In this document: in pieces, positions 1 through 64,000 of the stretch
How the letters are laid out: every line of letters starts with the position of its first letter
How positions within the stretch are numbered: the first letter of the stretch is position 1
Source of the DNA: Branchiostoma lanceolatum
Taxonomy: Eukaryota > Chordata > Leptocardii > Amphioxiformes > Branchiostomatidae
Reading direction: 5' to 3'
NCBI RefSeq assembly: GCF_035083965.1
Contig: NC_089727.1
Coordinates: 17,064,769-17,128,768, forward strand
Length of the DNA stretch: 64,000 bases
The notes under the pieces: generated by a model
Databases searched by the model: none
Told to the model about the DNA's origin: nothing
Seen by the model: the letters and a program-made list of their open reading frames with translations, nothing else
Translations under genes and position numbers: made by a program

Positions 1-2
1 TA

Positions 3-197
3 GAATCTACTGCCAAGTACATGTATGAATCCATTGGACGACCAGAGAATAGGACAGAAGTTGAGTTGGAAATTGAATGCCAATGCTTGATACTAAAACC
101 AACTGACCTGCGACGCCACCTTGAGAGTGTTGAGTGTACTGCACAGACCTGGTTCACTGTCCCGTGTGTCAAACACATCCAACTCACACATCAGTAG
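3..197 (+). CDS. Possible 3'-terminal coding exon of a gene entering from the left
   Basis: The frame is open from the window edge to a TAG at 195-197 (64 codons). The composition looks protein-like: a charged stretch TEVELEIECQC, then LRRHLESVE. I do not recognise the family. If real, it is the C-terminus of a plus-strand gene lying tail to tail with the cyclin G gene. No acceptor is visible because the frame runs off the window. A chance open frame of this length is also possible. Confidence 0.3.
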   Translation, partial: ESTAKYMYESIGRPENRTEVELEIECQCLILKPTDLRRHLESVECTAQTWFTVPCVKHIQLTHQ

Positions 198-311
198 TGA
201 CATGGCCAGAACTGGAGCCTGGAAAACACATGGATTTTGTATTAGAAAAGAACAGTCAAATTCTACTTATGTAATTTGGTGGTTTGTACATGTATTTTTC
301 AAAGGCAAGAA

Positions 312-662
312 TGATAATAATAATGGTTTATTGGTCAGAAATTACCCGTGCAGTGACAGCCAATGCTGAACTGCTGCAGGGTTTACAATCATATAATACA
401 GAACAGATCCATATTTGCTCCACACTTGCACTTTGTGGAACTGTCGCAAGGGTCTGGGCGGCTGCCATTCGGCGCCAGCAGGTGACCTCAATACGACCTT
501 CCCCAACCGAAGTCAGGTACCCATTCACACCTGGGTGGAGTGAGGAAAGTCGTGTGAAGTGCCTTTCCCAAGGGCACAACATCGGGGCTTATTGGGGTTT
601 CGAACCCGGGACCTCTCGGTTCTGGGCGAAACACTCTACCGATTGCGCCACACGATGCCACC
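312..662 (-). mobile_element. tRNA-derived SINE
   Basis: Read on the minus strand, it starts near 662 with a tRNA-like head: an A-box-like GTGGCGCAATCGGTAGAG and a B-box-like GGTTCGAAACCCC. A conserved body follows, and it ends in an ATT-repeat tail at about 309-320. The same element occurs at 4874-5217 (minus) and 19731-20120 (plus). Open frames across it are not genes. Confidence 0.8.
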
Positions 663-2340
663 AGTATCATAAGAATAATTTTTTCATTCAGTCATACATT
701 GTACCAGCTGCGTATGCAAGAGTCTCTAGGATTGCAAGGAGTTTTAGTGTCATGGCTGGTTGCTTGTTTCCAAAGCATTCAAGTCATGTAAACAATTGAT
801 TGATCGCAAGTACAAAGTTATTCAGCATACCACACTATTTTCTGATGCATGTGTCAATCACGTGAACAGGGAAGGACAAAGTGTTGTGCATTGACATTGT
901 AACGATCCCACCACTATTTCAAAACCTTCTGATTTAATTGCTTGAATTGCAAGAAATTTCATTGGCTTTCAAACACACAAAATGACAGTCTTTTATTCTT
1001 TGCAAAGTAGGCCATATACTCTGTAACAAGTGCTAGAAAACAAACTCCTATCTAACTTTATCAGCAGTCCACATTTAAAAAAAATAGAAAACATGTTTGC
1101 TCTAGTTTAGCGAACTTTACCCATATTGATAAGTCTGACCTTCCTTTATCCTCATTTTATAACTGTTTATATAAGTTTATTTGTATGGTTGAGGGATTGC
1201 CCCATGCTGACAGTATACATAGCCTTGCTGTTCAAAGTTCAAAGATTCTTCAAACTCTGATTGGCCAAGGACATTTTGGATTGGCCAATCATTACATGCT
1301 GTGGTCCAGTACATGTGAACACTTGCTGATCAGGGGTAAGAGTACACGTCAATGACGTTTTACTTTTAGTCCCGTGACTTTTCATTCCGATGACTCAAAA
1401 ACTTTCCCAGCGGTGTCATATGCTGGTAAACATTACACAATTTTCTGCTTGAGCTAGTTAGAACTTTTACAATGCTTGGTACTTGAAAGTACATGTATTG
1501 CTATTTTGGAAGCTATGCCTGTTGAACCATACTTTCAATGGTTAATTTACAGTCAAACCTGTACAAGTGACCATCTCTACATAATTCAACCACCTGGCCA
1601 ATGTGACCACTTTTGGAGGTCCCTTAGATAATTTTTCCAAATAACACAAGTATTAAGAACCCTACCTATCATGACCATCTGTCCATAGACTAGATTTTGT
1701 TGGTCCCCTGAGTACTAGTCGTCTCGAGCAGGTTTGACTATGTGTTTCCAAACTTTTGTACCATTCTTATGTACTAATAGTAGTATGAGAGAAATAAAGA
1801 GAAAAGTTGCACAAGGTTATTTTGATAACCTTGGTCCTGTATGTCCAAGTTGCCCAGTAAGTGAGTAAGACTAGACTTCGTACCCTAACATGTGAACAGG
1901 GCGTGCTAGTTACAGTACTAGAATGTTTGATTAGGTCGACGTGACCTTACTCACATATGTACACAGGACATACCTTTGATAAGTGTAATATATATAATAC
2001 AAGTTGTATTATACAACGCACCTTTGCTACTGATTTTGTAACTTTTGGTAACGTTTGCATTTTGTCATAGATATGAACAAGTTTTACCACATGGTAATTT
2101 GAATGCATGCTTCGGATGTAGGATTGTAGGATGTAGAATATGTAGAATATTTAAGTTTTAAAGAAATATTGTGATGGATATGCTAGGGTTTGCAGTCAAA
2201 ACAAAAACAGATCTGACTTCCTAAACCTTAAGTATGACTAATTGAGCCACAGAGTTTACAGGAAAACTTCTCTTATGATAATTATTATCAATACCCAGGG
2301 TCCCCTATAGTAAACCAATTGTAACTGTACATGTACATGC
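663..2340. other. Intergenic, no gene seen
   Basis: AT-rich DNA between the left-edge open frame and the cyclin G gene. Apart from the short inverted-repeat element at 1551-1739 I see no coding exon on either strand. The missing C-terminal exon of cyclin G could be here, but I could not identify it. Confidence 0.5.
1551..1739. repeat. Small MITE-like element with AGTCAAACCTG ends
   Basis: It begins AGTCAAACCTG and ends with the inverse CAGGTTTGACT, 189 bp in all. Degenerate relatives lie near 21288-21418 and 22141-22198, which supports a dispersed non-autonomous family. No clear target duplication is visible. Confidence 0.5.
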
Positions 2341-2348
2341 ATGTACAT

Positions 2349-2744
2349 TAGGGGTGGATACCGGTTCGCTGGACCTGATTCGGACCTTTATAACATCCAA
2401 GAACCGAGTCCAAAAAACCTGAAAGCCAAAACCCTGAGTCCAAAAAAACCTGAACAGAGTACAAATATATTTTTCTATTTTGTTTGATTAAAAGTGTTTT
2501 GAATCTCCCCTCTGACAAAAAAGGCATTTAAAACAAGTGCAACATTAAATATCAAACACTGGTTTATCTTGAAAGTCTTCTCACCAAGAAACTTTTTTAG
2601 TCATGCGTGTCAGTGTTAATTCTCTATGCTTAATATTGGTCTAATAAAACAAAACATCAACTGGACAGGATCAGGTCTGGACCTGAACCTAAATCTCTAA
2701 ACTTGGACTTGGACCTTATTAAGCCGAACCGGTATCCACCCCTA
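2349..2744. mobile_element. Non-autonomous hAT-type MITE, copy 1
   Basis: The 396-bp element has terminal inverted repeats starting TAGGGGTGGATACCGGTTC. It is flanked by a perfect 8-bp target duplication ATGTACAT (2341-2348 and 2745-2752). Eight-base duplications and TAGGG-type ends fit the hAT superfamily. A second copy with its own 8-bp duplication is at 37340-37762. Confidence 0.85.
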
Positions 2745-2769
2745 ATGTACATACATCAGTGGATAAAGC

Positions 2770-5700
2770 TTAATTATTACTCACAGTGAATTTAGTGAAC
2801 GGAGACCGACAGAGGCACGCCTCCAGCTTTGCGATGGTTTGCTCCAGGTGCTCCGCAGGTGTGAGGTTCTTCTTCTCCAAAACTGCGTCCATGATGCCCG
2901 TCGTCACGCATATACCGTGGTACAGTTGGAGGAGAGTCAGGGGTGTCACCGCTCCGAAGTCGTGGTAAAGCTTCTGGCAGACGATACCCTCCATCCGGAA
3001 CAAGTCTGCTTCCGTACACCGACACTGGCTTATTCTGATGAGGTGGACAGGGCTTGGAAGCTCCTGTAGGGAAAATTGAACATAGGTCAATCAGATAAGT
3101 TATAACCCACAGGACGAAAATACATGAAGTAACGGAAATGAACAAAATGAACGGACACGGACCATGAACCAGCTTTCGCCCTACTATATGTTGTATGTTG
3201 TAGTAATTGTATATTGTTGTACCATAGATATGTAATGATATATGTTGATAGAGTTATTAGGACTCGGATGACTGTGTATCTCTGCTATATTGTATCTGAC
3301 CCTTACCTCTTCCCTCATGACCTCAATGAAAAGCGGCCTGCGTGCTGATTTGAGCTTATCATGAATAAACAAAGGTTCAAACAAGCGTACCTTCAGAAGA
3401 CAACAAACAGATGTAAGATCACTTAACTGATTCACTTTTCACATTCCGGCAGCGACCGAAATCTTAGAATTTAATGCACTTGAATTTTTCTGTACTTTAC
3501 CTGGTCTTCCTCTAAAACATTGATGGCAATGAAGTAACTGGTGATAGCCAGGCAGCCGAGGAACTTTACTCGCACCTGTGAAGATAAAAAATTTAAGCAT
3601 GTAAAAAAGACGAAACAATAACATCTAGTTGAATACTTATACAGTGTACATCTTATTGCATGATAAAATTGGATGTTTCAAAATGAGTATGTACATGTAT
3701 GAATGTTGTAGTTTAAAAAGAGAGAGTCTGGTCTAACCTTCATAATGGAGAGAAATCTGTCGAGGATATTGACAGCCAGAGCGAAGGCCTCGTGTTTGAA
3801 GCGGAGACATCTGTTCAGGCAGCGCAGGCGGTCCACCGCATCGTCTCTTTGCATGGATGAAACTACGGGGTCCCTCGGATCCTGTACACAACAACAGTGA
3901 ACAAATTAAACTTCTGGCATGTGCAATTTGCTTCAAAACGTAACATTAACGTCTAGAGCTGTGTACCGGTACACTGTACCAATACAGTACTAGTCCTGGG
4001 TACAATCAATAAGGTACAGGTCCAAAATACCTGAACCCTGGTGGATCGGTACTGGACCGGTACTAATCAGGTCAAGTCTGACTCAGGGGATGGCCACTTT
4101 GACAGATAAAATTACTATGAACTTACCGTGGCAGTGCACTAAAGCCACATCTATAATATACTCCAGCACATAAAACACATTTGCAAGCTAAGGCTGGAGT
4201 CAAATTTTCATTGTGTTTTCATAAAAATAATACCTAGCACAATTAAATATTATGTTGTTACCAGTTCAAACATGCTTTTGTCCTTATTGAAAATCTACCA
4301 TTTTCTGAATAAGTATTTTAGGTACAGGTTCAGGTCCGGACCTGTACCTAAACCCGTGTACCTGTACCCCTTGGGCCCTACCTGTACCTAGAGTTTGTTT
4401 CGGTACACAGCTCTAATACTAAGTAAAATGTAACATAAATCTCATAGTATACTATAGGATTTCACAAAAGAAATATGCCTCACACATTAGTGTACAAAAA
4501 GGAAAGAGCACTTTTTTTGCACCATTTTTCGTACCAATATTTTCAGAACACTCCTGCTGTACCTGTGACAGGCACAAGACAGAACAGGGCGATCTAACTA
4601 CGGGCCAGTCTTGAGAATGTGACCATATGTCGGACATACCAGATCTAAAATCTATAGACACGTACTTAGAAAGGCATGTGCCCTGACCTTATAAGTTCTT
4701 CTTCTTTAGTTATAGTTATATAATGACAAATTTACTTTACAAAATTGACAATTTAGGAGGAGGATGCATGGCCAGCTGTATTTGATATTTCTGCCTATCT
4801 CTTTTCAGCACTACAAAATTTCTATTTTTTTGTTGAAATTCTTGAGATTAAGTTATAATCAATACAATTTTTTTTTTTATTGGTCAGAAATTACCCGCAA
4901 TGGCAGCCTTTCTGGCGCTGAATTGATGCAGGGTTTACAGGTTTCACATGATACACAACATATACATATTCTATCCACACTTGCACTTTGTGGAACTGTC
5001 GCAAGGGTCTGGGCGGCTGCCATTCGGCGCCGCCAGGTGACCTCAATACGACCTTCCCCAACCAAAGTCAGGTACCCATTTACACCTGGGTGGAGTGAGG
5101 AAAGTCGTGTAAAGTGCCTTTCCCAAGGGCACAAGATCGGTGACATGACAGGATTTGAACCCGGGACCACTTTGTTCTGAGCCGAACGCTCTGCCGTTGC
5201 GTCACACGACCCCACATCACATGTAATTTGTATGGTAAGAGGACTCACGTCGTCATCTTCCACCATGTCCAGATAGATGAGGTTGGGCTGGTAGGAGGGT
5301 GCCCTGCGCACTGCGGTCTGGAGCTGGTACCACAGCCGACCCAGGTCAGCAGCATGGCGATCACACATATTCCTCTATAACAACAACAACAACAACAAAT
5401 TATACTTAAGTTGTCTGTTCAAACTGTACACAAACTGAATTGTGCATTTATTTTCATATCTCATGATGCAAACTTCTGTTCAAAGTTATGCTTTAGAGCA
5501 ACAGCAAACCAACAGAGACAGTTTTCCTTCACGGCAAAAAATTATCACCCAACAATAAGAACTGTATCATACACACGTACGATCAAGTTTCCTTATGACC
5601 GTTGATTCAATCAACCTCCTTGATTCAATCAACGGTCATAAGGATTCACCATCTCTTTGTTGTTCAGGTTTCCAACTTGGCTTCCTAGACTTGCAGTTGG

Positions 5701-5973
5701 TCCTTTTTCATAACACATTACTAGTACGCTACATCTTACCAATCTTAACCTCAACAAAAATTAAAAAAGACAAGGCAAAGCGCTTGAAAAACTGTTGGTG
5801 TTGCCAGAAACGACCAGTTCAGCTGAGAAGAAAATGGCAGCCGTTTGAAATTATAAACACAAACAAAGGAGGAGGAATTACCAGTCGTACCGCCAAAAAT
5901 ATCCGTGCATCGACAGCCACAAAATGTACAAACGTTATACATGGAAAGTCCTACATGATTTTCAGCTTACCAT
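2770..5973 (-). CDS. CCNG: Cyclin G-type protein (CCNG1/CCNG2 homologue)
   Basis: G-type cyclins are non-oscillating cyclins that bind PP2A regulatory subunits and act in DNA-damage and growth arrest. Exons read on the minus strand are 5971-5973 (ATG, then GTAAGC), 5249-5374, 3738-3881, 3501-3575 and 2785-3063, all in phase 0. The cyclin box shows FALAVNILDRFLSIMK, then VKFLGCLAITSYFIA, LIRISQCRCTEADL and RMEGIVCQKL. These match the cyclin G series LDRFLSKMK, LGCVGLSCF, LIRISQYR and MRMEKIVLEK. The 75-nt exon aligns exactly with a 75-nt exon of the neighbouring cyclin I gene. The start codon would sit at the very end of exon 1, spliced to AGGAATATG. The last recognised exon either splices at GTGAGT (2779-2784) or reads through to a stop at 2770. 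The second choice gives about 213 residues, roughly 80 fewer than human CCNG1, so a C-terminal exon has probably been missed. Confidence 0.85.
3307..3390 (-). other. Possible 84-nt in-frame cassette exon of cyclin G
   Basis: A pyrimidine-rich acceptor and a GTAAGG donor bound 28 open codons (VRLFEPLFIHDKLK...) in phase 0-0 between the 75-nt and 279-nt cyclin exons. Neither vertebrate cyclin G nor the adjacent cyclin I has residues at this place in the fold. It is either a species-specific alternative exon or a chance open frame. Confidence 0.3.
3954..4415. mobile_element. hAT-like MITE with TAGAGCTGTGTACC ends, copy 1
   Basis: The ends are TAGAGCTGTGTACCGGTACA and its inverse, and the interior is rich in GGTACAGGT motifs. 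It is the same family as 20824-21256 and 44124-44572. No target duplication remains here. It lies in an intron of the cyclin G gene. Confidence 0.7.
4874..5217 (-). mobile_element. tRNA-derived SINE
   Basis: Same family as 312-662. The tRNA-like head, with B-box-like GGTTCAAATCC, lies near 5217. The conserved body runs leftwards to a T-run (an A-rich tail on the element strand) at about 4868-4878. It is intronic to cyclin G and ends about 30 bp before the donor of the 5249-5374 exon. Confidence 0.8.
5591..5643. repeat. Perfect 24-bp inverted repeat with 5-nt loop
   Basis: CCTTATGACCGTTGATTC... and its exact reverse complement are separated by CCTCC. It lies in intron 1 of the cyclin G gene and would form a stable hairpin in either strand's RNA. 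Confidence 0.9.
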
Positions 5974-6399
5974 GACGAATACAGTTGTGAGAAACCGAGA
6001 GATGAGCTTCAAAATCTCATGAAACACAGTCGTTAGTTGGTAGAGGTCAACTAATCTCCAAGCAGATCCACACCGGGCGCGAAAATCGTAGTCTGCTAGC
6101 CAGAGAAGGTCCAGTCAGCCAGAGAGGGTCCAATAGCCCGGTAGGGATCTGCCCTTAGACGGACCTGAACAAGGTTATTAACACGCAATTGTTACCTAAT
6201 CTCCCCGCAGTCAAACTGCGCTTAGAAAGAAGGTGCGAATTGTGCCGGTGTTCAGGAATTATCGGTCCCCCCGGGAAAATCGGTCCCCCTCCTGCCATTG
6301 GTCCATGTTTGAGACTGGTGGGCGTGGCCTAAAAGTACGAAGGCCCATAACAACATAGGCTGTAACATAACAATTCTACACTGTCGACATTGTCGACAA

Positions 6400-8455
6400 A
6401 TAATGTCCCCTCATAGGAAAGTTGAGACAATCTTCCTCTGGTCTACTTCGGACCCTAATTTTCAACTTAAAGACGAATCTATGAAAATTGATATAAACGT
6501 TTCAAAGGGTTTTGGCCATTGTGGGATTTCATCTGAAGGGGACACATTTTCCCGGGATAGCCGGGATTTTCGGTCCCCTCATATGAAAGTCGACAACGTC
6601 TCTTCTGATGTATTTGGAAACCTCTATTTCAACTTGAAGACGCTTCTCTGAAGACCTAACACAACTATAAACGTTTCAGATGCAGAAAGTCTCAGTATTT
6701 GGCCATTGAGGGGATTTCAGGTAAAGGGGACACATTTTCCCGGGCTGGGGTTAAGCCGGGATTTTCGGTCCCCAAGTAGGAAAGTCAACAACGTCGCTTC
6801 TGATGCACTTGGAAACCTGTTTTTTTTAACTTGAAGGAGCTTCTCTGAAGACCTGACACAACTATAAACATTTCAAAAGCAAAACGTCTCAGCATTTGGC
6901 TTTTGAGGAGATTTCAGGTAAAGGGGACACATTTTCCCGGGCCAGGGTAGCCGGGATTTTCGGTCCCCTCATTTGAAAGTCAACATTTTGTCTTCTCTTG
7001 AACCTGGGCGCTTGTTTTTCAACTCGAAGACGCTTCTATGAAGATATGACACAACTATAAACGTTTCAAAAACAAAAAGTCTCAGCATTTGGCCATTGAG
7101 GGGATTTCAGGTAAAGGGGACACATTTTCCCGGGCCGGGGTTACGCCGGGATTTTCGGTCCCCTCATAGGAAAGTCAACAACGTCTCTTCTGATGCACTT
7201 GAAAACCTGTTTTTCAACTTGAAGAAGCTTCTCTGAAGACCTAACACAACTATAAACGTTTTAAAGACAAAAAGTCTCAGCATTTGGCCATTGAGGAGAT
7301 TTCAGGTAAAGGGGACACATTTTCCCGTGTTGGGGTTAAGCCGGGATTTTCAGTCCCCTAGATCATAGGAAAGTCAACAACGTCTCTTCTGATGCAATTG
7401 GAAACCTGTTTGTCAACTTGAAGACGCTTCTCTGAAGACCTAACACAACTATAAACGTTTTAAAGGCAAAAACTCTCAGCCTTTGGCCATTGAGGGGATT
7501 TTATGTAGGTTTTAGGTAAAGGGGACACATTTTCCCGGGCTGGGGTTAAGCCGGGATTTTCGGTCTCCTCATAGGAAAGTCAACAACGTCTCTTCTGATG
7601 CACTTGGAAACCTGTTTTTCAAATTGAAGGCGCTTCTCTGAAGACCTGACACGACTATAAACATTTCAAAAGCAAAAAGTCTCAGCATTTTGCCATTGAG
7701 GAGATTTCAGGTAAAGGGGACACATTTTCCCGGGCCAGGGTAGCCGGGATTTTCGGTCCCCTCATTTGAAAGTCAACATTTTGTCTTCTCTTGAACCTGG
7801 GCGCTTGTTTTTCAACTCGAAGACGCTTCTATGAAGATATGACACAACTATCAACGTTTGGAAAACAAAAAGTCTCAGCATTTGGCCATTGAGGAGATTT
7901 TAGGTAAAGGGGACACATTTTCCCGGGCCGGGATAGCCGGGATTTTCGGTCCCCAAGTAGGAACGTCAACAACGTCTCTTCTGATGCAATTGGAAACCTG
8001 TTTTGCAACTTGAAGAAGCTTCTCTGAAGACCTGACACAACTATAAACGTTTCAAAGGCAAAAAGTCTCAGCATTTGGCCATTGAGGGGATTTCAGGTAA
8101 AGGGGACATATTTTCCCGGGCCGAGGTTAAGCCGGGATTTTCGGTCCCCTCATAGGAAAGTCAACAACGTCTCTTATGATGCACTTGAAAACCTGTTTTT
8201 CAACTTGAAGGCGCTTCTCTGAAGACCTAACACAACTATAAACGTTTCGAAAGCAAAAAGTCTCAGCATTTGGCCATTGAGGGGATTTTAGGTAAAGGGG
8301 ACACATTTTTCCGGGCTGGGGTTAAGCCGGGATTTTCGGTCCCCTCATAAGAAAGTCAACAACGTCTCTTCTCATTCACTTGGAAACCTGTTTTCAACTT
8401 GATGACGCTTCTCTGAAGACTTGATACATCTATAAACGTTTCTAAAGCAAAAAAT
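6400..8455 (+). repeat. Left satellite arm, about 10 units of 190-205 bp
   Basis: Each unit contains GGGGACACATTTTCCCGGG, CCGGGATTTTCGGTCCCC, a stretch about cacttggaaacctg, and ACAACTATAAACGTTTC. Unit cores recur near 6531, 6715, 6906, 7107, 7307, 7500, 7711, 7903, 8092 and 8283. Open frames here are shadows of the repeat. Confidence 0.9.
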
Positions 8456-8459
8456 TTAT

Positions 8460-10150
8460 AGTTTTGTCAAGTCTTCAGGGAAGCGTCTTCAAGCATCTTC
8501 GCGATTTGCTATGAGGGGACCGAAAATCCCGGCCCGGGAAAATGTGTCCCCTTTACCTGAAATCCCCTCAATTGCCAAATGCTAAGACTTTTTGTTTTTG
8601 AAACGTGTATAGTTGTGTTAGGTCTTCAGAAAAGCGTCTACAAGTTGAAAACAGGTTTCCAAGTCCATTATAAGAGACGTTGTTGACTTTTCCATAAGGG
8701 GACCGAAAATCCCGGCTTAACACCGGCCCGGGAAAATGTGTCCCCTTTACCCGAAATTCTCTCAATGGACAAATGCTGAGACTTTCTGCTTTTCAAACGT
8801 TTATAGTTGTGTCATATCTTCATAGAAGCGTCTTCCTGTTGAAAAACAGGCTTCCAAGTCCATAACAAGAGACGTTGTTGACTTTCTCATTAGGGGACCG
8901 AAAATCCCGGCTTAACCCCGGCCCGGGAAAATGTGCCCCCTTTACCTGAAATCCCCTCAATGGACAAATGCTGAGACTTTTTGCTTTTGAAACGTTTATA
9001 ATTGTGTCAGGTCTTCAGAGAAGCGCCTTCAAGTTGAAAAACAGGTTTCCAAGTGCATCAGAAGAGGCGTTCCTGACTTTCATATGAGGGGACCGAGAAT
9101 CCCGGCTACCCCGGGAAAATGTGTCCCCCTCCCCCTTAATTGACAAATATTGAGACTTTTGCTTTTGAAACGTTTATAGTTTATTTCCCCTGAAATCCCC
9201 TCAATGGCCAAGTTCTGAAACTTTTTGCTTTGAAACTTTTATAGTTGTTCAGAGAAGCGTCTTTGAGTATAAAAACAGGATTCCAAATGGATCAGGAGAA
9301 GCGTTGTTGACTTTGACTATGAGGGGACCAAAAATCCCGGGTACCCCGGGAAAATGTGTCCCCTTCCCTTGAAGTCCCCTCAATGGCCAAATCCTAAGAC
9401 ATTTTGCTTTTGAAACGTTTATAGTTGTGTTAAGTCTTCGGGGAAGCGTCTTCAAGTTGAAAAACAATTTCCATGTCCATCATAAGAAGCGTTGTTGACT
9501 TTCCTATGAGGGGACCGAAAATCCCGGCTAGATCTACCCCGGGAAAATGTGTCCCCTTCCCCTGAAATCCCTCAATGGCCAAATCCTGAGATTTTTTTGC
9601 TTTTGAAACGTTTATAGTTGTGCTAAGTCGTCAGAGAAGCGTCCCTTAAGTTGACAAACAATTTCCAAGTCCATCATAAGAAGCGTTGTTGACTTTGCTA
9701 TGAGGGGACCGAAAATCCCGGCTAGATCTACCCCGGGAAAATGTGTCCCCTTACCCTGAAATCCCCTCAATGGCCAAGTTCTGAAACTTTTCGCTTTGAA
9801 ACCTTTATAGTTGTGTTAAATCTTCAGATAAGCGCCTTCAAGTTGACAAAGAAGCTTCCACGTTCATCAGAAGAAGCGTTGTTGACTTTTCTATGAGGGG
9901 ACCGAAAATCCCGCCTAGATGTACCCCGGGAAAATGAGTCCCCTTCCCCTGAATTCCCTCAATGGACAAATGCAGAGACTGTTGCCCTTGAAACGTTTAT
10001 ATTTTTGTGTTAAGAGCATCAACTCAAGTTAAAGTAATTTAAAAATAAAGTATTTTTCCAAATGCATCACTACTAGGAGAAGAGTTGTTGACTTTCCTAT
10101 GAGGGGACCGGAAATCCTGGCTACCCCGGGAAAATGTGTCCCTGCAATGG
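8460..10150 (-). repeat. Right satellite arm, about 9 inverted units
   Basis: The same unit in reverse complement. Cores are near 8515, 8698, 8893, 9087, 9325, 9511, 9707, 9896 and 10107. Unit divergence rises toward the right end. With the left arm it makes a palindrome of roughly 2 kb per side. Confidence 0.9.
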
Positions 10151-10471
10151 CCAAAAACTGATACTTTTTGTTGATGAAACGTTCATATTTGTGTTTGTGG
10201 ACAATGTCCGTCCCACCTTCTTACAATTCATACATTTGGCAGTAAGTATTCAATTCAAAGACAGTGTTTGTGGATGATATCTATGCTTTGGCCCTGTGGG
10301 CCTTCGTACTTTTTAGGCCACGCCCACCATGGATTGGGGACCGATTTTCCTGGGGGACCGATAATTCCTGAACACCGGCGTTCGAAGACCGGCGCCCGTC
10401 ATGGGTCTAATATCATGGGTCAGCTGCGCGCCGTCTCACAGTTACCCGGCAGGTTTGAATTCCAGATAACA

Positions 10472-10768
10472 ATGGAAGCAAGCAGGCGCTGGTGGACGGA
10501 AAGAGTCAGCCGTAATTTCTGTGCTATCTGGGAGTTTGAAATTAGGGAGACTCAACTTGATGCCATTCTAGCATGTCTGGAGAGTAAAGATGTATTTGTT
10601 GGGATTGCGACGGGCAAGGGGAAATCCCTGTGCAACCAAATTGCATTCCGCTGTGTCTGCCGTGAAACAAAACTCGTCTCACCGTTACGAGCGCTAATCA
10701 GCGACCAAGTAAGGACGTTATGTAGAGACTTCTCGATCCACCGGACGACGCCATGGCTTCTGCCATAA
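10472..10768 (+). pseudogene. RecQ-like helicase N-terminal fragment inside the foldback element
   Basis: The frame from ATG 10472 reads a Q-motif-like RETQLDAILACLESKDVF, a Walker A-like GIATGKGKSLCNQ, and motif Ia-like VSPLRALISDQVRTL. RecQ helicases have FRxxQ, TGGGKSLCYQ and VSPLxALxxDQV at these places. Only about the first 90 residues of the ATPase core are present; the DEAH box and later motifs are absent. It is not present in the left arm, so it is either a relic of the element's own gene or captured host sequence. It is not a functional helicase. Confidence 0.7.
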
Positions 10769-11409
10769 CTCAAGACATGACAAACGATAAGACTCGGGTT
10801 TTACTGAACTGAATATAGACGCGAGAATCTGACTCTCAAAAAGATACAAACCAAAGACACTGAAAGATGGCGGTGTTTCGGCGTGGTTTTGCACCGCATC
10901 CAAGCGTGAAAGAATGGCCAAAAACAGATTCCAAGTTGTGGTTAAAAAAAAGACACACCAAGCATTCACATAAATAAAACGACATTTTAATCAATTATGG
11001 TTTAACATTAAGCTAGAAACTAATGGTGCAAATTTGTCTAACCGAAAAGTCTGTATGTCGATACGTTTGCTTTGATGCGTTGTGATGCGGTGTGTTCCCG
11101 CACTATTGTATCTGAGGGGAAACTCCCGCTGTGAAATGGCGCGGCCGCCTGGTTCGTCCCAGATTCGATGTTGTAAAACGATAATCCCTGCCAATTTTCA
11201 TGTTGGAGTTAAACAGGCACGAGGAGGAGTAGAGGCACCTTTCTCAATAGGCTGCCCCTCCTCGTGCCGGTTAATAACCTTGTTCGGGTCCGTCTAAGGG
11301 CAGATCCCTACCGGGCTATTGGACCCTCTCTGGCTGACTGGACCTTCTCTGGCTAGCATACTACGATTTTCGCGCCCGGTGTGGATCTGCTTGGAGATTA
11401 GAGGTCAAC

Positions 11410-12130
11410 CAAAAACAAAGGAATCAGCTGATGAAAATGGCTCCTGTCAGCTGTCAAGGATCAAAACACAAAACAAAACGCTAATTTCTCCCTCTGTGCG
11501 AAATATGCGGTGCAAAACAAACTACGTCCACACAGCACGAAAACTTTGACGTACCTGGCCGCTTTTGCGCGCTCTGGACCTCAAATAAGCAGAAAATATC
11601 GATCTATCTGCAGACTTTGCCCTCTGTAAATGTTTGAATGACAACCTTTCGAAATTTGGCGCCCGGACGGTTTCCCCCTCCTCGCTCCTGATTGGTCAGT
11701 ATTAACCTAATTACACTTCCTGCTCTCTGATTGGCTTCTTTTTCTAGAGCTCCACCCAACTTGACATTTCCTCATTTCACTTAAATACCGTGCAGAAAAG
11801 TAACTAGGAGAATATCACACGAATAAAATTGAATAAGTAGGTTCTATGAAATATATATATGACAAAAGGCGATGTTTCAGACGTGTACATATGAGGAAAA
11901 CTTTGTAGGAGCTAATTTCTGATGCAATGACAGCTGGTGACCCCTGATGACGTATGGGACTTCCCACTGACGTGCTATGCTAATTAGTGTAGCCTAGTGC
12001 AAAAAAAGTAGATCTATATGTACACCAAATCACCCAAAAAGTCAAGAATCATCACCAAAGTTTAAAAGGAAAGATAAATTAGATTAAATAAGCTTCCCAA
12101 ATTCAATATTCACTTCACAGCGTTCCCTAC
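11410..12130. promoter_or_regulatory. Shared upstream region of the divergent cyclin G and cyclin I genes
   Basis: This holds an E2F-like TTTGGCGC (11655-11662) and two inverted CCAAT boxes (ATTGG at 11691-11695 and 11730-11734). These are common in cell-cycle promoters. Before the transposon landed, this stretch would have lain directly upstream of both genes. Promoter activity is inferred. Confidence 0.5.
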
Positions 12131-13424
12131 AATTTGTGTAAAAGACCGATAATTTCCTGAGATGGCGGAAGGATACAAGTTACCAGCTGAGTCCTCCAGT
12201 CGGACTACGAAATCAACTAAACGTAAACACCCCTCCAGAAGGAAGGTGTTTAGCGATAGATTCTCCTTTTATTTTTAGGTTTTCTGCTCAAGTTTTACTC
12301 AGGTTTTGTTCACCATGGGTGCCCAGGGATGCCTATAAGGTGTGGAGTGCGATACATGGGGCTCGACGCTAGCTTCAGCACAGAATTAAGGTGTTCAGAG
12401 GAGGTAAGTCGACCGGAACCCAACTCAGCTGATAGGCAGCTGCCATTTTTAGCTGAAGATTTTGCGCCCTTTTCCTCGGCGTCGTTAACGTTTATATCTC
12501 TGCTTACTGCTATACATTCTCAAACATCCTGCTTTCTTACTGTATAGAAATTATTTCCTAGCTTCAGTTATGTTGGCTTTGGTCTGAAAGGTCGTTGTTT
12601 GTCCATTTTTCTGGAACGTTCTTGTTGTTTGTATAAGTGGGGACAGACCTGTTCAAGTTCGGACTTGTTCGGATTTGATCCACCCACACAGCGGAAACCA
12701 AAATCTAAAACCGTCTGGGTTTTTGTGATTTCTTGATGTTTCATCAGCTATTTTAATTTGATTTATATAACGCAGGACCGTTAAGCCATACCCAGTGACG
12801 GTTTTGTAACCTAGGAATAGAGTTCGATCAAATTATTACGGTATTTACGGTAAAGAAATAATATAACAAAGCCAAAAATTATCACAGGTGAGCACAAGAA
12901 GTTTTGATATCACAGCTTCTATGGTTTCATCAAAACCTTTAAGTTTACTTTGGATTATGCAAGATACTCAGACATTTCATAATTGATTTTTGAAAAGTCT
13001 TTGTCCTTCCCAATATATAACGTTATGCAATCAATTGTTCTTCTGCTTTCATGGCTTTCATTCAAAATTATGGGCGGCTATGCGGTTACAGGGCGGCAAG
13101 CCGTTATAGGAGCTTGATTGAGTTCAGGCTAACCCTTTTCATTTGATAATTTTTCTTAAGTTAACTTTTGTTCTGCTTGTATATTCTGTTTTAGTCCTGT
13201 GTTTGCTTTGCCTGATTTATTAATAACATACACTTGCAGGTGCAATCGACACCACGGGAAAGGCTTATGTACATTTTTATCCTATCAAAAGTGTAACGTT
13301 ATATGCAATAACCATGTTACTTTATAGCAGATTTTTACAAACATATCAATACGCCATTTACGTTCATATCCTTGTGATTATAGTTTTCAGAATAGAAATT
13401 ATAGAATAGACTAGTTTAGTACCC

Positions 13425-13510
13425 ATTGTATTGATTGTATTGTCATTCTTGCCATACATTGTGCCATGTACAATTGCCAAGCAATAAAGTCCATTCATTC
13501 ATTCATTCAA
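13425..13510 (+). mobile_element. Short LINE/SINE 3' tail
   Basis: A segment ending CAATAAAGTC followed by CATT repeats looks like the 3' end of a CR1-like LINE or its SINE partner. It lies just upstream of the acceptor of cyclin I exon 2. Confidence 0.45.
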
Positions 13511-13570
13511 ACAATTTTTGTGTTTTTTTCAGGCCGCAGCAGGGTGGGGAAGCATTGAGCAGCGTGGAGA

Positions 13571-16500
13571 ATGAAGCTGCTCCGTGGGTTTTGGGATGCC
13601 AAGAGGCTAACATCAACACTTGAGGAGGCGATCGCCAAAGAAGCCAGCACCTGGAGACCACGGCTACTCAAGGCCAAGGTTAACCAGGTGAGACAACTCA
13701 TTTAACTGTCTTGGAGTTACACGTTAGACCACCAAATACTGTAAATCACTTTAATATAGCGTCAAAAAAATATAGCGGTTTGGGGAACGGTTTGAACAAA
13801 CATTACTGTCTCAAATACTAGAATCAAATATTAGTGATGATGAAATTTTAGCTGTTGACAAGTGACCGTTAAATCAGCTAAAATTAAGTTACAGTTAACA
13901 AATCAAGAATTACAGTACAATGTGTCATTCTTGCACATACTAGAACTTATAACCCTGGACAATACCGTTACTGAATATTTCATGTGCACTATTTGTAATT
14001 GCAGAACACAATGAATATTCAAATAATCCTTTCTTTGCATAAGGCACAATCTTTGGGCTAGACTGTATGGTTCTGTTTTGTGTTAGCTATTTGAACACGC
14101 TTGCATTCTTTGTACATGTAGCTTGGCCTTTCTAAAGGTTAGTGTAAAATACAGTTGCTATGTGAACCAAACAGGTTGAAGCTCTCGGTTGAGCCATTGT
14201 TATCAGGAATTTTAAGCAGTTTGCCTGAAGGTAAAAGCTGTCCGCTGAGAAATATTGGTCTGGTAATCATGTCTGACCTAATTTTCCTAACGAATCCTTA
14301 TTTCTTGAGTTTCCATTGTGTAAGACTGGATATGGAGTAATATCAACAAAACCATCTGTCACCGTTGCAAGTGAACTCCTTTGTCTGGCCCCTGGAAGCT
14401 TCTAGCTACTGTACTATGAATTTGAATGGAATATTGCAGGCTTATAATTTGATATTTGCATCTCAACATACACACCTCCACAAAACCTCTTTCAACTCAA
14501 GAAGGTCATCTATATTAGAAGTACATGTATGTACAATGTAGACTTAGTATACACTATGTAAAGACCCCAAAATATATTTTTTTTCTAGAAAGTATATAAA
14601 AAATTTAGTAAACCAGTAATGCAAGGGTTGTGATATGAGCAAACTTTACAATGGGATATGATAAACTGTTTCTCAGAAGAAAAGATTGCCTCATAACCAT
14701 GAAATGTAAGCTAATTTGCATTGTGACGACTGTGTTAGCGATAAGACCGACATGAGTCAACCACAGGTGTGCCTTGTGAAGGAAGTGCCCTAGTCACTGG
14801 CCATCTTTACAATAAGACCCACCATAAAAGGAAGTATTCTCTTCAGTAAGGGACGTTTGCATTAAGTCTGTATGGTCTGTTTTCTCAGTTCGTATCCTGT
14901 GTTCAAAATGGGGTGAAATTTACAGGGCTCAGGTGTCCGTACAGGTGAGCTAGATCACCGAAATCATGACAGGTAAACACTGTTATCAGCAGTGGGTACC
15001 ACTTTACTGATAAGAGTTGCAGTGTCATACGCAAACCGTTTATGGAAGATTAGGCAACAGGAAAAGGAAGAGGGAAACAAGCTCTGTCACTATCAATCTG
15101 TTTGGAAGCTTCTTCCTAAGTTATATAACACAAAGAGTTTGTATAATACAATTTTGCCAATAGATTGAAGGCTAACATTGCAGCACCAGTTTTTTCACTA
15201 AGACTTTTAAAACGAAAAATTCCACATTTACTGCAAGAAGGTCTACTGCCTACGGTGATGCCGCAGTGACAAATTTGGACCGTTTCTCCAAATGAAGAAA
15301 CTTTTGTTTCATTCTGCTGTAGTGCTAACAGTAGAAACAGCTGGAGGTTGTTCGCTGTCCATATTTACCTGACCTACTTTTTTGGTGCCCTGCTTTTTTG
15401 GTCAATTTACCCCCAGGCCTTTTTACTGCTTCCAGAAACTACTAGTACTTCTGCTATGGTATCTTCTTGCCACAACTATACATTTCTTGAAAGGTCTCTT
15501 GAAAAGTATAGTATACGTACATGTAATTGGCAAAATTTGGACACACCCATAGATTGCAGGAAGTTATCTGGCCATTGATGACATGTTGTGAAGCCTGATA
15601 ACATGGTTTGGGATGAATTGGGGAGGGAGAAATGGTTACGTGATCATGTACATATGCCTGGTTCCCACACACTGATTCACAGTCATGACGTACATGTATT
15701 TGCTAGTGCAGAACATGTAACGTTAATAACAGCCTTGATATCAAGGTTGTAATCAAAAATCAGTGATTCAATGTGCGTATGGCAGTGGAAGGGTACTGTC
15801 TAAAAAGGTGTGAAAACCATCGGCATATTGTTACGTCAAATTTTGTGAATCCACGAGTTACACAAAGTGTGTTCAGAACTTCAGGTGTTCTTTCAACATC
15901 TGCAAATCTCTCCTTCACTCCAAGGAATGTTGATGCGAACAATTTGTCACCATTTTCAGGACAGGGAGAAAAAGCGGATTGTCGAAGGTTATTGTGTGAC
16001 GTACGTAGGTTGCTATGGCTCATTTTATATCCTGCAACCTTTGATCTACTGACGCAGGTAGCACGAGGTCAACGCCCGAGGGAATCTGTTTTGTTCAAAC
16101 TTTATACCTGCTGTTTACCTTGCATTCATTTTTGGTTTCCAAAGTAAAGATTGAAGTGCGTATGCCAGTTACTCATAAAATATGGGGGGAAAATGAACTT
16201 GAATTGTTTTAGAAATATTTTTTTGTGGAGTTGGTACTACACGTTGGACATTTCCAGAAAGAGTCCAGTAGCTCTGGACAAATTTGGTAGATCCATTGAT
16301 TCACTGGTTCAAGACAAATTGTTTTTGCACGTTTAGATATTGAAAAATTTCTTTCTGATTTGAACTGTATTTGGAGCAGCTTTTCCAAAGAAGTATTGTG
16401 TGTATTTTGGCTCTGCCAATAACAAAGGCTGCCTGTTAAATATGACACATACTACATGTATGTGCCAAGATCCAAAAATAGACTCCCTTTGTCTTTGAAG

Positions 16501-19500
16501 CTCAGTCCTCATGGACAACTTGTGTGGAGTCAGAAGTGCACCAATCTTGGCTCCCATCCAAGACTCTCCTTCCCTCTCATTGGTGGCTGGTTAAACTATT
16601 TACCTGGGCACACAGGCTTCACGTGATAGGCCCCTGATCTGCTTGGGTCACCCAGCTCTGGACACAGAAGGGTATTTTTGGTCCCACCCTCTCACCCACA
16701 GACTTTAGATAGCTATATACCTTAGAACCATGCTGATCCTTTACACTATGGGAACATTTAGGAAACACAGCTTGCATTTGTTGCAAAACTCTGGCTTTGG
16801 AGCATTTCTAATGGGCGAAGCAGGAATTGTAAACAGGAATACTCTCCTGAGAAAAACATATCACCCATGCAAGATGGGGTCCCCTCCAGGGTTTTGCAAA
16901 TCTGTGTTATGTGTTTTGACTGGTGACCAGTTTTTCTTGTTAATATAGATATCATAGCTAGAAGGGAAAAGGCATTGATTTGTCTGCACTCTGCTAGGGC
17001 CAGGGTTACAAAACAACAACTCCAGAACCAGCTGGTTACCTTTAGAACATGTTTATTTTTCTAGCCATGGGAGAAAATTCCAGGCTGTTTGCTTGGAATG
17101 GCCATGGAATAGGACCTCTGTGATCATTGGGAAAACAGACTCCTTTCTTATCATTTCTAACATGTAGCTTATTGCATTTACAAGTCAAGCAATGTATGTA
17201 GTGTGATCTAGGAGGGGGTCCCTTGTTGAGAATGGCAGGGAAAACAGATACAGTAAAACCAGAGTGAAGCAATAGATCTAGGACTGCCCCGCCCACCAAA
17301 GTGATTTCATGTCTCAGGAGACTGAGAGAATGAAAGAGGAGCAAATAGAGGTTAGAGGTCAGAGAAGATGATATCACAGGTTATGATGGTCTGGGTGCAT
17401 TTTTGTCTTGTGAATAGAAGATCTAAGCTAACCCACCATGGCAGCACTGTACATAAATCAACTTTTTTTACAACAGTTTATTGGTGGGATTTTACAATTA
17501 CAATACTGATAAATTATCCTCCTATTTGATCCTAACTCCAGATACATTGTGAATGGGGCCCAAGAAGGGACTAGCAAGCTACATGTAATGATACAGTAGT
17601 AACTCTACCATATTTAGTTCAACCAGATGTTTCTGGAACGAAAGGTGATTTGAGTTGTGTAGGTGCTTAAACTGTTTAATTGGGACTGTTGGTTTTCAGT
17701 GCAGTCCATCTCACGGTTGATTCCCTACCACAACGTCAAATATAGACTACATATTAATAACATATCAGACATGGCCTGCTACCATGCCAACGTCACGGTG
17801 GGCAGAAATACATTTCCATACCACACATTTGTCTACTTTGTAAGACTGCCATAAAAAGGCATCCCTGAGTAACCTGATATGCCCTTGAAATTGGTATCAG
17901 TAACCTTGCAAGGTCATGTTTAGGAATTCGGAGATAATCGTTTCACCTCACAAGGCCACAGCAGTTACATGTAGCAGATATTGAACAAGGCAATTTGATT
18001 GATTTCACCATGGGCGCTCTGCATATAATCATGGGTGCTCTGCATACAGCAATTTATGCTGTTTGGTCCCAGAGGAGAAATACTAGTGTTTTAATTTGCA
18101 AACTGTCGTTCAGCCTACTCAACTATGCAGCAGATTGATTTCGGGTTCAAATTGAAATCAAGACGTCCTCTTTGTAGCCTCTCAAGTATAGAATACACTT
18201 AGGAATATTCTACTAAATGTTCTGAATTTGTGTGTCTGCATTGGAAAAGTATTGTTGTACATGTATATGCAACATTGCACCTCCAAAACAGCATATTATT
18301 ATTACATTTTATTATTGTGTCTTAAGACAAATTTTTCCAACCCCATATGGGATTAAAAGACACCATATCCAATAAGTCACCATATTCCATAGTACAAAGA
18401 TTACATTATTAAGACTTTTACTTGAAAATGATAACTGAAAACTCTGATTATGAAAATGTTTGAATGTGTCTCACTACTGAATCTTTTTTTGCACAGGATG
18501 CAGAGATTGGTCCAAACGTGAAAGATAAAACAGCATATATATACTTAAGTATTATTCAGCAAAATGTTTGCTTGTGTCTGTAACTTACTACTGACAATAC
18601 TCAGTCTTTAATTTCGCCCAGGTTGCAGAGATTGGTCCAAACGAGAAAGATAAAACAGCATACAATATGGAAAATGTTTGCATGTTTCTTTTACTTACAA
18701 CTGTGTCTTTTTTGTTTGCGCAGGATGCAGAGATTGGTCCAAGCGAGAGAGATGAAGCTGTGCGCTGGCTGGCAACACTCAGTACCAAGGTCCAGGCTTA
18801 TCCTGAGACCTTTGCCATGAGTGTCAGCATCTTGGACCGCTTCCTCAATGCAGTGAAGGTGAATATTTCTGATGTCCTCCGACGTCCATGCCTTTAGAAT
18901 ATGCAGTAGAAGCAGCTTATCGGCACGTCCCATTTGTCAGCTCATATTTTGTACCACTATCCTGGTGGTGCAACAACATGAAGGACAGCACCACAGAGGT
19001 GGGGTTACGGGTGGGAAATCAGAATCATTGATACAAACAAAACAGACAAATACGCTAGAAGATGCCTGTCTTCAAATGGATTGTAGCTAAATGTCTCTTT
19101 CTACATTTCTACCTTCTTGGCAGGTTAACGTTTTTATTATTTTCAGTTTCAATGGTTTTGCTTATATGGAAAGTTAGAAACATCATTATTGAAATAGTTG
19201 AATATTGACCCATTTCTCTATACTTCCTTTTCCAGGCCCGACCAAAGTACCTTCGCTGTATCAGTGTTAGTTGTTTCTTCTTGGCAGCCAAAATCAACGA
19301 AGAAGACGAGGTAGGTTTCTAACTGTCAATTTCAGTGCAGCCACATAAACTAGGAGCTGTTAAAAGATAAAAAAGATGATTGTGTAAAAAATAAGATATA
19401 GAGCTAAGCACATTTGTTTTCAAAATATATTCAGTAAATGCTGTAGGTTACATGTGTGACAATGGCAACGAAAGCCTTCTATCTAGCAAGATAGAAGTTA

Positions 19501-22024
19501 AAGTCAGACAGGTATTGAAGAATGATGTTGTGTTTTCCCCAGGCCATCCCCAGTGCAGAAGAGCTGGTGCGTGTGAGTGAGTGTGGATGTACAGCCAACG
19601 AGCTGCTTCGAATGGAGAGGATCATCTTGGACAAACTGGGATGGAACCTGAAAGATGTCACCGCACTGGATTTCCTGCACATTGTAAGGAAACATTGGAC
19701 CTTTTTATAATCAATGATGATGATGATGATTGTGGCATCGTGTGGCGCAATGGGTAGGGTGTTTCGCCCAGAACCGAGAGGTCCCGGGTGTTTCGCCCAG
19801 AACCGAGAGGTCCCGGGTGTTTCGCCCAGAACCGAGAGGTCCCGGGTTCGAGACCCCGATATGCCCAGATGTTGTGCCCTTGGGAAAGGCACTTTACACG
19901 ACTTTCCTCACTCCACCCAGGTGTGAATGGGTACCTGACTTCGGTTGGGGAAGGTCATATTGAGGTCACCTGCTGGCGCCGAATGGCAGCCGCCCAGACC
20001 CTTCCGACAGTTCCACAAAGTGCAAGTGTGGAGCAAATGTGTATCTGTTGTGTATTATGTGATTGTAAACCCTGCAGCAATTTAGCACTGGCTGCCATTG
20101 TTACCATTATTATTATTATGATTGAATGCACATTATGTACTTATGACATGAAGTCTTTGGCTTAAGAAAATCATGGGCTATCATGTGAATCATGTGAAAT
20201 GAGCTACTACGGTTGACATATCTTTCTGGTAGACTTAAGCAGTAGAGTGATTCTACTGAACCTCTGCCATTAGGAAATGTTCACAAATTTACTTTTGGAG
20301 CAAGAATTTCATTTATGAATAAGATTTGGACCATTTTTAAGGTCTTAAATTGACTTAAAAGTAATTGTTAACTTAAGGAAAGTTGACTGCTGCCGGTAAC
20401 TTTTTCACCGTTACAGAGGATGATGATTTTGAAATAGATGTTGTTCAATAATCAGATATTTTCAGCTGCTAGTAAATCTTTCACAATTACAGAACATGAA
20501 GATTTTGAAATAATGTCTAATGATCCGATGTTATTGTCTTCCTCTGTAGTTTCACGCCCTGCTGACCACCTACCGGCCGCAGCTGCTGGACACCTACACC
20601 TGCATGACCCCCTCCCGCCACCTGGCACACCTGACCCGCAAGCTGCAACGCTGCATGGCCTGCCACCAGGTGCTGGGCTTCCCCGGCTCCGTGGTCTCCC
20701 TCGCCCTGCTCAGCCTGGAGCTGGAGATGCTCATCCCTGATTGGCTCGCTGCGACCTTCATGCTACAGAAGATGGTTAAGGTGAGATATGTTTCCTTTGT
20801 GTATTGACTTTTACAATGTACAATAGAGCTGTGTACTGTACTGATACAGTACCGGTACAATCAATTAGGTACAGGTTCAAAATACCTGAAACCTGGTGGA
20901 CAGGTACTGGACCAGTACTGGACCTGTACTAATCAGGTCAAGTCTGACTCAGGGGATGGCCACTTGACAGATAAAATTACTATGAAATTACTGTAGCAGT
21001 GCACTAAAGCCACATATGTATTATACTCCAGCACATAAAACACATTTGCAAGGCTGGAGTCAAATTTTAATCTGTGTTTTCATAAAAATGATACCTAGCA
21101 CAATTAGATATTGTGTTGTTACCAGCTCAAACATGCTTTTGTCCTTATTGAAAATCTACCATTTTCTGAACAAGTACTTGAGGTACAGGTTAAGGTCCAG
21201 ACCTGTACTTAAACCCGGGTACCTGTACCTAGAATTTGTTTTGGTACACAGCTCTATTCCTTTGTGTATTGACTTTTACAATGTACAATCAAAACTGTCC
21301 AAAACGTTTTCACTATAGAGAGGATTCTTAAAGATTGAGAAAAATTATCTTAAAGGACTACCAAACTGTAGTCACATTGGCCTGGGGATAGTTGTGGTTA
21401 CTTGTACAGGTTTGACTGTGTATTTCTTTTACTGTTAATTTCTCTTGGGACAAAGACCTCAACTTTCTTATAATTTATCCTATGCGGTTAAAAGAACCCA
21501 CCACACTAATCGGGTAGGGGTCCTTCCGGTGTGAGTGAATCAACACATCTGTCTGGATTCAGCTTGTACTCTTCAGTACAAACCTGGTGTGTTATGGCTT
21601 GAGGTGGTGTACGTACCAGGCATGCAATACAAGCAAAGAAACTAAACGATCCCTAAGATTAATAGATTTATTTTAATTGTCCACCTAGGTTCAAAACGAG
21701 TCGCTGATCCGCTGTCGTGAGGTCATCGCGCGCCACCTAGCGGCGCAGCGGGACATGACGCAAAACATGGTCTACATCATCTCCGCGCCCGCCAACAAGT
21801 CCTCCAAGCGCAAAGTGGGCCAGATCGAGGACGACGACATGTACGACGGAATCAAGCGACTCTACGACCAGGACTGGAAGGGCGACCCCGAGGTCGTCGT
21901 GGCGACGGAAGAGGTTGCCATGGTGACGGGCGGCGTGGCGTGCAGTTCGCAGCTGAGGCAGGACAGGGAAGGAAACCTCTCTCCAACTTTGCCTCCACTT
22001 CAACCGATCACCGCTATGATATAG
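13571..22024 (+). CDS. CCNI: Cyclin I (CCNI homologue)
   Basis: Coding exons are 13571-13687, 18724-18858, 19236-19310, 19543-19683, 20550-20780 and 21689-22024, all phase 0, giving 344 residues (human CCNI 377). An untranslated exon 1 probably ends at 12402 (GAG|GTAAGT) and splices to 13533. An in-frame TGA lies 12 nt before the chosen ATG. Cyclin-box landmarks are [63 protein letters not shown] and [13 protein letters not shown]. The C-terminus keeps the CCNI-specific [20 protein letters not shown] and a final [11 protein letters not shown], close to human PPLQPVSVM. Cyclin I is a weakly oscillating cyclin that can activate CDK5. Intron 2 is 5 kb and carries repeated copies of the exon-3 acceptor. 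The 3' UTR is long (about 1.6 kb). Confidence 0.95.
18497..18723 (+). repeat. Two extra copies of the cyclin I exon-3 acceptor and exon start
   Basis: The motif cag|G(A/T)TGCAGAGATTGGTCCAA occurs at 18497, 18622 and, as the true exon, 18724. Copy 2 has an intact acceptor and stays open for exactly 102 nt into exon 3, so its use would add 34 codons in frame. Copy 1 runs into a stop. This is a local tandem duplication of an exon boundary. Confidence 0.85.
19731..20120 (+). mobile_element. tRNA-derived SINE with triplicated head segment
   Basis: Same SINE family as 312-662, here on the plus strand in intron 5 of cyclin I. The head begins near GTGGCGCAATGGGTAGGG and the tail is an ATT run at about 20104-20118. 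A segment TTTCGCCCAGAACCGAGAGG plus TCCCGGG is repeated three times in tandem (about 19760-19845). Normal copies have it once. Confidence 0.85.
20824..21256. mobile_element. hAT-like MITE with TAGAGCTGTGTAC ends, copy 2
   Basis: It has the same interior and ends as 3954-4415. Instead of an 8-bp target duplication it is flanked by 33-bp direct repeats (20792-20824 and 21257-21289). It lies just after the donor of cyclin I exon 6. Confidence 0.75.
21480..21640 (+). mobile_element. Partial copy of a second repeat family
   Basis: The segment with GGGTAGGGGTCCTTCCGGTGTGAGTG, the cttcagtacaaacctggtgtg stretch and CATGCAATAC reads as the inverse of part of 29780-30175. It is a fragment without recognisable ends, in the last intron of cyclin I. 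Confidence 0.5.
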
Positions 22025-23642
22025 TAAACCTCTCTCCAACTTAACTTCCACCCATCACTGCTATTATATAGTTATAGTCTCCTTTTTTTACTGTCATTTC
22101 CTAGATCACTAGAAGTATTGTAGTATGTGGAAGCAGACTGTACAGTCGAACCTAACTTTACAATAAGACTTGAAGTGTACACACATGTTTGACTGTACAA
22201 GGTTTACCCACTTGCATCTTATGTATAGTCAAATTGTATCCTCTAGACATGACAATGAATTAGAAAGAAAATTTGAGAAGGTGTTTGGAAAGTGGTGATG
22301 AAGAAGAGAGAGAGCCCAGCTGTTAAAGTGGCATAGACAGTAATCGGCAGCTAGAAGTTAAATTTTGTTGTTGTTGGTGAAGGGTATAGGAATAGGCCTG
22401 TCTCTGGAAGAGGAATAGTCTACCGTTTCATTCAAGACAGAAAGTTGCCATTCTTTTTTGCGTTGATATAATCAAACTTGACATTTTAATTACTAAAACA
22501 TGCCAAATGCTGAACAAATATTTATGCTTTCTTCTAATATCATTGGAGAAAAAAAGAACAGATAGACCATTCTTCTATATCTAAACATGAAATGTATTCC
22601 AGCCTCCATTCAGACAGACATTCAGTTTTTTCAAAGTTGTTTTAGACGTAAGAAAAAGACCTCAGACTGTCTATGAAAATAAGTGTGGTGCTGTATTGAG
22701 TGCAATGCACAGTTTTGTGGCCTGTAACATCTATTTCACTGGGTCACCCTTTCAATGAAAGAAGTAATTTTTGTTCTATTTTCTCCTTAAATTCCTTATA
22801 AGCAAAGTCGGAGCTGGAAAACCTTAAGAACAAAAGGAAGCAAAAGTGAAAAGTTATTACGACGTTGTGCAGCAGTGTGTAAGTTAAAACCACTGCTTGT
22901 CACATGAGATGGACCAAAATTTCACATTGTAGTCATGTATCCACTCATGCCATTACTTACAGCAACTCTAAGTCTAGAATTTATGATAGAGAACCTTAGT
23001 TATAAGTTATAAGGACTTTGTTTTGAATTAAGAGAACAAAACAAGATATCATGGCTGGGTTAAACGTAAGTTAAGTTTATGTGTAGGAAAATAATGGAAA
23101 ATCACAAAAAGAAAAACATATCAAAAACATTCGGCACCCTGTACATGGGGTGCCCCCTATGTTAAACTCTGAGCTGTTTTAAGCCTGGGACTGTATATTG
23201 TCAAGTTTGTGTGAAGGTATGAATGTGAAACTATTGTATAAATTCTGTAAAATAGTCACAATGTTGTGTATATTGGCACCCTGTATACAGCTGTCTGCCT
23301 TTTTTCCTGATAAGTGATCAGTATTAACTACCAGGATTTCAACCTTAATCTGTATTTATTGTTAAATATCATTTTAGAGCCATAAAGATTGTCTTCATTT
23401 GGAACTTTTGACGTTGTTTTACTAGTACCACTCATGAGTTGAGGAGTAGATACAGACTGCAAAGCTGGCAAAGCTTTGTGAACAAGTGTGCATTTTAGGA
23501 GCCCAGTGTATGGAAACTTTTACCTCAGTTCCTATCTTTTAATCTCCACACTGTATTGCACCCTTGTTGTTGTATCCATCCATGTTATGTTATGTTTTGT
23601 GTGAAGTACTCTGTGTGTGAGAGTGAACAGTAAGTATGGTAT

Positions 23643-23648
23643 AATAAA
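23643..23648 (+). promoter_or_regulatory. Polyadenylation signal AATAAA, probable cyclin I 3' end
   Basis: AATAAA is followed about 20 nt on by a plausible cleavage region and then TG/T-rich sequence. It lies 1.62 kb after the cyclin I stop codon. Confidence 0.55.
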
Positions 23649-24213
23649 GGAGCTTTGATACAACTCATGGTGTCCTGGCATACCTTTCTAGACATACTTT
23701 GTTAGGAACATCTACAGGCTGATATTCTTAAAGCTAAGGCCACACCAATTTGATTTCTTGGTTAACAGAATTTAAAAAAAAATCAACATAGGAAATCAAC
23801 ATGAAAGTCAACATGGAAACAGAATCTCAGAGAAAAGTTTGTACTTTGGTGAACACAGTTTCAGGGAGTGAACAGGGTCAGGTGCAAGTTTTCACCCCAG
23901 CCTTCTGTTTTAATGGTATCCTCGTGCTAAAATTAAAAAAAAATGTTAACCAAGAAATTAAATTGGTGTGGCTGAAGTGTCCTCATTTTGCAAACCAAGA
24001 TATTGGCCGAATTTACACACACGGAGTCAACTTGGAGTCGACTCAGAAAATGTGTAAATTGGGCCAATGTTTTGCTGACATTTAAGAGATACCATCCTCA
24101 TTGAAATCATAGATAGAAAGACACCTGTGCTGTATGATTTCAAGACTATCTTGTCCCTAGAATTCTGTTACCATTATTTAGAAACCATTGTAAATATCAT
24201 ATTCTACATCATG

Positions 24214-24249
24214 AATATTTCTTAAGTTTTAGAAAACTTAAGAAATATT
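24214..24249. repeat. Perfect 17-bp palindrome arms with 2-nt loop
   Basis: AATATTTCTTAAGTTTT, AG, then its exact inverse. It lies between the 3' ends of cyclin I and receptor gene A. Confidence 0.85.
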
Positions 24250-24406
24250 TAGAAAGTTGAAATCACATTCAAAATATTTCAAAAGTATCAAATCTCTTAC
24301 ACAAATAATAACAATGACTTGAAAATAGTTCTAAATTATGACAACAACAACCCTCGCGGTGACTTGGAATGGACTCTACACTCTACATGTAGGATCTTAT
24401 TCAACA

Positions 24407-29170
<4,764 letters not shown>

Positions 29171-29294
29171 CTTAAAGAAAACGAACTTCTTCAAACCAAG
29201 TCACGCCAAACTGTATGAATGTGCACTTTCCAGACGTCCTGTATTAGCAAGCCGTCACTCGGATTGTCAGATATGACTCAGTTAGTAAGGGCGT

Positions 29295-29304
29295 GTGACG
29301 TCAC
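29295..29304. promoter_or_regulatory. CRE-like palindrome GTGACGTCAC upstream of receptor A
   Basis: It lies 125 bp before the start codon. An AP-1-like TGACTCA lies 20 bp further upstream. The same 10-mer precedes receptors B and C at similar distances. CREB/ATF binding is inferred. Confidence 0.6.
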
Positions 29305-29779
29305 GGGGGCGGGCCGCATGCGGGCCGCATGCTTCCGAGTCCAATTTGGCCCCAGGCGAATTTTCTTCCTGTCTGTGTTACCGACAGTAATTGTCAAGAC
29401 AGTAAGTTCTTTTAGAGGCAGAACTTTCTATATCTTTCTTATTTCTGCTTTGTTTCTTAATCACTTCTTCTTTGTTCGGTCTCTTTTGCGGCTAGCAAGT
29501 CAGAATGTGTATGTACAAGTAGAATTCCACCATTTCATAAGAATCAGGGGCGTCACCGGATCTAGGTTATAGATAAACAACTTGGCCACAAGTGCACTAC
29601 AATAGACGTCATGACAGACGGCCAATCACAACTTCGAACTCTCGAGCTCGTGACGATAACTTTGCCTGTCATCATACCGGAAAAACGATGACGTTTAACT
29701 TCCAAGATGCCATATATGGTATTATTGCTTGTGTACGCAATTTCCCTTTGATGGCTTTCTCCCACCCTTTGTTTGTCTG

Positions 29780-30175
29780 TTTGTTTGTATTGCATACCCG
29801 GTAAACCGCATGAAGGCGCAACACACCAGGTTTGTACTGAAGAGTGCAAGCTGCATATATCCGGACAGATTTATATGATCCACTCACACCGGGAAGGGCC
29901 CCTACTCTTTTCGATAAGTATGTTGGGTTCTTTAACGTGATTGAGGTGTGGCTCTCCTCAAACACGGGACCTCCATTTAACGTCCTATCCGAGGGACGTC
30001 CCTAACCGATCGAAGATAGGTACTCATTTTCACCTGAGTGGAGAAAGTCGTGTTAAATGCCTTTCCCAAGGGCACAACGTCAACGGGACAAATCAGGGAA
30101 CCCCGGATTCGAACCCGGTATCTCTGGGTTCTGGGGCCAAACACCCTGCCACTACGCCACCGCGACCCTACTGTG
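29780..30175 (-). mobile_element. tRNA-headed SINE of a second type
   Basis: On the minus strand the head near 30170 reads GGTCGCGGTGGCGTAGTGGC with a B-box-like GGTTCGAATCC. The body includes GGGACGTCCCTCGGATAGG and the region resembling 21480-21640. Part of the middle (CCCTTGGGAAAGGCA) is shared with the first SINE family. It lies upstream of receptor A and downstream of B. Confidence 0.65.
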
Positions 30176-30803
30176 AATTGTCCTTTGCCTCAGACAGTTA
30201 CTGAAAAAAACAACTTTATCTGCAGAGCAGAGAAAGGGTTTCAAAAAAAGACTACGGGAGTTGGATTGAAACGGGTTCTCATGATGGTGTTTAATCAAAG
30301 CACGACGTCGATGTCGTAAGAAGTTCATCACTCATTAACACTGATCTGTTCCATATTTGTTTTTCTCTATTTTCCCTCATTAAGTTACTTCCGTCATTCC
30401 TTCCTTCATTCAACCACTATATGGCCATGAACACTCATACTATACAATGATATGTGGGCTGCAAAAGTAGATATCTACTCATCCATTCAAACTGATTTTG
30501 ATCTTTACAAAATAACACGCAGTAACGTTTTTCTAATGGAATGTAACATGGTAATTATGAGAGTGCAAAATACATAACAAAGTCGGTACCCTTTATGGTA
30601 TCATGTTGTTTAGCAAGGTACAATTAGCTTGAGGGCCATTTTCTTGATTGAAATTTAAAAACAAAATGCGTTTATCATGATTTCAACATCCCAATGAAAA
30701 AGATTTAGATTGCTTGTAACAGTAAGCTTTGATAGAAACCAAGAATAAATGTTGGCGGGCACACCCTTCCCCAATGGAACAGTCCAAAGATAATTTGGCA
30801 GTA

Positions 30804-33800
30804 CTACGTCATGTCTGAAGTTTCATAGATGACGTTGTCGACCACTCCCCTTTCGGATTCCCCCGGTATTGTAGCATAGTCGTAATCATGAGAAGGTTGT
30901 GAAATTTCCCCTCTAGATATTTGTCTGAAAAAAAGAGAAAAACAATCATCAATTACACTTTCACACTCATGGTCTTAACTTCCTATACATACCCATGTTC
31001 ATTGATGTTACTAGTATTCATAATCTTAATTTTTCTCTTATCGCATAATACAAGATTTAAGACTGCCGTTTGCCATTCTCCTTATAGCAGAGCTGAATCC
31101 GCGATGTAGAAACTCCTTACAATATGCCGTTTGCAAGCCTGTCAATTTTTTTCCCTTTTACCCGCAATTTGACTTCGATTGGTGCAAGTGGGTAGTTAGC
31201 ATGTAACATGAGAAAACAGGTTTCTACCTTTTGTGAAAGATGTTACTAAAACATGCAGGACTTACCCGGAGTTGGCATAATTGTATGGTTCATACGGGTT
31301 GCTGTCCTCAGTGTTGTAAAGTTCACAGTCGGTGAACCCCTCGGCAGGCGCAGTCTGCTCGTTGGTCGCGGTTACATCTGAGTATTCTGGGTTACGGAAC
31401 CTCTGCTCAGGTGGATTGTTTTGAACGTGCGATGTACCTGCGTTGTCTGCTTTTCTGGGAATTTGAGAATAAGACATTTTCAAGACACGCAAAGATACAA
31501 TGTACCATTCACTACACATCAAGGTCAAAAGCAAGCCCTTACTCTATTGACAACTCTTACATAGCATGAGATAGAAATAGTCACTAAATCTAATGAGGTC
31601 TCCTTGCTTTATCACATAAAGGATGTTTTTATCAAGACAAAACCTCTTGATCACATAGTGTATTCTTCACTTGAAGTAATTATGCATTCTCCAAGTACTA
31701 TTGAAGCACATACCTTTTTCTAAGGAAGATAATCACGAACACTACCAGCGCGATCAGTACCACCGATATACCAGCCGCTATTCCCGCTATTGCCCCTGTA
31801 TACGTAGACAGTAGATCCTTGTCAGTGTGTTATGCATTAGGTATTGAAAGTGTAATTGTTAACTAGAGCGGTCGATTGCTTCTATAACATCTAATTATGC
31901 AAGTCATCCTACCGACATATTGTTCGATATATCTACAGTACTTATGATACACATGCATGTGTATGATGTTGCTTTAAACTCACCCACACCAAGGGGGCCT
32001 CTTTGATCTATTCGCTCTTCGTGTCCCCCATCAAGGACTGCTGTAGAAAAGACTGTTTCAAGTAGTTTTGTTAACAATTGACCAAGAAGGATCATCATAA
32101 GCCAGAAGTGAATCAGAAGAGTGTTTAACCATTCTGAGAAATCCGGACAAAATAAAAGACAAGTCCCAGCGACGACCAAAATATTGCAACGAGGATTTTG
32201 TTGACGTGTGTGCGAGCACAGAAAGTGATTGGTATAAGAAAGAATAAGTGAACAATGAAGGGACTGTTAACATCCAAGGTCAATTTTACGTGTCACAAGA
32301 TAGCTACATAAATTTATAGAACCAAAAACAGTCGTACCCGCTGTTGATAATGTTACAGTTGAGAAGGATCCCACGGTTTGAGAGGAAGTATAAACTGGAG
32401 CCGTACTTTGTAAAGCAGTAGATGTCGTCCGTACAACAGTTGTTGACTGGGTAGTAGACGCTGAGAGAAAAAATGACAATGATAATGAACTTTATTGCAT
32501 ATTCATGCCCAATATGGGCTCAATGCATTAGGTAACATAATTGAGGTATAAGAAAAGGTGCTATATTCCATTTAAATCTACGGATTTTCTTCTCTCCTCT
32601 TGAAACTTGTGTACACAAATTCACATAGTTTAAAAAAAGTCTAGGTTTGAAGTTAATAAAAGTCGAAAGTATCAGAATTCATCAAGCTGTAACTAAACCA
32701 AATTTGGTGGAGTCAACAACAATGAATACCTGTCACAAATTTTATGATTCATGTCTTTTCTTACCAATAAAGTCACAACCAAGGAGTTCCATCCGAAGAC
32801 CTGGCTCTCTCTGCCACCTCGTCGGGTACAGTCTGATTTTTTGTGCAACAATAGGGCTATAAAATTTATTGGTCTTTTGCCCACTTGGACCTGTATTTCC
32901 AGAAAAAGTCTGAAAATAGAATAAGAAAAACATTTCAACAAATTAAGATGGATGTCAAACGGATATATTGATCTTGAATGTCTTTGCTATGACAAATGCA
33001 CACCATGGTATCGATGCCCCTACGACCTGCGATGCGCATACATATGCGCGTGTCATCTTGTTTTGTCCCTTCCTAACCACGACTAAAACAACGTAACCCA
33101 TGGTCTTTGGATATAGAAAGCCTTTTTGTAAAGGGAAACAGTTCATTGTAATATCTTATCCGTGTCCTATGATCTATGATACATGTACACTACGATAACT
33201 AAACGTACCATTACATTTCCGGTCTGTGACGTGACGGCTTCCCATATCTCAAGGTTGTTTAAATACCGCACTTGGTATTGTTTCACCCAGTAATTCCAGT
33301 TCCCGTCGTACCCCTGAGTGATCACACCGCTGACTGTCTTTCGTTCTTTTAAATCCACCTGTATCCATGATCCCTCGAACGGCTCTGATGGAAACCAGGC
33401 GTAGTCTCCGTTCAACCGTGCATACGAAGGTAACCAGTCTTCATATGTAGTCGACGCAGTGACGTCATCGTCCTCTATAGTGCCAACCTCCATTCCAAGT
33501 GGGCAAACTTGACATGGACAGATTTGATGTTTGTAGATAAAGATATGCGTAGACTCTTAATGTAATGACAGCATCAATAAGATCAACCGTCTGATTACTT
33601 CGAAAAACTGTCCGATGGACTGAGTTCCAATCCCTAACAGAATAAGATTCTGGGAGCAAAATCAATTCAGCTCCTCGAGTTATGATGTGGAAAGAGTGTG
33701 CGCGGACATATTACAGAAATAGCTCTGGAATTTCTGCCAATAGGACGTATACTACACTGTTAGACTCGATTCAGGAATAGGAAATATGAATTATGAAATA

Positions 33801-35755
33801 AAGATTATGGAACTTGATGAAAGATGAATGAAGAAGTATCAAATAGGCATTATGGACTGTGAATTATGGAAGGTGAATTATGAAATATGAATTATGAAAC
33901 ATGAATTATGAAATTATGGATTCCATCATACCTCTTTCTTACCTTCTTACAAGAGAACCCCAAGCGGTAACCAAATTGTTTGTGCATGATATTCCCATTT
34001 TAATGTCAAGGGGAACACAAATCAAACTTAGGACGCAGCGAGGTCGCCAACGTGTCGCAGGTCCAATGAAATATGGGCTCAGTCAACCTACCTGGTGTGA
34101 AAGCGAAGGAACTGCCCCATGCGAATCCCCAACTGAAAAAAAGTCGCCAGAAGGCAACACGTTTATATCAAGAGAACATATCAATACATATACATGTACC
34201 ATGAATTTGATAAATTGAATCCTAAAAAGGATGATTGCAGTGCGACGTTTACAGATCCTTCTGTATCACTTACTTCCTCGTTTGAATGTCGTTCCGCTCG
34301 GATCCCACATACGAGTCCTGTCCGGGCCATCTGTAGACAGTCACCTGTCCACCATCGTCTGTTGTTTTACCGTCATGGATAGCAGCACGGCAAATACTCG
34401 AACCCTGTCAAAGAAAAGCAACTATATATTTTAGTACCCCGGCCCTCCTCCCTAAAGTGGACTTTTATGCACGATGTACTCTCAGCATATTTGGATTTGG
34501 TTTCTCGTTGTTTTAAATATTGTATACAACTGTGAACATGTAAGTGTGGCAAACCCCTTAAATTGTAATACTAGTAGTAAGTTTCGTGGTAGTCTTGCTT
34601 GTGTAACCGTCTTTACACTGATGTGTCATATCTGCAAATCTGACTAACGGTGTACTATAAGAGGGACGAACTTCACTAATTAATTCCAGAACTCTCGCTA
34701 ACTTCTAAGGGCAGGGTGTAATTCATCTTGCGGGTTTCTGTCTTAGAGATGACGGCCGTAACGAGGTTGTAATGATCGATGTTCCGACTAAGGGTTAGAT
34801 CCGGCGTCGCGACAGAGTCTAGATATAGCAGATAAGAGAAGGAATAAAGTGAACAGTGGCTCGGTTCTCAGCGATTCGACTTTCTGGACAAACAGAAGAC
34901 GGAGGTCTGAGAGCGAGCTGCCGGTGTGTGTGACGACAATGCCCTGTGTCCCGTGTGTGTTCCTTTAGTCCTGTAGGCAGTTCCTCGTGCGGCATTCCCA
35001 AAAGAACCGGGCCGAAACACCGCCCTTCTTACAAACACATGACGTTAATACTCACGTCTGTGTAGACTCCAGTCCCCCAGACAAATCTGCTTGCCGTAGT
35101 GCATCCAGCAGGACAGATGATGCTGTGAAATGGGAAAATACCAATAAAAAACGCTCTAGTAGTTTGAAAGATAATTCGATATTTGAAAAATGTTAGAAAT
35201 CATGCAGAAGATATAACTTTTCAAAATGATAATAATGTCTATATTTTGGGTTAACCATCTTGAAGCCTTCACATCTGTCTTACGTGAAGAAGTCGTCGTT
35301 GAAGTCCGTTGAGTCTGTAGAGCAGTCAACGGTATCTGGGAATTTAAGGCAAAATCACTCGATCAGCAACACTTTTCTCGCAATAACATGGCACCAAATT
35401 TAACTGCTACAAGGAAGTAGTGGGCGAGTTCAAATAGTGTGACCTCCATCGAGTCCGTATAGTAACTCGTGATATATATTGTACACTGGCCATCGAAAAT
35501 TCTAACTGGTCTACAGATGTATCAGACGGAAATGTTTGAAATGTAGTGTTCGTGCTTTTGGGTCACATTTAAACGCAACGTACGGCTATCTTGCTAACTT
35601 CAATGATTACAACTTCTGCCTTTGCAGTGCCGCACTAGCACTCTCAAACTCCATGGATGTAAAGTCTGCCACATACCGTCACTTTCCGCCACTGGAAGTA
35701 GAATGGGGATACACAAGTACACAAGACATCGGAATATCACACGGAACTTAGCCAT
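30804..35755 (-). CDS. Receptor B: LCCL + F5/8C (discoidin) type I membrane protein
   Basis: Twelve phase-consistent exons are 35677-35755, 35284-35335, 35056-35122, 34274-34404, 34092-34132, 33209-33507, 32765-32909, 32338-32460, 31984-32040, 31714-31795, 31266-31454 and 30804-30924. The order is signal peptide (FRVIFRCLVYLCIPILLPVA), LCCL (IICPAGC, WGTGVYTD, SSICRAAIHDG, WGFAWGSSFAF), F5/8C (CPLGMEVGTIEDDDVTAS ... GSWIQVDL ... ELLGCDF), Ser/Thr stalk, linker, membrane segment (GISVVLIALVVFVIIF), and a tail with NPEYSDV, DCELYNTED, YEPYNYAN and DYDYATI. The tail ends VVDNVIYETSDMT. F5/8C domains bind glycans or phospholipids and LCCL domains occur in LPS-binding and matrix proteins. A microbial- or matrix-sensing receptor is inferred. 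Confidence 0.85.
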
Positions 35756-35869
35756 GGTGGCTTTGCTATTATCAGAATCTTCACAAGAGTAAATTTCTAC
35801 CAAACCCTGCGACCCGCATGCAGAACTCTTCTTAACTTCCGGGTGCGTAGGCGTAGTTAAGGCGAGCCT

Positions 35870-35879
35870 GTGACGTCAC
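35870..35879. promoter_or_regulatory. CRE-like palindrome GTGACGTCAC upstream of receptor B
   Basis: It lies 115 bp before the start codon, within GTGACGTCACGTGG, so a CACGTG E-box overlaps its right end. Matches the sites before A and C. Confidence 0.6.
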
Positions 35880-37331
35880 GTGGGGGTCAAACTAGGTCAT
35901 CAAAGTGGCGAGTTTTTGGAGTGACGTCTTGCTGGTTACTTCAAAGAAAAATGAGAAGTTGACTTCCTGATATACACTTATCTTCTTGCCAGGGTAGCGT
36001 GAACTTTTTAGCTATTGGGGTGGAGCAAGAAGTACGGACGTGACGAATTCGTTCTATCCATTACGCCACACGACGCCACGGAATTAGGAGCGAACGTTCC
36101 ACGGTCATTCACCATCTTTTCACTAGAGGGTAATTAACAATTGTTGGTGCGAAATTAAGGACACGCGTTATACAACTTGTGAAGAAATTAAGAGCGTCAT
36201 TCATCCTCTTTTAACTAGAGGCTGTGACCAAACATTTGATAGGTCGCTCAATGAATTTCATAGATATTGAAACTGTCTTTTTACGTATTGCAATTGTATG
36301 GTTTCCAGTCATTTAATGGCCCTCTAGTGCTCTTCTTTTGAACTACAGGTATGGCAGGATGCTAAAAAATGCAAACATACACTTTCATGATTTTCGTTGG
36401 TATGGAACTCAGGTAGACACATACAAAATTAAGGTCTTTATTTGCTACTATTAAAATGGAAAACAAAAACACGAAAAATACTAGATTGACAGGATTAAAG
36501 GAAAACATTTGTGATTCCTTCATATCTAATGTCATACTTTTGACATACATAACTTGCAAGGGGAGGAAGAATTGATAGATATAAGTCTACAATAAGTTCC
36601 TTATTTGCATAATAAATCACATAACAATTAGTGCTATAATACCCTATCGCTACATACATGTATAAGGAACTTCATACTTGTGACATACTGCTAGGTTAAG
36701 GCAAACATAATTAATTCATGCAGATTAGGAAGTCATTTGCATGATCAACAAAGGAGTGGCGTAACGTTCTCCTCAAGGACAGGAATTTCAAATTTGTGAC
36801 ATTTTTATCTAGTGAGAGGGGCACACAACTGGTAGACACCATATGATTACTAGTAGGAGCTTTTTCATATAGTATAAAAAGTATGCATTTCATAATCCTT
36901 TGTGATACATAAAAATGATAGGAATTTCATCCTTGCTACATGCAAGTTGCAGATCATTAGATATTAACTACGGCAAATTGTGGTACATTAATTTGTAGTA
37001 TTAAAAAAAAAGCAATGATATACATGTATAGTGTGTGGACAATGGGTGCCAACTATCTACAATAGTAGACACAGAAACTCAGGTATCATTGAAAATACTA
37101 CAAAATTAGCATTGCTGGGGTCCATGGGGACTACAAATGTTAACTTTAAAGGTTAATCGTCTCTACTTCTCTCTGTAATTTTCACTATATTAAAAGAAAG
37201 GATTATAAAAGAACTATTATAAAAGAACACAAACATACTACATACTACATGTATGCACAGTTGTATATGTTTCGTACAGCATAAACATAGAATAAACCTT
37301 TCCTAGAGGTTGATTACCATTACAAAGCTCA
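35880..37331. other. AT-rich spacer, no gene seen
   Basis: Between the receptor B promoter and the hAT MITE there is no convincing exon on either strand. The 3' end of the coiled-coil/ubiquitin-like gene must lie somewhere in 36-37.9 kb, but I cannot place it. Confidence 0.5.
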
Positions 37332-37339
37332 GTCAACAC

Positions 37340-37762
37340 TAGGGGTGGATACCGGTTCGCTGGACCTGATACGGACCAATATAACATCCAAGAACCGAGT
37401 CCAAAAAACCTGAAAGCCAAAAACCTGAGTCCAAAAAAAACTGAACAAAGCACAAATATATTTTTCTATTTTGTTTGATGAAAAGTGTTTTGAGTCTCCC
37501 TATGAGAAGAAAAGGCATATGCAATGTAAAATAAGTGCAACATTGAAATATCAAATACTGGTTTGCCTTAAAAGTCTTCTCACCAAGAAACTTTTACAGT
37601 CATGCATGTCAGTCTTGATTCGCTATGCTTAATATTGGTTAATAAAACAAAACATGTCAAGTAGACAGGATCAGGTCGAGGTTCAGGTCCGGACCTGAAC
37701 CTAAATCTCTGGACCTAAACCTGGACTTGGACCTTATTAAGCTGAACCGGTATCCACCCCTA
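37340..37762. mobile_element. Non-autonomous hAT-type MITE, copy 2
   Basis: Same TAGGGGTGGATACCGGTTC ends as 2349-2744, with its own perfect 8-bp target duplication GTCAACAC (37332-37339 and 37763-37770). 423 bp. Confidence 0.85.
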
Positions 37763-37918
37763 GTCAACACTTGACACAGAGTCATAGAAGAAAGGTGACA
37801 TCTTATAATTCCACCTGCTTGAAATTGTCACGTATACTATATAGTATACTGTTCGACCTTGATATAAAATTCCAGCGGTAATGTTATATGTTCCTGAAGA
37901 AGTCACTGTCTCACTCAC

Positions 37919-39729
37919 CGACTTGACTTTGGGCAACAAAAATTGTAGACTCGATTTCTACATCATAGTCAGACAGATATCTGTCACAGCCATACGGCAC
38001 TTGCAGGCCTTTGTACAAGATCCGCATTCTCGTAAGAGGTAGTTCGTTCCCTTGTGCATGTCTGACCCTCCGGTATAGTTGGTCCACCGTAGCATCCTAG
38101 AAAAGAGATATGTATGAGTATGATGATCATGAAACATCACAATATTATGACCTGCAGTGGCCCCTTCTCTCTGAAAGGAGGAGGAACGCCCGCCTCACCT
38201 TTTTCTATAAGCTAGTCAATAACTACATCAATATCAACACAGATAGTCTACTGAAACCAGCTCAGGGGCGCACCCGGGGGAGCCACACGCTCAAATTTTA
38301 ACCACTCTACGCACGGACAGACTCTTACAAACATTCATTCTTCCCCCGCACCATACCCGAGTGGAACGCCCTGCCTGGCGCGGTTGTTACGGCTCCCACC
38401 GTTGAGTCTTTCCGCGCCAGGCTGGAGGCCTGCCCGCCTTAGCCTGGGACCTCCTCCCCCCCCTACTTTGCCCCTAGTCGGGTTATTTGGGGGTAACCGA
38501 AGTTGAAGTTGAACTAGAGGGACCTAACTTATTGATGTGTCATTTCTTTGTCTACCGCTCCGTAATATCTTCAGAGGAAAAGATCATACAAAGCACCGCT
38601 GTAGTATCATACCTAGCCTGCTAGAAGGCCCCAAATCTTATCATTCAAACATTTAATTAAAGGTCCCATTGAGACCTACCCACATACCAAAAATGAAGAC
38701 AATCTACCTAGACATTCTCGAGTTACTAGTAATAGTATCATGTTCACAGACAGACACACACACAAACACTCCCGAAGACATAACCCCCATTCTTCAAGCT
38801 ATCTACCACTAAAAAATCAGGACCATAACATGTCCAGAACACGAGATATCAAAACAGGAAGTTCCGCTGCAGTACCGAAACAAGCCGCTAGGGGACCCAA
38901 AATGTAACCATTTCCAAGTCTCATCAAGACCTACCCACCTACCAAATATCAAGACAATCCATCCAAGCCTTCTCGAGTTATGCTGTTTGTTACAAACATA
39001 CTAGTACATACAAACGCTACCCTCTGCATAACCTTCTCAGCGAAGGTAATGATATTGTGCCAATACAATGTAATGGACTGTTGGTGGCAACTTGGTGCCG
39101 GTTTAGCCTTGCTGGGCCACATATGTGCTTGCAGCAGGGGGCTAGTCTTAATGATGCAATCATTTGTAAGATATGTACAATACAATGTTGCATGTGTGAT
39201 CATTTAGCAGACAAGGTGGCAAAATGCATCAATAACCTGACATACAGTTTACACCTAACCGTTACTGTAGAGTACATACTATTGTCAATCTAATGTTATG
39301 CTTGACCTGGGGTATCCCAGGAGTTTAGTAAACAAATACCTTGCATATCCTAACAGTGGTTGTTTTTCCATCGAGTCCCCTCACAAAAAGTCGCAACATG
39401 TGGCTGTTTTCATCCTTGTTGGATCTGAGTTGAGAAATTTTTGACTCAATTCCAGTGATTCTCTCCTCCTGTTGTTCGAACGATATTTTCGCGCCCCCTA
39501 TCTCCCTCTTTGAGTACTGCAGGCTCCCCTTGACGTCCTGAACCTCGCGGATGAGGTCATCAAGTCGCCTGTTGGTTGTCACCGTGACCGTTTCGATGAA
39601 GGACTTGAAGTTCCTCTCCTGGAGTTCCATGAGGCCGGTGAACTCCTTCTTCTGGTTCTCAAGAAGTTCTCTTACCGTCGACATGGTGACAACGTCTTCA
39701 TCCAGACCACTCCGGTTTCTTTTCGCCAT
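37919..39729 (-). CDS. Coiled-coil plus ubiquitin-like domain protein (3' end not found)
   Basis: Exon 1 (39340-39729) is 130 codons from MAKRNRSGLDEDVV and ends AAG|GTATTT in phase 0. Exon 2 (37919-38096) starts after tttctag and ends GTCG|GTGAGT in phase 1. Spliced, exon 1 ends MLRLFVRGLDGKTTTVRICK and exon 2 begins DATVDQLYRRVRHAQGNELP and continues MRILYKGLQV, YLSDYDVEIESTIFVAQ. This follows the ubiquitin pattern MQIFVKTLTGKTITLEV, DTIENVKAKIQDKEGIP, RLIFAGKQL, LSDYNIQKESTLHLV. The C-terminal RLRGG is not present, so conjugation is unlikely. Residues 15-110 are a coiled coil resembling CR1-type LINE ORF1 (TVRELLENQKKEF, LMELQERNFKSF, REVQDVKGSLQ). At least one further exon is expected below 37919. 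The intron holds a LINE end and a family-R repeat. Confidence 0.65.
38112..38515 (+). mobile_element. LINE ORF2 C-terminal end (CR1/L2/Jockey type)
   Basis: The frame reads ERRRNARLTFFYKLVNN, then after one stop SYKHSFFPRTIPEWNALP, VVTAPTVESFRARLEA and a stop. SYKxSFFPRTIxxWNxLP is typical of the tail after the reverse transcriptase in these LINEs. A GAAGTT-repeat 3' end follows at about 38500-38513. 5'-truncated and inactive; antisense in the intron of the ubiquitin-like gene. Confidence 0.8.
38580..39010 (-). repeat. Dispersed repeat family R, copy 2
   Basis: It carries GAGACCTACCCACATACCAA, TCTCGAGTTA, CAGACAGACACACACACA and GTTCCGCTGCAGTACCGAAA, partly duplicated within itself. Homologous to 55835-56170 and 63345-63655, and the inverse of 28530-28750. 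Confidence 0.6.
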
Positions 39730-39951
39730 GATGTTTACGCGATCGTGAAGACACTACTTCTTCTTCTTCTTCCAGATGCTACACGAGGAGTGGGTTTGGA
39801 GTCAGGTTCGTCTTGAGATCAAGCCCCGACTCTTTACTGACCCGATGCGAGGAATTCAGTAGGGGAAAACGCACAGTTCCTACCGTGCCGAGGAACTCTC
39901 TACTCGCTACTCATTGAAACAGCCCAGCCGGAGAAGTGCGCCATTTTGAAT

Positions 39952-39963
39952 CGTGACGTCACG
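39952..39963. promoter_or_regulatory. CRE-like palindrome CGTGACGTCACG
   Basis: A 12-bp perfect palindrome 220 bp before the start of the coiled-coil/ubiquitin-like gene. A YY1-like GCCATTTTG lies just upstream (39939-39947). Likely promoter. Confidence 0.55.
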
Positions 39964-39969
39964 AACGCA

Positions 39970-41299
39970 AAACTCCTCAGCAGGGGTGGAAACTTTGATC
40001 TCCAAGCAGATGTTGGGGAGGCGAAAGTGTTACGTTTTCCAAGTTCCCCTTCTCTACGAAGAGGATGCAGCCTGTCAGCTTATCTGTGTTTTTGAGTAAC
40101 AAAACCATGATAGAGAGAATAAAACACGCTATATTTGTTAACATGACAACAACCCCCAATCTCTGACCGATTGTGACGTTATAGGAAGTCTGCGAAGGAG
40201 GCTAACTTTAATGATACAGACGTTTCTATTCTAATCAAAATGAAACAGCATATTTCAAGGCACATATCAAAGGTCAAATATTGAACCTCCTAAGAGAACC
40301 AAACTGAGAATTCCTTTAATTTTTTTATGTCTATCTCTTTAAGTATACCAAGTAAAACCATTGTCATTCCAGAGTATGTATCCGTGAATTGTTAGCAGTA
40401 ACACCTAGCTTAAGTGCACTGTGAACCAGTCAGTATTGCCCTGATGAAGACGACAGACAGTCATCGAAACGTCGTCTTTTTGTAAATACTTGGTTGTGAA
40501 TAAAAGAACCTTGCTATTCAGAGAGTATGTAATTTTAATAGTGGACTAGCTAGTTCATGAACAACCTTTTACATGGTAGAATAAAAAAGCAATCAAATTA
40601 TGACTTGACTCTTCCATGACGTAGCTCTTATAGTTGCCTTTATTTCTCTTGAAGCATATAAAGAACTACAAAGAAAAACGTCCAGCCTACAAATGCAGTC
40701 GAGATAAGAATTTTCCATATACACTGTACTCATCATTAAAATTCAAGGTGAGAAAAAAAGTAGTAATGGACTTTCATTTACTATTAATCTAGAAAATGCT
40801 GTTTTTCTAAATACTTTTCATTCCTTCAAAAATCAAGTTATTCCTGTAAAACATCTTTGATTGCTTGTTATTGTGATGATATTTTCACAATCTCTCGACA
40901 CGGCCGGTCAGTCATTTCATGGATATTCATCAAGAATTGAAATGCGTAAAAGTCAACTTCATTGTGTGTTCTATTGTTGCCAAGCAAATAATTCCAACTA
41001 CCGTTGGTTTCTTTATTGGAAATTGCAGCAAGACAACCGTTGGTTGAAGATACAGTTGTCACAGGTAAAGAAATACGACTGTTTGTACACATGTCGTTAC
41101 ATGAGAAGCAAATGGATATTTCAAAGGAGAAGTCCACGTTCAAAATTTTTGGTACATATCAGGGTACAGTTCTCCGCTAGGGGGCGGTTGTAGAAGCTCA
41201 ATGATGCATGCCAGCTTTGGTACACAGCAGACTGCAGTTCATCAGAATTCCGCTAAGTGGTGGCTCAGTGGGATGAGGCACGATATTCTTATAGACGTA
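39970..41299. other. Spacer with repeat debris, no gene seen
   Basis: It contains a CTGATGAAG...CGAAACGTC motif with a following AATAAAAG (about 40440-40510), typical of a retroelement 3' end. Open frames of about 100 codons at 40861-41193 on both strands lack recognisable domains; part is probably the 3' UTR of receptor C. Confidence 0.4.
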
Positions 41300-44200
41300 T
41301 TATTGCCAATGCCAGGTTGTTGCGAGGCCACAGTAGAGGGTCTTTATGATGAGGGTAGCAACCCCAGCTGCTACTAAACCACCAAAGCTGGCGCCTATTC
41401 AGACATAAGAAACAATATGTGTTTAATGAAAACAATGACAATGACAATGACAATGAACTTTATTGCATATTCATGCCTAAAATTCAATCATCAGTTGAAA
41501 AATTTGAAACACTGACGTCATATAGTTCAATTATCAGGCGAGAAGGCGTCAGCACGGCATAGGCTGCAAACTGTGGAAATCCCAGAACTTTGACGGACTT
41601 ATGTGAAACAACTTGAAGTAAGAATTTGACTTTGGAATATATCAAGCATAGCATAGAAGGATTCTCAATTTTTTGTGTAGCTTTCCTTTAAAAGAACAAA
41701 GTTTGTTTTTTCAAAACTATAAATTTTCAGTCTGCAAATGAAATGCGTTTGTTTTAAAGGGGCTGTCGAACATTGATTCTTCTGCAACAAATAATGTCAC
41801 ATAAAAAAGTCTGTCTTCAACCATAGTCCCTTTTGTGTCCTGCTATGTTGTGTTGTTTTCGTTTTTGTGTTGTACTCGTGTTGTGCTCTGTTGTACTGAG
41901 GCATGGGCACTTCTCTTATAGCCTGTGTCCTAGGGTAAGACTTACCATTCTTGGAAGTCGAAGCTAGTGCTGAGGACGTAGGCTGTCTTGTTCTCATGTC
42001 AGCGTTGGACAACGAGGCCGTAATGTTGCTTCCAGCTGGTCCTATGGGTGCTTCGGAAAGAGGTAAAAACGTAGAGATCACCTCAGCTGGTCCTATGGGT
42101 GCTTTAGAAAGAAGTAAAAGCGTAGAGGTCACCTCAGCTGGTCCTATGGGTGCTTTAGAAAGAGGTAAAAGCGTAGAGGTCACCTCAGCTGGTCCTATGG
42201 GTGCTTCGGAAAGAGGTAAAAGTGTAGAGGTCACCACAGCTGGTCCTATTGGTGCTTCGGAAAGCTAGAGGTAAAAGCGTAGAGGTCACCACAGCTGGTC
42301 CTATTGGTGCTTCGGAAAGAGGTAAAAGCGTAGAGGTCACCTCAGCTGGCCCTATGGGTGCTTCGGAAAGAGGTAAAAGCGTAGAGGTCACCTCAGCTGG
42401 TCCCATGGGTGCTTTGGAAAGAGGTAAAAGCGTAGAGGTCACCTCAGCTGGTTCTATGGGTGCTTCGGAAAGAGGTGAAAGCGTAGAGGTCACGCCATCT
42501 GGTCCTATAGCTATAAAGGTGCTTCGGAAAGAGGTAAAAGCGTAGAGGTCACCTCAGCTGGTCCTATGAGTGCTTCGGATAGTGGCGAAAGCGTATTTCA
42601 ACATTACTCACCTACGGTACTAGTGTTTTCGCAAAATTGGACCAAATGTAAGAGCCCTAACATTTAATTGCACAGATTTATGTATAGGGTGCTTCGGAAA
42701 GAGGTAAAAGCGTAGATAGAAGGCACCTCAGCTGGTCCTATGGATGCTTCGGAGAGGTATTTCAACATCAGTCACCAACGGTGACTTTGTATTATGTTTT
42801 GTCAAAACCGAGCCAAATATAAGAGCGTTAAAAGTTTTGCACAAATATATGCGAAGACGCCAAAACGTCATCAACACCAACCCGAAACCGTGGCTTTGAT
42901 TCATTGAACCATACAAGCAATGGTTATATTCAAAACGCCTGTTACGAGTATATACCCAGCATCAAGCGATTGACCTAGACATTCATATTGCTCTACAATA
43001 TTAGGCTTTCTCTTACCGGTGACGTCACAGCCCAGGAGTTCCATCCGAAGAGCTGGAAGTCCGTGCCAAGTCGCTGGGTGGAGCTGTATCAGCCGTGTAA
43101 CGATGGGCCTGTCAAACATGTTCGTCTTCTGTCCAGCTGCGTCGGTATTCCCAGGAAACCTCTCTGGAGACTAGTTACATTAAAAAACAACACTTTAATT
43201 TACTTCGGTCAAGCTCCCACTAGGACCATACTCAAAAGCCTTTTCCACTCACTGTACGCTGGCCATTATCAGGGATTTAAACTTCGACTTTCATATTTGT
43301 CAGGCTGGCCTCAGCTCTTATGTTGTCTTGTTGTTGCGTGAAATGAAAAGTATTAGTCCTCATTTACATGCCGTTTGAAAAGTGACTAGATCTAAGCTTA
43401 TGTGGTGACATTATCTTTGTGTTCTCTCTATGCTTTCGCTTGCGACCAGGCCGTAACAATACATAGAATACATAGATTATCATAATCGTTTTCATTCAAC
43501 GTCAGTTCAATCGATTTGTGAGACTGGTCAGGAATACATGAGTATCTTCTTATGAAAAATGTAGTTCAACATTTTTTTATTATTTTTTTTATTTTTATCA
43601 AAAAAACACAGATTTATCCAGAATATATGTCAATGTTACAGAAAGGTATGTTGGTATCTTACAAGCACGATATGTTACAATGTTTGCACCAAAGATTATA
43701 TGTGTTACTGTACATATACTGGCAGGATAGTCCAAGATTAAACCACATATCAAATAAAGTTAATGCAATTCAACATACCGTTACGTTATACTGGTCTCTT
43801 ATGATATCCCAGCCCAAATTGGTGTCAAGGTAGAGAATGCGGTAACTTGTGATCCAAAACTTGTCTTGTGGGCCATCGTACCCCTGGGTGATGACACCTG
43901 TAACTGTTTTCGGTTCCCCCAGGTTCACCTGTATCCATGACCCCGTGGTCAGAGCCAGGTTCGGCAGCCAGGCAAAGTCTCCGTTTAACCGTGCGTACCA
44001 AGGCCACCACACGCCGAAAAACGTAGCTACAGACGAGGACGTGATGTCTAGGTCCTGTATGGTCCTGTCTTCCATTCCAAGTGCCCTAGGACAGACTAGA
44101 AATACACAGGTATTGGGTTGGGGTAGTGCTGCGTACCTAAACGTAACATCAGGTACAGGTACCGGTACAGAGGTTTAGGTACAGGTCCGGACCTGTACCT

Positions 44201-45494
44201 GAACAATTTGAAAAATTAACATGTGTTCTAGCTCCTGAACTTCTTCAATAATGACAGAACCATAAATAAACAGTCAACAACTTGTCAGTATCTTTATTCA
44301 AAAAACATAACTAGGTTCCTACCGCCAAACTCCCTTGGCCTTGCTATCAAAACTCCCGACCTGCCTGAATGATCTGTTGCATATTATATACGCTATTCCA
44401 AGGTGCCACTTTGGTCACGTTTAATTTGGTGTTGCAAGAGGCCATGAGGTCAGGAGATCAGTCACAAAATAAGCACATACTTTATATCGGTACAGTACCG
44501 GTACTTCATGATCCGGTATTTTGTACCTGTACCTAATCCGTTTTTACGGTACAGTACCGGTACGCAGCACTAGGTTGGGGCCTGCCAAAATTAAAGACTT
44601 CTGATGACCAGCAAAACTATTGATACGACTAAGTAACTCTATCCCACACGTTTTATTCTAATTCTGAAACCCGCTGTCAATAATACTCTGACTACAAAAA
44701 TGTTGGTGATGGTTAATTCAGAAATGTTCGCGACTTCGCGGTGATTTAATGTTCGCGGATTTCGCGGTGAACTCTCTTTACCGAGAACTTAAAACAACCA
44801 CGAAAAGCCGTTCCATTGTGTAAGACTGTAGCGCTACTATTTCAAACGCGAACTCAAAACCACCGCGAACACTCCATATTCACCCTACCGCGAAATTAAA
44901 TTCTGCATTTACTGTATGCAGGTGACGCTGTTCAAGTCGCCTTATTCAAAGATCTGTTCAAAGCTGTGATGACAGTTTCTTCCAAAGTTGACGTTCGTCA
45001 AAAGCGTACTTGTACTTGTAAAATGTAGGTTCTCAAATCACAGTGGAGCTGCAAAGCTAAGATCAAATTTCAGTTAGCGTCGGCAAATGTTCTTTTGAGG
45101 TGTTCCATCTCGCGTGTATGACGTCATTCCCGCCACAACGTGTAATACGTCACCCATTAGAACTAACTAGTAGAAACCTTTCACTACGTAGGTGAAGGAC
45201 GTGCGAGTAAACAAAAAGTTGTAACTTCCTGTCAACAGAATTGAAAAGGAAGCCCAAACAAAACCTAATTTCAATGGTCCAATTGTTCTGCTTTTTCTAG
45301 TCTCCAAGAACTATTCCTTCACACATCTTTGACGTACGGCCTTGTGGTAGCCGTGCTCATGCCTTCGTTTCAAATCTGAATGGACAATGAAAACACATAC
45401 CGTCATTTTTCGTCTCCGATGCTACTTCATCACTGAGTAGACAGCCGATACTCAGGTACACAAAGAACCGAGGAACCACTCGAAAGTTGAGCAT
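41300..45494 (-). CDS. Receptor C: F5/8C + repeat stalk + membrane segment, short tail
   Basis: Exons are 45401-45494 (signal peptide with VVPRFFVYLSIGCLL), 43779-44095 and 43017-43161 (F5/8C: LGMEDRTIQDLDITSSS, WYARLNGDFAWLP, GSWIQVNLGEPKTVTGVITQG, then ATWHGLPALRMELLGCDV), about 42237-41946 (stalk of 17-residue repeats EVTSTLLPLSEAPIGPA), and 41300-41394 (GASFGGLVAAGVATLIIK membrane segment). The protein ends after KTLYCGLATTWHWQ. All fixed junctions are phase-consistent. Unlike A, B and F it has no LCCL or Sushi domain and none of the shared tyrosine tail. It could therefore be a non-signalling or decoy form. The stalk exon's 5' end is uncertain because each repeat unit could serve as acceptor. 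Confidence 0.75.
42020..42600 (-). repeat. 51-bp VNTR encoding the receptor C stalk
   Basis: About ten units of GCTGGTCCTATGGGTGCTTC...GTAGAGGTCACC (plus-strand reading) are present. On the gene strand each unit encodes EVTSTLLPLS(E/K)APIGPA and contains CCTCTTTCCGAAG|CA, a plausible 3' splice site in the correct phase. Irregular units (extra CTAG at about 42266, ATAGCTATAA at about 42510) change the frame. Degenerate units continue to about 42760. Confidence 0.9.
44124..44572. mobile_element. hAT-like MITE with TAGTGCTGCGTACC ends, copy 3
   Basis: Ends TAGTGCTGCGTACC and inverse, with a perfect 8-bp target duplication GGTTGGGG (44116-44123 and 44573-44580). Related to 3954-4415 and 20824-21256, and it supports a hAT origin for that family. 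It lies in intron 1 of receptor C. Confidence 0.8.
44710..44920. repeat. MITE-like palindromic repeat with CGCGAA motifs
   Basis: TTCGCGGTGA...and the inverse ...ACCGCGAA flank a short interior, and the right end is AATTCTGCATTTACTGTA. Looks like a degraded MITE in intron 1 of receptor C; no target duplication seen. Confidence 0.4.
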
Positions 45495-45618
45495 GGATGA
45501 TTAGTTAGCAAGATACACAAAAAGTAGAAAGAACGCGAGAAGAATTCCAGGCCAAATCTTGCGATCTGCGTTAAGTTCTGGTCAGTACACTATGCGTTGG
45601 CGTTGTTGCCACAAGTAG

Positions 45619-45628
45619 GTGACGTCAC
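45619..45628. promoter_or_regulatory. CRE-like palindrome GTGACGTCAC upstream of receptor C
   Basis: Lies 125 bp before the start codon, the same spacing as in receptor A and close to that in B. Confidence 0.6.
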
Positions 45629-45931
45629 ATGAGGGCTTGATTGGTCAAGATAACGTATTGAGAGAGAAATGTTTTTACAAGTAGTGTTAGGAATGAGATT
45701 GGCATAGTGCCCAGGTTCTACCATGCATTACCATATGAGAAATTACAGAAAAATCACGCTCGTTTGTAAGACTTGCTCATCCGGTGGTGCATTGTTACGA
45801 ATTACATACAAATATTACTCCCTGCACAGACTTTACTGAATGCGAAGCTGACTAACTCGTCGATTCCCTCGAATTCACCCAGGAAAGACAGACCGAAAAG
45901 CCCTATTAATTCTGGTCCGGAAATGCAAGAA

Positions 45932-46125
45932 CCTGACGTCACCTATTGTGACCTAACAATTGATAAATTCAATCATCAGGCGAGTAGCCGTCAGTACGGC
46001 GCAAGTTGCAAATGGCGGGAGAGCCCTGAACTTTGACGGACTTATATAAAACAAGTGAGGACTTAACTTTGGGGTATATTTAGCAAAGACTTTTCAATTT
46101 CAAGTTTAGCCTTTCTTTAAAGTGC
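45932..46125. repeat. Diverged duplicate of 41505-41705
   Basis: Shared blocks are TGACGTCA, TCAATCATCAGGCGAG versus TCAATTATCAGGCGAG, GAACTTTGACGGACTTAT and TAGC(C)TTTC(C/T)TTTAAA. The two copies bracket the receptor C gene in direct orientation. The right copy keeps an open frame (EPDVTYCDLTIDKF) that resembles a signalling tail, but no exon context is visible. Confidence 0.5.
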
Positions 46126-46349
46126 TGCATGGGAGGTTTTATGTTATAACGAGACATTGATGTGTCTTATTCCACTGATTCGACGTTCCATGGTCTTTAT
46201 TTAGTTATTCAATTTCTAGTATAGTTACATCAATGTGATCAACGTCCGTATGCCTCCGTATATTCTTGGTTTACTTGAGTAAATGCTAGAAAGATAGCGA
46301 TAGCCACAAGTAATCTAGTTGGCAATAATGAAGTGTCAAGAAAATGGAA

Positions 46350-47085
46350 GTCTAATTTGAATGGTAGCACCCCACTTTCTGTTTGCAGACCTGAACAATA
46401 TGATAGTACTTGGTTTAATCAGAGGAAGACTAATAGAGATATGTATAGATTTTTTGGACATCTCTTAAATTAACTGATGTCCCACACAATGTGCAATTAT
46501 AATGGCTGTACCTCTTTGACACTCCAATCCCATGGAAACAAGTTTTTAACTCCATATTAAGATGTACCATTGACCCAACTTCTAGATTGTTCCAATATAA
46601 ACTTATTCATAAAATTCTGCCTACCAATGGACTTTCATATATATGGAAGTGTGTAGATAGTCCATTAGGCTCCCTTTGCCATGTTGAAGAAAAAACTTAC
46701 ACTCATGTCTTCTGGGATTGTATCGGTGTAGTCTCCTTTTGGAATAAAATATAAAAAAAACTGGTATTACAATGAAACGGGACAAAATTTACATTTAAAC
46801 CTTTCAATGTTATATTTGGAAATTTAGCATCGGAAAATTGTCTTGAAAATCTTATAATATTATGGGCCAAAGGATTCATTTTTCAAAGCAGAGGCAAATC
46901 AAACCTACATTTTCAAACATTTCTTAACTACGTTAATTTATTCCACCAATGTTATCGCGACAAGGAGGGGAAAACAAGAAACACTAAGGGAAATGGAATA
47001 GTTTTTGTTATACTTTATGATGTCTTTATTTGCTGGATGGTGTTTTATGTGTTGTTGTATTATTTTGACTAATAAAAAATATAAT
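46350..47085 (+). mobile_element. Degenerate L1/Tx1-like LINE 3' end
   Basis: Broken frames read WKQVFNSILRCTIDPTSRLF, QYKLIHKILPTNGLSYIWK and THVFWDC...FWNKI, the pattern of the domain after the reverse transcriptase in L1-like LINEs. Several stops. It ends near an AATAAAAAATATAATG tail. Confidence 0.7.
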
Positions 47086-47191
47086 GAAGTGTCTATTTGC
47101 AAAATCATGCCCGAAGGCTAATTGCATACACGTACACAGTATCGAAGTAAAAGTAAAACATAGGAGAACAACCCCCCAAATGTCTAATCAA

Positions 47192-47640
47192 CTATAAGGA
47201 GCTATCTTTACTATCATCTATGTGAGGCTTGACTTCTACTTTGAAGGCAGTGGATAATGAACTGTTTTGCATAATGAGTGGGTTTTGTGATTTTAGTAGA
47301 AACGTAGTCTTTTGGGGATCATCCAAATGGTAAATGCTTTGGGAAATTGTGGCAACTCTTTGAAATTCTGTTTCTTTCGGTCTCGACGTGAATGCACTGA
47401 CTAATAGAATGTATTTCAAGTCATTTTCCATTGCATTCGTAGAGCAATATTTGCATAATCTCTCGTGGACAGGCTCTCTATAGTGGCCCCTTTCTATCTC
47501 TAGTGGATGTGCATTTATTACTAGTATTATCTTACATATGGTGGATCGCTTATCAAACTCATTGTGATATAGAGAAATTTCCACCGAGTATTGACGTTAA
47601 GTCTGAGCTTACCGTTATCTACGGACAATTGGTGAAAAAC
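47192..47640 (-). mobile_element. LINE reverse-transcriptase tail fragment
   Basis: The frame reads INAHPLEIERGHY, ERLCKYCSTNAMENDLKYIL and SRPKETEFQRVATIS. This is the usual RHxLxIExGRY, ERxCxxC...xExExHFLxxC pattern near the C-terminus of LINE polyproteins. The final cysteine is lost. Not a host gene in my view. Confidence 0.55.
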
Positions 47641-48238
47641 GTTTGAACATACATATCAGTCAGTCTTCTCTTTAAATATATTCTTATTGCCTAGCGCAGT
47701 TGGTGTTCCATAAGAAAGAATAACTTGTATCATAAACTATTCCGTTAGAATGTGCAGCCAGCTTGCAACTATTTAAAACTATATAGGAGCCATTGCAACT
47801 ATATAATAATAGCCAGTCTCTGGAAAGTGAAATTTACAATTATACCGCCCGATATGAAGTCTACGTGTCCACAGCAATATTGTAAACCCGTGGTATGCCT
47901 ATATATCGGCGGATGCAGACAATGAAGAGCACAACAAACCTCTGTAGATAGCTCGGCGCTGCTTCTCATTGAAGACGCCATGTTAACCCTCAAACACCCG
48001 AACCCTTTTTTGCGACTGTCTTCTATAATGTCAACAGTATTGTGCCAATCTCCCTAGAAAATTAGGAGAGGTTAGAATAGCTGCCTACTGACGAAGTCAC
48101 GAAATGAATTTTTTTCGATCAAACATGTTCAAATGGCATATCAAAATCCACGCCTGGGGTCAAAAATGACTCCACTAGGGTGTTACAGCTTGTTTACATC
48201 GGGATCATATGAAGTCACGCGCGCGCGCTAGATTGTGC

Positions 48239-48248
48239 TCTCGCGAGA
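48239..48248. promoter_or_regulatory. TCTCGCGAGA palindromic promoter element
   Basis: The 10-bp CGCG element is known from TATA-less animal promoters. It sits next to a GCGCGCGCG run, 60 bp beyond the stop codon of the VioB-like gene. A short open frame starting MASSMRSSAEL on the minus strand begins at 47981. What it drives, if anything, is unclear. Confidence 0.4.
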
Positions 48249-48306
48249 AAATTTCAAATGGCCGCGGTATTTGGATAGGGGTCTATTGCAAGCTGCCGCC
48301 TTGTGT

Positions 48307-51300
48307 TTACACGGAGTCCTCATCACGTTGATCGTGAAACTCAAAGGTTGGTGCGGCGTTTGGCCCGATCTCGGGATCTCCATCCGGGTCCACTGGCGTC
48401 CGCACAAGCTTTTTACCCCAAGCAGTAAGTGATGACATCATGCCCATGCAGTCCTTGATCTTGTCCGGGGCTCCGTTGAAAGCTTCGTGGATGCACTTCA
48501 GCAGACCTGTGTAGATCTTGTTGAAGTTGTCAGAATATTTGCGAACTTGCGATCCTGGAGGGTATCTCTCGGTCTGTGGGTTGGAAACGGTCGGCCAGAC
48601 ACCATCTTCAAAGAAAGGCACAAGTTGGCCAACGAAGCTGAATGTCTTGGTACAGTTCATGCGTTTGTCACATGGAAAAAAGTTGTCAAAGCACTGTCCC
48701 AATTCTGTGGCATCTGGGTCTGTTTCCATAAGCTCCCGTCCGTGCACCACCTCAGCAAACTTGAAGAAATGTGAAATCTCGTCCGTTTCGTCAAACGGCT
48801 GGCAAGGGTCGCTCCCTTCACCCTCGAAAACGATGTCCAATATAGCAGCTACCGCGCTGGGAAGATCATGCACTGCAATCGGGGAACTGTCCTTGTTGCC
48901 AAACCATTGCTCACTGCTTATTTGCCTTGTTCTGTCACCCGTAAACAGATCATCGTCTGCCTTATTCTGTAGTATGATCATGGGGCAGACGATCAGATGG
49001 ATGTACATGCCACCGATGGTCTGAGGCCTTGTCGTTGTCTCAGAACACCGTCGGAAGATTTCCTCCCAAGTTTTCATATCGCCGTCATTGCTGTATTTCA
49101 TGATGCGGTTTCTATGAGTGCGGAGATACTGAGCCACACCACAACCCGCCATCTCACAGTTTGGCCTCTCTATCCCCTGGAAAACGGTTCGAATCTGGTT
49201 CAATGAGCATCTCGCGAGCTTTACCACAACACCAGGGTTAGCGCCCCCTGGAAGTGGTGCTGGGTATGACTGTACTACGGACGGATGGTTCAATAATGGC
49301 GCACCACCAATCGCGTTCAGAAGGTTGGAAACCAGAGTCATGTGTTTCATCTCATCGACAACGACAGTCTTGATCAAGGCCGCTACCTCTTTGTTGTCGC
49401 CATCTTTAATCGAGAACAGCGCACTCAGATAGGGAGGAATTGTGGCCAGTTCTATCTGAAGAGCTACCTGGAGGTTCCTTTTTAGTTCCGCTAAGGTATG
49501 GGTGGTCGTACCCAATAATGGAAGGTTTGAGGATGAGTCAAGGTTGTCTATCCATGACAAAATCATTTCTCGTTTTTTTGGAGAGAGATCTCTGGTCACC
49601 GGCATGTAGTTGGGATTCGTTTCAGGGAGAGTAAGAGTGTGTCTGAGCAATTTCTTTTTCCTAGTAACATCCTCGTAGCTTGCAAGGTTGATTATTGGCT
49701 TCATGACGGGATAGAGATTAGCGTACTGTTGGAATATTGGGTAGACATGTTCGTACCAGGTCACTTCACCGGGAGTGAAAGTGTACTCGGAATACAGATG
49801 AACTGAGATCATTAAGTCCGGAACCTTTAAGTCTATTCCATTGGCTCCCTTCTTGGCCATGATACCGTACGTGTATACCTGGCCATCTAGTTGCTGTTCC
49901 CTCCTAGGCTCCCCTGGATTGCTGGACCGGAATCTTATCGTAGAAATGCCGTTGTCATCAGAGGGTTTAATGCTGACAACATGTATTGCTGGATTCAAGT
50001 CGTCTTGGAGCGAGATGGGGCTGGTGAAAACCGATTTGGCAGATCTGCCAAACTGGAAAGTGCGAAAATGCATGTCCCATTCACTGTTGGGCTCCTTCCG
50101 CACAACACGATTGCCAATGGCCTCAACGAACAAGCCGTCGGGTCTTTCCTCCAACACCGCTTCGCATTGCGATGGGGTTCTTTGCTGTATTATTGCTAAT
50201 GGAGTATTCCCAATTGTTTCGATTGCTACGTGTTTAACGGAAAGCCTTATCATGCCTGCATTCCTCTGAAACCATGCATTTCCACCGACTCTGATTTCTC
50301 CGAGGTTGTATGCATCGTTGTCCAGAAGTTCGCATCTTTCCTTCGTTCCGTTGTATTGAAGAAGATAGAGGGGACCGCCTGATGGTTCGAGAAGATTACC
50401 TTTGATGTCGAACTTCACCCTGTTAGCAAAGTCAAGCACTACATTCTTCTTGTTGACGTCAACATAGAATGGAACGTGATTGCCATCACCTCTCCACAGC
50501 ATTCTTTTGTACGGGCCATAGGGAAGACGATGCCTTGACACCGCTGCATATATGGTCCCAACCACACGGCCATACGGGAAGTCTGGAGACTTGGAGTCCG
50601 TTACCATGTTGTAGACGTTGAGTTTGACGTGCAAGTTAAACCCATGCATGTGGCGGAGAGACATGACCTGCTGTATGAAGTTGGAATGTCTTGCTAGAGA
50701 CCCATCGATCCACTTCGTATTTTGCAAAGTCGACAACCAGACCGCAGAAAATCGCGTATCCGAAGTGCTGCAGTCCAGTTCTTCACAGGACTCGTGGATA
50801 TGGTTGAATGACCGTGGTACGAGGTCCCCTTTGAAGAACCCATCCACACCTACCACGAGGCCCCATATCTGACTTTGACCTTGGTTGAACGGATCCAGGT
50901 CGACCAGCTTGCCTGCAGTGGTGCTGTCCGAGCCTAGGTAAGAAAAGTAACTTCATTAATTAATGCATACGCATTTGTACCTATATGTAGCATGACTAAA
51001 TCGCGCTCCTAGCGGGAGGCCCGACGGTTACCGGGGGGTCATTAACCCCAGCCAGGCTATATTTGTACCTAACTTATCCCCCCCCCCCCGAAACTGAGGT
51101 CACCTGTGCACAGTTTTATAATGTACACTGTCATTTTGCCAAGTCCACGCACATGTGTAATTCTGAACATCCTAGCACATAGTCATCCTCCCAGCTGACC
51201 CGATATGTTCGGTTCGTTACCTCCCATTGCGGCCCTGCCCTTTCGAGCCCCGGAACACGCTTCTGGCGACGTCGCCTCCAAAACAGCTTCAGCCAATCAG

Positions 51301-52086
51301 AGGGTTTGCTAAAGCTCATCTCGAGCAAAGCCGCAAGGGACGCTGGGAAGCTATCAGCCAATCAGCTTACATCTTACATTGCTACTTTGGGTTCAGAACA
51401 AGATAACGAATCTTTGTGCCAAATAAGGCTAGCTCATTGATTATTATTGTATGACAGCCAACGAAAAGGTATGTCACCCCGTAAGGGGCGGTATAACCCC
51501 GTCGTAGCGAAAGCTCGTCGACTGATGATGATGATGATTGATTATTCATGAGCAACTAACGAGTGTTTGTGCCAAATAAGGCTTAATTATTTATGAGCAA
51601 CTGTCAGTGACGCCCCCAGAAGCCAAAACTGGCCTCAAGGACTGAGACCGAGAGGGTTTGCCGAAAATTTCCCGAGCGGGTTTCAGCGCTGATAAAGGAG
51701 GGTGGCACATACTAGTAGTAAGTAATAGTAATAGTCTTTGTTGCATATTCCTGCCCAGAGGAGCTAAATGCACAGATTACCACACGTGGTCTATAAGAAG
51801 CATAGTAGCAATGATAGACCACATCTGTGGAAATTTTAGTTAGAAATATTACCTATGATCGTTTGACCAATAATAGGGTCGTCTTGCAACTCTTGGACAC
51901 AGTGTCCGTCCGCGAGGCAGACTTGCGTCACTGTGCAGTCGACCAACCGGAAATCCCCAGTTCCTTTTGGGTTCCAGCCGGTTATCTTCAAGGGATCAAA
52001 CGTGCTGATGTTGAAATTTTCCGGGTAGTTGTTGATGGTTGGGACGTCAGCGAGAAATCTCCCAGCAAAGTTCAAACGAGGTATAG
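48307..52086 (-). CDS. VioB/RebD-like protein with ferritin-like di-metal domain
   Basis: Two exons: 51853-52086 (phase 1-1, after cctgtag) and 48307-50933 (2.6 kb, uninterrupted, stop at 48307). About 950 residues, close to Chromobacterium VioB (998). The start AIPRLNFAGRFLADVPTINN parallels the VioB start ILDFPRIHFRGWARVNAPTA. A large N-terminal region follows. Then comes a Pfam Ferritin-like (PF12902-type) domain with QIELATIPPYLSALFSI, VVVDEMKHMTLVSNLLNAIG and SYPAPLPGGANPG. Likely metal ligands are Glu in IELA (codon at 49452), Glu and His in DEMKH (49353, 49344) and the second E-x-x-H in DEISHFF (48780, 48771). In bacteria VioB, RebD and StaD couple two oxidised tryptophan units to make bisindoles; the substrate here is unknown. 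The long single exon is unlike its intron-rich neighbours. It may start at a local ATG (52207) or, more likely, be spliced to the LCCL exons upstream. Confidence 0.85.
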
Positions 52087-52560
52087 CTACAGGAATGATA
52101 CCACGTAAGTTATATGTAGGGTCATAAATGGTACAGTACACATTCTGTATCAGCATCAGTGTTTCATGCGTTACCTCCATTCCCAATTGACATACCCATA
52201 CCCACATGAGCACAAAATGTATATTCTTGGTCTAAAGATGGCCCCAAATCCCAAATTTAATCATTTTAAAGTGATTTATGCCAAAAGTGAGAATGAAGTC
52301 CTGGGGACATAAATCATAGGCACCCCATACCAAATTTCAGGTCAGTTGGGTTTCAATATGCAATACAAGGGCAAAGGAGCCCAAAATTTTTGGTCTATGA
52401 ACCCAACACACACCAAAATTCAGGGAACAAATACTTGACAATTCTCTTTGTTCTTTTTTAGAATCCGTTGGGGCAAAGTCACAGAGATCACAGGGCTGGG
52501 TAGGCAAGATAAGAAAATATAAAATACACAGCGCAATGCTGCACGACATAGACAAGTTAC

Positions 52561-55500
52561 CTGCTGATACGAAGGCAAAGGAACTTCTCCAACTTCCGGA
52601 ACTGAAAGAGATCAAGAATATGGGACGTTTATCATATTCTATAAAGATGAAAATCACGGCAAATATGACCTGAATACGATAAATAGAACCATAACACAAA
52701 AATGTTTACACCATTCGTTGAAAGATCCTTCTGTGTCTCTCACCGAAGTGATTGAATGCCGTTCAGCTTGGAAGCCTGGTACGAGTCCTGTCCGGACCAT
52801 CTGTAGACAGTCACCTGTCCACCGGCGTCCGTGATCCTACCGTCATGGATGGCAGCACGGCAAATACTCGAGCTCTGTAAAAGAATACCATCTACTTCAG
52901 TACCCATTTCCAAAAATGGACTTCTGTCAATATACATAAGGCATGTCAGTATGTTGAGCAAAAATCCGCTGTGATTTATGAATGGTTAATTCGGATGTGC
53001 AGAAACCGAGAAGTACTCACGCTCGTGTAGACTCCAGTCCCAGAGATAGTTGCTTGCCAAATTTCATAGCATCCAGCCGGACAGGTTTCGCTGTAAAATT
53101 GAAATATGTTCATGCAAAAGTCTAGTAGCTTTACAAATGATTTGAAAGAAATGTTAGATATGGGAAAAGGCGTCACCTTTCTATAAAGACGACGTATTTT
53201 TTTCAGTTAATAGTCAACTCTTACGTGAAATTGTCGCCGTTGAAGTTCGCGAAGACAGCAAAGCATATCTGAGTATCTGGAAAATTGATGCAAAATCTCT
53301 CATCAGCAATACATTTCCTGCATTAACGTGGCACCCAGGTATGGTCCAAGACACTGCTAAAAGGAAGTAACGGTTCATAGTCCGTATATAGGTAACTGAA
53401 CAAGTTATCTGCCCCTTAGTTGATACAATGAATGAATGAATGATTTTATTGCACAACGATTGGATCAGTGACAATGAATGTCAACTTACAGACACCATAT
53501 AGGTAACAATCTAGTTCTATATAAGAATATTTCTAGTTACTGTAAGACTATATCCAGTGTGATCTACGGCAATTGCAACACGGAACTAATACAGGCTTAG
53601 AGTTGCGTGTTTCTAGGCTAACTATATCGGTAATAATGTATAGCAATTTACAGATAACGTAATAACAATCTAGTTCTATCTAAGAGTATTTCTGATTACC
53701 ATAAAGTGCAATCTACGTACGGTAATTACTACATGGAACTATAGCCAATTCAGACAATGTGGAGGTGTGATCATGTTCCTCAAAGATGAAGTTCATTGAT
53801 TGTCGCTTTGGAAATTGAGAGGCAGACTCATACCCTGTCTCTGGGCCCCATGTTGAAAGTTTGTACAGTAGTAGGGCAGTAACCACCAAGTCACATTTTG
53901 TTTTCAAATTTTTCAGTTGTTTGGCTGTTGACAACTCTCAATCAGAACTCATCATGGCCAGGTGTACTACTGTGATGTGAAATTGCAATTGTTCAATGTT
54001 TCCTTGTTTTTACTACTTTTATACCAGGTACCCCACAATACCATTCCAGTGAAAACCACAAGGTCTACACACATAAAGCTCAACATAAAGAGCTGAAATG
54101 TCCCTACATACACCAAATCCTTTCATTTGACAGAAAACATTGTCCAGTGCTACATCCAAGGCATATCTAGCAATATCCCATCTTGTTTGGTCCCTGTAGA
54201 CTCTACAGAGGACCATTTCTGTGTGGGGGCGGGGTTACGACCAAACAATGATTAACTTTTTTATAATTGAATGGTTCCAGCTAAAACACACGGTGTCTAT
54301 AAAAGAATCTTCCCATTGAGCTTCTAACCTGTGACGTCACAACCCAGGAGTTCCAGTCTGAGAGCGGCGCCATTTTGGAACCAGGTCCAGGGCAGCACTC
54401 TGATGAACCGGGCGTGTATAGCAGGGACGAACACGTTCTCTTTCACAATATCAGCGCCACGGTTACCCTCAAACACCTGGGAGGGAATAGATACACATGC
54501 ACATTCTTGTTCTCTGTATGTGCCACTATTAGGTACAATATGCTATTAAAGGAGCATTCCACTCCAGAAGCTGGTATCATTTTCTGATAGATTACATTTT
54601 TCAGGATACAAATGCACCCGACTTTTGGCTAAATTACCTCAGCTGTCTTTCGACAATAATCCTTCTCTAAATCCATTTACCCCCATACGGACCCGCTATG
54701 TACTTTCATGGCCATTCTCAGGTATAATTTATCGCTAACGGTAGACGCGATAAGCTTAACAAAAGCAGTTGAGTGACTATACAGAAAGGTACACAAAAAG
54801 TTTGAAGACTATCGCGTCTGGGGATACTGAGATTTTGGTACTTTTGTAAGAAATGTTGAACTCTGGCATTGTGGGAAGGGTCCTCTGGGGAATTCAAGAA
54901 CTCGATTGCTAAAATGTTCAACTTATGGTAATTTTGACAAAACAAACTGGATAAACACCCCCGTACAGACAATGCAGGTGCACATCAAAGTCGCTACAAG
55001 TATGACACATACAGGATATAGAGCAGGTATTCTAAGCTTACCACATCTTCATCAGACGGAGCGAAAGTCGTCCACGTTGTCCCGTCGTCCGAAAACTGAA
55101 CCTTAAAGGACGTGACGTAGTAGCTGTACGTGTAGTGATGACCTTGACTTCGAACACCGGTGATTCGTTTCCTCTCCCGTAAATCAACCTGAAGCCACTG
55201 GTTCCGCCCGGGATCTTCGTAGTTCTGCGGGTACCAGGCGTGTTTGTTGTGCAGTCTTCCCAGATACGGGCGCCAGCAGACGGATGGCCCACAGTGGGTA
55301 GAGGATCCCGTGATTTGGTCGTCGCAGATAGTTTTTGATTCCATGCCAAACGGAGAAGTACATGCTGAAAAGAAACATGATCATATCAGTTAATCATCTT
55401 CTATAACACGTTTTTTTAAAGCATGATAGTTTTATCTTTGCAAAGAAAGCTGTTGCAGAATTTCCTCAAACATTATGTAAATGAAGCCCTGATTTGCATG

Positions 55501-57724
55501 ATTTATGTCTACTAATGTTCACCTTTACTTGACTTTTGAATGCTGCTAGAATAAACTTCCCATCATTGCAGACTGTGGAATATTTTTATTTTTCATTAAT
55601 CATGCAAATTAAAGTAGGAATTGCATAGTTAAAATATATCGATATTCCTCTCTTTCTCAGTTACCTATGTCCCGTGTTTGAGAGTCCTTTCATGGAATGG
55701 AGCGGATCTATAAACTTTTCGAGCTGATTATGTGAAATAAGCCCTGATTTGCATAATAAACACCTGCTTGTGAAAATAATCAATTAAACTATCTACATAT
55801 GAAAAAAAAAACTCTTATTGGGTTGAGAAACAACTGGCCCCTGCAGTTCCAAAAAGCCGCTAGAGGGCCCTAACCTACAACACTTACTCTCAGCCACAAG
55901 GGCTAGCTTTCACTTAAAATCACGACCATAGTATGTCCAGAACATGAGATTTCATCACCGGAAGTTGTGCCGCAGTACCTTAAAAAGCCGCTAGGTGATC
56001 AATAATCGAACTTGACCTTCGTTTTGTTGCCCTTACCCACCTACCAAATATCTTAAGGATATATCCGCGACTTCTCGAGATATGCTGTTGACAGACAGAC
56101 CGTGAGACAGACAGACGGACGGACGGACAGACACACAAACGGCACCAAAAACACAACATTCTTGGCGAAGGTAATTAGTATGGGCGTATGCAACCATTTC
56201 TGTGTGGCCTGAGCAAAGGGAACAAGAGTTAAGAACTCAACGGAGGAAGCCTCGAATGTCAACATAAAAGGTATGGTAGGTATATAAGAAGAAGCATTCT
56301 TCCTACGAGAGAAGCTTTTGACTAAGCCTCGCTATTTGGCGGATATCCAAAAACCTGACACAAACGCTACCATGACTTTGATACCTCTATCTTCTACCCC
56401 ACAAAATTTTTTTTTCCGGTAGTTTCACATTGACTTCATATGTAAATTAGTTAATGTCCGTCCATGCTTTCTTGGAAGGCAGTATATCAAAAGTATACAT
56501 GTGTGACGTAACAAGGAAGTCACATATGTCCTTTTACTTTCGCAGTGACGTCATTGGAAATCGGTACTTTTCCAGAATGTGTCCCTCTATCGTATAAGAC
56601 GTATATCATTTTAGTTATATTTGATCGCTAACCCTTTGAAACAGTCTTTGTGTTAAGTCTCCTCTACTTAGAAAAAAGAATTAAGTTCAAATGGAGGTTG
56701 CTTCATGCTGATATAAGAAGTTTGCAATCAAGTATGTTTTGCCGCCGAAAATGAAACCCTTCAGTAACGACTGAGAAATCCCCACAGTTTCGATGATCTA
56801 ATTCCAAGGCAATAGGAACTATGGCGCTTTCATTTTCGCGATTAGCTTCACACTATCTGAACAGTAAAAAAAAAAAAAAACTACACAAGGTTGATACTTT
56901 CTTGTGCCATAAAAAACACACATAAGCAATCATAGCCGTGGCAGTTCAAAAGGGTATACTTTTCCAATGTTAGTTAAATTGTCCACACTGTAAACAAAGG
57001 CTGCAAGGGTATTTATTCATTTATTTATTTAGATCTACCACATTTGTGGAAGGATTGACATAACAGGTGACTATCACCTTTTCAAGATGTCAACCCAGAC
57101 CAGACTGTAAGGTTTGGACCATCGCACACCGGGGCATGCCCCTACTCTTTTTTGAAAGTTCTGGTGGGTTCTTTTACGTGCGCGGGGTGTGGCTCTCCCA
57201 AACACGGGACCTCCATTTAACGTCCTATCTGAAGGACGTCCCTAACGGAAGCTAGGTACTCATTTACACCTGAGTAGAGTGAAGAAATTTGTGTTAAGTC
57301 CCAAGGGTACAACGTCCGGGCGCATAAAAACATAAAATGTTTGACAAGACGTGTGAATAAGTGAATGAATACATGTAGATACATAACAGAAGCCTAGTTG
57401 GAACGTGAGTCCAAAACTCCCCTCCCAGAGGACGAAAAGCAAAAAAGGACACATATCTAAAAACGTTTAGTTGCTGTAATGTAATCTTGGGTAGCTAGCA
57501 TGATTTTCTCGTTGATATCAGAAGAACAAAGCAAACTACCATGTAGAATTAAGAGCTGTTTACCGTTGACAGAGAGGGTGTTAAAATTAATTGTGTGTCC
57601 GAGGATCCCAGAAAGCTTGCCGAAGAGAACTGAACGTTGGAAGGGCAGTGTAATAAGTAATGGACCTACCTGACGCAGTGCTCAGGAAGACAACGCCCAT
57701 TAGAAGTGCTCTTGTTCCCAGCAT
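52561..57724 (-). CDS. Signal peptide + F5/8C + LCCL exons, probably the 5' part of the VioB-like gene
   Basis: Exons are 57670-57724 (signal peptide LGTRALLMGVVFLSTASG), 55042-55364 and 54329-54476 (F5/8C: CTSPFGMESKTICDDQITGS, QWLQVDLRERKRITGV, LRLELLGCDV), 53225-53276, 53021-53090, 52744-52874 and 52561-52601 (LCCL: CPAGC, SGTGVYTS, SSICRAAIHDGRITDAGG, SGSWRSSFAFVSAG). Each module is phase 1-1. No second signal peptide, stalk, membrane exon or stop is found before the VioB-like exon, which also opens in phase 1. Joining all nine exons gives 3681 nt, exactly divisible by three (1226 residues). The LCCL exon sizes (52, 70, 131, 41) nearly equal those of receptor B (52, 67, 131, 41). Alternatively this is a separate secreted protein whose end I failed to see. 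Confidence 0.7.
53420..53960 (-). repeat. Reverse-oriented retroelement 3' region with internal duplication
   Basis: TGAATGAATGAATGA followed by TTTTATTGCACAA is the form of a minus-strand LINE/SINE 3' end. The phrase GTAACAATCTAGTTCTAT(A/C)TAAGA occurs twice (about 53502 and 53660). Non-coding; intron between the F5/8C and LCCL modules. Confidence 0.45.
55835..56170 (-). repeat. Dispersed repeat family R, copy 3
   Basis: CCCCTGCAGTTCCAAAAAGCC, CGCTAGAGGGCCC, ACCATAGTATGTCCAGAAC, CTCGAGATATGCTG and an ACAGACAGAC run end near CTTGGCGAAGG. Same family as 38580-39010 and 63345-63655. It lies between the signal peptide and F5/8C exons. Confidence 0.65.
57110..57330 (-). mobile_element. Partial second-type SINE
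   Basis: CCCCTACTCTTTTTTGAAAG, GGTGTGGCTCTCCCAAACAC and CCTCCATTTAACGTCC match the body of 29780-30175. The tRNA-like head is missing. Lies about 350 bp from the signal-peptide exon. Confidence 0.6.
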
Positions 57725-58812
57725 TATCAAGCTTGTGTCAAAACGATCCAATCTGGAACACTTGTAAAATGCAAATACGTACCTATCAAGACTCTATTTA
57801 ATGGCTGAACGCGGTGCTCATCACAGCGACAAAGCCACCCTTGTTACAGCCACGAAGCTATCGGGAAATAGCAAATATGTCACTTGAGAGGTTTCGCTCA
57901 TGAGTCATAGCTTTTACCGAAACTAGAATATACCAAGTACTGCCGTGGCAAGGAGTACCTCTATTTGAAGAGGATGTTTCTTTCACGGCCAAAATAGTCT
58001 TCAGCTCATTGACACACTCTTTCAAGTTCATTTAGGAACAAATAACGGAAAGAAGTAGCATTTTTCTTTCTTATTCTTTTTTGGGCTGCAAACAAACTGT
58101 AAACACTGGTAGTGGTAGCGGGTGGTGTCGACCGTATAATTTTACTTCGGGGGTGAACCGGCCCCGGCCATGTGAAAGTGAAAGGTATAGCCACCATCTT
58201 GATGACGAATCAATTTTTTTACGGTTGTAAACATCATCTATCTTAATAGAAAGTTGTCAAGGCTGTTAACGATCGTACAAAACTCTTAACCAATTTGTTC
58301 CATCTTCGCACTGTACTAGTGAAAAAGACATGTCTTAAACTCCAGTCATCTGAAACCTTTTATTCAATTTTGGTTTAGTCTATCTTCTTTTAGTCCTGGT
58401 GTAAACTGTCAGTAAATTAGTGAGTGATTCAAAGTAAAGAGCCTTTGTCTTTTTTCTCTAGCCATATTTGTGACGGGATGGAATACTAACTTAACTAAAA
58501 GACGTACATATATACCGAACTAAATGTTCTATTCGAAACAGGAGTGATATAAAGATGTGATCTAAGAGTACAAAATGTTACGAGGTATTAGCTGTTGCTT
58601 CCACAGGGTCTGTCTTGATCTGACTGCATCAAGATGAGTTGATTCCTCGACCATGTCATAACAGGTTTCCCTCCGCGCGGTCAGCAATCTACATTTGTGT
58701 TGTTCTAAACTGGTACAGTTTGTTGTTTGTCATTTTACACGTAGTATATATATATCGACAACGTCTTCTGTCCTCAGTTTTTCATTAACACGCTATCACA
58801 TTCTAGTGGTGT

Positions 58813-61800
58813 TCAGTTCATAGCAGATGTCTCATATATGACATTTTCTACCAATCTATTGTCCTCCTCCCTAGAGCCGTTGTCTCCCGTTACTGCTCGA
58901 GCGGTGCTGTGTCCTGTCGGCGTGCTGCAAAGAAAATATGAGAACACTATGATTTCTTCAGATCGTCAATTGTTCATGTCTGTATGCAAATTCAATTTTT
59001 AAGTATCATTTGTTTGAAATTCCAGTTAGAGACGCAAGGGTCCATACTTTCCATCAACATCAAGTATGGCCATGCGTAGACCGTCTCTCCAAAGATGCAC
59101 ATTATTACATTTGACAGGGCATAACGTACTTGATAAAATTTCAATGCTTGGTTTGATCGTGACCAGTACCTTCAACAGAAAACGTAGCATGTACCTTGCG
59201 GTTTGTATTGACGCAAACTACGGACTAACCTTGCTTTCGTGTAAAGGTCGTTGTCCACGAAGCCCGACGTATCACGATCGTGGTCCCTCTCAGAGGAAGG
59301 TGCAGCCTGACCCGAACTGTACTCCGTGTTCACAAACTCGTGCCCTCTAGCGGCTGACGAAGGTTCTGCATCAGATCCTGAAGAAGATCGCCTGGAGAAA
59401 CAGAAAAAGGAGGATTATGGAAATTTAACTTCTATTGACAACCCTTCCATAGTAAATCAATGAACTAGACTTAGCATTTCATTTCAAATATAGGCTATGA
59501 TGTTCTACTTTCTTTTTTCAGATAAGATTTCATTCGTCACTAGCTTTGCACGTCGCATCAATGGGGTCGCATTGTGTGAACTTCTGTACTAAACCGGTAA
59601 TCTGAATGGTAATGAAAAGTATGTCGCCGTTATCGAGCTTACCTTCTTCTTATCACAATCCCAATTGCCACCACAGCCACTACCACCACACCTCCGCTGA
59701 CGGCTATGGCGACTATGACACCTACGATAGGTGGAAACGGAACAATGAATGACCACAGTACACTTCTGTGTATGTCTTCTACTAGTATACTTCTTTCAAC
59801 ATTATGCAGTGAAAGATCTTTCCGTTGTCGCCTAATGCCATCAAAATCATGTTCTCATCAAATCTACATTAACAATAGAAAAATGATGAAGAAACAATGG
59901 CAAGGGTGCATCAGGCCTATAGATTGGGAGACTTATAATAAAAGTAGTAAAAGTGAGTGTAAAATGTCAATATGTCATGACTTTCATAATCACCTGTTGA
60001 GAAAGGTCCGCGGCCGACTTGTCCCCCTCCCTGAGTATCTGGACCATAATTAGAAAGTAAAGAACACGGAATATAGTTAGAAAAAAACACACACATAGAC
60101 TTATGATCCTATCAATTGATGATTTCATAGATGAACATGTAACGTAAGTTCATGATGGATTTCGTAATATACATTATACATATCAATAATGATAACAACA
60201 ACCTTTATTGTACCCTATCGGGCTATGTACAGGCATACAGATACAAAAGTCGTGGTAAATACATATATTGATACTAACAGGACTTCTAATATCAATCTAA
60301 AACAATTGTTTTAAAGCAAATGTATAGGTTCAGCTTCTTCTCTTCTATTTGTGATGTTAAAATATAACAATATAGACTGGGGAAGGCAAAGCATGGGGGT
60401 CGCTATAGGGGATGTTACATGACCGTGTGCTCATGTCAGTAAATGTGAGAAGTTTCAATTGGTCTTTTCGTCGAGAACATGTCATATCATACTACAGCCC
60501 CATCATTAGGTGGTCTTAAAGTCTTCGTTGAAACACTTTTATCGTGAGCCCCGTATAACATATTTAACAACTGTAGATCAAAAAGTACAATGCATCAATT
60601 GTGATGGTTTTGAAATACTGCCTATTTTTCTTAGCTCCAACTGCCTTGGATATAAAAATGCCCCGTCCATTGTTTTGAATAAGGCCATGTTGATTTTGAT
60701 TATATGGATGACATCCGCGCGCGCATCAATTATCGTCCGTCTCCAAAAAAAAGTTTTCGACCATACTTTAAATCGTACACAGTAACTGAAAAATGAACAA
60801 ATATATCCGTAAATTACAAAAAGAATATTGCAAAACGTGTACTAATGTCATGGAAGTGTATTACAAAGTTAAAGAAGATGTAAAATAACAAGAATGAAGA
60901 CTATATTTTCGGTATGTTATAGTCGGTGTTTAAATCATTTGTTCAACCTTCCTAACTACTTGGATGTCATGAAGGCACATTTTCTTGCTAAACGTTTGAT
61001 TTGATTCGCACGTATGCGTCTGTCTTTTACCTGGAACACTTTGCGATGCGTTGTGAGGCACTTGGGTGGATGTTGTAGATAATAAAGGGTGAATACCTGA
61101 TGTTGTAGGTGTCGTTTGTTGAGGGAGTGGTGTTGTGGGATGTAACGTTGTGGTCTCTGTTAAAAACATACATTGCAGCAAAATCAAGTGAATCTGGATA
61201 TCTGGTTGATTTTCTGGATTGTATTCCTACCAGAATGAAGGAAATAATCCATACACTACTTTCTCTGGGCTGCAAAAATGTCACTTATTTAGTCATCCAG
61301 TCTGCGAAATGGGAGGGAATTTTATAAAATGGGGATGACTGTAAGTTACTGAAATGAAAGAAATGGCGGTGGAGAAATGCTTATTTGACCAAATAACAGA
61401 AAGTTTCTTTGAGAGTTCTTGCCCGTAGGCTAATTGCAAATACATATAACATGAAACGAACGGACAGACAGTGAACAATAGAGTATTCTACAACTCTAGT
61501 TTAACTGCTGACACTAAATTCTAACTTGTTCTAACTTGATAATGATCACGTTTTTAAATGGAATATCTCCAGCATTCAACAACACATTGTTTGTATGTAT
61601 GTATGTATGTATGTACGTATGTATGTATGTATGTATGTAAAGATGCAGTAGACCTTACAAATGTCTCTGTGCTTTTGTTGTGTCAATAAAGATTGTTGCT
61701 GTATGGAAGCATCTTCCCATGGTGCAACACACCTGTGACGTCACACCCCAGGAGTTCCAGTCTGACAGCGGCGCCATTTTGGAACCAGGTCCAGGGCACC

Positions 61801-63950
61801 ACTCTGAGGTACCGGGCGTGTATGGCAGGGACGAACACATTCTCCTTAACAGTATCAGCGTCACAATTACCCTCAAACACCTATGAAGGGATAGATACAA
61901 ATGTACATGTTCATATTTTGTTTTTGTTATGTTTATTATCTTGAGGGGATAGATATAAATGTACATGTTCATATTTTGTTTTTGTTATGTTTATTATCTT
62001 GAGGGGATAGATATAAATGTACATGTTCATATTTTGTTTTTGTTATGTTTATTATCTTGAGGGGATAGATACAAATGTACATCTTCATATATTTTGTTTT
62101 TGTTATGTTTATTATCTTGAGGGGATAGATACAAATGTACATCTTCATATTTTGTTTTTGTTATGTTTATTATCTTGAGGGGATAGATACAAATGTACAT
62201 CTTCATATTTTGTTTTTGTTATGTTTATTATCTTGAGGGGATAGATACAAATGTACATCTTCATATTTTGTTTTTGTTATGTTTATTATCTTGAGGGGAT
62301 AGATACTAATGTACATCTTCATACTTTGTTTTTGTTAAGTTTATTATCTTGAGGGGATAGAAAGCAATCTACATCTTCATATTTTGTTATGTTTATCATC
62401 TTGAGGGGATAAGTACAAATGTACTTCTATATATTTTGCTTTTGTTATGTTTATTATCTTGAGGGGATATGTACAAATGTACATCTTCATGTTTTATTTT
62501 TGTTATGTCTATCATGTCTATTTTGTACCTTGTATGTGGATGCCACATTGTCGTTGTCTATGTCTATCATGTATCAGCATTTAAAAAAAAAAAGACATCA
62601 TATTTGCAATGTCCACAAAGGAGAAATATCATAGCCTGCACGTGTTAAAATAAGATTGCGTCGAGAAATTGGTCGTCTTGTTATGCGTAGCTATATAACC
62701 CATCAACAAATGAAGTTCTGAAGCGAAAGTTCTGAAAACATATAGCCACTAGCAGATGACTGTTCTCTTTCCTCCCTAGTACATGCGAATGCTTATCATG
62801 TAAAAGAAGCTTTTGATAAGACATTAACTCGAAATTTCCATCTATATCTAACAGATACATGTACAGGATGTAAAGCAGAATAACTTTCTATTGGTATTCT
62901 AAGCTTACCACATTTCCATCAGACGGAGCGAACGTCGTCCACGTTGTTCCGTTGTCCGAAAACTGAACCTTAAACGACGTGACGTAGTAGCTGTACGTGT
63001 ACCGATGACCTTGACTTCGAACACCGGTGATTCGCTTCGTCTCCCGTAAGTCAACCTGAAGCCACTGGTTCCGCCCGGGATCTCCGTAGTTCTGCGGATA
63101 CCAGGCGTGTTTGTTGTGCAGTCTTCCCAGATACGGGCGCCAGCAGCCAGACGTGCCGCAGTAGAAGGAGGATCCCGTGATTTGGTCGTCACGGATGGTT
63201 TTTGATTCCATGCCAAGTGGAGAAGTACATGCTGAGAATGGAAACATGAATACATGTCATCCATTACGGAATGTAGGAAATCTGCCTCTCTCTTCAGACG
63301 AAAACATTTGTCTATACTTACGTTTCGAAAAAATATAATAACGCCCCTGCAGTTCCAGAACAAGCTGCTAGGGGGCCCAAACCTACACCACTTCTTCATT
63401 ACATCACAAGCTATCTGCCACCAAAAAATCAAGACCATAGCATGTCCAGGTCAAAAGATAAAAAAAACAAGTTCTGCTGCAGTACCAAGGTCACATACCA
63501 GGGAGCCCAAAATCTCTACTACACCCGCCCACATACCAAATATCATTGTAATCCATCAAGAGGTTCTTGAGTTATGCTGCTTACAGAAATCCGGAAACAC
63601 ACACACACAGACACACAGACACATCCAAAACTATATCTCCATTTTTCATGGAGACTACGCACACCCCATGTTTAGATTAGTAAAAGTAACGTTAAGGTAG
63701 TTAGTGATATGAATCTTGAACATAAGGAAGTAATAGTGCTGCAAGCACTTCCGTATACTATAGCAACCGATATTTTGGGACGGAAATGTTTGGTTAGGTT
63801 TCTCAGGCCGTGGAAGTAATGTCAACAGTCGTATAACCACAATTCTAAAACTTAGAAGGAAGACCAATGGACCAACTCACCTTCTTCGGCAGAAGACGCA
63901 ATCGAAATAAGTGTAAGGAGGGGAAACATCAACGTTTTCTTCAAGAACAT
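58813..63950 (-). CDS. Receptor F: F5/8C type I membrane protein with tyrosine tail
   Basis: Exons are 63881-63950 (signal peptide FLKKTLMFPLLTLISIASS), 62909-63231 and 61733-61880 (F5/8C: CTSPLGMESKTIRDDQITGS, QWLQVDLRETKRITGVRSQG, LRLELLGCDV), 61031-61156 (Thr/Pro stalk), 59994-60038, 59643-59721 (membrane segment GVIVAIAVSGGVVVVAVVAI), 59230-59391 and 58813-58924. All junctions are phase-consistent. The tail contains FVNTEYSSG and VDNDLYTKA and ends LVENVIYETSAMN, the motif shared with receptors A and B. Its F5/8C exons equal in length (323 and 148 nt) and nearly equal in sequence those at 55042-55364 and 54329-54476. Only 50 bp of upstream sequence is inside the window. Confidence 0.85.
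60180..60330 (-). repeat. Reverse-oriented retroelement 3' end
   Basis: AATGATAACAACAACC followed by TTTATTGTACCCTATCGGGC has the form of a LINE/SINE tail on the minus strand, in an intron of receptor F. No coding content. Confidence 0.4.
61590..61640. repeat. (TATG)n microsatellite
   Basis: About a dozen TGTA/TATG units with one imperfect unit, 3' of the second F5/8C exon of receptor F. Confidence 0.9.
61883..62480. repeat. Minisatellite, about ten units of 60 bp
   Basis: The unit contains GGGGATAGATACAAATGTAC, CATCTTCATATTTTG and TTTTTGTTATGTTTATTATC. It abuts the acceptor of the second F5/8C exon of receptor F. The first unit includes the intron end, so the array grew from the exon edge. 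Confidence 0.9.
63345..63655 (-). repeat. Dispersed repeat family R, copy 4
   Basis: The most complete copy: CCCCTGCAGTTCCAGAACAA at one side; CTGCTGCAGTACCAAGG, CCCACATACCAAATATCA and TCAAGAGGTTCTTGAGTTA inside; ending CACAGACACA...ATCTCCATTTTTCATGGA. Intron 1 of receptor F. Confidence 0.7.
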
Positions 63951-64000
63951 TGCAGCACTTCGCCAACAACAAGTTATTAAGGAAAAAGGAAGTTCAACGT

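What the first reader, a model, noticed from the sequence alone, without database searches (positions are those of the whole stretch)
48307..57724. A predicted secreted chimera: signal peptide, F5/8C, LCCL and a bacterial-type VioB/RebD-like enzyme
Seen: nine exons whose lengths and phases agree end to end. A signal peptide exists only at the F5/8C end. No stop, membrane exon or second start lies between the LCCL and enzyme exons. The joined model is 1226 codons. Known: F5/8C and LCCL are animal adhesion modules; VioB/RebD/StaD are bacterial bisindole-forming oxidases. Inference: the animal modules would deliver an oxidase to the cell surface, matrix or microbes. I know of no described protein with this order of domains.
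Basis: partly seen in the sequence, partly recalled or inferred. Interest (0 to 1): 0.95.

Follow-up and report, generated by a model that had tools for sequence, protein, structure and literature searches.

The report
Secreted animal chimera with bacterial-type oxidase
One animal gene appears to join a secretion signal and two surface-binding modules to a large enzyme whose only relatives found here are bacterial, so an animal may be sending a microbial-style oxidase outside its cells; no transcript was available to prove the join.

Summary
The nine-exon, 1226-codon model is in the sequence. Pfam finds F5/8C (4e-22), LCCL (5e-23) and PF12902 Ferritin-like (2e-50) in that order. Exon and domain boundaries coincide, and the introns between modules are phase 1. 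The enzyme is full-length: exon 8 starts at the equivalent of bacterial residue 5, with a Met exactly four residues earlier in 71 of 75 bacterial ORFs, none of the 71 signal-like. It is not VioB (23.8 bits against a cut-off of 1250; 21-23% identity). The nearest relatives found are uncharacterised bacterial proteins, single-chain or two adjacent genes, some beside ebo or lodA-like genes. Five invariant candidate metal-site residues are kept. Doubts: no transcripts; exon 8 has the weakest acceptor; a second signal-like ORF lies in the LCCL-enzyme intron, though without a good donor; lancelet gene models include false fusions (PMC4967905); structure prediction was never available. Chimera about 0.7; its chemistry is inference. 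If real: new variant of a known kind.

The parts
57670..57724 (-). E1: signal-peptide exon, MLGTRALLMGVVFLSTAS, ends in phase 1
   Evidence: donor 99.7th percentile; composite reached in 2 of 268 tiled windows, which include this gene
55042..55364 (-). E2: F5/8C domain, first part (aa 19-126)
   Evidence: copy at 63 kb, dN about 0.06 and dS 0.19-0.22
54329..54476 (-). E3: F5/8C domain, second part (aa 127-175), ends in phase 1
53225..53276 (-). E4: LCCL domain, first exon
53021..53090 (-). E5: LCCL domain
52744..52874 (-). E6: LCCL domain
   Evidence: paralogue at 34.4 kb, 80% DNA identity
52561..52601 (-). E7: end of LCCL, ends in phase 1 at a strong donor
   Evidence: 99.25th percentile; similar exon with a phase-1 donor near 34.1 kb, read by eye in the sequence
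52087..52560 (-). Intron 7, the contested join between LCCL and enzyme
   Evidence: 474 nt; no AATAAA, one ATTAAA at 52261; signal-like ORF from ATG 52549 without a good phase-1 donor
51853..52086 (-). E8: start of the enzyme (aa 274-351), equals bacterial residue 5 onward
48307..50933 (-). E9: rest of the enzyme, with PF12902 at aa 839-1081 and the stop codon at its end

Best explanation
One gene encodes a secreted protein: signal peptide, F5/8C, LCCL, then a full-length single-chain enzyme of the PF12902 superfamily (an N-terminal domain of about 550 aa plus a ferritin-like domain of about 390 aa). SHOWN in the sequence: exon and domain anatomy, an open frame, no internal stop, no membrane segment, a full-length enzyme, and all five invariant candidate metal ligands (E846, E879, H882, E1057, H1073). 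INFERRED: the enzyme came from bacteria long ago and entered the secretory pathway by joining, at its original start, phase-1 modules of a local F5/8C-LCCL gene family. F5/8C and LCCL hold the protein on glycan- or lipid-bearing surfaces. There the ferritin-like centre, probably a metal site using O2 or H2O2 (heme is not excluded), oxidises or couples a small amino-acid-derived (indole or phenol type) substrate. The most likely role is surface-targeted oxidative chemistry in defence or in matrix or pigment formation.
For: Continuous nine-exon model, 1226 codons. Domains above cut-off and in order. E8 starts at the equivalent of bacterial residue 5: alignment offset 5 in 50 of 75 N-type ORFs, and a Met exactly 4 residues before that point in 71 of 75. 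None of those 71 is signal-like, so secretion would need an upstream exon. 52086 is the only phase-compatible AG in the open stretch; the 49-codon extension above it has no coding signal (31st percentile of 803 overlapping null frames) while E8 has (97.8th). The E7 donor is strong and recurs at a paralogous LCCL exon near 34.1 kb. The join is 474 nt with no AATAAA. The F5/8C exons and their 63-kb copy differ with dN/dS about 0.3, so at least one copy is constrained. Five residues invariant in 91 of 91 and 22 of 22 bacterial sequences. 18 Cys in the enzyme part (18.9 per 1000 aa) against a bacterial mean of 6.2.
Against: No transcript or protein evidence. The E8 acceptor is the weakest site (88th percentile). 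Phase agreement at the join alone has a one-in-three chance. A signal-like ORF lies in intron 7. Cys content of 1.9% is, from general knowledge, ordinary for animal proteins, so it does not prove secretion; N-glycosylation sequons are not enriched (3 in 953 aa; bacterial mean 5.6 per 1000). Published lancelet models include false fusions of adjacent genes (PMC4967905, outline and section 12 seen). No structure model was obtained. Substrate and cofactor untested; the cited work on StaD calls it a hemoprotein (a reference title seen).
Confidence: 0.68

Rival explanations
1. Two adjacent genes on the same strand: a short secreted F5/8C-LCCL protein (or receptor remnant), and an enzyme gene with its own start in the 474-nt gap. 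The joined model is a false fusion.
For: Lancelet gene models include such false fusions (PMC4967905). ATG 52549 opens a signal-like peptide, and in-frame ATGs 52207, 52180 and 52156 precede E8. E7 read-through stays open to a stop at 52339. The E8 acceptor is weak.
Against: No phase-1 donor after 52549 scores above -2.2; 17 of 268 tiled windows (whole 64 kb, both strands, this gene included) look as good. The extension above E8 has no coding signal. The E7 donor is strong and recurs in a paralogue. No AATAAA in the gap. The gap (474 nt) is smaller than the roughly 1.4 kb between the tail-like ORF of the upstream receptor-like gene (ends 59172) and E1.
Confidence: 0.24
2. Real chimera, but the enzyme part is catalytically dead and serves as a structural or binding domain.
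For: Long branch (1.62 and 1.96 changes per column); position 847 is Leu where most bacteria sampled have His.
Against: All five invariant candidate ligands kept. Leu at 847 occurs in 7 of 22 bacterial hits from protein-level searches and is seen in VioB and 3hl1. E9 alone keeps an open frame over its whole length.
Confidence: 0.12
3. E7 skips the enzyme exons and splices to F5/8C exons at 44 kb; the enzyme is a nested separate gene.
For: F5/8C exons lie at 44.1 and 43.1 kb on the same strand, and phase-1 modules would be compatible (their phases there were not worked out).
Against: Requires skipping the adjacent in-phase E8, and an enzyme start for which no good candidate was found.
Confidence: 0.04

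Closest known systems
Uncharacterised bacterial single-chain N+PF12902 proteins (e.g. L011 Roseivirga, L017 Myxococcaceae, L019 Solibacteraceae)
   Same: Same full-length enzyme layout; 41% identity over one BLAST segment, 38% over 843 columns at best; same invariant residues
   Different: No signal-like N-terminus in the ORFs tested, single bacterial ORFs without introns; whether any carries other modules was not searched
Bacterial two-gene 'hypothetical protein + ferritin-like protein' modules (L001-L007)
   Same: N gene aligns within aa 276-844, F gene within aa 827-1222, 26-34% identity
   Different: Two separate genes; of the seven, three lie beside EboA/EboC/EboE-type genes (L001, L004, L007), one beside TatD and 3-dehydroquinate synthase (L003), and L004 also near a LodA/GoxA-type gene
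VioB, iminophenyl-pyruvate dimer synthase (TIGR04492)
   Same: Similar start (PRLHFRG against PRLNFAG) and LELS / EEMxH / QGEG / HF motifs
   Different: 21-23% identity; 23.8 bits against a cut-off of 1250
3hl1, 'Ferritin like protein' in the PDB
   Same: Best match by sequence among solved structures (E 7.8e-9; 8.3e-22 with alignment A1)
   Different: 317 aa; matches only the ferritin-like part; function not stated in the listing
DCBLD-type receptors (architecture recalled: CUB-LCCL-F5/8C-membrane segment)
   Same: LCCL and F5/8C modules; a neighbour in this window looks LCCL-F5/8C
   Different: No CUB, no membrane segment, order reversed, enzyme where stalk and tail would be

Membership tests
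PF12902 Ferritin-like | Score above the Pfam gathering cut-off (22.3 bits) | tested here: met
   171.9 bits, profile 1-220 of 221
PF12902 / N+F superfamily | Invariant E, ExxH, GEG and H residues | tested here: met
   E846, E879, H882, G1056-E1057-G1058, H1073; 91 of 91 and 22 of 22 bacterial sequences
VioB (TIGR04492) | Score above NCBIfam equivalog cut-off 1250 | tested here: not met
   23.8 bits, E 9e-6 for E9; 8 of 145 genomes in the family of G001 pass the same cut-off
VioB / RebD / StaD | Oxidative dimerisation of an indole-pyruvate-derived imine | not testable with these tools
   Needs an enzyme assay
RebD / StaD | Closer sequence kinship to RebD/StaD than to other PF12902 proteins | not tested
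   No named RebD or StaD sequence was fetched
F5/8C | Pfam cut-off 28.2 bits | tested here: met
   79.1 bits
LCCL | Pfam cut-off 22.6 bits | tested here: met
   81.6 bits
DCBLD-type receptor (features recalled) | CUB domain and membrane segment | tested here: not met
   No CUB; the most hydrophobic 21-aa stretch of the model overlaps the signal peptide, 1.47
Secreted protein | N-terminal signal peptide | tested here: inconclusive
   E1 peptide is signal-like by hydropathy and a -3,-1 rule; no dedicated predictor, no protein data

The most novel reading that the evidence does not exclude
An animal has turned a bacterial secondary-metabolism oxidase into a secreted, lectin-guided effector: F5/8C and LCCL dock it on microbes or matrix, and the enzyme makes an oxidatively coupled indole or phenol product (toxic or cross-linking) right there, as an opsonin that does chemistry.
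Probability: 0.12. Interest if true: 0.92.

Novelty: new variant of a known kind. Interest (0 to 1): 0.66.

Why it matters
If the join is real, it is a clear case of a bacterial enzyme lineage taken into an animal secretory pathway by shuffling of phase-1 modules, with the junction at the enzyme's own original start. It would also give a first handle on a large uncharacterised enzyme family that in some bacteria sits beside ebo and lodA-like genes, and would make targeted extracellular oxidation by an acquired bacterial enzyme directly testable in an animal.

Tried and rejected
Own-genome search: none held. Single-protein scans of genome contigs and viral contigs found no relatives. An alignment query then gave 80 bacterial loci but nothing in viral contigs; phages: no match. 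The idea that a helix-C Glu (TIGE) had been lost and the enzyme was dead was rejected: that column is variable in bacteria (E 27, Q 26, W 17 of 91). The idea that Leu847 is an odd loss was rejected: the first set was selected with an EH pattern, and in the 22 sequences position 847 is H 13, L 7, other 2 (at least three of those 22 repeat genes of the first set). Cys enrichment was first taken as strong evidence of secretion, then downgraded because about 2% Cys is ordinary in animals (general knowledge). The upstream F5/8C copy at 63 kb as part of the same gene was judged unlikely: it is followed by a Ser/Thr-rich ORF, a membrane-like segment near 59.7 kb and a tail-like ORF. LodA- or ebo-type genes in the window: 16 reference proteins gave no hit better than E 0.037. 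Papers: nine searches listed nothing whose title or abstract start describes this architecture; this covers one open-access library, and most listed papers were not opened. One listed paper assigns PF12902 to Schistosoma haematobium vesicle proteins (PMC7563238, one passage seen), so PF12902 in an animal has been reported; whether that label is right was not followed up. The sequence collections used hold prokaryotic, viral, phage and plasmid records, so other lancelets, other animals and the species of the window could not be checked.
Full report
What is there. Pfam finds, above cut-off and in order, F5/8C (aa 49-169, 4.2e-22), LCCL (aa 172-268, 4.8e-23) and PF12902 Ferritin-like (aa 839-1081, 2.4e-50). 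Modules and exons coincide: signal peptide E1, F5/8C E2-E3 (aa 19-175), LCCL E4-E7 (aa 176-273), enzyme E8-E9 (aa 274-1226). The introns after E1, E3, E7 and E8 are all phase 1, the pattern expected of class 1-1 module shuffling. No membrane segment lies in the model.

The enzyme. Among plasmid records 166 matched E9; in 8 one place covers at least 80% of the query, and all eight are listed as two features, 'hypothetical protein' and 'ferritin-like protein'. I fetched seven of the eight; their two genes align within aa 276-844 and 827-1222 of the window protein at 26-34% identity. Of these 80 plus ten plasmid loci, 17 carry both halves in one ORF (one, L012, is a contig-edge fragment), 57 have the N half as an adjacent gene, 15 show no N half and one (L022) only a distant one. 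In trees of 76 rows (with three VioB) and 73 rows (without), 56 pairs form one side of a branch (support 98-99) and 16 single chains another (80-83), with the window between them on a long branch. L012, L022 and L043 were left out beforehand and loci without an N half were not placed. The highest identity was 38% over 843 columns; one BLAST segment reached 41%, to the Roseivirga genome. In protein searches of three groups of genomes, 15 of 396, 18 of 195 and 10 of 395 had a match. The kinship is clear but distant: together with the introns and animal modules this speaks against recent contamination, and the donor cannot be named.

VioB or not. The VioB model of NCBIfam gives 23.8 bits against a cut-off of 1250. 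Against eight fetched VioB proteins the main matches were 21-23% identical, best E 6e-9. Motifs recur in VioB (LELS, EEMxH, QGEG, HF). It is a member of the wider superfamily, not a VioB. RebD and StaD were not compared; that RebO and RebD give chromopyrrolic acid and that StaD was described as a hemoprotein acting on indole-pyruvate rests on passages and reference titles seen in PMC10784701.

Is the enzyme intact? Among 91 bacterial F sequences E846, E879, H882, G1056-E1057-G1058 and H1073 are invariant, and the window has them. That set was selected with a pattern containing EH, so its 90 of 91 His at position 847 is biased. In 22 sequences from protein-level searches (30 loci, of which 22 frames gave an F match) the five residues are again invariant and position 847 is H 13, L 7, other 2 (at least three of the 22 repeat earlier genes). 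The window's Leu is ordinary. Calling these residues metal ligands is inference from the ferritin-like fold.

Is the join real? For: E8 begins at the residue that corresponds to bacterial residue 5. A Met stands exactly four residues before it in 71 of 75 N-type ORFs, and none of those 71 is signal-like. The in-frame stretch above E8 has no coding signal (31st percentile of 803 overlapping open frames drawn from five stretches that I took as non-coding) while E8 has (97.8th), and 52086 is the only phase-compatible AG there. The E7 donor is at the 99.25th percentile, and a similar LCCL exon near 34.1 kb ends in a phase-1 donor too (sequence, read by eye), so E7 does not look like a last exon. 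The gap is 474 nt without AATAAA (one ATTAAA at 52261); after the enzyme stop the first AATAAA is at 47519. Against: the E8 acceptor is the weakest site (88th percentile). ATG 52549 in the gap opens a signal-like peptide, though with no phase-1 donor above -2.2; 17 of 268 tiled windows of 474 nt reach its composite score and 2 of 268 that of E1 (the windows cover nearly the whole 64 kb on both strands, this gene included). No cDNA could be consulted. Banyai and Patthy show that lancelet gene models include false fusions of neighbours, one exposed by ESTs that define the downstream gene's own signal peptide (PMC4967905, outline and section 12).

Secretion. The enzyme part has 18 Cys in 953 aa (18.9 per 1000) against a mean of 6.2 (sd 2.65, maximum 13.0) in 74 bacterial sets. 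Of the 15 Cys in E9, 13 fall in columns where Cys is not among the six commonest states of the 52 bacterial rows; at the other two 3 and 16 rows have Cys (where printed positions are one too low). At least four of the 74 sets (L022, L043, L053, L060) have a distant N half or an over-long frame. The excess fits life in an oxidising compartment, but animal proteins in general carry about 2% Cys (general knowledge), so it is not proof. Sequons are few (3). A structure model could have tested Cys pairing; the predictor was busy at every attempt.

Local origin of the modules. The window holds more F5/8C and LCCL exons on the same strand: F5/8C at 63.2/61.8 kb (86% aa identity to E2/E3, followed by a Ser/Thr-rich ORF, a membrane-like segment near 59.7 kb and a tail-like ORF), at 44.1/43.1 kb and at 33.5/32.9 kb; LCCL at 34.4 kb (80% DNA identity to E6) and 27.3 kb. 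No second copy of the enzyme was found in the window. E2-E3 against the 63-kb copy gives dN about 0.06 and dS 0.19-0.22, so at least one of the copies is under constraint. The neighbours look, by eye, like membrane receptors; this gene has an enzyme where they have stalk, membrane segment and tail.

What it probably does. In bacteria at least 19 of 80 loci have three or more of six ebo-type genes within 6 kb, 3 of 80 a LodA-like and 4 of 80 a LodB-like gene (some loci are cut by contig ends). For five fungal lodA-like genes a ferritin-like gene was reported close by (PMC4417212, passages). The ebo cluster is needed to move a scytonemin intermediate to the periplasm for oxidative dimerisation (PMC6282210, abstract and part 1 of 2 of the discussion). 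These neighbours suggest oxidative work on amino-acid-derived small molecules. Carried outside the cell and held by F5/8C and LCCL, the most likely use is surface-targeted oxidation or coupling for defence or for matrix or pigment. All of this paragraph beyond the counts is inference.

Verdict. Observation confirmed; interpretation partly supported. Chimera about 0.7, secreted and active about 0.55, any particular chemistry low. Nine paper searches listed no description of this architecture, within one open-access library and by title and abstract start only.

Noticed in passing
59172-63256, - strand: A neighbouring receptor-like gene: F5/8C exons about 86% identical to E2/E3, Ser/Thr-rich ORF near 61.1 kb, strongly hydrophobic segment near 59.7 kb, tail-like ORF with tyrosine motifs near 59.3 kb (by eye); its first exon was not found and may lie outside the window.
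   Followed up: partly
31262-35875, - strand: Another gene that looks, by eye, like signal peptide, LCCL, F5/8C and a tyrosine-rich tail ORF; its LCCL exon is 80% identical in DNA to E6.
   Followed up: partly
41797-44174, - strand: F5/8C exons followed by a repetitive Ser/Thr/Pro-rich ORF (STLLPLSEAPIGPAEV repeats), possibly a mucin-like stalk.
   Followed up: no
25916-27345, - strand: LCCL exon (52% to E6) and a Sushi domain (PF00084, 3.8e-9).
   Followed up: no
18595-18897, + strand: Cyclin N-terminal domain (PF00134, 2.7e-8).
   Followed up: no
L004, 1231-4292: In Mycetohabitans a LodA/GoxA-type oxidase and a gene annotated 'tryptophan 7-halogenase' lie in the same stretch as the two-gene module and ebo-type genes.
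   Followed up: partly
L001:7722-9482, L002:7746-9578, L003:7698-9683, L004:7734-9632: The N-type half has no Pfam family above cut-off in the four examined: a large domain apparently without a Pfam entry.
   Followed up: no
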